A stretch of 49,364 bases of DNA from contig NZ_KB904762.1 of NCBI RefSeq assembly GCF_000380185.1, forward strand, positions 1-49,364, written 5' to 3'. Under the pieces are notes generated by a model that was given only the letters and a program-made list of their open reading frames with translations, made no database searches and was not told the origin of the DNA. The position numbers and the translations under genes are program-made. Below are positions 1 through 49,364 of the stretch, in pieces; position 1 is the first letter of the stretch; the number at the start of each line of letters is the position of its first letter. This DNA is from Thiofilum flexile DSM 14609 (GTDB lineage Bacteria > Pseudomonadota > Gammaproteobacteria > Thiotrichales > Thiotrichaceae).

Positions 1-183
1 AACCCGTAGCGGTTTACGCAAGAGATTGATACAGTATACAGTACACGAGTTTGATGACTTTCCTGAATTGGGTGATGTAGGCCCTGTAGTGACGAGAGTG
101 GTGGATCATTGATAGATGATTCATGCATAACTCAAAACCACTACGAGAAGACCAAGAACCTGCATCGTATACCCTAGTAGTTT
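1..183. other. Probable 23S-5S rRNA spacer
   Basis: No coding sequence is convincing here. The stretch directly precedes 5S rRNA, so by position it is probably the 23S-5S internal transcribed spacer, with the 23S gene lying outside the window. I could not recognise the conserved 3' end of 23S rRNA in these bases, so this is inference from rRNA operon order only. Confidence 0.4.
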
Positions 184-300
184 GCTTGGCACCCATAGAG
201 CTGTGGAACCACCTGATCCCATCCCGAACTCAGAAGTGAAACGCAGTATCGCCGATGGTAGTGTGGGGTTTCCCCATGTGAGAGTAGGTCAGTGCCAAGC
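184..300 (+). rRNA. rrf: 5S ribosomal RNA
   Basis: About 117 bases fold into the standard 5S shape. The terminal stem pairs GCTTGGCAC (184-192) with GTGCCAAGC (292-300). The internal segments ACCTGATCCCATCCCGAACT (210-229) and AGTGAAACG match the conserved bacterial 5S loop B/C region, and the GATGGTAGTGTGG stretch matches the loop E/helix IV region. It would be the last gene of an rRNA operon entering from the left and is followed at once by a terminator. The exact ends could differ by a base or two because processing sites cannot be read from sequence. Confidence 0.96.
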
Positions 301-311
301 TTAATTTCTGA

Positions 312-346
312 GCCTCGTTGGATGAACGTCTAACGAGGCTTTTTTG
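312..346 (+). terminator. Rho-independent terminator of the rRNA operon
   Basis: GCCTCGTT (312-319) pairs perfectly with AACGAGGC (332-339), with a 12-base loop, and a run of T residues follows from 340. It lies 12 bases after 5S rRNA and would end the rRNA transcript before the permease gene. Confidence 0.9.
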
Positions 347-389
347 TTTCTGGGGTGATTTAAATACATCATTATTGCTCCTTTGTTTG

Positions 390-398
390 TGGTATATT
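390..398 (+). promoter_or_regulatory. Possible extended -10 promoter for the perM-hda pair
   Basis: TGG followed by TATATT (393-398) is a TGn extended -10 element with 5 of 6 matches to TATAAT, about 48 bases before the permease start. No good -35 box is present. The call rests on motif match and position alone. Confidence 0.35.
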
Positions 399-446
399 CT
401 CAGAAATTATCAGTATTAAAGGGTTTGACTTGAGAGTAACAACTGT

Positions 447-1523
447 ATGTTGCTAAATGATAAGACTAGCTTATGGCTAATACTCTTAGTTATGTTCTTG
501 AGCCTAGTTTATTTATTAAACCCTGTCCTAACCCCCTTTCTTGTGGGAGCTTTAATTGCCTACTTATTAGACCCTGTCGCAGATTACCTTGAGACCAAAA
601 GATTGTCTCGTATTTCTGCTGTAGTTGTGGTTTTTCTTTTAGGTTTTTTAGCTGTTTTGATTGTTTTATTATTAATTATTCCTATTATTGAGACACAGTT
701 AAGAAAGCTATTGGAAGTACTTCCTAACTATATTAGCTGGGGAATCAGTACCTTGGGTCCTTTTTTAGAGAAAAATTTTAATATTAATCTAAGTGTTTTT
801 GAAGTTGATCGCTTAAAAGAAATTATTACATCTAATTGGCGCAGTACAGGTGGTCTGATTAAAAATACCTTACAAACAGTCTCTAAGTCGAGTTTTGTGG
901 TATTAGAATGGATTGCAAACTTAGCACTTATCCCCTTGATTAGTTTTTATTTATTACGAGATTGGGATAGGTTAGTTGCTTATTTACATGATTTATTGCC
1001 CCGAACAATTGAGCCTATTGTTACTAAACTAACACTAGAGTCTGATCAGGTATTAGGCGCTTTTTTGCGTGGTCAGCTTTCTGTTATGGTAGTTTTAAGT
1101 TTTATCTATGCCTTAGGTTTATCATTAGTAGGTTTAGATTTTGGTGTTTTAATAGGAGTTATTGCAGGACTAGTCAGCTTTGTACCTTATTTAGGGGTTA
1201 TCATTGGCTTATTGCTCGCTTGTTTAGCTGTTATTTTTCAAACCCAAAGCTTAGGTGACCTAATGTGGGTTTTTGCCGTTTTTGGGGCTGGTCAACTCAT
1301 TGAAAGTTTTATCCTTACGCCGATATTAGTAGGAGATAAAATTGGTTTACATCCTGTGGTAGTGATTTTTGCTATTATGGCAGGAGGGACGTTATTTGGT
1401 TTTGTGGGAGTACTACTTGCTTTACCAGTGACGGCTGTTATTGCAGTTGTGTTACGCTATGTTATAACTATTTATAAACAAAGCTCCTTCTATGAAGAGT
1501 TAGATGATGATACGCAGCCATGA
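447..1523 (+). CDS. perM: AI-2E family (PerM/YdiK-type) membrane permease
   Basis: The 358-residue protein is almost entirely hydrophobic, with about eight predicted membrane segments. It has the family pattern of paired N-terminal helices (residues 8-35 and 58-82), a soluble loop (about 85-145) and a C-terminal bundle. The LVSFVPYLGVIIGLLLA stretch and the FILTPILVGDKIGLHP motif are typical of the AI-2E/PerM transporter family, whose substrates are mostly unproven. The stop overlaps the start of hda in an ATGA, so the two are co-translated. The perM-hda order is common in gammaproteobacteria. The ATG at 447 has only a weak ribosome site, and TTG/GTG alternatives upstream are no better. The family call is firm, but what it transports is unknown. 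Confidence 0.88.
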   Translation: MLLNDKTSLWLILLVMFLSLVYLLNPVLTPFLVGALIAYLLDPVADYLETKRLSRISAVVVVFLLGFLAVLIVLLLIIPIIETQLRKLLEVLPNYISWGISTLGPFLEKNFNINLSVFEVDRLKEIITSNWRSTGGLIKNTLQTVSKSSFVVLEWIANLALIPLISFYLLRDWDRLVAYLHDLLPRTIEPIVTKLTLESDQVLGAFLRGQLSVMVVLSFIYALGLSLVGLDFGVLIGVIAGLVSFVPYLGVIIGLLLACLAVIFQTQSLGDLMWVFAVFGAGQLIESFILTPILVGDKIGLHPVVVIFAIMAGGTLFGFVGVLLALPVTAVIAVVLRYVITIYKQSSFYEELDDDTQP

Positions 1524-2218
1524 ATCAAATTCCTCTTAATCTGAATCTACAGACACATTACTCGTTTGATAATTTCTATCTGACCGATGCTAATCGTGAA
1601 TTATTTGAATTGCTTAAACAAGTGGAGGCTCCCCGTTTTAATCAGTTATTAGTGTGGGGGGCACATGGGGCTGGAAAGTCTCACTTATTACAAGCGTTCT
1701 GTAATCGTTCTTACGTGCATCAAAAGCGGGTTTTTTATGTTCCTTTAAAGACATTAGCCGCTTATGGATCTAAGGTATTGGTGGGAATGGAGCATTTTGA
1801 TGCTTTAGTGATTGATGATTTTGAGCGTATTTTGGGAGATATCACTTGGGAAGAAACCTTATATGGTCTTATTAATGAGCGTTATTATCGCAAGCAGCAA
1901 TTAATTCTATGTACTACCCAAGCGCCTAATACCTTAATCTGTGAATTAGATGATTTAGTACAGCGTTTAAAGTGGGGTGTAACCTATGAAGTGGAACATC
2001 TTACCCCGCAGGATTTACCTTTAGCATTAAAGTGGCTCAGCTTACAACGAGGATTTGAACTAGCAGATAGTGTAGTGGACTATATTACTAAGCATTATGC
2101 TGACAATATGTCTTGCTTAAATGCAGTATTGGAGTACTTAGACCGACGCAGTTTAAAAGAAGGCAAGAAAATTACCCGTTCGTTTGCTCAGCAAGTACTC
2201 CAAGATTTTAAATGTTAA
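1520..2218 (+). CDS. hda: DnaA regulatory inactivator Hda
   Basis: Hda is an AAA+ paralogue of DnaA. With the DNA-loaded beta clamp it stimulates hydrolysis of DnaA-bound ATP and so prevents re-initiation of replication. This 232-residue protein starts with QIPLNLNL, the usual clamp-binding peptide position. It carries a Walker A motif GAHGAGKSH (about residues 47-55), a Walker B-like stretch ALVIDDFERI, and a C-terminal AAA+ lid. The DnaA-type DNA-binding domain IV is absent, as expected for Hda rather than DnaA. It overlaps the upstream permease by 4 bases (ATGA) and overlaps the convergent small gene by 4 bases at its 3' end. Confidence 0.92.
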   Translation: MNQIPLNLNLQTHYSFDNFYLTDANRELFELLKQVEAPRFNQLLVWGAHGAGKSHLLQAFCNRSYVHQKRVFYVPLKTLAAYGSKVLVGMEHFDALVIDDFERILGDITWEETLYGLINERYYRKQQLILCTTQAPNTLICELDDLVQRLKWGVTYEVEHLTPQDLPLALKWLSLQRGFELADSVVDYITKHYADNMSCLNAVLEYLDRRSLKEGKKITRSFAQQVLQDFKC

Positions 2219-2400
2219 TCCATTAAAAAATCATCATCATAGATGTCTTTTAACCGTTTACGCAGTGCTTGACGTTCAATTAAATCTTCAATATTCCGTC
2301 TAACAACATGCGGTTTACTTTTACTCGCATCATTCGATACTAATTTTTCAGTATCAATTTCAGCTTCTTCGATGTACTCATCGTTATTATTATCACGCAT
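2215..2400 (-). CDS. Small acidic PA3496-like protein
   Basis: This 61-residue, highly charged protein has no signal peptide or membrane segment. Its C-terminal half, with RRNIEDLIERQALRKRLKD followed by an acidic tail, resembles the short gammaproteobacterial family typified by Pseudomonas PA3496, which some databases label a putative envelope integrity protein. I know of no proven function. The gene is convergent with hda and overlaps its last 4 bases. A weak purine-rich ribosome site (GGTATC context) precedes the ATG. The family assignment comes from the pattern of the C-terminal helix and is moderate. Confidence 0.6.
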   Translation of the reverse strand: MRDNNNDEYIEEAEIDTEKLVSNDASKSKPHVVRRNIEDLIERQALRKRLKDIYDDDFLMD

Positions 2401-2591
2401 GATACCTTCTCCGATAAAGCTTTTCTCTTAGGCAAAGCTAACCACACACATTATGATAGTCACAAGAAGTAGACTTTTACTCAGTATAGAAAACAAAGCT
2501 GAATAGGCACTGAGTACCTATTAGCTCTATTTAATCATAACTTTTGAGTGCTCTTTTTAGGTGATGTTCAACGCTGAAGCAAGAAAAATTA

Positions 2592-4949
2592 TTATTGCAT
2601 GGCTTTTTTCAGACTATTGATATGAGCTAAAAAGCGTTCAGGTGGCATATAGCCGGTAATCCGATGCTCGGATGACTCTAATCCATCGATTCCAAAAAAC
2701 AAAATGGTAGGTGGGCCTATAACTTTAAAGGCTGCTTGAAGCTCTATATCGCTTTCGGTGTTAGCTGTTACATCTGCCTTCAGCAATACCATGCCCATCT
2801 TCGTTGTTGCTTCAATCACAGCAGGAGAGCTAAAAACGTTAGCTTCCAGACGTTTGCATTCAATACACCACTCTGCTGTGAAGTCTAGCATAATGACTTT
2901 TTTATTCGAACTTGCATTATTTAATGCAGCCTCTAGCTCATCTAAATTACGCACAGACTTAAATTCTAAGCTACTAGGTAGGGTAGAGAAATTATTAGCA
3001 GGGGAGTTAAAAACACCTTTGAGGGGTTGTAGTAAATATTGGCTACCACTCGCTACACCGAATAAAATCAATAAACCGTAGATGAAAATAATTAATCCGA
3101 TACTTTTCCAGAAACGATTCCAGCCATTCACCTCATCATGAAGTTTATCCAAAGCCCCCATATAAATACCGGAAGTAATCAATAGGATGCTGGTTAAAGC
3201 CATGGTGACTTCATAAGGTACAATACGCTTTAACATGTAAATCGCCATACCCAGCATCATAATGCCAAATATCGCTTTGGTGGTATCCATCCAAGCCCCT
3301 GCACGTGGCAATAAATGTCCAGCAGAGGTTCCCACAATTAATAACGGTAAGCCCATGGCAAAGCCCATGGTAAATAAAGCCGTGCCACCTAAAATCGCAT
3401 CATGGCTATCGGCGATATAGGTCAAGGCACCCGTGAGTACGGGGCCAGTACAAGGGCCTACGATCAAGGTGGAGAGAAAGCCCATCATGGCTGCACCTAG
3501 AAAACTGCCACCTTGTTGTTTATTACTGACCTCACTCAGCCGATTTTGAATGCTAGTAGGCATCTGTAGCTCATAAAAACCGAACATGGAGAGCGATAAC
3601 AGCACAAACAAAGCCGCAAAGGCTGAAATAACGGCAGGATGTTGTAGGGTGGCTTGGATATTTTGCCCAAAGAAGCCAAACATGACCCCTATAAATGCGT
3701 AGGCTGTCGCACTAGCCAGAATATAAACTAGCGATAATAAGAACGCCTTACGTGAAGAGATATTGCCAGAACCCGCAATAATACCGGATAAAATCGGGAT
3801 CATAGGGAAAATGCAGGGGGTAAAGACTAGTGCTAAACCCATTAAGAGAAAGCCTGTCAATACACCTAAAAAGCTACGTGTCTCTAATAAGGACGACACT
3901 TCTTCTGCCTCGGTTTCGGCAGCAGTAGGGCTAGGTACAGGTACTGCTAATTTAGAGACAGGTTTTTCGGGGCTGGCTTCTGGGATATTAAGTGCGGCAA
4001 GATCAATAGTAGAGCGTATCGTTTGAGGGGGGTAACAGACTCCATTATCATTCGAGCAGCCTTGATAGTGGGTAATTAGATTAACAGCCGGCGTATTCCC
4101 CTGATAATTGATAGGAATAATGATACTAACATCTCTGGGGTAAACTTCGATCTGACCAAAAAACTCATCATCTACCAGCTCACCTTTGGGATAAGTAATT
4201 TCGCCTAAAGTGACTGGGGTAGCGTTTTCATCTAAGGCAAATTTAATTTTATTCTTATAAAGATGATAACCTTTGCCGATTTTCCAGCTAGCTTGTAGGG
4301 TATGTTTATCAATAGCGGTAAGTTCAAAGGGAAACGCTCGTTCTACATCAAGGGCATTTTTAGCGTTTTTAATTTTAGCAATGGGGTCTGTGCTACTAGC
4401 TACCGTCTCGGCCTGTGTGGTGGGGGAAGACGTTGGTGCAGCAATAACAGAGTCTGCTGGAGTAGGCTGTGATGGAATACTGCTCGTGGAGGTTGTGCCT
4501 TCAGACTCCCCAATATCCGCACCAAGATTAACTTTAAGCGTCTTATTAATAGGTGGGTAACATATACCAATATCGGCACAGCCTTGGTATTTGATTTTTA
4601 AAGCAAGTTCGAGTGGCTTACGAGCTTCCCTCTGGCGCTTTAGCGGTACTGTGAGGGAAAAGGACTCATGATAGACGGGCACATTGCCAAAAGTTGGATC
4701 TTGTTTAACTTTAGGCTCTGGGAACTCAATGTCTGCTACTTGTATTCCGGGGGTTTCAACACTAAATTCAATTTTCTCTTTATAAAGGTAATAGCCCGGC
4801 GCTATTTCCCAGTACGCATCTAACCCACCAAAAGTTTCAGCAACCGTTAATTTGAATGCTTGTTCAGGTGGAATTAATTTATTCTCAGCATGAGCACTAT
4901 GGATGCCGTAGCTGCATAACCATAAGGCGAGTATTATTATTATTCGCAT
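2592..4949 (-). CDS. dsbD: Thiol:disulfide interchange protein DsbD with two N-terminal domains
   Basis: DsbD carries electrons from cytoplasmic thioredoxin across the inner membrane to periplasmic partners such as DsbC and cytochrome c maturation proteins. The 785-residue protein has a signal peptide (1-21). Two tandem nDsbD-like domains follow (about 25-143 and 195-318), each ending in a CYPP motif. Next come an eight-helix membrane domain (about 355-645) with FTPC (C379) and VGPC (C500), and a C-terminal thioredoxin domain with WCIEC (C695, C698). The first N-terminal domain has C124-x5-C130, the spacing of E. coli nDsbD. The second has C298-x6-C305. The usual DsbD is about 565 residues with one such domain, so the extra length is the duplication plus Ser/Thr/Pro linkers. 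It overlaps cutA by one base, in the cutA-dsbD order known from E. coli. Confidence 0.93.
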   Translation of the reverse strand: MRIIIILALWLCSYGIHSAHAENKLIPPEQAFKLTVAETFGGLDAYWEIAPGYYLYKEKIEFSVETPGIQVADIEFPEPKVKQDPTFGNVPVYHESFSLTVPLKRQREARKPLELALKIKYQGCADIGICYPPINKTLKVNLGADIGESEGTTSTSSIPSQPTPADSVIAAPTSSPTTQAETVASSTDPIAKIKNAKNALDVERAFPFELTAIDKHTLQASWKIGKGYHLYKNKIKFALDENATPVTLGEITYPKGELVDDEFFGQIEVYPRDVSIIIPINYQGNTPAVNLITHYQGCSNDNGVCYPPQTIRSTIDLAALNIPEASPEKPVSKLAVPVPSPTAAETEAEEVSSLLETRSFLGVLTGFLLMGLALVFTPCIFPMIPILSGIIAGSGNISSRKAFLLSLVYILASATAYAFIGVMFGFFGQNIQATLQHPAVISAFAALFVLLSLSMFGFYELQMPTSIQNRLSEVSNKQQGGSFLGAAMMGFLSTLIVGPCTGPVLTGALTYIADSHDAILGGTALFTMGFAMGLPLLIVGTSAGHLLPRAGAWMDTTKAIFGIMMLGMAIYMLKRIVPYEVTMALTSILLITSGIYMGALDKLHDEVNGWNRFWKSIGLIIFIYGLLILFGVASGSQYLLQPLKGVFNSPANNFSTLPSSLEFKSVRNLDELEAALNNASSNKKVIMLDFTAEWCIECKRLEANVFSSPAVIEATTKMGMVLLKADVTANTESDIELQAAFKVIGPPTILFFGIDGLESSEHRITGYMPPERFLAHINSLKKAMQ

Positions 4950-5269
4950 TATTGAGTACTCTTTTCGATCCAGGCTAAGTAAGCAGGTAGGCCATGGCTT
5001 GCAGAATATCCAATTAATTCAGGTACTTGATAAGGATGTATTTTTACAAGAGCCGCTTGTAGAGCTGTATACTGTTGCCGTGTTGTTTTTATTATTAAAA
5101 TAACTTCAGTGCTTTCTTCTAGTTGTTCTTCCCAAATATAAAATGATTGGGCTTGAGGTAGTAATTTAACACAAGCAGCTAAATGTTGCTCTACTAGGAG
5201 CTTAGCGGCTTGTTGTGCTGCAATTAAATCAGGCCAACTAGAAAATAGTATAAGGTGATTTGCTGTCAT
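4949..5269 (-). CDS. cutA: Divalent-cation tolerance protein CutA
   Basis: This 106-residue protein is the normal length for CutA, a trimeric ferredoxin-like protein linked to copper tolerance in E. coli. The family signatures are present: an N-terminal LLVEQHLAACVKLLPQAQSF stretch, then FYIWEEQLEES, then EVILIIKTT, and the C-terminal HPYQVPELIGY motif. It is the first gene of a cutA-dsbD unit on the minus strand, and its stop overlaps the dsbD start by one base. A strong terminator separates it from the upstream H-NS-family gene, so it should have its own promoter in 5270-5437, where I could not pick out a clear one. Confidence 0.93.
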   Translation of the reverse strand: MTANHLILFSSWPDLIAAQQAAKLLVEQHLAACVKLLPQAQSFYIWEEQLEESTEVILIIKTTRQQYTALQAALVKIHPYQVPELIGYSASHGLPAYLAWIEKSTQ

Positions 5270-5437
5270 TAGCTTTGTTCAAACCCTATAGAGCGAGGTG
5301 ACAAGATAGTGGAGACCATGAATCTTAGATGGGGAAAATCTTAATCGAATCGACCCCGGAAAACCATATGGTTTTCTTACCACTTTGGTAAATAAGTGTT
5401 GTGGTTATGCGACAGGAGTTATTAATGCATCGAAAAC

Positions 5438-5474
5438 AAAGAGCCACACTAAATATTTAGTAGTGTGGCTCTTT
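5438..5474 (-). terminator. Terminator of the H-NS-family gene
   Basis: A perfect 14-bp inverted repeat, AAAGAGCCACACTA (5438-5451) with TAGTGTGGCTCTTT (5461-5474), has a 9-base loop. Read on the minus strand it lies 42 bases after the H-NS-family stop codon and ends in CTCTTTGTTTT. The A-rich base of the stem also makes it a possible terminator on the plus strand. Confidence 0.85.
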
Positions 5475-5515
5475 ACGGAGCCTTTTAATAAAAATTAAAG
5501 GCTTCTATCAATTGG

Positions 5516-5848
5516 CTATTGCTGATCTTCAGGAATCAGGAACTCATTGAGTTCACGACCTGAGGAAATTTTTTGATCCAGCCAAGTAGGACGACGTCCA
5601 CGACCTGTCCACGTTTGTGAAGGATCTTCAGGATTACGGTATTTAGGACGTACAATTTTACTAGGCGCTTTAGCACTTTGAATCTCTTCCAAAGTAATAC
5701 CACTATTGCCTAGTAAACCATCGATTTGACGACGTAACTCGGCTATTTCCTCACGTTTACGCCGTTCAATTACCACTTCAATACTACCTTTTAACTCATT
5801 TAACTCAGCAACAGTTAAATCCTTAATTTTTTGCTCTAGTTCACTCAC
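5516..5848 (-). CDS. H-NS family nucleoid-associated protein
   Basis: This 110-residue protein has an N-terminal coiled-coil oligomerisation region (about 1-45) and a C-terminal DNA-binding domain. The domain contains YRNPEDPSQTWTGRGRRPTW (residues 69-88), the core TWTGRGR-P-W motif of the H-NS/HvrA/Bph3 family that inserts into AT-rich minor grooves. Proteins of this type compact the chromosome and silence AT-rich, often acquired, genes. The gene stands alone, with its own likely promoter upstream (5892-5921) and a strong terminator downstream. It is shorter than E. coli H-NS (137 residues) but normal for the HvrA-like branch. Confidence 0.92.
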   Translation of the reverse strand: MSELEQKIKDLTVAELNELKGSIEVVIERRKREEIAELRRQIDGLLGNSGITLEEIQSAKAPSKIVRPKYRNPEDPSQTWTGRGRRPTWLDQKISSGRELNEFLIPEDQQ

Positions 5849-5891
5849 AATTTCTACCCTAATTTAAAAAAGATATTTAGATTGGCCTATT

Positions 5892-5921
5892 AATATCATC
5901 ATGGCGTTTTCAAATTGTCAA
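5892..5921 (-). promoter_or_regulatory. Likely sigma-70 promoter of the H-NS-family gene
   Basis: On the minus strand a perfect TTGACA (plus-strand 5916-5921) is followed after 18 bases by GATATT (5892-5897), a 4-of-6 match to the -10 box. The -10 lies 43 bases before the start codon. The -35 match is strong and the -10 weak. Confidence 0.5.
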
Positions 5922-6273
5922 GATTTAATAGCAAACGAATTATGAAATAATGCAAACTCGTGCAATTATTCTCTAGTGGATTAGTTTAAGTGGGTAGCTT
6001 TTGCGAAATACATGGGCGCTTAAAGTACTTTTAATATTTGGTGTATTGATGATAAGACAGATTTCTAGACAAAAATAGTATGAGATCGGTTAATCAATCT
6101 CTAATTAATTGGCTGTTCGCTATTAGTAGCTAACGAAGAATGCGCTAGTCGGGCTAACTAAAACGGAGTCACTATGCTTTGCTGTTGTGAGAGTGCTTGA
6201 TTAAGTTTAAATTATTATCAAAACTACCTTTATGACCGTTTACCCCGCTACTCCCTCTCTTAGTAGATTAAGC
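5922..6273. other. Intergenic stretch without a recognisable gene
   Basis: These roughly 350 AT-rich bases lie between the divergent H-NS-family gene and the PAS-GGDEF-EAL gene. I see no tRNA, no open frame with a ribosome site, and no long repeat. Stop codons are frequent in all frames. It presumably holds regulatory sequence for both flanking genes. Confidence 0.5.
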
Positions 6274-6282
6274 TGCTATACT
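6274..6282 (+). promoter_or_regulatory. Extended -10 promoter just before the diguanylate cyclase gene
   Basis: TGC followed by TATACT (6277-6282) is a TGn extended -10 element with 5 of 6 matches. Transcription would begin near 6289-6290. That leaves no room for a leader before the GTG at 6290 and favours the ATG at 6323 as the start. No convincing -35 box is seen. Confidence 0.45.
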
Positions 6283-6322
6283 GGCTCTAGTGGATAACAA
6301 TAACAACGATTCTGGTGATATA

Positions 6323-8290
6323 ATGCAGGTGTTTAAAGCTATTTTGGCTATTATCGGGCTGTTAGGTCTAGTGGCTGGAGGAGTTAGTTTAGCTTTCAAC
6401 TTCCAAAGTCTATCGGATGTAGCATGGGTGATACAGGGCATCGCTCTTTTATGCCTAGCGACTTATATCATTTTAACGCTGAATCGTTTTTATAGCACTT
6501 CCTCACAAAGTTTCACTAGTGAGCTGGAGCTAGATAAACTCAATGGTATCCCTTTGGCTTTTAAAGATGTTAACTCCGCGCATCAAGCCGAATGGATATT
6601 GGATGCTTTAGCGGGTGGGGTCATCGCTACTACCCTAGAGGGCACTATTTTATATATTAATAATCATGCCCAGCAACTGACTGAGTTTAACTATAATGAG
6701 GCTAAACTCAAACCTATTGATTTGATAATGAAATTAGAGGCGAATCACCTCTCAACTAAACAAATTTTGGAGCTAAATCGCCAAGGTGATCCAGAGCAAC
6801 ATTTTCAGTTTGAGCACATTAGGCTAACGACTAAAAAGGGACAGGTTTGTTTTTTAGAACTGCATACGACCCGCTTATCGATACAAACAGATTTAATAAT
6901 TTTTATTTTTAGGGATATTAGTTCGGAGCGTAAAGTCATTAGCCGCCTATATCGTCAAGCGGCACATGATCCATTAACAGGCTTGATGAATAGACGTAGC
7001 TTTGAGCAATATGTGGGGCAACTGATTCAAAATGGTAACGGCAGTCCCAATACTCATATCTTGGCCTCGCTTGATTTGGATAATTTTAAAGTCGTGAATG
7101 ATACCAGTGGGCATCAAGCGGGAGATGAACTCTTAAAACAAGTGGCACAGATATTCCTACGTGCCGTGCGCCGTAGTGATAAAGTGGCTCGTATGGGCGG
7201 TGATGAGTTTGCTATTTTGTTGGAAAAATGTGCGCTGGATAAAGGCATTCATATTATGGAGTCTATTCAGCAAGAGCTACGTGGTTTTCGTTTTAGCTGG
7301 CAGGGGCAAGTATTTAATCTCGCGGCGAGTATTGGGGTATTAGAGATTAAACCCGATTATAAAGCCGATATTAGTGAAACCTTTGCCGTGGTGGACAAAG
7401 CTTGCTATGCCGCTAAGGCATTAGGGCGCAATCAAATTTCGGTTCATATGGCTGAGCCTATGAGTGCAAAAGTGATTGAGTCAGAATCAATGGGTACGGA
7501 TTGGGCTAAATTGCTGCAAGATGCCATGGAGCATGATCATTTTGTATTGTTTGTACAACCCATATTTCCTTTACAAGAACAAGTGTCCAGCCCCTACGTA
7601 CATTTTGAAATATTATTACGTTTACCCTACCGCAAAACTTTACTCAGCCCCGGCAGTTTCCTACCTGCAGCGGATCGGCTCGATATGATGGCGCGTATTG
7701 ATCGTTGGATTATTCGGCGTGTCTTCCAACTCATGGCACAACATAATCTGAAGGTAGCCAATGGCATAGAGCCACGCTTTATGATTAATTTATCCTCTCA
7801 AGCGGTACAAGATATCGACCTATTTGATTATATCAAAGGGCAAATTAACCACTGGCAGACCAATCCTAAATTACTGTGTTTTGAAATTTCTGAGTCGGTA
7901 GCTATCGCTAATTTTGTACAGACTAAGCGACTAATGAAATCCCTGAGTCAACTAGGGGTCAGCTTAGTATTAGATGATTTCGGCAGTGGTTTTTCATCCT
8001 TAAGTTATATTCGTGATCTACCCTTAAGCTACTTAAAAATCGATGGTAATTTTGTACATAATTTAGTCTCTAGTCCCATTGATGCCGCGATGATTAAGGC
8101 TGTGCATGAGGTGGGGCAAGTGATGAATCTGTACACGGTTGCCGAATTGGTTGAGGATGGGGAAACTTTAGATCAATTACGTGCCATAGGAATTAATTTT
8201 GCCCAAGGTTATTACTGTGGTAAGCCTTATCCCTTTTTAGAACTATGTAGCAAGGGTATTCACCCAAGTACCGTCGCGCGACGTGAATAA
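6323..8290 (+). CDS. Membrane-anchored PAS-GGDEF-EAL cyclic-di-GMP protein
   Basis: The protein would make and/or degrade the second messenger cyclic di-GMP. Residues here are numbered from the alternative GTG start at 6290 (666 residues). Two membrane segments (about 12-37 and 44-65) are followed by a PAS domain (about 98-213), a GGDEF domain and a full EAL domain (about 405-655). The GGDEF domain has an intact GGDEF motif (303-307) and an RxxD inhibitory site (R294-D297) five residues before it. The EAL domain reads FEILLR (E440) instead of EAL, but keeps NLSSQ, FEIS, DDFGSGFSS and LKID. I therefore expect cyclase activity with product feedback, and phosphodiesterase activity is plausible. 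I chose the ATG at 6323 because a TATACT box sits directly before the GTG. The latter would require a leaderless mRNA. Confidence 0.9.
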   Translation: MQVFKAILAIIGLLGLVAGGVSLAFNFQSLSDVAWVIQGIALLCLATYIILTLNRFYSTSSQSFTSELELDKLNGIPLAFKDVNSAHQAEWILDALAGGVIATTLEGTILYINNHAQQLTEFNYNEAKLKPIDLIMKLEANHLSTKQILELNRQGDPEQHFQFEHIRLTTKKGQVCFLELHTTRLSIQTDLIIFIFRDISSERKVISRLYRQAAHDPLTGLMNRRSFEQYVGQLIQNGNGSPNTHILASLDLDNFKVVNDTSGHQAGDELLKQVAQIFLRAVRRSDKVARMGGDEFAILLEKCALDKGIHIMESIQQELRGFRFSWQGQVFNLAASIGVLEIKPDYKADISETFAVVDKACYAAKALGRNQISVHMAEPMSAKVIESESMGTDWAKLLQDAMEHDHFVLFVQPIFPLQEQVSSPYVHFEILLRLPYRKTLLSPGSFLPAADRLDMMARIDRWIIRRVFQLMAQHNLKVANGIEPRFMINLSSQAVQDIDLFDYIKGQINHWQTNPKLLCFEISESVAIANFVQTKRLMKSLSQLGVSLVLDDFGSGFSSLSYIRDLPLSYLKIDGNFVHNLVSSPIDAAMIKAVHEVGQVMNLYTVAELVEDGETLDQLRAIGINFAQGYYCGKPYPFLELCSKGIHPSTVARRE

Positions 8291-8386
8291 ACAGGTTTTG
8301 TAAGGTAAACTTGCTTAACAAACCCGCTTAATCTTAAGGTAGCGGTTATTGACTAATTAGCGAACTCTTAAGTTAAGGATAGTGTT

Positions 8387-8872
8387 GTGAGCCGTTTTTC
8401 CCTGTTAGCGGTGATTTTGATTCTTGTTCCCACCATTGAAATTTTTACTTTTGTACAAGTGGGGCAAAGTATTGGGTATTTACCTGCTTTATTAGTGCTG
8501 ATTCTAATGACCTTACTGGGCAGTTATTTATTGCGCAGGGAGGGACTCGCCACCGTGAGCCGGGTTGTGAGCAGTGTTGCCGCTGGGCAGCCCCCTGCTA
8601 TGGAAGTATTAGAAGGCTTGATGGTGGGTGTTGCTGCTTTGTTTTTGCTTATCCCCGGATTTGTGAGCGATATCATTGGCTTAACACTGTTAATCCCTTT
8701 CACCCGACGTGCCCTATTAAAGTTCTGGTTAGGGCGTAAATTGAAGAATGTACAAGATATAGCAGCCAATCTACGCACTAGTGCTAAGGTCGTTCCACCT
8801 GAGCAAATTGTGATGAAACCACAGGGGCAAACTCACTATGATTATGAGGGTGAGTATGTGCGTAAAGACTAA
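8387..8872 (+). CDS. fxsA: FxsA family inner-membrane protein
   Basis: This 161-residue protein has the FxsA pattern. The N-terminal segment contains PTIEIFTFVQVGQSIGY, a second helix leads to SYLLRREGL, and there is then a long hydrophobic pair containing LEGLMVGVAALFLLIPGFVSD. The C-terminal tail is charged and soluble. In E. coli, FxsA overproduction relieves F-plasmid exclusion of phage T7, but its normal role is unclear. The GTG start follows an AAGGAT ribosome site. The gene sits directly upstream of groES-groEL, as in many gammaproteobacteria, but the chaperonin genes have their own promoter. Confidence 0.9.
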   Translation: MSRFSLLAVILILVPTIEIFTFVQVGQSIGYLPALLVLILMTLLGSYLLRREGLATVSRVVSSVAAGQPPAMEVLEGLMVGVAALFLLIPGFVSDIIGLTLLIPFTRRALLKFWLGRKLKNVQDIAANLRTSAKVVPPEQIVMKPQGQTHYDYEGEYVRKD

Positions 8873-8890
8873 AAAATTATAATCCTACCC

Positions 8891-8918
8891 TTGACATCGG
8901 ATGGTTGATCCTTATTAT
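8891..8918 (+). promoter_or_regulatory. Sigma-70-type promoter of groES-groEL
   Basis: A perfect TTGACA (8891-8896) is separated by 16 bases from TATTAT (8913-8918), a 5-of-6 match to the -10 box. The predicted start point, near 8925, falls inside the CIRCE operator. No sigma-32 consensus (CTTGAA with CCCCAT) is seen, so heat control here is probably by repressor release. Confidence 0.8.
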
Positions 8919-8944
8919 TAGCACTCGTTACCGATGAGTGCTAA
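8918..8944 (+). promoter_or_regulatory. CIRCE operator (HrcA binding site) of groESL
   Basis: TTAGCACTC (8918-8926), a 9-base spacer and GAGTGCTAA (8936-8944) form a perfect match to the CIRCE inverted repeat bound by the heat-labile repressor HrcA. It overlaps the end of the -10 box and the predicted transcription start, 73 bases before groES. The expected effect is repression at normal temperature and release on heat shock. No hrcA gene lies in this window. Confidence 0.95.
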
Positions 8945-9017
8945 TCCATGATTACAAGCTTCATCGTAGTGTTTTTAGTATTTAACTACTTTATTTTGAA
9001 GTTTAGAGGAGTCATCC

Positions 9018-9308
9018 ATGAACATTCGTCCCCTACATGATCGCGTTGTGGTGCGTCGTTTAGAAGAAGAGCGCAAAACCGCTGGCGGCATTATTATCCC
9101 CGACAATGCGACTGAAAAACCTGATCGTGGTCAAGTATTAGCTACAGGCCCTGGCAAATTAGGTAATGACAATCAACGTGCTGCTTTACAAGTCAGAGAA
9201 GGCGACACGGTATTATTCGGTAAATACGCAGGTACTACTGTTCGCGTGGATGGCGAAGAGTTATTAATCATGCGTGAAGAAGATATTTTAGCTGTGATTG
9301 AAGCGTAA
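9018..9308 (+). CDS. groES: Co-chaperonin GroES
   Basis: This 96-residue protein is the standard GroES length. It begins [14 protein letters not shown] and carries the mobile loop [12 protein letters not shown] (about 20-31) that docks on GroEL. The C-terminal beta-barrel has [11 protein letters not shown] and the final [12 protein letters not shown]. Seven copies form the lid of the GroEL folding chamber in the cytoplasm. A GAGGAG ribosome site precedes the ATG. It is the first gene of the CIRCE-controlled operon, 57 bases before groEL. Confidence 0.98.
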
Positions 9309-9362
9309 TAGTGACTGCTATTTTATTTAATACGTTTAAAAATCAGGCTTAGAAAGGAATAA

Positions 9363-11003
<1,641 letters not shown>

Positions 11004-11031
11004 TCGCCTGATTACTCAATGATTCCCTAAC

Positions 11032-11056
11032 AAAAAGCCCGCATTGCGGGCTTTTT
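11032..11056 (+). terminator. Bidirectional terminator after groEL
   Basis: AAAAAGCCCGC (11032-11042) pairs with GCGGGCTTTTT (11046-11056) around a 3-base loop. The A/T flanks make it a complete terminator in both directions. It ends groEL on the plus strand and the small secreted-protein gene (11073-11276) on the minus strand. Confidence 0.93.
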
Positions 11057-11072
11057 GTTGTAAAGAAAAGCG

Positions 11073-11276
11073 CTAATTGTGCTTTTGTACCTTTGGAATA
11101 CAAGCCCATTCGTCTTGTGTGGACTTTTTGGGGCTAGGTTTTTGAGTCTCAGCATGGCTTTGCCCTTTTTTAAGCTCCTCGCCTAAGGCTTCGGAGTCTA
11201 CGGCAAATAGTGGGTAACTAGTCATTAGCATACTAATTGACATCATTAGAGCATAACATTTCTGAGTCATGGGCAT
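11073..11276 (-). CDS. Small secreted protein of unknown function
   Basis: The 67-residue reading frame begins with a plausible signal peptide. After MPMTQK comes a hydrophobic core of about 16 residues ending in YPLFA, with cleavage likely before VDSEAL. The mature part would be about 43 residues, hydrophilic and Lys/Gln/Ser-rich, with one Cys in EWACIPK. The gene starts 5 bases after the stop of the upstream 167-residue gene, so it is probably co-transcribed, and it ends 17 bases before a terminator. I do not recognise a family. The ATG at 11270 could be the real start. Confidence 0.5.
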   Translation of the reverse strand: MPMTQKCYALMMSISMLMTSYPLFAVDSEALGEELKKGQSHAETQKPSPKKSTQDEWACIPKVQKHN

Positions 11277-11281
11277 ATCTC

Positions 11282-11785
11282 TTAAATAGCATAGAGTCGG
11301 GTCTGAAAAAACTCGAGTAACAAATCAGAGGCTTGAATGGAATATTCACCTCCACCTGGTTTCTCACCTTCTTGCCAGTAGATATTCATCAGCCCAAAAT
11401 AGTCTGCCATGATCGGGCGGATATTATTGCGAATCTGGTTAGTCCAGTATTGTATGTGGGATTGTATCTCGCGTTTTTCTTGTGCTGTGATTCCCTCACA
11501 GTACGGGTTTCCACCCAGCAGGCGGACAAATTCACCTTGTGATAGAGGGAGTTGCCCAGTCAAGCGTCTGAATACCAATACTTGAGCAATTGTTAAGCGT
11601 TCCGTATTGAGTAACCAACGCTTATGTTTAGCATATAATGCCGGAGATTGCCGTTTTTTAAGCAAAATATCGGGCGAATATTGCTCTAAAAATGGAATAA
11701 TCTCCGCCCAATGTGCTTGACGCTGTAAATCAGTAATAATCCCTCTTAAGATTTCGTCACCAGAAGTGCTTGTGTGCATGTTCAT
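11282..11785 (-). CDS. Conserved-looking soluble protein of unknown function
   Basis: This 167-residue, mostly helical protein has no signal peptide or membrane segment. It has a central basic stretch (KHKRWLLNTERL, about 53-64), an RLTGQLPLSQGEFVRLLGG segment (about 74-92) that could be a helix-turn-helix-like unit, and an aromatic-rich C-terminal part with YWTNQIRNNIRP. I cannot assign a family. AAGGG abuts the ATG at 11785, too close to act there, whereas the second ATG at 11779 has normal spacing, so the true start may be 11779. It lies between the groE operon and the pseudokinase gene and is followed by the small secreted-protein gene. Confidence 0.7.
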   Translation of the reverse strand: MNMHTSTSGDEILRGIITDLQRQAHWAEIIPFLEQYSPDILLKKRQSPALYAKHKRWLLNTERLTIAQVLVFRRLTGQLPLSQGEFVRLLGGNPYCEGITAQEKREIQSHIQYWTNQIRNNIRPIMADYFGLMNIYWQEGEKPGGGEYSIQASDLLLEFFQTRLYAI

Positions 11786-11902
11786 CCCTTGGTCAAAGCC
11801 TCGTAATCAGTTGGCTAGATCTATATATGTAACGCAATAATAGACCAAGAGATGACGCAAAAGTGTCAAATAACCCGAAGCTTATCGACAATTAGTTAAA
11901 AA

Positions 11903-14491
11903 CTAATCTAAAAGCGTCGATAAAGGTACTTCTATGAGCTCATCCGCCGGATCAGGAGCCGAATAAATGGGACGCCTAGGTGCTTCAGCTCTGCGATACT
12001 GGGGCGGAATGATGGGTCTTCTTGTTGTTTGTACAGGTATGATTCGCGCCCTATCTGCCCGCCGCATGGTGTCCATATAGTCTTCTTCTACCGCCGGTTC
12101 AGCCCTATTATAACGAGGTCTTATCGGTGTTGCCGCATAGCTAGGCTGTTGTGCTGGTCGGCTGGGAGCAGCGCGACGAGTGGCAGGACGCGCTACGGTG
12201 GTACGTGGTGGTCTAGCCGGTTCGGCTTTAGGTACAGGTTCTGGTTGACGTGAGACAACAGGACGCCGCGTTACCGCCGTGGGTTGTATATCCGGTTTGG
12301 GACGGGCTACGGGTATTCTTTTGGCTGTAGTAGCCTCAGAAATAACAGTTTTCTGAACTCTAGGTGTCTCTGTTTTATCTCTACCCACTCTATCTCTAGA
12401 CGCTGTTGCGGCTCTATTCGTGCTTGCGACTACTTCGGGTTTATTGCGATCAGTTCGGTCTCTAGTTGGCGCTGCTGCCTCCGTTTTAGCTTTATAAACG
12501 GTAGTCGGTGTTTCAGCCTTAGCAGTAGTTTTTATGGTGTTGATAGTAGCCGGTGTTGGTGTGGCGACTACGGCTGTAGCTGTAGTTGGCAAACTAGCCG
12601 CTTGTGCAAGCGCTTGGGTAATATCCTGTGCGGAAAGCGCTTTTGAAGAGATATCCGTTTCCGTTGAAGTGTTATCTGTTGCGGCTTGCTCTGACACCAC
12701 CTCGGTCGTCTCAGCAACTTCGGTATTAGGTACGACTACTAATTCCGGTTGTGCCGTTTTTAAAGTTTGATAGGAGGCTTCTAACTGCGCTTGATTGCTC
12801 GCGACTAATTCTAACTTATACTGATTGATCAGCTCAGACGTATCAGTCAATAAGCTTTGTGTATCTTGAATCGTTTTAGCACTGATTTGTTGTTGAATCG
12901 CGGCCTGTTGTTTTTTTACTGTTTCTAAGAGTAAATAGTTCGCCTCAGGATGCTCAGGTTGACGGGTTAAGACTTGCGTTAAAAACAAGGCTGCATTTTG
13001 CTCACCATTGGCGGCAGTCCAACGCTGTTCAGAGAGGGCATCTTGAGCTTGAGCTAATAAGCGTTCTACTGCTAATTGTTCTGCTTGAGTAGATTTCAAT
13101 AGCTGCTCTAAAGAGGCTTGTTTCATATCGTACTGGGTTAAACTGAATTCTTTAATCCATTGGTTTGTTTGATTGAGCAAAGTATTGGCATGAACGAGGT
13201 CTTTAGCGTCCAGCAAGCTCTGTGCTTGAGTATGCTCATGTTGTATGGCTTGGTCTAGTAGTGGCAACCAAGTTTCGCGTTGGGTGGAGCTACTGAGTTG
13301 GCTGCGGATCTTGTCAACAATAGGCGTGAGATTAGCCGAGCTACCGAAAACAAATTGTTGTTTTAATTCGTTGCTCAGGGCGTTAAAAGTAGCTGTAGTC
13401 GGATCTATCTCTACAGGTGCTGGAGCAATGGGTGGTTGTGCTTCAGCACTTTGAGGGGGCGTATGAGTCGCTGGCTCAGCTTTAGTATTGGCGGCTGACT
13501 CATTATTAGTACCCGGTTTAACACTAGCCATCACGGTTGTGTGTGGATCTAAATAGGTCTCAGCCCGTTGGGCTAAATGGTGAACGGCTAAACCAGTAAT
13601 AGTCACTGCTGCGGCAACTGCTGTGGATAGTAGTATATTAGTGGTTGAACGTTTAGTGAGTTGCTTAATAAACAGTGCAGGTGATGCTTGGCGCTGCCCT
13701 GGTTGGAGCGTTAACCCTTGTTGTAAAGTTTCTTGGGCGTGTGTAGATAAGCCTTTAATAGGGCTTACTTGAGTATGACGCACCACCGCTTCTAGGGTAT
13801 GTTGCTTTTTAAAAGGCGCTTCGCCTGTTAAAAAGTGATAAGCCATCGCTGCCAAGGAAAAAACATCATCCTCTGCTTTAGGCACATCACCTACGGCTAC
13901 AGCCGGGCTGATATAACTCGAATTTAAGGTGAGACGATAATCCACATGATGAGCGGTTTTTTCAATATAGTGCCGAAGGGCATAAACCAAAGGTGCATTT
14001 AATAGCCGTACTGAACCATTATGCAATTGCAATGCCGCAGGTTCTAAAAAGCCATAAGTCGGTGGCAATAACTGGTTGAGGCTAGAGGATATAACACTGA
14101 GATAAACTTTTAGCTCTTGTAAAAGTCGGTGGGTATCTTTACCACCATGTAAATATTCGCTAAAGAGTTTACCTTCCGTATGCGGTAACACTAACCATAA
14201 ATTACCATTATCATTACCGCTATCGGTTACGATAGGTAAAATAGAGGAACTAGACTCGGTAAAGGGCATAAGCACTTCATAAAGTGCATCCTCAAAACCA
14301 TTCAATTGACTCAGTGCAGAACTGACTTTGAGTAATAGGACATGAGCATCGGGCGTTGCAGTGTCCTTTACTTCTAAATCACGCGCCCAATAAACATCCG
14401 CTAGGGCGGTACGTCCTAAACAACGTGTTAAAGAATAACGCCAACCCATCATAGGATGCAGTGGCGTAGTAGTAGACAAATCCGATACCAT
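11903..14491 (-). CDS. Membrane-anchored pseudokinase with Pro/Thr/Arg-rich C-terminal region
   Basis: The N-terminal 280 residues follow the Hanks-type serine/threonine kinase fold. There is a degenerate glycine loop (LGRTALADVYWARD, 25-38), a candidate VAIK lysine K55, the helix pattern DDVFSLAAMAYHFLTGEAPF (208-227), and a C-terminal PGQRQASPALF. The catalytic HRD/HGDLKP loop has become YGFLEPAALQL (146-156) and the DFG site reads LLNAP (163-167). Both catalytic aspartates are therefore missing, which makes it a pseudokinase. One membrane helix (about 284-304) follows. Next come a helical, Gln/Ala-rich region (about 360-590), possibly coiled coil or TPR-like, and a low-complexity Pro/Arg/Thr tail. 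It lies 76 bases after a 515-residue unknown gene on the same strand. The partner and pathway are unknown. Confidence 0.75.
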   Translation of the reverse strand: MVSDLSTTTPLHPMMGWRYSLTRCLGRTALADVYWARDLEVKDTATPDAHVLLLKVSSALSQLNGFEDALYEVLMPFTESSSSILPIVTDSGNDNGNLWLVLPHTEGKLFSEYLHGGKDTHRLLQELKVYLSVISSSLNQLLPPTYGFLEPAALQLHNGSVRLLNAPLVYALRHYIEKTAHHVDYRLTLNSSYISPAVAVGDVPKAEDDVFSLAAMAYHFLTGEAPFKKQHTLEAVVRHTQVSPIKGLSTHAQETLQQGLTLQPGQRQASPALFIKQLTKRSTTNILLSTAVAAAVTITGLAVHHLAQRAETYLDPHTTVMASVKPGTNNESAANTKAEPATHTPPQSAEAQPPIAPAPVEIDPTTATFNALSNELKQQFVFGSSANLTPIVDKIRSQLSSSTQRETWLPLLDQAIQHEHTQAQSLLDAKDLVHANTLLNQTNQWIKEFSLTQYDMKQASLEQLLKSTQAEQLAVERLLAQAQDALSEQRWTAANGEQNAALFLTQVLTRQPEHPEANYLLLETVKKQQAAIQQQISAKTIQDTQSLLTDTSELINQYKLELVASNQAQLEASYQTLKTAQPELVVVPNTEVAETTEVVSEQAATDNTSTETDISSKALSAQDITQALAQAASLPTTATAVVATPTPATINTIKTTAKAETPTTVYKAKTEAAAPTRDRTDRNKPEVVASTNRAATASRDRVGRDKTETPRVQKTVISEATTAKRIPVARPKPDIQPTAVTRRPVVSRQPEPVPKAEPARPPRTTVARPATRRAAPSRPAQQPSYAATPIRPRYNRAEPAVEEDYMDTMRRADRARIIPVQTTRRPIIPPQYRRAEAPRRPIYSAPDPADELIEVPLSTLLD

Positions 14492-14567
14492 TTAGGTGGC
14501 CTCGCAACAACAAGCTAAGAATTACTTTGTATAAATCTTGCCATTATCTAACAGACTACCGCATGAA

Positions 14568-16115
14568 TTAGGACGATCTATGGTCAATAGATTGGAGTAA
14601 ATCAATATGCAGCATTTGCCCAACGGCCTCTAAGGCTAGTTCCGAGCTGGCTTTTTGCGTTAAGGATAATAAGTAAGCGACAGGTAAATAAGCACCACCA
14701 CTTAATTGATTTACTTTAAGAACCTGCTCTATTTTTGCAAAAATAGGTTGTAGTTGGGTTAAAAGTGCAGGGTAAGACGGCTGACGAGTACGCAGCGTAC
14801 TAATCAGTTCATCAAAGTTTAACACTAACTCAGGAGGAGCGAGTGATGGCTCTGATACACCTAGCGCTTTGAATAAAGTGGGCTTTAAGTAGCTTAAGAT
14901 ATCCGCTTGTTGATTAGTTGTATGCCAGTCTTGGGTATCCCAATGCGGCTCAAGGCATTGTAAGAACTGCATTAATACCTCACCCACCCGCCAAGGTTGT
15001 AATACCAATTCTTGTTTAAAAGGGGTTAGCCAATCCGGCGCTAACTCTAATTGCACCATCCGATGTTGTTCGGAGTGTTGCACATACTGATGAGAGCCTA
15101 GTCCATAAATATCGGGAATCCGTCCCGCCCGCCAAATACGGCGGCCTTCACGCACCAAACGCTGTATTGTAAACCACGCGTCCTGACCATAGAGCTGCGT
15201 AATGGTGGCTTTATTCAGGGGGACATTCAAACCTAAATTAAGGGGTAAATAGACACTAGCCTCCATTAGTTGCACTTGAGTGGCTTCAATGAGTGCTATG
15301 GAGTCGCGCCCGCGTTGTTGCAAAATGGCTAAAACCTGCTGGCCTAACGCTTGAACCTTAGGCCAAGTATCATATTGCAATACATCAGAGCCACTCGGTT
15401 GGGCGGCAAAGCGTACCACTTTATGCAATAGCATAGTCCAGGTGCGGATATTGTTGAGGTAAGCCCGTTGTTGAGCAGGGGAGATAGGGCTAGGAAAGCG
15501 TAAACGCCACAGTAGAGCGGGATGGTCTTTAGGGTTAATATGTCCTGCAGCTTGTTCTGAGGCATAGTGGCGCGGGGTATCCACGGCAACAACACCCGCG
15601 CGCTGGGAGGTATCACAGACACCGATATAATGACGCACATGATCGATACTGAAATTTAGTAAAGATCGGCTTAAAATGGGGTCTTGTAAGGTTTGACGGG
15701 TGATAAAACGCTCAATAGGATTACGGTGTGAAGTACCTAAATACCATTCTCCGGGGGTAATATAACGCAATACATCACGCTGTTTAGAGCGCCAATTATT
15801 TTTAAAAGCAATGAGATGTAGTGCTTGCTCTGCTGGCAACAAAGTAGTAATCAAACGGGTTTGCTTATCGAGTAATAAGATCTTATTAAATAATTCAGAT
15901 GAGCTTTTGATTCCGTTATCATGCCATAGGGAATGAATCGCAGGTAAATTGAGCTGATAGTGAGAAGCAGGTAAAGGGCGTGCGTATTGCAAATGAGGGT
16001 TTTGTGCCATCCACTGATTAGCTTCCTCCTCCGTGAGCTGAGCCAATGAGGGCGGTTGTGGGCAGTGTAAAGCCATAGAGTGAGCCACTTCGTGATAAGT
16101 ACGAGGCTGATACAT
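14568..16115 (-). CDS. Large soluble protein of unknown function, divergent from the CHAT gene
   Basis: This 515-residue protein has no signal peptide, membrane helix or catalytic motif that I recognise. It is rich in Gln, Leu, His and Trp and looks mainly alpha-helical. One segment (about 340-390) contains REGRRIWRAGRIPDIYGLGS. A good ribosome site (AGGATCTCAGG) precedes the ATG at 16115. It is likely co-transcribed with the pseudokinase gene downstream and is divergent from the lipase-CHAT gene, with a shared 178-base promoter region. The linked arrangement suggests, but does not prove, a common process. Confidence 0.7.
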   Translation of the reverse strand: MYQPRTYHEVAHSMALHCPQPPSLAQLTEEEANQWMAQNPHLQYARPLPASHYQLNLPAIHSLWHDNGIKSSSELFNKILLLDKQTRLITTLLPAEQALHLIAFKNNWRSKQRDVLRYITPGEWYLGTSHRNPIERFITRQTLQDPILSRSLLNFSIDHVRHYIGVCDTSQRAGVVAVDTPRHYASEQAAGHINPKDHPALLWRLRFPSPISPAQQRAYLNNIRTWTMLLHKVVRFAAQPSGSDVLQYDTWPKVQALGQQVLAILQQRGRDSIALIEATQVQLMEASVYLPLNLGLNVPLNKATITQLYGQDAWFTIQRLVREGRRIWRAGRIPDIYGLGSHQYVQHSEQHRMVQLELAPDWLTPFKQELVLQPWRVGEVLMQFLQCLEPHWDTQDWHTTNQQADILSYLKPTLFKALGVSEPSLAPPELVLNFDELISTLRTRQPSYPALLTQLQPIFAKIEQVLKVNQLSGGAYLPVAYLLSLTQKASSELALEAVGQMLHIDLLQSIDHRSS

Positions 16116-16293
16116 CCTGAGATCCTAATAAAAGCAGTATAGGGCTTGCTATAGCTGCGGATGTATCCTTTTACCATTGAGAGCTTGGGGTAATTAGCTA
16201 AAATGGGCAATTTTCCAGATGAAAGGTAGAATTAAAGACTATTTCATAGGGCTATGCCTATTGTTTCGTCGCTTCTATTAATAAGGAAGATTA

Positions 16294-19200
16294 ATGAGTC
16301 AGTTAGTACTGAGTGGTAGTGTGATCACTACTGCATATACCTTACCGATTATGACAACGACTGACCTGATGGATTGGACATTGCTAGGGCAATGGTCGGT
16401 TAGTGAAGGGCAAGAGCGTCAGCTCATTACCTTACCTACAACAGCCCTGATTCAATTAGAGTTTAATGAGGGGCGTAGTCAGTATTTAAGTATTGCTGAG
16501 GCAGAAAGGCGTTATCAATTAGATTTTACCAATCCCCCCCCGGCTTTGGTGACTTTGCGGGTGTTTCAGCTTGAGATTACTCACACAACCGCGCCACTGA
16601 CCACTTTGCTTAATCTAGAACAGCAATATGCACGTTTAGGTCTATATCAATTTGCTCCTCATTTACCCTTTAGCTTAAAGCCTATTAATTCAGCGCCCTT
16701 AATTAAGCGTACTCAGCCCGTCTTATTGTTGTTTCCAGATGCATTGCAAAATCTCACCGATAGTTTTGCTACTTGGTGGGAGGCACGCCCTAATTATAAT
16801 CCTAATAGTTATCTAGAGCGTTTACTGCGTCCCTATGGTCAGCAGGTGTTTGGCCTACAATATTCTGCTTTTATTACTCACCCTCTACAGACCTTGCAGC
16901 AATTAGTGCAATGGTTACCACAAGAGGTGGAGCTGCATTGTATTGGCTATGGGGTGGGGGGCGTACTGGCTGAATTACTCGCGCAAGGCAGTCAAGCAAG
17001 CTGGGATAATAGCTTGACTGAGCTTGAAAGCGCTGGGGCAGCCGAGTTAGCTAAAGCACTAAAAACCTTAACCCAACACCTGCAAAGTAAGCAGATTACC
17101 GTTAGCAAAGTGGTCACTTTAGGTGCGCCTTTGCGGGGCTGGGGCTTGGTGAATTTAGAATTCAGTGAATTAGTGAGCTGGTTGAATGCTGTACAGCAAC
17201 AGGCAGATCCCTCCGCGACACCTAATCTTGATTATCGAGTCACATGGCTAGGGCTAGCTGTAGCCTTAAAACTCATCCCTAGTGATCTTGAAGGTTTACT
17301 GGCGCTGCAGCCCCATAGTGATTTGATTCGTCTTCTGAATAATCCACAAACTCAACTCATAGGGCAGGCTGCGCAATTAGTTAGTCATAAACAAGCTGAT
17401 ACTTTAGATCAGTGGTTAGCGGATAATATCAGTACACTGGTTAGCTCAGAGGCTTATGATGGTGTGGTTAGCCTACAAGCAGCTTATGGCGGTGCGCAAC
17501 GTAGTGAAGGGCATTATGCTTATATAGCACAGGGTAAAACTCAGCATTTTAATTATGGCTGGGATAATAGTGTATTAGAGCGGATAGTGTCAGCCTTACA
17601 AACGCCTATATTGGATACCTATTGGCAATTACCAGAGCCGCCTAAGGCTGCTTATCGTTCCGCTCCTATAGCCACAATGCCCGCTACCCAAGGCATAGCG
17701 ATCTTTATTCCGGGGCTATTAGGCTCTGAGCTATTAGTTGGTGAAAATCCGGTATGGTTGGATGAGTCCGCCTTACATTGGGGTGATTTTGCCAAGCTTA
17801 CTATGAGCAATGCTAAGGTACAGGTGGGTGCTGTCATCAGTGAGCACTATACCCCATGGTTAGAGTATCTCAGTACCCATTATCAAGTTATTCCCTTTGC
17901 TTATGACTGGCGGCAAGCCACCTCGGTGGTGGTCAATCAATTAGCGACCTTATTAAAGTCATTATTACAAGAACGTAAACAGCAAGGGTTGAGCTATCCG
18001 ATTCGGATTGTTGCCCATTCAGCCGGTGGTTTTATTGCGTGGAGCTTAGTACAAACGGAGCCGCTGTTATGGCAGCGTTTAACCGTAGAGGCGGATACGC
18101 GGATTTTATTATTAGGTGCGCCTTTGCAGGGGACAGCACATATAGCTCAATGGCTATATAGTGAAGAGCGTTTCATTGAATATCTGAGTAGTGTGGCAGG
18201 GAGAAATAACCAGCGCGAGACTATTGCCACCCAATTAGCTAGCTATCAAGGACTAGTCGATTTACTCCCCGCAGAGTTTTTAACCCCAGAGAACTGGACA
18301 GATCAGCTTAACAAGGATGCAACTTTGCAAGAGCGCCTACAATCCGCGCAAACCTTGCAGAATACTATCAATAGCGGGCAAAGTCTGAGTTTAGATCGTA
18401 TCGCCTATGTACAAGGGGAGAGTGGTTTAACGCCTGCACAGCGCAGCCAAGAGGCCAATTGGTTAGCGACCCGCTCTGGTGATGGTGTGGTGACTTGGCG
18501 CAGTGTACCTAGCGTGTTGGCACAATGGCGGGTTCCCTTAGAGCATGGGTTGATGCTGAATAATGCCCGTTATTTTTCCGCCTTCACCGAACTATTGGAG
18601 CAGGGGCATACTACGGCTTTAGAGCGGGTATTACCTACAACAGCTAGTGAAAGCTTAGTGCGTTTACCCCCTTATACGCTCAGTCTTTACCCCACTATTG
18701 AACTGATTCGGGCGGCAGCTTTTGGCTATCACACCCTTGAAACCAGAACAACTACTTTGCCCCCCGTCGATTTATGGGTTACTCAGGGAAATCTGGAGCA
18801 TGTGAGCCGCATATTAGTGGTGGGGCATTATGAGGGTAATGGGATTGTCAGTGCTGAAAGTGCTTTGGATCAGCGTTTAAATGGGCGTTTACGAGAATTA
18901 CACCGTTTAGGTATCTATCCTGCGGCTTTGAATACAGCCGATTTGATTTTAAATACTGGCAAGCAACCGGCAGGTGCTTTGGTTATTGGCTTAGGTGAAG
19001 CGGGTAAACTCACTACTCAAGCACTCACCCAGACGTTTGCTCAGGGCTTATTACGTTATGCCATGAGTCAAATGCCTATGATACACGCTTTAGGCGATGC
19101 CGGGCATTTTACTAAGGCATTGAATATCAGTAGCTTATTAATCGGTACTCAGGCTAGTGGTTTAAGCCTGCGCGAGGGTTTGCTTGCGATTTTGCGGGCG

Positions 19201-21537
19201 GTGCAAGCAGCCAATACGGCTTTACTTAAACTCGCAGGCAGTCAAACTGCGCTACGTTTTCAATCATTAGAACTAGTCGAGCTATATGCCGACAAAGCTA
19301 TTGAGGCTGCTAAGCACTTACAAGAATTAGTGCAGCAAGGCGAGTTTCAGAATGATTTTAGTCTCAGTAGTTGGGTACGTAATCTACCCGGCGGCTATAG
19401 TCGGGTGGTGTATAGTGAGGCTAGTGGCTGGTGGCAGCGTTTGCAAATTATAGGGGGCATGCAGGGTTTAAGCTTTTTAGTGTTGACCGAGCGGGCGCGG
19501 GCTGAAGCGATTTTACAGCCCACACAACGTCAATTAGTCGATCAATTTGTCTCCAAAGCGATTAACCAAGCAACAACGGCGGAGAGTTGCGAGGTGGGTA
19601 AAGTATTGTTTGAAATGCTATTACCTAATGCTTTAAAAGAGCAAACATTACACTCTGAGCATTGGGTATTAGTCCTCAATAGTGAGGCCGCTGCTTATCC
19701 TTGGGAGTTATTACAAGATCGCCAAGATCCAGACCAGATTCCGCTAGCGGTACGCACCGGATTAGTACGCCAATTACAAACCACACAATTTAGGCAAGTG
19801 GTATTAAATCCCAGTGGGCGCTCAGCTTTGGTGGTGGGAGATCCTGTCCTTACTCTATTGCCACGTCTATCGGCAGCACGGCAAGAGGCTCACAGTGTGG
19901 CTAATTTATTAGAGCAATATGGCTTTAATGAAGTGGTGCGGGAAGTTGAGAGCACGGCTGAATCGATTATTTGTGCTCTGCATAATCGTGAAGTACGGGT
20001 TCTGCATTTAGCAGGACATGGCGTCTATCACTATAACCGTGGTGATGGTGAGTTAGTGACGGGGATGGTGATTGGTGATAATGAGTTTCTAACCGCCGTT
20101 GAAATTGAGCAAATGCGCCAAGTCCCCGAATTGGTATTTGTCAACTGCTGCCATTTGGGCAAAGTCGATCAAGAGGTTAGTAGCTTAAGCCAAGCAAGCA
20201 CAGAAGAGCGCCATCAATTTGCCGCCAGCTTTGCAGAAAGCCTGATTGCTATGGGGGTGAGAGTTGTCATTGTAGCCGGTTGGGCAATTAGTGACTTAGC
20301 CGCACGTTTATTTGCAGAAACTTGTTATCGAGCATTATTAACAGGGTGCCGTTTTGGTGATGCGGTATTACAAGCACGGCGTGATACGTGGCGAGTTTAC
20401 CCCAATTCTAATACTTGGGGAGCCTATCAATGTTATGGTGATCCAGACTATCGCTTAGTACAAAGCAATGCCTTGGGTGAGGATAGCAGTGAGTATAGCG
20501 ATGTTCCGCAGTATATAGCGCCCATTGAGGTCAGTACTGAGCTGGATAATTTAATCAATGCTACCGATAGTTTGCGCCTAGGTGAGTATCAATGGTTACT
20601 CAATAAGGTTAATTTAATTGCCCAAGTAACACCCACCGATTGGCTAAAAGAGGCTGGTTTATTAAGTCGATTAGGGCGGGTGTATAGCAAGCTAGATCAG
20701 TTTCCCCAAGCATTGCAAGCCTATAAACAAGCCCTCTATGCCGAAAAAGCCGAGTATCTCATGAGTACTTGGGATGATTTAGTCAGTGTCTTAACGGCGT
20801 ATGGGTTGCAACTCCATCAATCTCCAGCCTTATTAGAGCATAATCCTATTGCCACTACGGCTCAGGAGCTAATGGCAGAAGCGCTAAAAATACTCGATTG
20901 GCTAGATCAATTAGGGCAAGTGGTAACGCCACCCCCCGGATTTATTAATGGCTCAACATTAGGGCAGCCCCAAAACCGTTTAGAAGAGCGTGCTAAGTAT
21001 TTCAAACGCCTTAGTATGATGGAGCAAAATGAAGCCCAAACCCATACGCTAAAACTGATGGAGGCCGCTTATTGGCGGGCGCATAGTGAGTTTTGGAATA
21101 GCAAGCGGCAAGTTGCCCCTTATCCCTTGGTCAATTGGTTGACCTGCCGTTTAGTGCGTTATCATCGTCAAGAGCAATTACTGACCGAGGGCGATTGGGG
21201 TATTTTAACAGAATGGCTAGCGCGCGCCGAGGCGGAGGCTAATAGTGAGGAACAGCATGCCCCTACGTTTTTAACGGCGGTGAATCAAGCCGAGGTATTG
21301 CTAGTGCATTATTTAATGCCTGATAGTCAGCCTAATTTAGCGACTATTATTCAATATTATGAAAAGGCACTAGAACGCGGAGCACCCCCGCGTAGAATTC
21401 GCTTTGTAAGCGAGCATCTGGAGTTTTTAACGGTTATGTTAAAACAGACAGTTTTTGTCGAGGCAGAACGCCAAGCCTTGCAGGATTTAAAAGGGCAATT
21501 AAAACAACGCTGGCAACTACTACCTGTTAATACTTAA
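16294..21537 (+). CDS. Giant lipase-like and CHAT (caspase-like) protease fusion
   Basis: The 1747-residue protein has several parts. An N-terminal alpha/beta-hydrolase-like region (about 140-430) has a degenerate GYGVGG in place of the nucleophile motif. A second hydrolase, resembling lecithin:cholesterol acyltransferases (about 465-760), has FIPGLLGSEL, the nucleophile motif AHSAGG (S576), D730 in SGDGVV and H751 in PLEHG, so its triad looks intact. A middle region (about 835-1000) weakly recalls the N-terminal domain of M17 aminopeptidases. A CHAT domain (about 1120-1395) has HLAGHG (H1242) and FVNCCHLG (C1286), the catalytic dyad of this caspase/separase-like family. The tail is helical with at least one TPR-like unit (about 1457-1486). 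The ribosome site AAGGAAG precedes the ATG. No signal peptide is seen, so it should be cytoplasmic. The domain calls are from motifs. The function, perhaps defence or regulated cell death, is inference. Confidence 0.85.
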   Translation: MSQLVLSGSVITTAYTLPIMTTTDLMDWTLLGQWSVSEGQERQLITLPTTALIQLEFNEGRSQYLSIAEAERRYQLDFTNPPPALVTLRVFQLEITHTTAPLTTLLNLEQQYARLGLYQFAPHLPFSLKPINSAPLIKRTQPVLLLFPDALQNLTDSFATWWEARPNYNPNSYLERLLRPYGQQVFGLQYSAFITHPLQTLQQLVQWLPQEVELHCIGYGVGGVLAELLAQGSQASWDNSLTELESAGAAELAKALKTLTQHLQSKQITVSKVVTLGAPLRGWGLVNLEFSELVSWLNAVQQQADPSATPNLDYRVTWLGLAVALKLIPSDLEGLLALQPHSDLIRLLNNPQTQLIGQAAQLVSHKQADTLDQWLADNISTLVSSEAYDGVVSLQAAYGGAQRSEGHYAYIAQGKTQHFNYGWDNSVLERIVSALQTPILDTYWQLPEPPKAAYRSAPIATMPATQGIAIFIPGLLGSELLVGENPVWLDESALHWGDFAKLTMSNAKVQVGAVISEHYTPWLEYLSTHYQVIPFAYDWRQATSVVVNQLATLLKSLLQERKQQGLSYPIRIVAHSAGGFIAWSLVQTEPLLWQRLTVEADTRILLLGAPLQGTAHIAQWLYSEERFIEYLSSVAGRNNQRETIATQLASYQGLVDLLPAEFLTPENWTDQLNKDATLQERLQSAQTLQNTINSGQSLSLDRIAYVQGESGLTPAQRSQEANWLATRSGDGVVTWRSVPSVLAQWRVPLEHGLMLNNARYFSAFTELLEQGHTTALERVLPTTASESLVRLPPYTLSLYPTIELIRAAAFGYHTLETRTTTLPPVDLWVTQGNLEHVSRILVVGHYEGNGIVSAESALDQRLNGRLRELHRLGIYPAALNTADLILNTGKQPAGALVIGLGEAGKLTTQALTQTFAQGLLRYAMSQMPMIHALGDAGHFTKALNISSLLIGTQASGLSLREGLLAILRAVQAANTALLKLAGSQTALRFQSLELVELYADKAIEAAKHLQELVQQGEFQNDFSLSSWVRNLPGGYSRVVYSEASGWWQRLQIIGGMQGLSFLVLTERARAEAILQPTQRQLVDQFVSKAINQATTAESCEVGKVLFEMLLPNALKEQTLHSEHWVLVLNSEAAAYPWELLQDRQDPDQIPLAVRTGLVRQLQTTQFRQVVLNPSGRSALVVGDPVLTLLPRLSAARQEAHSVANLLEQYGFNEVVREVESTAESIICALHNREVRVLHLAGHGVYHYNRGDGELVTGMVIGDNEFLTAVEIEQMRQVPELVFVNCCHLGKVDQEVSSLSQASTEERHQFAASFAESLIAMGVRVVIVAGWAISDLAARLFAETCYRALLTGCRFGDAVLQARRDTWRVYPNSNTWGAYQCYGDPDYRLVQSNALGEDSSEYSDVPQYIAPIEVSTELDNLINATDSLRLGEYQWLLNKVNLIAQVTPTDWLKEAGLLSRLGRVYSKLDQFPQALQAYKQALYAEKAEYLMSTWDDLVSVLTAYGLQLHQSPALLEHNPIATTAQELMAEALKILDWLDQLGQVVTPPPGFINGSTLGQPQNRLEERAKYFKRLSMMEQNEAQTHTLKLMEAAYWRAHSEFWNSKRQVAPYPLVNWLTCRLVRYHRQEQLLTEGDWGILTEWLARAEAEANSEEQHAPTFLTAVNQAEVLLVHYLMPDSQPNLATIIQYYEKALERGAPPRRIRFVSEHLEFLTVMLKQTVFVEAERQALQDLKGQLKQRWQLLPVNT

Positions 21538-21544
21538 CAGGTAG
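21520..21544. terminator. Hairpin between convergent genes
   Basis: CTACCTGTTAA (21520-21530) pairs perfectly with TTAACAGGTAG (21534-21544) around a 3-base loop. The hairpin overlaps the stop codon of the CHAT gene. It has no clear T run in either direction, so it could act as a weak terminator or an mRNA 3' end stabiliser between two convergent genes. Confidence 0.5.
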
Positions 21545-21565
21545 TGAGAGTTAGCCAATAAGCAT

Positions 21566-22348
21566 TTATTGCGCTTTAGGTGTTTCAGCCGCAGGTGCAG
21601 GAGTGGCGGCTGGCGTTTCAGTTGTTGTAGCAGGTGCCGCTGCCGCAGGTGCTGCAGGAGTAGGGGCTTGAGCTGCTTGCAGGGCTTGTTGAGCTTGCAT
21701 TAGTTGGCGTTGTTGTGCCTCCATATATTTCATGAAAGCCTGACGTTGCGCTTCTAACTGTTGCTGTTGTTGCTGCAATTGTTGTTGCTGAGCTTGGAAG
21801 TTTGGCGTTGGCATTGCTGGCATAGCACCGGCTGGTGGCATCATCATGGGAGCGCCCATTTGCGGCATCATCATAGGTTGAGCGGGCATGGGCATCATAT
21901 AGGGGTTATAACCACCACCATAAGGGTAGCTGCCGTAGGGGTTAAAACCACCACCATAGGGGTAGCCGCCGGTATAACCGCTAGTATTACCTGTACCGTA
22001 GCCATAGCCGTTACCATAGCCATTCCCTAAACCATAAAGATTACCACGAGTATTGCCACGGCCTTGCCCATAGGTATCGGCATTCATATCGGTATTACCT
22101 TTACCTTTAAAGTTGAGCGAGAAGTCCATTTCACCATCGCCCGTACCACGCCCACGTCCCCAACCACGAGCATCACCAGAACCATTGCCAGTGCCTTGAC
22201 CCTGAGCATTTGCAGAACCTTGTGTATTGCCCTGACCGGTTGCGGTTCCATTGCCGTCACCATTATCAAAGCCATTGAAGAAATCTGCACTAGCTGTACC
22301 AGCCGTTGCTAATAAAGCAACCAATAAAGCGATATTAATGTGTTTCAT
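21566..22348 (-). CDS. Sulfur globule protein-like secreted Gly/Tyr/Met-rich protein
   Basis: This 260-residue protein has a clear signal peptide cleaved after TASA, before DFFNGF. The mature part is Gly/Asn-rich, with GRGRGTGDGEMDFSLNF followed by GYGNGYGYG and PYGGG repeats. A Met/Pro-rich segment, a Gln-rich coiled coil (about 183-228) and an Ala/Pro tail come next. The order of an acidic Gly-rich start, a D-F-S/N-F core and Gly-Tyr repeats resembles the envelope proteins of periplasmic sulfur globules in Allochromatium and Thiothrix-type bacteria. The Gln-rich and Ala/Pro tails are longer than I expect for that family. If correct, it coats stored sulfur in the periplasm. A low-complexity surface protein of another kind is the alternative. 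Confidence 0.65.
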   Translation of the reverse strand: MKHINIALLVALLATAGTASADFFNGFDNGDGNGTATGQGNTQGSANAQGQGTGNGSGDARGWGRGRGTGDGEMDFSLNFKGKGNTDMNADTYGQGRGNTRGNLYGLGNGYGNGYGYGTGNTSGYTGGYPYGGGFNPYGSYPYGGGYNPYMMPMPAQPMMMPQMGAPMMMPPAGAMPAMPTPNFQAQQQQLQQQQQQLEAQRQAFMKYMEAQQRQLMQAQQALQAAQAPTPAAPAAAAPATTTETPAATPAPAAETPKAQ

Positions 22349-22387
22349 AATGAAGCCTCTAGCGTCATAAAAAATTGATAATGTAAT

Positions 22388-22407
22388 ATATTAGAATATT
22401 CTAATAT
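22388..22407. repeat. 20-bp perfect palindrome upstream of the sulfur-globule-like gene
   Basis: ATATTAGAATATTCTAATAT is a perfect palindrome centred 50 bases upstream of the start codon. It overlaps the predicted -10 element of that gene and so is well placed as an operator for a dimeric regulator. The AT-rich sequence could also simply be a melting region. Confidence 0.6.
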
Positions 22408-22419
22408 TGCACTTATCAA
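22390..22419 (-). promoter_or_regulatory. Possible promoter of the sulfur-globule-like gene
   Basis: On the minus strand TTGATA (plus 22414-22419) and TCTAAT (22390-22395, 5 of 6 to the -10 consensus) are 18 bases apart. The -10 lies inside the 20-bp palindrome. A GAGGC ribosome site follows further downstream. Confidence 0.45.
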
Positions 22420-22569
22420 AAAGCAAGCATAATTAATCTGGTTCGAGAAATACCCGATTACTGTCATCTCACCCCCCTATCAAAGCCTTATTTCAGGTAG
22501 CATGCAGTATCACTTGCTTAATCTTGTATCATGCTATGCCATTACAGGTTAATTAAAAAGGTGCAGGGT

Positions 22570-23589
22570 ATGGAATTAGGGCCATTAATGCTTGATCTCA
22601 CTGGGGTAGAGTTAAGCGCAGAAGAGCGGGAGCTAGTGAATCATCCCTTGATCGGGGGGATTATATTTTTTAGTCGTAACTATCAATCAATAGAACAATT
22701 AAAAGCGCTCATTGCTCAGATCAGAGCAGCCTCCAAGCGGCGTTTATTGTTATCGGTTGATCATGAAGGTGGGCGGGTACAGCGTTTTCGTGGCGAGTTT
22801 ACGCGCCTTCCTTCCTTGCGGCGTTTAGGTGAGTATTATGCTATCAATCCCGCACAGGCTAAAGCTCAGGCTAAAGAAGCCGGTTGGTTAATGGCGGCTG
22901 AGTTGCGGGCGTTAGATATTGATTTTAGCTATGCCCCGGTATTGGATTTGGATTATGGCGTGAGCTTAGTGATTGGTGATCGCTCTTTACATCGTGATCC
23001 GACTATTGTGAGTGAATTAGCGCTGGATTATATCCAAGGCATGCGTGAGGCAGGCATGGCTTCCACAGGCAAACATTTTCCGGGGCATGGTTTTATTGAA
23101 GCGGATTCACATCACGCGATTCCGATTGATTCGCGCAGTCTTGAGCAAATTCAGCAGGATGATATTCAGCCCTTTAAAAAGCTGATTCAGGCTGGATTGA
23201 ATGCGGTGATGCCGGCTCATGTGATTTATGAAAAGGTTGACCCTAAACCGGCTGGTTTTTCTAGTTATTGGATTCAAACGATTTTGCGTCAAGAGTTAGG
23301 CTTTCAGGGTTTAATTTTTAGTGATGATCTCAGTATGGAAGGGGCGACTGTCGCGGGGAGTTACGCGGAGCGTGCTCAGGCTGCTTTAACCGCAGGCTGT
23401 GACATGATTATGGCCTGTAATCGACGGGAGGGGATTATTGATATTTTGGAACATCTGAAATATACCGTCCCACCGGCTTCACAAGTACGCATTCAAGCCA
23501 TGCAGGGTAAGCCCTTTATGAACCATACTGCGCTGTTGCAGAGTACACAATGGCAACAAGCCCATCATTTAATGAGTACTTTAGGGTAA
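22570..23589 (+). CDS. nagZ: Beta-N-acetylhexosaminidase NagZ
   Basis: NagZ is a cytoplasmic GH3 enzyme that removes N-acetylglucosamine from anhydromuropeptides during peptidoglycan recycling. The protein has GPLMLDLTG at its start, the GGIIFFSRNY stretch, DHEGGRVQRF, and the KHFPGHGFIEADSHHAIP loop carrying the family's acid/base His-Asp pair. A nucleophile-type FSDDLSMEGA motif is in the C-terminal half. I place the start at the ATG at 22570 because AAGGTG lies just before it and E. coli NagZ begins at the same point. The in-frame ATG at 22531 would add 13 residues foreign to the family. It is the first gene of a likely operon with the purine salvage genes. Confidence 0.93.
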   Translation: MELGPLMLDLTGVELSAEERELVNHPLIGGIIFFSRNYQSIEQLKALIAQIRAASKRRLLLSVDHEGGRVQRFRGEFTRLPSLRRLGEYYAINPAQAKAQAKEAGWLMAAELRALDIDFSYAPVLDLDYGVSLVIGDRSLHRDPTIVSELALDYIQGMREAGMASTGKHFPGHGFIEADSHHAIPIDSRSLEQIQQDDIQPFKKLIQAGLNAVMPAHVIYEKVDPKPAGFSSYWIQTILRQELGFQGLIFSDDLSMEGATVAGSYAERAQAALTAGCDMIMACNRREGIIDILEHLKYTVPPASQVRIQAMQGKPFMNHTALLQSTQWQQAHHLMSTLG

Positions 23590-23657
23590 AAGGTGGCTTA
23601 GAGATTGAGAGCGCTTAAGCCTCACGGTATGCTGTTAAGCTTTTGCGGAGTGAGTTT

Positions 23658-24212
23658 ATGAGCATTACAGTCGAACAAGCCCAAACAGCCATGCAACACG
23701 CCGAGTGTTTGCATTCTGCAGAAGCGGTACAAGCTGCTATTAAATCTTTAGCGGCGGATATTACTGCGGTATTAGCGGATAAAGATCCCCTCTTTATTTG
23801 TGTGATGAATGGTGGGTTAGTCACGGCGGGGCATTTATTAGCACATTTACCTTTTCCGCTACAGGTGGATTATTTGCATGCCACTCGCTATCGCGGTGAG
23901 ACAGCGGGGGCGGCTGATGTGCATTGGCTGTGCCGTCCACAAAATAGTCTGAAAGGGCGGCATGTATTATTAGTTGATGACATTTTAGATGAAGGGCATA
24001 CCTTGCGTGAGATTGTGCGCTGGTGTCAGGCTCAAGAGCCAGCTTCGGTGCGCGTCGCGGTCTTAATTGAAAAAATTCATAATCGTCGTAATCCTGAGGC
24101 TCAAGTGGATTTTTGTGCCCTACAAGTTCCAGACCGCTATGTATTTGGGTTTGGTATGGATTATAAAGAATATTGGCGTAATGCTGATGGTATCTACGCT
24201 GCTGGAGAATAA
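23658..24212 (+). CDS. Hypoxanthine-guanine phosphoribosyltransferase-like enzyme
   Basis: This protein of about 184 residues would join a purine base to PRPP to give IMP or GMP. The PRPP-binding motif VLLVDDILDEGHTL is intact, the early loop FICVMNGGLV fits the pyrophosphate-binding region, and VDYLHATRYRGE matches the flexible loop of HPRTs. The C-terminal PDRYVFGFGMDY is the purine-binding segment of the family. The ATG at 23658 follows GGAGTGAG and is preferred over the TTG at 23643. It lies 2 bases before the MTIP gene. Adjacency suggests that it salvages the hypoxanthine that MTIP releases. Confidence 0.88.
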   Translation: MSITVEQAQTAMQHAECLHSAEAVQAAIKSLAADITAVLADKDPLFICVMNGGLVTAGHLLAHLPFPLQVDYLHATRYRGETAGAADVHWLCRPQNSLKGRHVLLVDDILDEGHTLREIVRWCQAQEPASVRVAVLIEKIHNRRNPEAQVDFCALQVPDRYVFGFGMDYKEYWRNADGIYAAGE

Positions 24213-24214
24213 TA

Positions 24215-24952
24215 ATGACTGATTATATTGATTTTGCGGTTATCGGGGGCACAGGCTTAACAGCTCTGGAGGGTTTAGAGATTATCCATCGGGAAGTCGT
24301 ACATACCCCTTATGGCGAACCATCCGGGCAAATTACCCACGGTCGGATTGGTGAGCACCGCATAGTGTTTTTAGCGCGTCATGGCTATAGCCATACCATC
24401 CCTCCACATCAAATCAACTACCGCGCGAATATGTGGGCGCTCAAAAGTATTGGGGTGGAAAAGGTGGTTGCCATCGCCGCCGTAGGAGGTATCACCCCGG
24501 CTATGCAGCCGCAAGCATTAGTCATTCCCAATCAGATTATTGATTATACCTATGGGCGTAAACATACCTATTTTGATGAGGGTTTGGAAAAGGTTACCCA
24601 TATTGATTTTTCTAAGCCTTACTGTGAAGAACTGCGTCAAGCCTTACTTGTAGCCGGTAAGAGTTTAGGGGTAATTGATGGAGCCACTTATGGCGCTACC
24701 CAAGGCCCTCGTTTGGAAACAGCGGCTGAAATTCAGCGCATGGAGAGGGATGGTTGTAATGTGGTGGGTATGACGGCGATGCCAGAGGCTGCGTTAGCAC
24801 GGGAGCTGGGTTTATGTTATGCCAGTTGTAATGTGGTGGCTAATTGGGCGGCAGGTAAGAGTGAGCAACTGATTACTATGGACGAAATCTACGCTAATTT
24901 AGCGCAAAGTATGGGGCGAGTCCGTACCCTGCTGCGTAGTTTAGTGTGTTAA
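24215..24952 (+). CDS. S-methyl-5'-thioinosine phosphorylase (MTIP/MTAP family)
   Basis: This family of trimeric phosphorylases cleaves methylthio-nucleosides left from polyamine synthesis. The 245-residue protein has the N-terminal phosphate loop IGGTGL, the RHGYSHTIPPHQINYRANM segment, TQGPRLETAAEI, and the substrate region VVGMTAMPEAALARELG. The gene sits next to nagZ as in Pseudomonas, where the equivalent enzyme prefers methylthioinosine (MTIP). The NVVANWAAG segment replaces the Asp-containing loop that reads adenine in MTAP, which favours the inosine-specific version. An adjacent HPRT-like gene would use the hypoxanthine product. Whether the substrate is methylthioinosine or methylthioadenosine is not certain from sequence. 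Confidence 0.87.
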   Translation: MTDYIDFAVIGGTGLTALEGLEIIHREVVHTPYGEPSGQITHGRIGEHRIVFLARHGYSHTIPPHQINYRANMWALKSIGVEKVVAIAAVGGITPAMQPQALVIPNQIIDYTYGRKHTYFDEGLEKVTHIDFSKPYCEELRQALLVAGKSLGVIDGATYGATQGPRLETAAEIQRMERDGCNVVGMTAMPEAALARELGLCYASCNVVANWAAGKSEQLITMDEIYANLAQSMGRVRTLLRSLVC

Positions 24953-24980
24953 TGAGAGGATACTCAGGGAGGAGTCGGGT

Positions 24981-25427
24981 GTGGATAACAATCGTTTTAC
25001 CCAAACTATCGAGCTTACGCTGAAGCCTTCGCGCTACTTGTTGAGCTTTATTGTGGGCATACATCTGTTGGTTGCCATAATAGCATTGAGCACGCCTGCT
25101 TTTCCCTTATGGATTCGTATACTCATGGCAATAGTCGTGGGTATTTCGGCTTGGCGCTCGTTAAAGTTGCAATATTGGCATAGCTCTATGCGTTCGATTC
25201 ACGCTATTCGTTGGCTAGAGTCAGGTGAGTGGCAGATCCAAGTAGGTACGGACTCACCATGGCAGACCGTTGCCTTAGCCAAGCAAAGCTTTGTCAAACG
25301 GTGGGTCGTGATTCTGGGGTTCACTCATCCTAAGCTGGGGTATGTCAGTGCTATTATTTTGCCCGATGCACTCAATGCAGACCTATTACAAAGCTTGATA
25401 ATGCGTTGGTCAGTCGGTAGTTCTTAG
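24981..25427 (+). CDS. YgfX-like small membrane protein
   Basis: This 148-residue protein has two adjacent membrane helices (about 20-40 and 43-60) and a soluble C-terminal part with a WLESGEWQIQVG strand pattern and ILPDALNADLLQSL. That architecture resembles YgfX/CptA proteins of gammaproteobacteria, reported in E. coli to affect cytoskeletal proteins when paired with SdhE. No sdhE gene is adjacent, and pairwise similarity looks weak, so the call is tentative. The GTG start follows GGGAGGAG with good spacing. It is probably the last gene of the nagZ unit, 28 bases after the MTIP gene. Confidence 0.55.
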   Translation: MDNNRFTQTIELTLKPSRYLLSFIVGIHLLVAIIALSTPAFPLWIRILMAIVVGISAWRSLKLQYWHSSMRSIHAIRWLESGEWQIQVGTDSPWQTVALAKQSFVKRWVVILGFTHPKLGYVSAIILPDALNADLLQSLIMRWSVGSS

Positions 25428-25559
25428 TGTGCGATGATTTAGTTTTTCTAACATGATACCTTGAAATAAGTCGTTTGTTGCAGTGCAATAAAGCGACTAG
25501 ACTTATAGGCGTAGAAAGAAAAAAAATAAATAGTTTAACCCTATATAAGGAATATCGAA

Positions 25560-25856
25560 ATGACAATATTAAGTTTAATCACCACTACAGTTCGTCATGG
25601 TTTAGAATTGATCGAACGTACCTATACTCGCCAACAACTGTTAAAACTCAATGATCGTGTATTAGCGGATCTTGGCATGAGCCGTGAGCTATTAGAGCAA
25701 GGCACTAGCGCGTTTCCTTGGAAAACGGCTGAAGCATTAGAAGCTCAAGTGGCTCAAGTGAACACTGCTCAACCTGAAGTGGCAGTAACACGTAAACCAC
25801 TAGAAACTCCCCAAGCTCAACATGGAACTATGACGACCCGTCACTCCTATGTGTAG
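25560..25856 (+). CDS. DUF1127 (YjiS-type) small protein
   Basis: This 98-residue protein contains the DUF1127 signature: a basic N-terminal helix, then LLKLNDRVLADLGMSRELLEQG (about 29-50), where the consensus reads L-L-x-L-x-D-x-x-L-x-D-I/L-G-x-x-R. Some members act as RNA-binding regulators of phosphate or carbon metabolism, but most are uncharacterised. The C-terminal 45 residues are a Gln/Ala/Thr-rich extension not typical of the shortest members. A strong AAGGA ribosome site precedes the ATG. Its end overlaps the convergent opgC gene by 10 bases. Confidence 0.85.
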   Translation: MTILSLITTTVRHGLELIERTYTRQQLLKLNDRVLADLGMSRELLEQGTSAFPWKTAEALEAQVAQVNTAQPEVAVTRKPLETPQAQHGTMTTRHSYV

Positions 25857-27004
25857 TTTGAGGCCTTTACAGACACTTGGCTACGTTGCCGTTCTTGGGA
25901 ACGTTGATGTAGCCAAGCTGGTAAGGTAAGGCTCGCTAAAAATAATACTAATACTCCCGCTTTTTGCCAATCAGTTAGACCATACTCACCCCAACGAAAG
26001 GGGATATAGCAGTACAGTAGCACTAAATGAAAAGCAAATACTTGTAACGAATGTTGCCCTAAAAATGCCAACCAACGCACAAAACCCAGATTAAAAAACT
26101 GCGGCACAAAGCGCATCAAACCCTGCATTATACCAGCAATCACATAGGCAAGCGCCAAGAAATTAATTAAGCGTAACCACGCAATGCTTTCTCTATCCGT
26201 ATGTGCATAAGCTTCTAACCAACCGGTCTGAATATAGTGGTGACGCAAGAGCCACAAGCCAATCACCATAACCAATGCAAATGACCATGCGCTAGGCACA
26301 ATAGGCAAAGGTGCGCCTTGGTTTTGATAACGTTTAAAGCCTACCGACATACCTAATACAAATAGTAATTGCCAGCCTAATAGATCAAATGAGCCTAAGC
26401 CTACAATGAGTTTATCAATAGCAAATAGATGAATGAGATAGTTTCTTAAATCCCATTGTGCGGTTAGCCAGATCACAAATGAACCTATGAGTACCCAATG
26501 TATTCTGCCCTGAGCCATTAAACGCAAGGCTAGGGGGGCGATTAGCATTAAACTGACATATAAAGGCAAAACATCTAACATAGGGGGCTGATAGATTAAT
26601 AGCATACCCGATAACCATGCCAACCAAGGAGTTTGCTCCATAGCAATAGCATAACTTTGCCACGGGGCTTGTAGTTTAAGGCTCGTGAGGGTAAAGATGA
26701 AAACACCTAATAAGGCCAGCCAGTGATAAAGATAAATGGTTCCTGCCCGCTGCCAAATCCGTTTTTCTAGCTGCCAATGTGGCTTATTGATATAACGGGA
26801 ATAGATTAAGCCTACTAGTAAGCCGGATAAAAATACAAAGCCCTCCGCCGCACTGACAAATCCTGCCATTTCCCAAGTATATTTCATAATGGGTTCGCCG
26901 AAATGATCCATTGCCATGATGAAGAGCATCATGCCCCGCAATACGTCGAGGGAAATGTCACGCCTCGATGCAAGTGTGGGGTTAGAGGTTTGAAATGTTT
27001 GCAT
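25847..27004 (-). CDS. opgC: OpgC family membrane acyltransferase-like protein
   Basis: This 385-residue protein has about ten membrane helices. The OpgC/acyltransferase-3-like start includes DISLDVLRGMMLFIMAMDHF (17-36), and SAAEGFVFLSGLLVGLIY follows. In the family, OpgC adds succinyl groups to periplasmic glucans. It diverges from the opgG/D-opgH genes at a 59-base intergenic region, so the three probably act on the same polymer. Its 3' end overlaps the DUF1127 gene by 10 bases. Substrate specificity cannot be read from the sequence. Confidence 0.85.
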   Translation of the reverse strand: MQTFQTSNPTLASRRDISLDVLRGMMLFIMAMDHFGEPIMKYTWEMAGFVSAAEGFVFLSGLLVGLIYSRYINKPHWQLEKRIWQRAGTIYLYHWLALLGVFIFTLTSLKLQAPWQSYAIAMEQTPWLAWLSGMLLIYQPPMLDVLPLYVSLMLIAPLALRLMAQGRIHWVLIGSFVIWLTAQWDLRNYLIHLFAIDKLIVGLGSFDLLGWQLLFVLGMSVGFKRYQNQGAPLPIVPSAWSFALVMVIGLWLLRHHYIQTGWLEAYAHTDRESIAWLRLINFLALAYVIAGIMQGLMRFVPQFFNLGFVRWLAFLGQHSLQVFAFHLVLLYCYIPFRWGEYGLTDWQKAGVLVLFLASLTLPAWLHQRSQERQRSQVSVKASNYT

Positions 27005-27063
27005 GTTTGAGTAACCTATAATATTTTCATCCGCTACACTAGCGGGCTAACTAGAGCTATGCG

Positions 27064-28722
27064 ATGATACGCGCCGTTTGTAATCACAAGCTTGGCCTAC
27101 GAAACCCAATCGTGTTGTCACCCACTATCTTATTTACCCTTAAGCCATTAACTCACTATCTTATGGAGCGTTATGCTGTGCTCATTAGAACACTATTGTT
27201 ATGGTGGCTCAGAGGACTACTGATTTATACAGTGACCCTCATGAACGGCTATGCAAGTCCCGATACAGTAAAGCCCGTGGGATGTAAGGCTTATGTACAA
27301 GAACAAGCACGCCTCTTAGCAACGAAACCCTATCAAGTACCTGCTGCGATTGATGAAACCGCTGTACGTAAGCTTGATTATGATGGTTATCGTCACTTGC
27401 GTTTTCGACCGGAAAAAACGGTTTGGCGTCAGGAGCAACTACCTTTTCAGTTAGAGCCTTTGCCCCCCGGACTGAGCTTTAGACGTCCTGTGTCACTCTA
27501 TACTTGGGAGCAAGGTGAAGCGAAAGTCCTACCCTTTCAAACCGACTATTTTGAGTCTGCCGAGCTGTTGGCTGGGGTCGATAAAACGGAATTGGGTTTT
27601 ACAGGTTTTCGCATTCTTTATCCACTAAAAAAAGATGAATTTCATAGCGAATTTTTCGTGTTTCAGGGGGCTAGCTATTTTCGTTCGCGCAGTATTGATC
27701 AAGTTTATGGTTTATCGGTACGTGGTCTAGGTATTAATACAGACCTTGAGGGACAAGAAGAGTTTCCCGATTATCGTGCTTTTTGGATAGAAAAGCCTAC
27801 TATTAATGCAAGCACTTTAACATTATGTGCTTTATTGGATAGTCCTTCAGTCACAGGGATGAGTGAATTTATTATTAAGCCAGGTCACGAAACAACAGCA
27901 GATGTAGATACGGTGTTATATTGGCGTAATGCACCGCTGAATGTCGCCGTATCGCCCCTAACTAGCATGTATTTTCATGGAGAAAATTCAAAGCATCCTA
28001 TGGGCGATTATCGACCTGAGGTACACGATTCTGATGGTTTACTCATAGACGGTAATATGGGATTGGAATGGCATCCTTTGTATCAGCCTGCGCATTTTAC
28101 CGCGCACTCGATTGCGAGCAGACATTTACGGGGGTTTGGTTTATTACAACGGGATCGTAATTTTGATCATTACCAAGATTTAGAGGCACATTATCAGGAG
28201 CGTACTAATGTATGGGTAACACCTTTGAATGATTGGGGTGCGGGTGCGGTACGTTTAGTGCATTTCCCCACTCAGTCGGATGTATTGGATAATGTGGTTG
28301 CTTATTGGCAACCTGAGCAGCCACAAACCCATTGGCAATACCGTTTAACGTGGTTACAACAAGACCCACCTCAGCATCAACTAGGTAAGGTTCATGCGAC
28401 CCGTATTGCGACAAAAAATGTTGATAGTCTGCCTAATCAAGAGGGGGTATTACGTTTTTTTATCGACTTTAAGGATATTTTACCAACCACTGAACCAATT
28501 GAGATTGAGATAGGTCAATCAGACAACTTGCTTATACAATCAAGCCAGTTGTTAAAGAATCCTTACTTAAAGCACGGTCAGCGTTTAGTGATAGTGACTA
28601 AACCTATACCTGAACGTTGCCAAGAACCCATGGTTGTATTTGCCCGTTTAAAGGCTGGCGCACAGCCTTTAAGTGAAATGTGGGTTTACCCCATTTCTTC
28701 TGAATATTGTCAGCGCAATTAA
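27064..28722 (+). CDS. opgG: Periplasmic glucan biosynthesis protein, OpgG/OpgD family
   Basis: OpgG/OpgD proteins act in the periplasm on the beta-1,2-glucan backbone made by OpgH, and recent work assigns them glucanase activity (family GH186). The family sequence spans most of the protein: YDGYRHLRFRPEKTVW, DTDLEGQEEFPDYRAFWIEKP-type stretches, SMYFHGENSK, and the DSDGLLIDGNMGLEWHPL segment of the active-site region. The signal-like hydrophobic stretch is at residues 42-62 when read from the ATG at 27064, which has an AGAG ribosome site. An in-frame ATG at 27163 would give a more usual 30-residue signal peptide but has no ribosome site. I list the longer form and remain unsure of the start. 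OpgG and OpgD cannot be separated here. Confidence 0.87.
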   Translation: MIRAVCNHKLGLRNPIVLSPTILFTLKPLTHYLMERYAVLIRTLLLWWLRGLLIYTVTLMNGYASPDTVKPVGCKAYVQEQARLLATKPYQVPAAIDETAVRKLDYDGYRHLRFRPEKTVWRQEQLPFQLEPLPPGLSFRRPVSLYTWEQGEAKVLPFQTDYFESAELLAGVDKTELGFTGFRILYPLKKDEFHSEFFVFQGASYFRSRSIDQVYGLSVRGLGINTDLEGQEEFPDYRAFWIEKPTINASTLTLCALLDSPSVTGMSEFIIKPGHETTADVDTVLYWRNAPLNVAVSPLTSMYFHGENSKHPMGDYRPEVHDSDGLLIDGNMGLEWHPLYQPAHFTAHSIASRHLRGFGLLQRDRNFDHYQDLEAHYQERTNVWVTPLNDWGAGAVRLVHFPTQSDVLDNVVAYWQPEQPQTHWQYRLTWLQQDPPQHQLGKVHATRIATKNVDSLPNQEGVLRFFIDFKDILPTTEPIEIEIGQSDNLLIQSSQLLKNPYLKHGQRLVIVTKPIPERCQEPMVVFARLKAGAQPLSEMWVYPISSEYCQRN

Positions 28723-28765
28723 CTATCATAATTTAATCAGTCAAGTGTTTTGAGGAACAACTATC

Positions 28766-29089
28766 ATGTCAGTACAAGCCCCTAGTAGCTGGGAGATAGC
28801 TCGGCAACGCGCCACTTTATATTGCCAATTTCATTGTTTGAATGAATATGATCAGCAACAACTCTTAGACAAGGCTTGTTTAAAACTAGCCGCCACTTAT
28901 GGCACTAGTCTTGACGAGCGTGAATTAATTCAACTGTTGATTCATGAAGTACAAGTGCAGTTGTCACACTTGTCGCCACTAGCAGCGTCTCAACACCCTA
29001 GCGCTGTTCAACCCGGTTATCGTCGTGCTAAAACCGGCCCTGTCTTAAATCGCAGCAGTATTCGGGCAGCGGTTTTAGAACGTTTCTAA
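28766..29089 (+). CDS. Small protein of unknown function in the opg cluster
   Basis: This 107-residue soluble protein has no signal peptide or membrane segment. It has a helical N-terminal part (about 8-75) with two Cys (YCQFHC) and an Arg/Pro-rich tail ending in RSSIRAAVLERF. A GAGG ribosome site precedes the ATG. It lies 43 bases after opgG and 78 bases before opgH on the same strand, so it is very likely in their operon. I recognise no family. A cytoplasmic accessory to OpgH is possible by position only. Confidence 0.7.
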   Translation: MSVQAPSSWEIARQRATLYCQFHCLNEYDQQQLLDKACLKLAATYGTSLDERELIQLLIHEVQVQLSHLSPLAASQHPSAVQPGYRRAKTGPVLNRSSIRAAVLERF

Positions 29090-29167
29090 GTATTCAACCT
29101 AGCTATAGAAAAGGTATGGTTTCTATGGCTTGGCAACTTTAATGATTCCTGATAAGTAGGCTGCTTG

Positions 29168-31192
29168 ATGCTGCAAACCCTTGCTTTATTGAATTGGCGA
29201 CACACGGCATTTAAACGTCGAATGTTCGTTTTTGGCATGATTGCCCTAATGCTGCTTTGGTCGGTTACTTGGTTGGCAATCAATTTGCCTGAAACACTGC
29301 CCTGGTGGTGGAAGAGCCTTATTGTGATTCCCTTTGCAATATTATTGTTTTGGTTAGCATTAGGGTTTATGACCGGACTCACGGGGCTTTGGGTCTTAAT
29401 GCGCCGTGGGCGTTTTAGAATCTTGCCGGCTGCTAATGAACCCTTGCCACCGCTCTCTACGCGTAGCACAACCGCGATTTTACTACCCATTTATAATGAG
29501 GATGTGGCCTATGTGTTTGCTGGCATTAAAAGCATGTATCAATCCTTGCAAGCAGGGGGCTGGTTAGAGCATTTTGAGTTTTATGTGCTATCCGACTCCG
29601 ATAAAAGCCGACAATGGTTACGTGAGGGAGCCGCTTGGCAAGATTTATGCGATGAACTAGACGCCCATGGCAAGATTCATTACCGCCATCGCCGCCATCG
29701 CATTAAGAAAAAAAGCGGTAATATTATGGATTTTTGCCGCCGCTGGGGTAAGCACCACGAGTATATGATTGTGCTGGATGCCGATAGCCTCGTAACGGGC
29801 GAAACCTTTGCCCGTTTAGTCACCGCGATGGAGCGTAATCCGCGTATTGGCCTGATTCAAACCCCGCTCTATGCGACGGGTTTACAGACCTTATTTGCCC
29901 GTAGTCAGCAATTTGTGAATCGTTTATATGGCCCAGTATTTTTTGCCGGATTACATTATTGGTGGATGGGTGACAGTCAATATTGGGGGCATAATGTCAT
30001 TATTCGTACCCAAGCCTTTATGGAGCATTGCGATTTACCCCGTTTAGCAGCCAGTGGTGCCTTAGGGGGCGATATTCTCAGCCATGATTTTGTCGAGGCA
30101 GCACTATTGAATCGTGCCGGCTGGGAAACGTGGCTCGCTTTTGATTTAGATGGCAGTTTTGAGCGTCCACCACCGACTTTAACCGATGCATTAAAACGGG
30201 ATCGGCGGTGGTGCTTGGGTAATTTACAGCATTGGCAAATTATCTGGTCGCGTGATATTCCCCATATGCAGCGTTTTTTAATGCTAGGCGGGATTATGTC
30301 CTATGTAGGGTCATTAATTTGGTTATTTTGGTTAGTGGTATTAAGTATTACCGCTTTGACTTATCCGCAAGAGGATATTATTGAAGACTCCTTTTTTAGT
30401 GATTCCATTTTAGGTATTACGCTGATATTGCTCTTTGTCTATAAATTATTTGGTGTGATTCATGTCATTAGGCGAGGTTATACTCAGCTATTTGGCGGGC
30501 TGGCTAATTTATGGATGGGAATTGTTACCGAAACTCTCATATCCATCTTAATCGCTCCAATTCGGATGATGTATTACAGCCGCTTTGTGATTGAGATTCT
30601 CATGGGAAAACGCGCGAATTGGGGCACACAACAGCGCGAAGGCTATCGTATGAGCTGGGGAAGTGCTTTACGGGAATATGCTTGGATTATGATTCCGGGA
30701 TTTTTATGGGCACTGGCATTGGCTGTTGTGAATCCCGTCGCATTTTGGTGGACTTCTCCCGTATTACTCGGATTGATTTTAGCTGCGCCTGTTGCGGTAT
30801 TAACGAGTTATGAGTTAGCACCACACACAGCCTTATTTATGACGCCAGATTTAAAACAACCGTTGGATGTATTACAAACCTTTCCTATTAATCATTTAGA
30901 TTTAAGTGAGCGCAGTTATGCCACCACGCATGATCCTTTTACGCGCGTCATTGTTGACCCTATTGCTCAGCGTCAACACTTAGCCTATGTTCCGCGCCGT
31001 CAAGTATCGGCTAAAACGCGCGAACAACGGAATGAATTATTTAATCGTGCCTTACGTATGGGGCCGGTGAATTTAAGTGAGGCAGAGCGACAAATCTTTT
31101 TAGAAGATTCAGCACTATTAGCACGTTTACATACAGCAGTCTGGCAGTTGCCCGAAAAGCAATTTCAGCAACAGTGGCTCAGTCATTTGTAA
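29168..31192 (+). CDS. opgH: Glucans biosynthesis glucosyltransferase OpgH
   Basis: OpgH is an inner-membrane GT2 enzyme that uses UDP-glucose to make and export the backbone of osmoregulated periplasmic glucans. Two N-terminal membrane helices (about 22-80) are followed by the glycosyltransferase domain. That domain has YVLSDSDKS, the VLDADSL metal site, SHDFVEAALL, and the acceptor motif KRDRRWCLGNLQHW (QxxRW type). Several C-terminal membrane helices come after it. The protein is about 675 residues, shorter than E. coli OpgH (847) because the N-terminal cytoplasmic extension is reduced. I prefer the ATG at 29168 over the TTG one codon earlier. A hairpin follows the gene. Confidence 0.94.
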   Translation: MLQTLALLNWRHTAFKRRMFVFGMIALMLLWSVTWLAINLPETLPWWWKSLIVIPFAILLFWLALGFMTGLTGLWVLMRRGRFRILPAANEPLPPLSTRSTTAILLPIYNEDVAYVFAGIKSMYQSLQAGGWLEHFEFYVLSDSDKSRQWLREGAAWQDLCDELDAHGKIHYRHRRHRIKKKSGNIMDFCRRWGKHHEYMIVLDADSLVTGETFARLVTAMERNPRIGLIQTPLYATGLQTLFARSQQFVNRLYGPVFFAGLHYWWMGDSQYWGHNVIIRTQAFMEHCDLPRLAASGALGGDILSHDFVEAALLNRAGWETWLAFDLDGSFERPPPTLTDALKRDRRWCLGNLQHWQIIWSRDIPHMQRFLMLGGIMSYVGSLIWLFWLVVLSITALTYPQEDIIEDSFFSDSILGITLILLFVYKLFGVIHVIRRGYTQLFGGLANLWMGIVTETLISILIAPIRMMYYSRFVIEILMGKRANWGTQQREGYRMSWGSALREYAWIMIPGFLWALALAVVNPVAFWWTSPVLLGLILAAPVAVLTSYELAPHTALFMTPDLKQPLDVLQTFPINHLDLSERSYATTHDPFTRVIVDPIAQRQHLAYVPRRQVSAKTREQRNELFNRALRMGPVNLSEAERQIFLEDSALLARLHTAVWQLPEKQFQQQWLSHL

Positions 31193-31210
31193 ATTTATAA
31201 TAGTTTGGAA

Positions 31211-31237
31211 AAGGGTAGTTAGGCGTTAACTACCCTT
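31211..31237. terminator. Terminator hairpin between opgH and a convergent gene
   Basis: AAGGGTAGTTA (31211-31221) pairs perfectly with TAACTACCCTT (31227-31237) around a 5-base loop. It lies 18 bases after the opgH stop and 8 bases before the end of the convergent gene. The stem ends are A/T-rich, so it may work in both directions. Confidence 0.65.
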
Positions 31238-31245
31238 ATTCATGG

Positions 31246-31791
31246 TTAGGGAGCATTCTTGGCTAAAGCTACAAAAATATAATCAGTTGTTTTGGAGTTT
31301 TTTGGGTAGCGAAGAAACTGTATTCCAGTTAAATAATTTACTGCCCCATCACTGATATTAGTCAATATATTGATTTTGGGTTCAGTCATTTTTGCTTTAT
31401 AGCTATTAAACTCAGAGTTTGCTAGTAAATTAGCATTGAATGTTTGGAGATTTTGCTCTTGAATAGCAGGGTTTTTTTGAAGCTCAATGCTATTCCAAAC
31501 TATTTTTTTATTATTGAAATCATATAAATAAGCAGAAAAAGACTGATTGGCTAAAGAGCAGCCAGGTGATGCTAAAAGAGTTTGTACTTCTGACTTAAGT
31601 GAGTCTGTAACTTTAAAATTACCCTCATGATACTCTAAATAACCCAACGTATTTAAGGCTTTAGACTGTAACTCATTAGCTATTTCCTGCTGCTTTAGGT
31701 GCGCTACTGCGATTCTAGCGCCGAGGACATAGCCAGTCAGTAGCAAGAGAGGTCCAGTAACTAATCCTATAATGATATGTTTTACTCTCAT
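31246..31791 (-). CDS. Membrane-anchored protein of unknown function
   Basis: This 181-residue protein has a single N-terminal membrane helix (about 5-28, HIIIGLVTGPLLLLTGYVLG). An extracytoplasmic domain follows with two short basic/hydrophobic clusters and strand-like segments. I recognise no family. The codon use looks more AT-rich than that of its neighbours (many AAA, TTT and ATA codons), which may indicate acquisition. It is convergent with opgH and shares its terminator. A ribosome site (AAGGGGG) precedes the ATG. The upstream region carries the decayed gene end described below. Confidence 0.65.
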   Translation of the reverse strand: MRVKHIIIGLVTGPLLLLTGYVLGARIAVAHLKQQEIANELQSKALNTLGYLEYHEGNFKVTDSLKSEVQTLLASPGCSLANQSFSAYLYDFNNKKIVWNSIELQKNPAIQEQNLQTFNANLLANSEFNSYKAKMTEPKINILTNISDGAVNYLTGIQFLRYPKNSKTTDYIFVALAKNAP

Positions 31792-31877
31792 AAAAACCCC
31801 CTTATTTAAGTAAATAATTGTTTAAGCCAATTAAAACTATAAAGAACTTTTTATGATTAGACTAATAGAAAATTTAA

Positions 31878-31908
31878 AGCACTCTAAAGTTATATTAATT
31901 AGAGTGCT
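31878..31908 (-). terminator. Orphan terminator-like hairpin
   Basis: AGCACTCTAA (31878-31887) and TTAGAGTGCT (31899-31908) form a perfect 10-bp stem with an 11-base loop. On the minus strand it is followed by TTTAAATTTT. It lies 71 bases downstream of the decayed gene end at 31980-32049, as expected for that gene's former terminator. The GCACTC/GAGTGC halves recall CIRCE but the spacing is wrong. Confidence 0.5.
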
Positions 31909-31979
31909 GGATAATGAGCAATGAATTGTATAAAATAATAGCCAGTTAAATAAGGGCTGAACTACCATACTAATCTTAA

Positions 31980-32049
31980 TTAAATAATCCTATGGCTCAC
32001 AAATTTGCTCCTATTATCGAGAATTTCACCACATTGTCTAAAGTTTAAA
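31980..32049 (-). pseudogene. Duplicated 3' end of the glutathionylspermidine-synthase-like gene
   Basis: This 70-base stretch matches 32791-32860, the 3' end of the downstream gene, at 61 of 70 positions by direct comparison, and 48 of the first 50 agree. Read on the minus strand it keeps the frame and stop, ending in SKFVSHRII like the intact gene. The two copies are direct repeats flanking the Uma2 gene. The fragment has no start and cannot be expressed on its own. Confidence 0.85.
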
Positions 32050-32167
32050 TACCCGTCTGTTTGCTAGGTGGCATTCCGTAGGTTTTTAATGCTTTAAGCT
32101 TTTAATTATGCTTTAGCATGGTTAGTTGCGCTATACTGGGCACATAGGTTGTTATGAGAGTTAGGTT
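32050..32167. other. Short upstream region of the Uma2 gene
   Basis: These 118 bases precede the Uma2 gene. A TATACT box (32132-32137) about 30 bases before the ATG is a candidate -10 element without a clear -35. The 376-base gap 31792-32167 as a whole contains this region, the decayed gene end and the orphan hairpin, and no other gene. Confidence 0.4.
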
Positions 32168-32755
32168 ATGTTGGCGACAAAAGTTGCAGAGGATCGCATC
32201 ACCGAACAGGCTTATTTAGCGGGTGAGCAACTCGCTACAGTGCGTCATGAGTATGTGGCAGGTAAGCTCTATGCTATGGCTGGTGCGAGTCGGCGGCATA
32301 GTACGATTGCTTTTAATACGGCTTTTCAGTTGCGCTTAGCCGCACAGGGGAGTGCTTGTGAAATTCATTTGGCTGATGTGAAAGTCTATGCCGAAAAATC
32401 AAAAGCTTATTATTACCCTGATGTCATTGTTAGTTGTGAGGCAGAGAATCACGCTTATTATCTTAGCCAGCCTTGTTTGATTGTCGAGGTGACTTCTAAA
32501 TCGACCGAGTGGCGGGATTATACTGAAAAGGCATTGGCCTATCAGAAACTGGCCTCCTTAAAAGCTTATTTGGTTGTGGCACAGGATAAGGTGCAGGTCA
32601 CTTTATATTATCGAGATGCGGAAGGTGCGTGGGGTGTAGCACGGTTTACGGAGCTAGCACAGCGTATTACCTTGCCATGTCCAGAAACAATCCTACTGGT
32701 GGGGGATATTTATGCGGGAGTAGAAGGGATTCCATTAGAGGATGAAGGATCGTGA
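32168..32755 (+). CDS. Uma2 family (DUF820) PD-(D/E)XK endonuclease-like protein
   Basis: This 195-residue protein has the Uma2/DUF820 layout. The N-terminal EYVAGKLYAMAGAS is followed by a restriction-endonuclease-like core: YYYPDVIVSCE (Asp about 78) and CLIVEVTSKSTEWRDYTEKALAYQ (Glu in IVEV, then Lys). KLASLKAYLVV follows. These residues fit the PD-(D/E)XK catalytic pattern. Members are numerous in cyanobacteria and filamentous sulfur bacteria, and their biological role is poorly known. The gene is flanked by a 70-bp direct repeat of the neighbouring gene end, which suggests recent insertion. It is convergent with the glutathionylspermidine-synthase-like gene. Confidence 0.88.
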   Translation: MLATKVAEDRITEQAYLAGEQLATVRHEYVAGKLYAMAGASRRHSTIAFNTAFQLRLAAQGSACEIHLADVKVYAEKSKAYYYPDVIVSCEAENHAYYLSQPCLIVEVTSKSTEWRDYTEKALAYQKLASLKAYLVVAQDKVQVTLYYRDAEGAWGVARFTELAQRITLPCPETILLVGDIYAGVEGIPLEDEGS

Positions 32756-32778
32756 TTCAACTTCTTTAAATCACGATC
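32748..32778. terminator. Hairpin overlapping the Uma2 stop codon
   Basis: GATCGTGATT (32748-32757) pairs perfectly with AATCACGATC (32769-32778) around an 11-base loop. It spans the Uma2 stop codon and lies just outside the end of the convergent gene. It has no long T tract, so its termination efficiency is uncertain. Confidence 0.5.
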
Positions 32779-32790
32779 GCTAAAAGTAAT

Positions 32791-33969
32791 TTAAATAATC
32801 CTATGGCTCACAAATTTACTCATATTATCGAGAATTTCACCGCCCCGTCTAAAGCCTAACCCACAGCCTTCCCATGCAAAAAAGACCCCGGCCTGATAAG
32901 TGCGACCTTCAGCATCTTTAGCCATCTGAGCAAACTCTTGATAGACCGTGCGATAACGCTCGTATTCACCACCAATACTATGCAGTGCTTTGCCTGCTGC
33001 ATCGAGAATCGTAGTATTTGCCCCTTCACGCCCAAACATTTTTTTAGCGACTTGTTTTTTACCTTGTAAGGGTTCAAAACGTGTTTCTAATAAATAAGGC
33101 GAATCAGGGAATAGTTCATAAAGCACTTTCATAATGCCTTTACTTTGGAAAATAAGGGTATAAGCGGGGTTTAAAATAGTCCCTAATTGATTACGGGTAA
33201 TATCATCTAAAATGCCTACAATACCATCGTTTTGTAGCGCAATATCTTCCCAAGGGTACAATTTAAACCAATAATCAAAGCGTGTACCTTCAGGATTAAA
33301 AATACCGGCTTCTTCCTGAAAACCTACCTCATGCATATAACAAAAATCGGTTTGAAAGCCTGCTTCACTAGCTATTTGTTGTAAAAAGCGCGTGGTGCTT
33401 TCATCTTCAGGTAGATTACTCATGCATGAGAATAGGATATTTTGATAATTATAATACTCATTAAACGTATCGGGTTCTTCTTCACCCGTAATCATGCGCC
33501 GAAAACTATTACCAATGGCCTGATAAACATTATTAAATTGTTTATCTTCATTCATACCATTCGCTTTGAGTAAGGCCCATTGCACCACTGCCGTTTCAAA
33601 TAGGCTAGTTGGAGTGTCGGCATTAAACTCAATTAATTTAATCGGCAAACCATCAATGCCACCGGCTAAATCAAAGCGCCCATAAATATGGCGATCATCA
33701 TTTTCCCAACTGCGTTTAATAGGATTAATCAGATTAAAAGGAATATCTAATTCAAAAAAGAGATCATTATCAATCACATACTGTGCAGCCTCGACATACA
33801 TGTCATAAAGCTCATTCACGGCGGTGTAATAAGCGTCCGCTTCTGCTTCGGTAACAGGCACAATTTCATCGGTGATGTAGGGCGTGCCATCTGGGTCGGT
33901 ATGCCAATTCATGCCCACATCTTCCATGAGCTGATTGCTAATGGCTTGCACTTTTTCCGTTTTAATCAT
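32791..33969 (-). CDS. Glutathionylspermidine synthase family protein (YgiC-like)
   Basis: This 392-residue protein matches the ATP-grasp C-domain family of glutathionylspermidine synthase, as in E. coli YgiC and YjfC. Family stretches include DRHIYGRFDLAGG, IKLIEFNADTPTSLFETAV, FKLYPWEDI, LNPAYTLIFQSKGIMKVLY, KKMFGREGANTTI, and a C-terminal VFFAWEGCGLGFRRG. The amidase half of bifunctional Gsp is absent, so it would form an amide or peptide bond with an unknown pair of substrates. It starts 3 bases after the lipoprotein gene 33973-34638, in the same order as E. coli ygiB-ygiC. Its last 70 bases are duplicated at 31980. Confidence 0.88.
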   Translation of the reverse strand: MIKTEKVQAISNQLMEDVGMNWHTDPDGTPYITDEIVPVTEAEADAYYTAVNELYDMYVEAAQYVIDNDLFFELDIPFNLINPIKRSWENDDRHIYGRFDLAGGIDGLPIKLIEFNADTPTSLFETAVVQWALLKANGMNEDKQFNNVYQAIGNSFRRMITGEEEPDTFNEYYNYQNILFSCMSNLPEDESTTRFLQQIASEAGFQTDFCYMHEVGFQEEAGIFNPEGTRFDYWFKLYPWEDIALQNDGIVGILDDITRNQLGTILNPAYTLIFQSKGIMKVLYELFPDSPYLLETRFEPLQGKKQVAKKMFGREGANTTILDAAGKALHSIGGEYERYRTVYQEFAQMAKDAEGRTYQAGVFFAWEGCGLGFRRGGEILDNMSKFVSHRII

Positions 33970-33972
33970 GAA

Positions 33973-34638
33973 TCAGCCTCCTGCCGAGCCAGCAGGTGAA
34001 CGGCTACCTGAGGAACTACTAGACGAGTTGCTTCCCCCACCAAAGAAACCACTGCGCGGTTGGGTGGTCGAGGGTTTAGTCGCACTATTGGTATTGCTAG
34101 CCCCCGGTGTACGAGAACTGCTCATGGTGGATTGAGCGCGAGTATTTTGCTGCTGCTGATGTTGTTGATAGTTAGAGTTACCCATCAGCTTATTAGCAAT
34201 CATGCCACCCACTAAAGCCCCGGCGGCTGAGGCTAAAATAGTTTCACCTAAGCTTAAACCCTGATTTTCAGCCACAGGTTTTGTGAGATTAGAGCTGCCA
34301 TTTTCGACGCGTTTGGCTTCTTCTTCGGCAATTTTCTTGAGTTCTTCTTCGGTTAAAACACGCTCTTTACCGTCGAGTCCCGTGACAATGGCTTTAGTGC
34401 CTGAGCTAGAGGGAATTTTTTCCGTGAGCTGGTAAGTGTCTGGATTCGCTGCAGTTTGTTTGAGCAGTAATACAAAAGTTTGTTCTTTATCGCTAGTCGC
34501 CTGTGAAATCGTCTCTTGCTTGGGTTTTTCGGGCGGTGGTGGGGGTTGATCGCCACCACAGCCTTGTAAACTCGCCATAATCACAGCACCAATGCTACCT
34601 ACCATCGAATAGGACGCAATTTTTCTAATATAAGGCAT
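33973..34638 (-). CDS. YgiB-like lipoprotein with Ser/Gly-rich tail
   Basis: This 221-residue protein has a lipoprotein signal ending in SLQGC (Cys about 27), followed by Pro-rich sequence and a small conserved-looking domain (about 52-95). A glycine-zipper-like membrane-interacting segment comes next (LASAAGALVGGMIANKLMG, about 135-153). The tail is Gln- then Ser/Gly-rich and ends in GFFGGGS...SAGG. E. coli YgiB (DUF1190) has a similar length, a lipobox, a Gly/Met segment and a Ser/Gly end, and is likewise encoded just before YgiC. I infer equivalence from position and architecture, because direct sequence similarity is weak. Confidence 0.6.
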   Translation of the reverse strand: MPYIRKIASYSMVGSIGAVIMASLQGCGGDQPPPPPEKPKQETISQATSDKEQTFVLLLKQTAANPDTYQLTEKIPSSSGTKAIVTGLDGKERVLTEEELKKIAEEEAKRVENGSSNLTKPVAENQGLSLGETILASAAGALVGGMIANKLMGNSNYQQHQQQQNTRAQSTMSSSRTPGASNTNSATKPSTTQPRSGFFGGGSNSSSSSSGSRSPAGSAGG

Positions 34639-34754
34639 ATAGAAATCTCCATCTCTAAAAAATGCCTAGAACGATAGTGAAATCAGGGGTAAAAAGCTAC
34701 TAGCTACGTAGGAGAAGGTGATTCGATAGAGTCATAAAGCGGGTAGGATAAGTG

Positions 34755-34769
34755 TGCTATACTTAAGTA
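34755..34769 (+). promoter_or_regulatory. Extended -10 promoter and palindrome of the toxin-antitoxin operon
   Basis: TGC followed by TATACT (34758-34763) is an extended -10 element 36 bases before the antitoxin start. A 10-bp palindrome, TACTTAAGTA (34760-34769), overlaps it. That is a typical place for antitoxin autoregulation, though binding is not shown. Confidence 0.45.
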
Positions 34770-34799
34770 CTCCGTAATATCAGTACAAGGTGATTTGCT

Positions 34800-35129
34800 A
34801 TGTACGTCATGGGCATTAAAGAATTACAAACTAACCCTGGTAAGTTAAGCCATTTGTTACAAAATAATGAATATATGCTTATCACCCGACGCGGTGAGCC
34901 TTTAGGTGTTGCATTACCTTTTAGTGATCAGCTAATCGAAAACGGGCTGAAAAATTGGATGGCGCTTAAAGCTTTTCAAAGTGGTGATTTGAGCCTTGGG
35001 CAATTGGGTAAGGTATTAGGAAAAACTAAACATGCCACCTTAGAATTACTGGGGGAGCTTAATATTCCTTTTGCTGATTATGATTTACAAGAGGATTTGC
35101 AAACACTAGATGAGCTGTTTGTGGCATGA
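34800..35129 (+). CDS. UPF0175 family antitoxin with Phd-like start
   Basis: This 109-residue protein begins with a segment resembling Phd/YefM antitoxins (MGIKELQTNPGKLSHLL and LITRRGEPLGVALPF). It continues into an UPF0175-type domain with AFQSGDLSLGQLGKVLG, TLELLGELNIPFADYDL and an acidic DLQEDLQTLDELF tail. Such proteins are the usual antitoxin partners of DUF3368 PIN-domain toxins. The AAGGTG ribosome site precedes the ATG. The stop overlaps the next gene in an ATGA, giving coupled translation. The Phd-like plus UPF0175 fusion in one short protein is slightly unusual, because many UPF0175 members lack the first part. Confidence 0.85.
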   Translation: MYVMGIKELQTNPGKLSHLLQNNEYMLITRRGEPLGVALPFSDQLIENGLKNWMALKAFQSGDLSLGQLGKVLGKTKHATLELLGELNIPFADYDLQEDLQTLDELFVA

Positions 35130-35608
35130 AATCTGTCATTGTGAGTGACACCACGAGTTTGATTGTGTTGGAGAAGTTAGCGGCATTAGAACTATTATGT
35201 AAGCTATTTGATCAAATTTTGATACCTGCTGTAGTATTAGCTGAGTTGCAGGCAGGCTCACCTCATATCAAGCAACTACTAGAACCTCTACCTTGTTTTA
35301 CTGTGGTGGATGTAGCCACTTCAAAGCGTCTTACAGCTCTTTTACTATTGTTAGATGCAGGAGAAGCAAATGCTATCGAGTTAGCGGCTAGTCTTAATCT
35401 GCCTTTGATTATTGATGAGCGTAAAGGTCGACAGATTGCTAAGCAGTTCGGCATTCGTATCACAGGGTTTGCCGGATTGCTGATACAGGCGCACCGTAGC
35501 AAGCTTATAGATACTCAGACAGCTCAGGCGATGTTAGATCAAGCAATTACTCATGGATTAAGGCTTGCGCCATCGCTCCAACAACAAGTGCGAGATATGC
35601 TAGAGTGA
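35126..35608 (+). CDS. DUF3368 PIN-domain toxin
   Basis: This 160-residue protein is a PIN-fold RNase toxin. The first acidic residue is D8 in VSDTTSL, the second E40 in VVLAELQAG, the third E80 in LDAGEANAIELA, and D97 in LIIDERKGRQIA completes the metal site. The FGIRITGFAGLLIQAHR segment is characteristic of DUF3368 members. It is cotranslated with the UPF0175 antitoxin gene. All catalytic acids are present, so it should be an active endoribonuclease when free of antitoxin. Its RNA target is unknown. Confidence 0.9.
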   Translation: MKSVIVSDTTSLIVLEKLAALELLCKLFDQILIPAVVLAELQAGSPHIKQLLEPLPCFTVVDVATSKRLTALLLLLDAGEANAIELAASLNLPLIIDERKGRQIAKQFGIRITGFAGLLIQAHRSKLIDTQTAQAMLDQAITHGLRLAPSLQQQVRDMLE

Positions 35609-35805
35609 ACATTAATAGCACTTTTTGTATCTACATTATTGTTTTATCAAAAATTTTTGTCATAAAGTGAATTAAACCACCCTATTTAGCCATTGCTTCG
35701 CTTTTCTAACGGCTGTGCAGCTAAGCCACTGTTATTAAATGCTCCAAGCCAAGCTATAACATGGAGTTTTTTATTGTTCCAGCCGATTCAAGTATCTAGT
35801 TTACC
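35609..35805. other. Gap between the toxin and beta-lactamase genes
   Basis: These 197 AT-rich bases contain no open frame with a ribosome site and no strong hairpin. The converging toxin gene and beta-lactamase gene both end here. Confidence 0.4.
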
Positions 35806-36726
35806 TTACTCTGCTTTTTCAGTCGCTACACCATTGGCTTGCAACATATAAGCAGCGAGAGCTTTTCTTTTAGCCAATGCATCTGGGGTGGACATCACTA
35901 GATGAAGGGCGAAAACAGCATCCCCTCCCTTTTCATCTGATCGATCTACCCAGCCAACATACCAGCCCACTTGATCAAGACCTGCAAGCATCTGCTCAGC
36001 CGCTACGCCTTTGCTAATGTCGCCGTCGGTTCCGATAGGTAAAACGGCTCCGCTTTTTGCATGTAGTTTAGAAACGGCATCGCTGTCAGGACTGATGCGA
36101 CCTGCCATCATAGCGGCGACGCGGTTTTGGTTTGCAACAGAGGCAGGCAGATCATGACGGCGGAGTCGGTCAATAAAACGAACCTGCTCAAGAGCTGATA
36201 TACGCAGCGCTCCAGTAAGCCAGAAAGTGGTTAATTCAGTATCCTTACCCATGTCCGCATTGCCATAGCCCAAGCGTTGTAACCATTCACGTTCTTTCTG
36301 AATACCAATCCGCTCAGCTAAGCGCTGATAAAACCACACGGTAGAGTTTGTCATTCCACTAGCAAGACTAGTCGGCTGATTCCACACGGGTACGGCGCGT
36401 GTTTTTCCATCCGATTGTTCTTGCTTGAATTCATCTTCGATAACACCTGTTTCAAGGGCAATTAGTGCATGAGGAATTTTAAAGGTAGAGGCTGGCAGTA
36501 CAGGTTGCTCTGCACGCGCTTGATTACATACTAGCCACTTCTCTTGTGTTGGCAAATACAGAACAAACGTAGCTTGCTCAGCTTGCGAGGCAAGATAATC
36601 ACAATCCTTAGCACTATTATATTGGTCGGCTGGTGTTGGTTCTTGAGCAGCTACAGTGCTCCCTAATAAAGCCCAGACTAAAAGGAGTTGGCCTGCTTGT
36701 TTAGAAATGTTATAGCCTGTTTTCAA
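35806..36726 (-). CDS. Class D (OXA-type) beta-lactamase
   Basis: This 306-residue protein has an N-terminal signal peptide (cleavage after TVAA, about 27) and the serine beta-lactamase class D motifs. These are S80-T-F-K83 (PASTFKIPHAL), the S128-T-V130 motif, Y154-G-N156, W169-L170, and K224-S225-G226 where most OXA enzymes have KTG. WYVGW (255-259) follows. It would act in the periplasm on beta-lactam antibiotics. The chromosomal setting, with no integron or insertion sequence next to it, suggests an intrinsic gene. It has its own likely promoter and no AmpR-type regulator nearby. The substrate range cannot be predicted. Confidence 0.93.
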   Translation of the reverse strand: MKTGYNISKQAGQLLLVWALLGSTVAAQEPTPADQYNSAKDCDYLASQAEQATFVLYLPTQEKWLVCNQARAEQPVLPASTFKIPHALIALETGVIEDEFKQEQSDGKTRAVPVWNQPTSLASGMTNSTVWFYQRLAERIGIQKEREWLQRLGYGNADMGKDTELTTFWLTGALRISALEQVRFIDRLRRHDLPASVANQNRVAAMMAGRISPDSDAVSKLHAKSGAVLPIGTDGDISKGVAAEQMLAGLDQVGWYVGWVDRSDEKGGDAVFALHLVMSTPDALAKRKALAAYMLQANGVATEKAE

Positions 36727-36782
36727 TTCACTGCCCCTAGGGAAAATTTTTAAAATATGCAGAACGTCTGCAAGGAGCGGCG

Positions 36783-36810
36783 ATTATAGAGTAGTTGAGT
36801 CTACTTCCAA
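36783..36810 (-). promoter_or_regulatory. Likely promoter of the beta-lactamase gene
   Basis: On the minus strand TTGGAA (plus 36805-36810) is 16 bases from a perfect TATAAT (36783-36788), 57 bases before the start codon. Confidence 0.55.
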
Positions 36811-36829
36811 GCGTTTTAGTCAGTAGATT

Positions 36830-36880
36830 GCCGGTTACATGATTTAAATAACTTAAATGCTTAGAAAGTGAGTAACCGGC
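36830..36880. repeat. Inverted repeat between fucP and the beta-lactamase gene
   Basis: GCCGGTTAC (36830-36838) and GTAACCGGC (36872-36880) are perfect 9-bp inverted repeats with a 33-base AT-rich loop, 34 bases beyond the fucP stop. It may be a long-loop terminator or a repeat relic. Confidence 0.45.
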
Positions 36881-36913
36881 TATTTACAAAATATTTCAAC
36901 TAGTCGTGGATGC

Positions 36914-38230
36914 TTATTGTACGGCTGGACGTTTGTTTTTCAGTTCAAACACGGCATAACCTGCTACTACTAAGAAGCAGCCTAAGGGGACAATATAAGA
37001 GAATGCTGCATCATAGGTATCAATCAGAGCACCTTGCACCAGTGGCATTAAGGCACCCCCTAGAATCGCCATGACCAAACCTGCCGCGCCAAACTTAGTA
37101 TCATCTCCTAGTCCTTGCAGTGCCACACCATAAATAGTTGGGAACATTAAAGACAAGCCTACCGAAATGGACATAACAGCGAAGACCCCTAACATATTAG
37201 GACTCAAAGCGGCAATCGCGCACATAGTAGAGGCAAACAGTGCCATGCCTAATAGGAGTTGAGTAGGGCGGATATAGCCCATGAGCCATGTCATGAGGAA
37301 GCGTGACAGTAAAAACAGAATCAGACTGTATTGCAGGTACATACCGGCCTGAGCTTCGTTACCACCAATCGCTGCCATCACATACTGAATAGTAAAAGTC
37401 CAAGCACAAGTTTGACCCGCCACATTAAAGAACTGAGCAATTACACCAAAGCGATAGTATTTATTAGCCATTAAGCGCTTAAAGGTAGCTCCAAAATGGA
37501 TACCGCTCCAAGTAGTGGCGCTTTGCTCACGGGTATTGGGGGTTTTGACCAGTGCAATGCAGGCCCAGATCAGAATCAGCGCAAATGCCATCCCCACATA
37601 AGGTGTCATGACCGCATTGAGTTCCGCTGATTGAATGGCGCGTAATGCTTCCGGTGCCATGCTAGCGCGTTCCTCACCCGTAGCTGAGTGCAGATTAGGC
37701 AGAATCAACATAGCAGCCAGAAATACCCCCAAATTGGTACCGACCGGATTAAACGCTTGTGCTAAATTCAAACGTTGGGTGGCATTACCTTCAGGCCCCA
37801 TAGAAATGACGAATGGATTGGCTGAGGTTTCTAAAATGGATAATCCAGCGGCTAGGGTAAAGAGTGCTGCTAGGAAAAAGCCATAGGTCATGCTGCTACT
37901 TGCGGGATAAAACATAAAGGCTCCCACAATAGCTAAGCCTAGTCCGGTTAAAACCCCGACCTTATAGGAGTAGCGTTCATTGATAAAAGCAGCCGGAATG
38001 GCGAGGCAGAAATAGGCACCGTAATAGCAGAATTGTACTAATGAGGCTTGTAGGGTGCTCATGGTGAAAATTTTACTGAATACTTTGACCAGTGGGTCGG
38101 TCATATTGGCAGCAACACCCCAAGCCGCAAAACAGACTACCAGTAGCACAAAGGCTAGCCGCATGTCTTTGAATACCAATGGCAGTTTTTCCACACCTTT
38201 GGCATAGGTATTGGTTATCACTTGACTCAT
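36914..38230 (-). CDS. fucP: FucP-type sugar:proton symporter (MFS)
   Basis: This 438-residue protein has 12 predicted membrane helices and exactly the length of E. coli FucP, the L-fucose/H+ symporter. Residues matching the proton-coupling acids are kept: D45 in AANMTDPLVKVF and E134 in SILETSANPF. The LAQAFNPVGTNLGV segment is also characteristic. It belongs to the FucP subfamily of MFS transporters, which also holds glucose/galactose permeases, so the exact sugar is uncertain. No fucose catabolic genes are adjacent. The nearest sugar-related gene is the aldose-epimerase-like gene about 2 kb upstream. The ribosome site AGGAGGATAAG precedes the ATG. Confidence 0.88.
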   Translation of the reverse strand: MSQVITNTYAKGVEKLPLVFKDMRLAFVLLVVCFAAWGVAANMTDPLVKVFSKIFTMSTLQASLVQFCYYGAYFCLAIPAAFINERYSYKVGVLTGLGLAIVGAFMFYPASSSMTYGFFLAALFTLAAGLSILETSANPFVISMGPEGNATQRLNLAQAFNPVGTNLGVFLAAMLILPNLHSATGEERASMAPEALRAIQSAELNAVMTPYVGMAFALILIWACIALVKTPNTREQSATTWSGIHFGATFKRLMANKYYRFGVIAQFFNVAGQTCAWTFTIQYVMAAIGGNEAQAGMYLQYSLILFLLSRFLMTWLMGYIRPTQLLLGMALFASTMCAIAALSPNMLGVFAVMSISVGLSLMFPTIYGVALQGLGDDTKFGAAGLVMAILGGALMPLVQGALIDTYDAAFSYIVPLGCFLVVAGYAVFELKNKRPAVQ

Positions 38231-38441
38231 CTTATCCTCCTAGTCGTTAAGATGATGAATGAAGGCTCCCGAATCTCTCCCCTCGGAAGTTAAGACGATG
38301 TTACCGTAAAAATATAATTAAATAAGTACCTAGTAAAAAGTAATTGTGTATTTCTGCGCAATATTTTCATCATCTAGGAATATTATTAATCTGCTCATTA
38401 ATATTTCTAATAAGATTGGTTGAGGATTTGTAAAATACCTA
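38231..38441. other. Non-coding gap upstream of fucP
   Basis: These 211 AT-rich bases hold the fucP leader and the end of the frameshifted gene. No further gene, repeat or clear promoter was recognised. Confidence 0.4.
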
Positions 38442-39210
38442 TCAGCAGGGAGCGAGCGAAAAAGTAGAACCTATCAGATTAGAGATAGTATTGATTACCT
38501 CTGTCGTAACTCTAGCTTTAAACAAAGACACATCCAGCAGAAACCCAAAAATAACGGCGATATAAGCTAAATACCAAAAACCCATATAGTCATTATAGAG
38601 TATGGTATAAAACCAATTCTGACCAAAGATATATACGCAGGAAGATAGCACTGTTGCAATCAGTAGTAGCAAACCAGGTAAGAATAAGTGCGAGGTAGCA
38701 CTAGGCTTAATAAGTGATAGAATAAATAAAATAAAAAACATTGCGACATTAGCCCCCAGAAATATTTGCAAATCATTTTTTAAACTATCCAGAATCGCGA
38801 TATATTTATTTTTTATAATATCACCCAAGGTATGTTCAGCAATTTGGATATTTTTGATGCGTTCCCTATAGCCTGAGGCTATTGATTCGGCGAGTAATTT
38901 TTTCTTCTCACAGTTATAACCACACATAGATGCGATCGTAGCAGCGATTTTTTTCGGGTAGTTTATTATTAAGATCTTGCTGGGTTTTTTCCTTTTCAAA
39001 GCCGAGCTTAGTAGCAATATTGAGAGCCTTTTCTGCGGTGGTAGATTGACTTATTATTTCTTGCTTAGCTTGTACTTCTTTTTCAATCTGATATCTGACG
39101 AAGCCTTTTGCAGATTCTTCAATAGTGTCGGGAGAGGTAAGTATTAATAACAGCAGAAATCCAAATAGTAGAAGGCCGAGTAAGCTAGTGATTTTTAAAG
39201 TGATATTCAT
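38442..39210 (-). pseudogene. Membrane protein gene split by a frameshift at an A7 run
   Basis: Two overlapping frames on the minus strand appear to be one gene. The first (start 39210) gives a membrane helix (about 8-26) and a coiled stretch. The second supplies a continuous helical region and then three to four membrane helices, ending at 38442. They join at a run of seven A residues (plus-strand T7, 38948-38954). Dropping one A fuses NNKLPEK to IAATIASMCGYNC without a break and yields about 254 residues. As sequenced, the first frame stops soon after the run. The cause may be real mutation, slippage-based variation or a sequencing error. I recognise no family, and the AT-rich codon use resembles 31246-31791. 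Confidence 0.6.
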
Positions 39211-39227
39211 GATTTTTTGTAATTAAT

Positions 39228-39260
39228 AAATAGATATGTTTGATATTATCATATCTATTT
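39228..39260. repeat. 11-bp inverted repeat between divergent genes
   Basis: AAATAGATATG (39228-39238) and CATATCTATTT (39250-39260) are perfect inverted repeats with an 11-base spacer. They lie 18 bases upstream of the frameshifted gene's start and about 56 bases upstream of the promoter for the Rpn-type gene. An operator or cruciform is possible. Confidence 0.5.
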
Positions 39261-39315
39261 CAGATCTTAGAAGGCCTTGTGCAAATAAAAAATACAATTA
39301 TTACATTTAAATCAG

Positions 39316-39324
39316 TGCTATAAT
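39316..39324 (+). promoter_or_regulatory. Extended -10 promoter of the Rpn-type gene
   Basis: TGC followed by a perfect TATAAT (39319-39324) forms an extended -10 element 30 bases before the start codon. No -35 match was seen, which is acceptable for this promoter type. Confidence 0.55.
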
Positions 39325-39353
39325 AACTCTAATATTACTACCTAATTTAAGTT

Positions 39354-40199
39354 ATGGCTGAAAAAGACATTGTCAGTAAAGATGTGCTACAACACTTAGC
39401 CGCCGATATTGCTAATATCCTGTTACATCTCGATGTGGAGCATGATTCGGTAGAGTTACTCCAAACTGAACAACAACGCATTGAGGTGCGTCGTGCCGAT
39501 ATGGTGGCTCGAATGCGCAAACGTCAAACAAGCGAGCAATTTATCCTGCATGTTGAAATACAAAATGCCAATGATGCGAGTATGCCTGTGCGGATGTTGC
39601 GTTATGTCAGCGATATTTTGCTACTGCATCCAAACGAACCCATTTATCAGTATTTGGTTTACATCGGTAAAGCACGTCTAAACATGCCTAACGAGTTAGC
39701 ATTGCCTGATTTTCACTACCGATATCGGGTATTGGATATGCACACGGTGGATTGCAGTTTATTATTAGCACAAGACACTCCAGAGGCTTTAGTACTCGCT
39801 ATTTTATGTGATTTCAAAGTACGCCCGACACAAGAGGTCGTCAACTACATTGTCAGGCGCTTGAAAGAGTTAACTGGCGATAATGAAGCCCAATTTCGTA
39901 ACTACTACGAAATGTTAGAAACCCTCGCGGACAATCGCGATTTACAAACACAACTAGATGAGGCTAAACACATGCTAACCCAAGTTGATGTCACTCGTTT
40001 TTCCACCTATCGGTGGGGCTTACAAGCAGGGCTAGAGCAAGGAATAGAGCAGGGGCTTGAAAAAGGTGCTCAAATCAAAGCGACTGAAATGGCTAAGAAA
40101 CTTATTAGCAAAGGTGCTTTTGAAGTTGCTGAGATTGCGGAGCTAACAGGACTTACTGAAGACGAAATACAAAAGCTTAAAATCTCGTTATTGAATTAA
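39354..40199 (+). CDS. Rpn/PD-(D/E)XK nuclease family transposase-like protein
   Basis: This 281-residue protein has the nuclease core of the Rpn/DUF4351-type family: RRADMVARM (Asp about 49) and QFILHVEIQNANDASMPVRMLRYV (Glu-x-Gln near residues 68-70). A helical connector follows. The C-terminal coil has the LEQGIEQGLEKGAQ repeat and a helix-turn-helix-like end (FEVAEIAELTGLTEDEIQKL) often seen in these proteins. Members can promote RecA-independent recombination and are called transposase-like, although they carry no terminal repeats. The gene stands alone between a hairpin terminator and an extended -10 promoter. Its natural role is unknown. Confidence 0.85.
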   Translation: MAEKDIVSKDVLQHLAADIANILLHLDVEHDSVELLQTEQQRIEVRRADMVARMRKRQTSEQFILHVEIQNANDASMPVRMLRYVSDILLLHPNEPIYQYLVYIGKARLNMPNELALPDFHYRYRVLDMHTVDCSLLLAQDTPEALVLAILCDFKVRPTQEVVNYIVRRLKELTGDNEAQFRNYYEMLETLADNRDLQTQLDEAKHMLTQVDVTRFSTYRWGLQAGLEQGIEQGLEKGAQIKATEMAKKLISKGAFEVAEIAELTGLTEDEIQKLKISLLN

Positions 40200-40212
40200 C
40201 CACTTGTGTTAT

Positions 40213-40240
40213 GAGTAAGTCGTACCTAGTACGCTTACTC
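40213..40240. terminator. Terminator hairpin between convergent genes
   Basis: GAGTAAG-T-CGTAC (40213-40225) pairs with GTACGCTTACTC (40229-40240) around CTA, with one bulged T. This 12-bp stem lies 13 bases past the Rpn-type gene and 17 bases before the end of the epimerase-like gene. The T tract is short. Confidence 0.6.
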
Positions 40241-40256
40241 TTGTGCTGGCCAGCAC

Positions 40257-41072
40257 TCAAAAGTCATAATCAATCCACCAGCTTAAACTTTGGCTCGGTG
40301 CAATAATACGTTCAAAAAACGGTTCCCATGAAAAGGTATTTTGATTCCCCCAGATTGGGAAAAAGGTGGGGACATAACTACAACTCGCACTCACCATACC
40401 CAATACCGGATGGCGCTGGGTAATTGTGACCGGGTTTTGCGCCTGATGATCTAAGGCTTGATAAAACCCTGCTTGCTCAGGCCAAGCTTTGCGCGTAATA
40501 AAACCATTGTCAGCCATCACATAGCCCTCATTCTCTGGCATAGACAGCGGAATGCTCAAACGGCATAGCTCATTCGTCTTGGGCTGAGGGTAAAAAGGAT
40601 GCGGGAACCAAGCGATAGGAATAAAGGTATTCCCATGATTGGTGATGACGGTGTGTGAACGCACGGTGCGCTCTTTCAAGGTAACAGTGCGTTGTAAGGT
40701 AAAATCAAACTCAGCAAAAGTCGGGTGAGTCTTCATTTGAATAGCCGTAGGACTCGCCTCAATATCCCACTGACAGAATTCTAGCACCTGCTTAGTCGTC
40801 AAATCACAACGCCCAATCCCAATAATATAAACCTCACTATCCGATCCCTGTGGCTGACGCAAGGGCGACCAATTAAAGGCATCCGGAATACCTTGTCCAT
40901 CAAACCAATTAAAACTATCAGGATAGGTAGGCCCCGTGAGCAATGCTCCTTTTTGATCATCCGTCACTTGATAAATATAGCCGCCGGTACAGTACCGCAC
41001 TCCAAAACGGGCTTGATCAGCCATCGGGTCTAGAATGTCGACGGTTAATTCATGATTAGTTAGTTGATACAT
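40257..41072 (-). CDS. Aldose 1-epimerase-like sugar-binding protein
   Basis: This 271-residue protein is rich in aromatic residues and beta strands, with no signal peptide or membrane segment. Features of the galactose-mutarotase fold include the RFGVRYCTGGYIYQV start, TLKERTVRSHTVITNHG, the PIAWFPHPFYP histidine motif (His about 178), and the WIDYDF end. A mutarotase would interconvert sugar anomers. The usual paired catalytic Glu cannot be placed with certainty, so a non-catalytic sugar-binding role is possible. It is downstream of, and on the same strand as, rlmB (42-base gap), without an obvious functional link. Confidence 0.7.
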   Translation of the reverse strand: MYQLTNHELTVDILDPMADQARFGVRYCTGGYIYQVTDDQKGALLTGPTYPDSFNWFDGQGIPDAFNWSPLRQPQGSDSEVYIIGIGRCDLTTKQVLEFCQWDIEASPTAIQMKTHPTFAEFDFTLQRTVTLKERTVRSHTVITNHGNTFIPIAWFPHPFYPQPKTNELCRLSIPLSMPENEGYVMADNGFITRKAWPEQAGFYQALDHQAQNPVTITQRHPVLGMVSASCSYVPTFFPIWGNQNTFSWEPFFERIIAPSQSLSWWIDYDF

Positions 41073-41114
41073 GATGAAACTCGGCTCACAGGGTTAGAGA
41101 GTGATTACAATAGG

Positions 41115-41864
41115 CTAGAGTTTAGGGCGACGCTGGCGTAGGGCTTCATATAAACACACGCCTGTGGCGACCGATACATTAAGACTCGATACTTTACCAC
41201 GCATAGGGATGCTGATTAAAAAATCACAGTTTTCTTCTGTCAAACGCCGAATCCCTTGGCCTTCTGCACCCATAACCAAAGCCACCGCTCCGGTTAAATC
41301 CGCTTCATATAAATCCTTAGTCGCGCTATCACTGGTGCCAGTAATCCAAATGCCGCGCTCGCGTAGGGTGCTCATAGTACGCGCTAAATTGGTCACACTC
41401 ATAAATGGGACTAACTCGGCGGCCCCCGATGCGACTTTGCGCACAGTGGGGGTTAATCCCACCGCATTATCACGCGGAGCAATCACCGCATGTACTCCCG
41501 CACCTTCGGCGGTACGTAAACAAGCCCCTAAATTATGCGGATCGGTCACGCCATCCAAAATCAATAAAAAGGCAGGCTCGTCTAAGCGGTCGAGTAGGTC
41601 GTATAAATCATTTTCGTCATACTCTTTAGCGCTTTTGTATTCGGCGACAATACCTTGATGCCGATTATCGCGCCCTGCCATTTCATCCAGTTTAGTAGGG
41701 TCAATTAAGGCGCAGCTAATGCCCGCTGTTTTCAGCAGCGGTTGTAGTTTGAGAATACGTTCATTACGCGTGCGTTTGTCTATCCACACGCGCACGAGGT
41801 TTTCTGCATCATGATTTAACGCGCTTTCGACCGCGTTAATGCCGTAAATCAGGGATTTGCTCAT
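41115..41864 (-). CDS. rlmB: 23S rRNA (guanosine-2251-2'-O)-methyltransferase RlmB
   Basis: RlmB methylates the ribose of G2251 in the peptidyl-transferase P loop. The 249-residue protein has an N-terminal substrate-binding domain (SLIYGINAVESAL) and a SPOUT domain with its three motifs: DGVTDPHNLGACLRTAEGAG (motif 1), ALVMGAEGQGIRRLT (motif 2) and ISIPMRGKVSSLNVSVATGV (motif 3, knot). It overlaps the rnr stop by one base, the standard rnr-rlmB order, so the two are co-translated. Confidence 0.95.
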   Translation of the reverse strand: MSKSLIYGINAVESALNHDAENLVRVWIDKRTRNERILKLQPLLKTAGISCALIDPTKLDEMAGRDNRHQGIVAEYKSAKEYDENDLYDLLDRLDEPAFLLILDGVTDPHNLGACLRTAEGAGVHAVIAPRDNAVGLTPTVRKVASGAAELVPFMSVTNLARTMSTLRERGIWITGTSDSATKDLYEADLTGAVALVMGAEGQGIRRLTEENCDFLISIPMRGKVSSLNVSVATGVCLYEALRQRRPKL

Positions 41865-44071
41865 TACGATTTTTTCTTTTTACGTGGCTTTTTAGAGGAG
41901 GCATTATCCTGTCCTTCGGGCAGTACAAAGTCAATTTTGCGCTCATCTAAATCAACACGGGCTACTTGCACGGTAATCGGATCGCCTAAGCCATATTTAC
42001 GCCCAGAGTTTTCACCTACTAGGCGGTGGCGTACTGGGTCAAAACGATAGTAATCACTGCTTAAGGCAGTGACATGAACCAGACCTTCGACATAAATGTC
42101 ATTCAGCGCTACGAATAAGCCAAATCCAGTCACGGCAGAAATAACACCCTCAAAGACTTCGCCGACACGCTCTTGCATATACTCCGTTTTAAGCCACGCC
42201 ACCACATCACGGGTGGCCTCATCCGCACGGCGCTCGGTCATAGAGCAGTGTTCGCCTAGAGCTAGCATCGAGGCAAAATCATAAGGGAAGTTTTCCGCTT
42301 TGCCACCGCGCAAAATATGACGAATCGCACGATGGACGAGTAAGTCAGGATAGCGTCGAATCGGTGAGGTAAAGTGGGCATAATGACTTTGAGCCAAGCC
42401 AAAATGTCCAATGATTTCTGGGCTATAACGCGCTTGAGATAAGGAGCGTAATAACACGGTTTGAATCACATGACGATCAGGACGTTCTTGAATCAAATCC
42501 ATTACTTTAGCGTAATCAGCCGGTTCAGGATCATCGCCACCGCCGAGCGATAAACCAACACCTGCTAAGTATTCACGCAGGTCTTTGATCTTTTCGGGCG
42601 AGGGCTTGTCATGGACGCGATGTAGGCAGGGGACTTCATGCTGAGCCAAAAACTGAGCGGCGCATACATTAGCAGCAATCATGCACTCTTCAATCAGTTT
42701 ATGAGCATCATTACGCTCTAAAGGCACGATAGACTCAATCTTACGATCTGCACCGAAAATAATAGTGGTTTCATTGGTTTCAAAATCAATAGCACCACGC
42801 TCGTCACGCGCTTCACGCAGCACTTGATAGAGGTTATAGAGTTCGTCTAAAGGATTGAGTAGGGCAGAGTACTCGGAGCGAATAATAGGATCTCTATCCA
42901 CCACAATTTGAGCCATTTTGGTATAGGTCAAACGTGCTTTAGAATGCATCACGGCTTCATGAAAACGATAATCTGAAATGGCACCATTTTCATCAACGTG
43001 CATTTCGCACACCATGCAGAGGCGGTCAACCTTAGGATTTAGCGAACAGAGTCCATTAGAGAGAATTTCCGGTAGCATAGGAATCACTTTGCCAGGGAAA
43101 TAAACCGAGGTACCCCTTAAACGCGCTTCTTTATCTAAGGCTTTATCATTGCGTACATAATAGGCGACATCGGCAATGGCGACCCATAAGCGCCATCCCA
43201 TGCCTTCACGTTCACAATAGACCGCATCATCGAAATCTTTCGCATCCTCACCATCAATGGTGACAAGATCCATGGCAGTTAAATCAAGACGGCCTTGTTT
43301 AGCCTCGTCGGGGACTTCATAGCCAAATTGGTCAGCACGTTCAGTGACTGCTTGCGGCCATTCAAAGGGGATTTCATGGCTGCGAATGGCAATATCAATT
43401 TCCATCCCCGGAGCCATATGATCGCCCAAAATTTCAACAATTTTACCCAAGGGGCCAGAGCGTTTAGTAGGTTGCTCAATAATGGCTGCAACGACAATTT
43501 GCCCCTCGTGTGCCTCGCCTAAGGCATCGGGGGGAATAATAATATTATGAGCAATGCGGGAGTTGTCAGGGATAACATAATGCAGACCGCGTTCATTAAA
43601 TAAACGCCCGACCACTTGTTCAGTACCGCGTTCTAGAATTTCCACGACGGCTCCTTCACGTCGCCCTTTAGGATCAAGCCCACGTACACTCGCTAGAATG
43701 CGGTCACCATGTAGGAGCATGTTCATTTGTTTGGCATGGAGAAATAAATCGGGCGAGCCATCATCAGGTTGAAGAAAACCAAAGCCATCAGGATGGCCGA
43801 TCACTCGTCCTGCAATCAGATCAGCTCGATTGACGGGGAGGTATTGTTTGCGGCGATTAAAGAGTAGTTGCCCATCACGCTCCATGGCGCGGAGGCGTTT
43901 TTTGAGTGCCTCAATATCATCTTCCTCGTGTAAGCCTAAGGCCTCGGCTAGGGGTTGAAACTCTAAGGGTTTAGGACTGTCTTGGAGGATGTTTAAGATG
44001 AGATCACGGCTAGGGATGGGTTTTTCGTATTTTTCAGCTTCTAGTTGAAAATTGGGGTCATTGAGTTTCAT
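41864..44071 (-). CDS. rnr: Ribonuclease R
   Basis: RNase R is a processive 3'-5' exoribonuclease that degrades structured RNA. The 735 residues contain an N-terminal winged helix (about 20-75), then cold-shock/OB domains with GHPDGFGFLQPDDGSPDLFL. The RNB catalytic domain has TIDGEDAKDFDDAVYCE, in which the Asp residues bind metal, and HFTSPIRRYPDLLVHRAI. A C-terminal S1 domain has GEVFEGVISAVTGFGLFVAL, and a Lys-rich tail ends in KKPRKKKKS. The length is a little under E. coli RNase R (813) because the tail is shorter. It is the first gene of the rnr-rlmB unit. Confidence 0.96.
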   Translation of the reverse strand: MKLNDPNFQLEAEKYEKPIPSRDLILNILQDSPKPLEFQPLAEALGLHEEDDIEALKKRLRAMERDGQLLFNRRKQYLPVNRADLIAGRVIGHPDGFGFLQPDDGSPDLFLHAKQMNMLLHGDRILASVRGLDPKGRREGAVVEILERGTEQVVGRLFNERGLHYVIPDNSRIAHNIIIPPDALGEAHEGQIVVAAIIEQPTKRSGPLGKIVEILGDHMAPGMEIDIAIRSHEIPFEWPQAVTERADQFGYEVPDEAKQGRLDLTAMDLVTIDGEDAKDFDDAVYCEREGMGWRLWVAIADVAYYVRNDKALDKEARLRGTSVYFPGKVIPMLPEILSNGLCSLNPKVDRLCMVCEMHVDENGAISDYRFHEAVMHSKARLTYTKMAQIVVDRDPIIRSEYSALLNPLDELYNLYQVLREARDERGAIDFETNETTIIFGADRKIESIVPLERNDAHKLIEECMIAANVCAAQFLAQHEVPCLHRVHDKPSPEKIKDLREYLAGVGLSLGGGDDPEPADYAKVMDLIQERPDRHVIQTVLLRSLSQARYSPEIIGHFGLAQSHYAHFTSPIRRYPDLLVHRAIRHILRGGKAENFPYDFASMLALGEHCSMTERRADEATRDVVAWLKTEYMQERVGEVFEGVISAVTGFGLFVALNDIYVEGLVHVTALSSDYYRFDPVRHRLVGENSGRKYGLGDPITVQVARVDLDERKIDFVLPEGQDNASSKKPRKKKKS

Positions 44072-44187
44072 ATAATGTCCTTATTAATTGTTATGTGGAA
44101 TATGGGGGGGAGCATAACAAAGTTTTACTAAGTGGTATGTAAAAAAACTTGTCATGTTAATAGCGCGGTTAAGTACTTGAGTCAGAG

Positions 44188-44283
44188 TAGTCGAGTATTT
44201 CTTCCGCAGCCGCTGTGAATACCTCCTTGTACGCTACAAGGCGGCATCCCTGCCGCCAAGACTGCTCCAGAAATACTCGACTA
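44188..44283. repeat. Structured intergenic inverted-repeat element
   Basis: TAGTCGAGTATTTCT (44188-44202) and AGAAATACTCGACTA (44269-44283) are perfect 15-bp inverted repeats. They enclose two further hairpins, CTTGT/ACAAG (44226-44240) and GGCGGCA/TGCCGCC (44240-44257), giving a three-armed fold. It lies between the end of the LacI gene and the start of rnr. It resembles dispersed REP/MITE-like intergenic elements. No second copy was seen in this window. Confidence 0.75.
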
Positions 44284-44299
44284 CACTACTCATACCTAC

Positions 44300-45322
44300 T
44301 TATCTGTTGTAAGGGGCGGTACTATCCCGAATGATTAAAGTGGGATCGAGCAGCGGTAGGGGGGTGAAGGGGTGTTTTTTTATTAGATTGAGTAATTGTT
44401 TTGCGGCACTTCTTCCTAGTGTTCGACAAGGTTGATGAATGGTGGTCAGTGCAGGTATATAACAAGCGGCTAAATGCAGATCATCATACCCAACCACAGA
44501 GACATCATGGGGTACTCTAAAACCTAATTGGTGCAGGGTGGCAATAAAACCAAAGGCTATTTCATCCCCAGCACTACAAATCGCAGTCGGGCGTTGATCA
44601 CTCGCTAAGTTCGCCCACGCATAGGCTGCTTGTTGCCCGGTAGATAATTGAAATAACCCTTCATGAATCCATGCTTCTTGGGTGGGTAGGTTCAATTGAC
44701 TTAAGGTTTTTAGAAAACTGGTGTATCTACGTTGTCCTGGGGTATGTGTTAATGGCCCTGCTATATGCCCAATGCGAGTATGCCCTAAGGAATATAAATG
44801 TTTAACGGCTAACTCTATGCCTAGCTCATCACTAATACCAATATAGGGTAGATTAAGTTCAGCATGGCGCTCACCCGCAAATAGAATAGGAGGGGAGCCT
44901 TTGGCATCTTCAATAATAGCCTTAGCGATCAGCCCATCTAAGATAATAATCCCATCAACACGGTTACGGCTGAAATAGTTACGCGCATGACTAGAGTTCA
45001 TGGACGCTTTTTGAGTATCAGCAATCAATACACTGATCTGGTTGTGAGCGAATACTTCCTCAATACCTTCGACCAGTCTGGAAAAATAGGGGTTACCAAT
45101 ATTAGGTGTCATGACCACTATAGTGTCGGTTTGGCGTTTACGTAGATTGCGAGCGGTTTCATTCACGCTATAGCCTGTAGCCTCAATCGTAGCTAATACC
45201 TGTTGGCGGGTGATATCAGAGACCTTCTCAGGATTACTTAAGGTGCGGCTAACCGTTGCCACAGAAACGTTTGCGAGCTGAGCTATATCTTGAATAGTAA
45301 TTTTTTGAGAGTTAAGCGGCAT
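44300..45322 (-). CDS. LacI family transcriptional regulator
   Basis: This 340-residue protein has an N-terminal helix-turn-helix (ITIQDIAQLANVSVATVSRT, 8-27), the LacI hinge (YSVNETARNLR), and a periplasmic-binding-protein-like sugar domain with DGIIILDG and NPYFSRLVEG. It probably represses the divergent GH3 glucanase gene through two 14-bp operators between them. The effector is likely a beta-glucan breakdown sugar, but this is inference from the neighbour. The structured repeat beyond its stop may serve as terminator. Confidence 0.93.
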   Translation of the reverse strand: MPLNSQKITIQDIAQLANVSVATVSRTLSNPEKVSDITRQQVLATIEATGYSVNETARNLRKRQTDTIVVMTPNIGNPYFSRLVEGIEEVFAHNQISVLIADTQKASMNSSHARNYFSRNRVDGIIILDGLIAKAIIEDAKGSPPILFAGERHAELNLPYIGISDELGIELAVKHLYSLGHTRIGHIAGPLTHTPGQRRYTSFLKTLSQLNLPTQEAWIHEGLFQLSTGQQAAYAWANLASDQRPTAICSAGDEIAFGFIATLHQLGFRVPHDVSVVGYDDLHLAACYIPALTTIHQPCRTLGRSAAKQLLNLIKKHPFTPLPLLDPTLIIRDSTAPYNR

Positions 45323-45475
45323 AAATATATAGCAAAAGGTTATACACAGATTGCTCTATCTTAACATAGGCTACTGAGCGGTTGATGTAGGATTTACTCC
45401 TAGTCACTGCATTGCAGATTATTTTATTTTATTCACAATTAAATTTTTTAAAAATAGATACTTATTTACTTTTGA

Positions 45476-45489
45476 TGTAAACGATTACA
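45476..45489 (+). promoter_or_regulatory. LacI-type operator, upstream copy
   Basis: TGTAAACGATTACA is a near-palindromic LacI-family operator of the TGTAAnCGnTTACA type. It is the reverse complement of the second site at 45498-45511. The two centres are 22 bp apart, about two helical turns. Confidence 0.85.
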
Positions 45490-45497
45490 TAATCAAA

Positions 45498-45511
45498 TGT
45501 AATCGTTTACA
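45498..45511 (+). promoter_or_regulatory. LacI-type operator, downstream copy
   Basis: TGTAATCGTTTACA is the mirror copy of the site at 45476-45489. Its right half, TTTACA (45506-45511), could double as a -35 box for the GH3 gene, so binding would block that promoter. The -10 match (around TATACG, 45531-45536) is poor. Confidence 0.85.
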
Positions 45512-45572
45512 TTAGTACATACACGAATGTTATACGATATCTGCTCATTCTATTTCGCTAGAGGATAACATT

Positions 45573-48500
45573 ATGTGGCATCAACATGAGAAAGCTCATC
45601 CGTATAAGATAACTAAACAGCTAACTAATTCGAGTCCTGTACTTATTGCTCAAAAGCCGCTATTTAAGCTAATAAGTTCAGTTATCATGTTGAGTCTAGT
45701 AGCAGCATGTAGCGGTGGTTCTTCTTCAACCGAGGTAACTGCTACTCCAACGCCGACCCCCACACCTGTTCCAACCCCGACGCCCACACCCGTTCCAACG
45801 CCGACGCCCACACCCGTTCCAACACCTACACCCACCCCTGTACCGACCCCAACCCCGACGCCTGTTCCAACGCCAACCCCGACTCCAACGCCAACGCCAA
45901 CGCCAACTCCAGATACCTTGTCGTTCTATTCCGAGTGGCCTGCAGTCGCGGGGGCTAATAGTGCTATTCCTCCTGACAGTACGATTGAAACCAATGTAGC
46001 GGCAATTGTGGCGCAAATGACTTTGGAGGAAAAAGTAGGGCAAATGATTCAGCCTAATCTGGATCAAGTGACGCCTGAAGAAGCCGCAGAATATAAATTA
46101 GGTTCATTATTAAATGGGGGCGGATCTTGGCCCAATAATGATAAACATGCGACAGCAGCGGATTGGGCAGCCACGGCGGATAAGTATTGGGAAGCGTTAG
46201 AGTCGGCTTATAAAGATCGTGGTTTTAGAGTGCCTTTTATGTGGGCAACCGATGCGGTACATGGTCATAATAATGTCTATCAAGCTACTGTATTCCCACA
46301 TAATATTGGCTTAGGAGCAGCAAATAATCCCGATTTGATTTATAAAATTGGTCAAGCAACCGCTAAAGAAATTGCAGCAACGGGTTTAGATTGGACTTTT
46401 GCACCTACCGTGGCGACACCGCGTGATGACCGTTGGGGGCGTGTGTATGAAGGTTACTCCGAAGATCCAGAGATCGTGTATAGCTATGCCGGAAAAATGG
46501 TGGAAGGCTTACAAGGCGGGGCTGAGGGTTTAAAAACTGATACACATGTGGTTTCCAATGTGAAGCATTGGTTAGGCGATGGTGGTACTAAAAATGGTGT
46601 TGATCGTGGTGTCAATCAAAGTACCGAATCCAATTTAATGAATTTACATGCTACGGGGTACTTTGCAGGTTTAAAAGCTGGTGCTCAAGTGGTGATGAGT
46701 TCCTTTAACTCATGGGATAATGATGCCAATTATGCCCCTACTGGTAATACGACTTACAATAAAAAACTGCATGGTAGCCGTTATCTGATTACAGATGTAC
46801 TGAAAGGCAAAATGGGCTTTGATGGCATTGTTGTAACCGATTGGAATGGTCATGGTGAAATAGCAGGCTGTTCGGCTTCTAACTGTCCTGATGCAGTTAA
46901 TGCAGGCAATGATGTCTTCATGGTCACTGCCAAGGCGGACTGGAAGGCGTTCTATAACAATGTGATTCAACAGGTTCAGTCGGGTGTTATTCCACAAAGC
47001 CGTATTGATGATGCGGTGACTCGCATTTTACGGGTGAAAATGCGGGCAGGATTATGGGATAAGCCTAAACCTTCTGCACGTTCATTAGCCGGTAAACAAG
47101 AAGTACTAGGAGCCTCTGAGCATAGAGCCTTAGCACGGCAGGCGGTGAGTGAGTCCTTAGTCTTATTGAAAAATGCTGATAGTACACTACCGTTGAAATC
47201 GACCCAAAAAGTGCTCTTAGCAGGTAGTGCGATGAATAGCATTGCTAAGCAAACAGGTGGGTGGTCGCTCACTTGGCAGGGAGCAGATAATACGTTGGAT
47301 GATTTTCCGGGTGCCAGTACGGTTAAAATGGCATTAGAAGCCCAAATTGGTGCGGATAATGTGATTACCGATCAAACACAAGCCACCGCCGATACAGTAG
47401 CCCTAGTGGTAATCGGTGAAGATCCTTATGCGGAATTTATGGGTGATATTAAAGATCATCAAACGTTGAGCTATTCCGAGTTAAAAACGTCCTATGCAGC
47501 TGATTTGCAGACCATTAAGGATTTAAAGGCGGCTGGTCTGAAGGTAGTGACCGTGTTCTTCTCAGGTCGTCCTTTGTATGTGAATGAGGAAATTAATAAT
47601 TCTGATGCCTTTGTTGCGGCCTGGTTACCAGGAACAGAAGCAGGTGGAATTACTGATGTCCTGTATGGGGTAGATGGAGCTGATTTTAAAGGCAAATTAT
47701 CCTACACATGGCCTATGACCAAATGCTCTACTAGTATTAATCGAGTACCACCACATATTACCGATTATGCCACACCAGTGAATGAGCAAGATATCAGTGG
47801 AGAACATGCACCCTTATTCCCCTATGGTTATGGTTTAAATTATGCGGCTACTGCTACAACAGTCAGTCATGACTTGAGTAATTTACCACTAGATGGCCGT
47901 AATTATGGTTGTGGTCAAACGGCTCCTGATACCGGAGTCGCAACACTACCCTTAGAAGTGTATGGTAGAAACGCAACGGATGAGTTCGTGATGCGTGTTT
48001 CGGGTAATAAGAATGGTTGGGCTGCGATTGAAGTACCTAAAGAACAAGCCTCTGATGAACAAGGTTCGGTATCCACTAGCCCGATTAATTATCAAGGTCA
48101 ATATGATGCAGTCAATGTCACCTTCAAAGGTGATGATTTAGCCCAGATTTATGTCCAAACTCAATCAGAGGCTGGGCAAGATCGTAATTCTTATTTGAAT
48201 GCTGAATCAACCCTACAGTTTGATATCCGTGTGCAACAAGCACCTACAGCGACCTTAAATATTGCCCAACATTGCGTATGGCCTTGTGTGGGGCAAGTAC
48301 CTCTGAATAAGGTTCTACCTGCAGTCTCTGCTAATTGGTCAACCTTAAAAATACCATTACAGTGTTTTTCTCAAAATGGTATGAACTTCGCTACTATGAA
48401 TACCCCCTTGTTATTACTAACTGGTGGAGCGGCTCAATTTGATTTAGGCAATATTCGCATTGTGCCTAAGAGTGTCGATGCAGCAACCGATGCCGTGAGC

Positions 48501-49034
48501 TGTAGTGATCTATCTAATAGTACGGATGATTCTGTTGATGTAGGTACTGTGACCGAGGATAAGACACTAGCGACGGGTTTTAATCCGGCCACTGCAGCGG
48601 CGTTAGGCATCACTGCTCAAGAAGCTACAGCCTTAAATAGCGCTACTTTACAGACTAGTTCGACAGCTTATGAGGGCGGTTCTTCTTTACTCTTAAGTCA
48701 TAATGGAGCGGATTGGGGTGGGTTCTTTACCGAATTTAATCCAGTCTTAAATCTCAGTAGCTACTCCACTATCGTAGTCGCTGTGGCAGCTTCTAGCTCA
48801 TTAAAGTTTTTAGAACTGAAATTTGATGATGCAACAACCGCAGCATTAGGCAAAAACTTACTCGATTATCCTTCAACCACCTCCGGTATTTGGAAACTAT
48901 ACTCCGTACCGTTAGCAGATTTTGTTGGCGTCGATATGAGCCAAATTAAAGCAATGGGTTTCTGGAATCCTAAAGACTCCAGTGGTGCTTACTTGAGAAC
49001 TAATATTTTAATCGACAATATTAGTTTTGAATAA
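45573..49034 (+). CDS. GH3 beta-glucosidase/exo-glucanase lipoprotein
   Basis: This 1153-residue enzyme would release glucose from beta-glucans or cellodextrins at the cell surface. A lipoprotein signal ends in SLVAAC (C46). A Pro-Thr linker (about 57-113) is followed by the GH3 N-domain, with [27 protein letters not shown] and [16 protein letters not shown]. The nucleophile D423 is in VVTDWNGHG. The GH3 C-domain (about 510-760) ends near [11 protein letters not shown]. Two beta-rich C-terminal domains (about 790-990 and 1015-1153) follow, the first like the galactose-binding-type domain of ExoP/CdxA exo-glucanases and the second carbohydrate-binding-like. It is longer than most ExoP relatives because of the linker and last domain. 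Control by the divergent LacI-type protein is likely. Confidence 0.92.
45741..45911 (+). repeat. Pro-Thr coding tandem repeat
   Basis: About 171 bases encode alternating Pro-Thr/Pro-Val units with a recurring PTPTPTPV period (24 bases) and finally simple PT repeats. The repeat units are multiples of 3 bases, so changes in copy number would alter linker length without breaking the frame. Confidence 0.85.
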
Positions 49035-49058
49035 TACTTAAGCATCTTTTAGTAAAGT

Positions 49059-49096
49059 TGGGCATTATTGATGGTTGATAGTGCCCAGCGTTTTAA
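49059..49096 (+). terminator. Possible terminator after the GH3 gene
   Basis: TGGGCA (49059-49064) pairs with TGCCCA (49082-49087) across a 17-base loop, followed by GCGTTTTAATT. The stem is short, so the call is weak. Confidence 0.4.
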
Positions 49097-49104
49097 TTGT
49101 TTAC

Positions 49105-49364
49105 CAGGGCAATCGCTTGAATCTTTATTGGTGTAGAGGAATAAGTGGCTCCAAGAGTTCGGCGAGATAATCGGTTGACCAAGCGGCCTGCTTTCGTCGT
49201 ACTTTGAGACTATGCTTATTCGTCTGGTTGTATCGAAGTAAGTTGGTGGCCATCTGGCGCAGGAGGGAGAAATTGTGAGCGCCATCGCTGGTACGATTAC
49301 GTGCCAGATCCTCACGCATCAGCACATCCAAGACCCAATGGAGTCGATTCTCAATCCCCCAATG
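49105..49364 (-). mobile_element. ISAs1-family insertion sequence, 3' part (runs off the window)
   Basis: The end of an IS element enters from the right edge. Its transposase gene is on the minus strand, and the probable terminal repeat begins at CAGGGC (49105), matching the CAGGG ends typical of ISAs1 elements. The other end and any target duplication are outside the window. The left boundary is estimated from that motif. Confidence 0.7.
49125..49364 (-). CDS. ISAs1 family transposase (C-terminal part)
   Basis: The last 79 residues of the transposase read HWGIENRLHWVLDVLMREDL, then AHNFSLLRQMATNLLRYN, and end YLAELL-type. This is the conserved C-terminal block of ISAs1/DDE transposases (HW-IENxLHWxLDVxxxED), including the Glu of the catalytic triad. 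The codon for the first His starts exactly at the window edge, so the gene continues outside. The frame is open to the TAA at 49125. No frameshift is visible in the part shown. Confidence 0.88.
   Translation of the reverse strand, partial: HWGIENRLHWVLDVLMREDLARNRTSDGAHNFSLLRQMATNLLRYNQTNKHSLKVRRKQAAWSTDYLAELLEPLIPLHQ

Follow-up and report, generated by a model that had tools for sequence, protein, structure and literature searches.

An element that integrates at a gene's 3' end produces a restored gene end, the cargo, and the displaced native end. In the 3'-end scars of type VI secretion effector genes, a homology-anchored module replaces the 3' part of the gene and the old 3' end is displaced downstream as an orphan (PMC5361080, in the part of the text available). 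The same source proposes homology-facilitated illegitimate recombination as the origin of these displaced effector ends, and the available portion of PMC2884548 proposes it for E. coli segments that are variable. Homology on one side with illegitimate joining on the other is described from competent bacteria and, at low frequency, from E. coli conjugation (PMC3240628, likewise in part). In fungal mitochondria, mobile endonuclease ORFs are arranged as an inserted gene end, an endonuclease ORF, and a displaced native end (excerpts of PMC3630166).

The Uma2 family (PF05685, COG4636) can have many paralogues in a single genome. Its members are predicted to have a PD-(D/E)XK nuclease fold (PMC1913061, PMC2701414), and expansion of the family within other bacteria is described (PMC1274311). 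The available parts of these accounts make no mention of duplicated gene ends beside Uma2, and a limited search of the Uma2 family and DUF820 literature returned no description of a Uma2 gene between duplicated gene ends. A limited search likewise returned no account of toxin-antitoxin genes lying between direct repeats of gene ends.

The locus described here lies in a stretch of 49,364 nucleotides from Thiofilum flexile DSM 14609 (contig NZ_KB904762.1), which is referred to as the window. It contains an intact gene of the glutathionylspermidine-synthase family (GSPS; 32791..33969, minus strand), which encodes an ATP-grasp protein of 392 aa (PF03738, GSP_synth, E 2e-118) with 56-78% identity to genes in 10 genomes of the family. 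The upstream partner gene (33973..34638, minus strand, 221 aa) matches NF003146 under that model's cut-off. Convergent with GSPS is an intact Uma2 gene of 195 aa (32168..32755, plus strand), which belongs to the family by its PF05685 match (E 1.2e-27; 96.9 bits against a cut-off of 27). It retains the residues invariant among nine aligned members, including Y83, P84, D85, E107, S110, D117 and K121, and is one of 13 Uma2 genes in the genome, comparable to the expansions of the family in other bacteria. It also matches PADLOC PDC-S03 (E 3.4e-23). The gene is a lone predicted nuclease and a candidate defence gene, and is probably a passenger at this locus. Its nearest relatives (61-66% identity) are in other genera of the family. 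DNA similarity to it was seen in 12 of 19 relative Uma2 loci and was confined to the gene.

The locus has the same layout of restored and displaced ends as the 3'-end-restoring integrative elements, but no integrase was found among the 38 of 39 ORFs of the window that were searched. It resembles the type VI effector scars in the apparent replacement of the gene's 3' part and in the orphan end downstream. It differs from those scars, as the available text of PMC5361080 presents them, in three ways: the apparently replaced part keeps its function and almost all of its sequence, a convergent Uma2 gene is the passenger, and no donor or empty strain has been seen. The closest look-alike is provided by the fungal ORFs, whose parts stand in the same order. 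Unlike the examples in the excerpts of PMC3630166, the ORF at this locus is antisense, belongs to another nuclease family, and lies between near-identical ends, and the association does not recur at the other Uma2 genes tested.

The duplicated gene end forms a direct repeat around the Uma2 gene. The inner copy (32791..32859, minus strand) is the working 3' end of GSPS and comprises its last 23 codons including the stop. The outer copy (31980..32048, minus strand) is a decayed version of the same end. The two are in register over 69 nt in the same orientation, with 61 of 69 positions identical (88%) and a start-to-start distance of 811 nt. This bears out the preliminary description of this DNA, which had given a 70-bp repeat of 87% identity. 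A self-comparison of the window listed no second repeat pair at E <= 1e-3, and the strength of the match (E 2.5e-18) excludes a chance origin. Outside the repeat the homology ceases: an anchored extension from the stop codon outwards gave a score of 3, matched by 71 of 200 shuffles, and extension at the other edge, within the gene, gave a score of 0. The 119 nt that separate the outer copy from Uma2 (32049..32167) are single copy in the genome and no more like GSPS than shuffled sequence is (154 of 300 shuffles as good). One edge of this spacer, at 32048/32049, is presumably a non-homologous joint. The upstream region is also single copy, the repeat excepted, and Uma2 is the sole gene of the insert among ORFs of at least 60 aa.

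The GSPS ends of 12 relatives were compared with the two copies; L061, L063 and repeat records of genomes already included were set aside. The copies differ at eight positions, and at five of these (4, 5, 14, 16 and 38 of 69) the inner copy matches 11 or all 12 of the relatives and the outer copy deviates. The remaining three are third codon positions that vary among the relatives. The agreement of the inner copy with the relatives marks it as the functional gene end and the outer one as the copy that has decayed, a status that had already been suggested for it and that the changes at conserved positions confirm. Both copies have a common last stretch that is absent from all 12 relatives, which places their separation later than the split of the lineage from those relatives. 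Because this private end is common to both copies and their differences are just those that decay would produce, the sequence of the window fits a very near donor and a local duplicate equally well.

The surroundings were compared in 17 relative GSPS loci, from 14 distinct genomes and 4.6-11.2 kb long each. GSPS and its upstream partner adjoin in 17 of 17. No second GSPS gene end was found in these loci, and the Uma2 gene, the gene at 31246-31791 and the glucosyltransferase gene had no match there at E <= 1e-4. Sequence downstream of GSPS varies widely among the relative genomes, and none of the 17 loci has the downstream genes of the window. Because the downstream regions differ in this way, the loci are not strict empty sites, and neither a donor form nor a strict empty form was found among them, in a comparison set that represents the window's genus by one genome.

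Beyond the outer copy, 71 nt from its stop codon, lies a hairpin with a U-rich tail (31878..31908, minus strand). It has a 10 bp stem, an 11 nt loop and a folding energy of -13.3 kcal/mol, and is followed by UUUAAAUUUU. With a z of -4.8, and none of 200 shuffles as good, the terminator-like hairpin that had been reported at this distance is upheld, and it lies on the GSPS strand. It is likely the former GSPS terminator. A consensus terminator scan, which permits loops of 3-8 only, did not return it. Another hairpin is found between the convergent genes (32748..32778; z -4.8 on the minus strand and -2.2 on the plus strand). This one has no U-run on either strand, so GSPS transcripts may still reach the old hairpin and would then run antisense across Uma2.

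We read the locus as a recombination scar, in which a GSPS end and Uma2 DNA were joined by homology inside GSPS and non-homologously 69 nt before the old stop. We would give this reading an even chance of being correct. The incoming DNA would have carried the end of a GSPS gene and, after it, Uma2 in convergent orientation. On the first side it would have undergone homologous recombination within the resident GSPS, and on the second side a joint lacking homology would have formed 69 nt short of the resident stop codon. The incoming end would then complete GSPS, and the resident last 69 nt and terminator would be stranded 811 nt downstream, where the decay seen in the outer copy would have followed. 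All of this may stem from a single event. One such event would give both edges of the repeat, would determine which copy works and which has decayed, and would leave the hairpin beyond the stranded end. The repeat may stop at the stop codon because donor and recipient diverge beyond it. Its other edge would be an arbitrary place within the gene, set by the non-homologous joint. The edges and the decay fit homology-facilitated illegitimate recombination, in a comparison that included neither a donor nor an empty form. A ComEC gene is present in the genome, but 10 of 14 control genomes have one as well, so it says little on natural competence.

Similar scars, with one edge of the repeat falling at the stop codon, occur elsewhere. 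The sample of this genome covered about 1.25 Mb (33%), with all 13 Uma2 genes included by design, and holds three clean 3'-end scars: the window, a permease locus (L184), and an hsdM locus (L214). The hsdM locus has the order hsdM, yhcG, hsdM end, hsdS, and 44 nt of the hsdM end are repeated just 5' of hsdS with 93% identity. The arrangement is in frame: the stranded hsdM copy overlaps hsdS by ATGA, and the new hsdM end overlaps yhcG by ATGA. Of 12 related hsdM loci, 11 continue with an HsdS-like match and no YhcG, and the twelfth ends at a contig edge. At the permease locus an 80-nt repeat of the ABC permease end (71%) lies beyond a convergent ORF of 125 aa that has no Pfam or PADLOC match. 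The alignment score of the permease ends is 43, against a best of 27 among 1000 shuffles.

In the relative G074, 183 nt of the end of an SLFN_AlbA_2 gene are repeated (87%) beyond a TumE/HVO_A0114 toxin-antitoxin pair. The intact end clusters with genes of two other species, apart from its own stranded copy, with a support of 0.935. Of the 22 sites at which the copies differ, 20 side with the intact copy in three nearer genomes, and in two outgroups 10 favour the intact copy, four the stranded copy, and eight are mixed. The grouping, in this one short alignment, favours an outside origin of the intact end. The scar anatomy is a wider phenomenon that occurs at low frequency round unrelated genes, and the scars elsewhere also hold just one or two genes. 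Lone nuclease and toxin-antitoxin genes are frequently gained and lost with no mobility gene alongside. Stranded gene ends record where and how a gene entered and which end is old, and no close relative is needed to look for them. As a probable scar, the locus is useful as such a record of gene gain and does not point to a novel type of mobile element, and a systematic scan could tell whether stranding of an end is a common route of entry for such genes.

Flanking by gene ends is not a habit of Uma2. The preliminary description had proposed checking whether other Uma2 genes of this genome are flanked by gene-end repeats, and none of the 12 others was: no direct repeat longer than 18 nt was among the hits listed in their 2-kb flanks (best five per gene, E <= 0.5). 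In a set of 78 Uma2 genes from this genome and the family, in which one own gene is counted twice, repeats were found in the 1.2-kb flanks of two, the window and a stretch of tandem-repeat DNA (L118), and the window is the only gene-end case. Comparison genes had repeats in 21 of 386 under the same test, a figure that is no clean control because several of the 21 are scars described here. Among the 19 Uma2 loci of relatives, direct repeats were found at three. The repeat of L085 is intergenic and 31 nt long, with one copy separating two tandem Uma2 genes; that of L077 (51 nt, 86%) has both copies outside ORFs of at least 70 aa; and that of L073 is 22 nt long. Uma2 as a repeated cassette is rejected on the 12 other own genes and the 78-gene set, which hold no further gene-end case.

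A Uma2 fragment in genome G070 (L162, 6565-6674), beyond a UPF0175-like/PIN pair, at first resembled empty and donor forms of such a locus. The fragment is internal to Uma2, and its identity to six Uma2 genes, one of them its own, is much the same (93.6-96.4%). The order of Uma2, PIN and the UPF0175-like/PIN pair varies among G063, G074 and G075. L162 was rejected as a natural experiment because it reflects a multi-step rearrangement, and no support is drawn from it.

The arrangement may also have arisen within the genome, by local tandem duplication of a GSPS-end segment of which one copy was mostly deleted, with Uma2 in the gap or entering it. We regard this origin as possible but doubtful. 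The sequence common to the copies and absent in 12 relatives agrees with it, and the genome does hold a clear 3'-end tandem duplication that includes the following gene. There, a gene 3' end with its downstream flank (6319-6528 of L214) recurs at 7734-7863, and the copies are followed by one glycine-rich gene each (6713-7639 and 8057-8476). It is a plain tandem duplication, with homology past the stop codon and the intervening gene present twice; since duplication thus also makes gene-end repeats in this genome, the same origin is kept in consideration for the window. However, the window shows neither sign, since no homology is found beyond the 69 nt and the enclosed gene has no second copy. 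Local duplication would also require at least two or three events, and leaves the lack of a second GSPS end in the relatives against it. Duplication of the whole gene followed by decay, the other reading offered in the preliminary description, finds no direct support in the 69-nt limit of the homology or in the 17 relative loci; deletions could have removed the rest of the duplicate, which keeps it conceivable.

One reading in the preliminary description was the insertion of a Uma2 piece that rebuilt the gene end, as in site-specific integration. The interposed piece with its functional end is supported, and site-specific integration as a habit of Uma2 is not. An element with an attachment site matching the GSPS end that restored the gene end and later lost all but Uma2, or that was served by an integrase in trans, would leave the layout of restored end, cargo and displaced native end, yet it is an unlikely source of this one. 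No recombinase, transposase or integrase family was matched in 38 of the 39 ORFs of the window (27064-28722 lay outside the search, and 11 of the 38 had no match of any kind), and the 27-nt shared end is absent from viral contigs as an exact match, which leaves a phage attachment site unsupported. As a habit of Uma2, such integration is further contradicted by the single gene-end case among 78 and the none among the 12 other own genes, and by the same anatomy round unrelated genes, where the scars also enclose only one or two genes. A diversity-generating retroelement was rejected as well: the genome's sole RVT_1 match lies on contig C37, and the gene's copy is the conserved one. Very improbable, in our estimate, is gene-end homing, in which Uma2 would cut near the GSPS end and repair would install Uma2 with a replacement end. 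Of the three clean cases met in the sample of this genome, two contain genes of the PD-(D/E)XK type (Uma2 and YhcG), and the layout is identical to that of the fungal mitochondrial ORFs in the excerpts of PMC3630166. By this analogy, lone PD-(D/E)XK genes would spread by gene-end homing as a bacterial counterpart of those ORFs, a generalization that we hold to be just as far-fetched. The cut would fall just within the 3' end of a host gene, and the native end would be left stranded as the scar. Gene-end cases number only one in 78 Uma2 and one in 25 YhcG loci, however, and no Uma2 stands beside GSPS in 17 relative loci. The inclusion of all 13 own Uma2 genes by design raised the odds of meeting one, the third clean case encloses an ORF without a Pfam match, and the relative's case encloses a toxin-antitoxin pair. 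The recombination scar joined by homology on one side remains the reading that we favour.

A scan of gene ends gave hits at 17 of 832 3' ends and 12 of 766 5' ends in the stretches of this genome, and at 6 of 362 and 5 of 309 in the family loci, with genes in overlapping stretches counted repeatedly; an excess at 3' ends over 5' ends is not established by these counts. Eight of the 17 own 3'-end hits were inspected. They comprise the three clean scars, one tandem duplication (L214, 4447-6468), repetitive or paralogous proteins (L172 twice, and L214 6713-7639), and a 29-nt match within another gene (L207). The remaining nine, with matches of 126-150 nt, were assumed to be tandem paralogues. Seven of the 12 own 5'-end hits were inspected, and include one displaced gene start (L220) beside paralogues and internal matches, which leaves no established peculiarity of 3' ends. 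The family loci gave six 3'-end hits. L145 and L162 were examined among these; L115, looked at briefly, has 51 nt of a Uma2 end at a distance of about 2.5 kb; L155 is a pair of tandem paralogues; and L113 and L122 fell outside the inspection. The table of locus repeats leaves out L112, L115, L118, L203 and L204, which have more than 12 repeat pairs, and its own-genome rows L182, L189, L219 and L221 are uninspected.

YhcG is of the PD-(D/E)XK type by Pfam's name. Its loci were tested in 25 of 30 cases, five being too short, and repeats were found at four. The only gene-end case is the hsdM locus; the others are a 33-nt repeat away from the gene end (L284) and two 24-nt repeats. Candidate defence genes of PADLOC (PDC-S03 and PDC-S02) lie within two of the three clean scars.

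The arrangement of the window, in which a Uma2 gene lies between the working and the stranded 3' end of a glutathionylspermidine-synthase-family gene (GSPS), is found again in the T. flexile genome. On contig C9 (L214; each compared locus has its own coordinates) the 3' end of hsdM is duplicated (13738-13781 and 14847-14890), and the two ends enclose a YhcG gene (DUF1016, PDDEXK) that is inserted between hsdM and hsdS. This is the same anatomy as that of the GSPS/Uma2 site. On contig C57 (L184) an ABC permease is separated from its displaced 3' end (14783-14861 and 15345 onwards) by a convergent 125-aa ORF, which had no match in Pfam or PADLOC. The two permease ends are about 71% alike, and this is an older-looking case of the window-type anatomy. 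On contig C16 it is a gene start of which 44 nt recur, displaced and at 77%, upstream of the intact gene (L220, 10737-10780 and 11989 onwards).

A gene 3' end, its flank and a glycine-rich gene are tandemly duplicated on contig C9 (L214, 6319-6528 and 7734-7863), which is the contrast case for duplication. In the genome of a relative (G074), the end of a SLFN_AlbA_2 gene is duplicated (L145, 6790-6972 and 8054-8235), and the toxin-antitoxin pair TumE/HVO_A0114 lies between the copies. Of these, the intact one clusters with genes of other genomes, separate from the stranded one.

An intergenic 51-nt direct repeat (86%) in genome G012 encloses a Uma2 gene together with its neighbours (L077, 130-180 and 2899-2949). 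Immediately upstream of the GSPS operon (window 34800-35608), a UPF0175-like antitoxin is paired with a PIN-type toxin, and a pair with those family matches adjoins Uma2 in genome G070 (L162, 5755-6560), where the surrounding gene order varies from genome to genome.

The 181-aa gene at window 31246-31791 has no Pfam match. Residues 11-103 of its product share 34% identity with a portion of a 490-aa open frame from contig C13; the gene is perhaps a shortened paralogue. Its start region shows a 15-nt inverted similarity (93%) to the stretch directly upstream of Uma2 (31784-31798 and 32147-32161), which may be due to chance. The gene at 16294-21537 encodes 1747 aa and includes a CHAT protease-like domain; the two large adjoining ORFs (11903-14491 and 14568-16115) have no Pfam matches. 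The sequence at 35806-36726 matches PF00905 and, going by a motif, may encode a relative of class D beta-lactamases.
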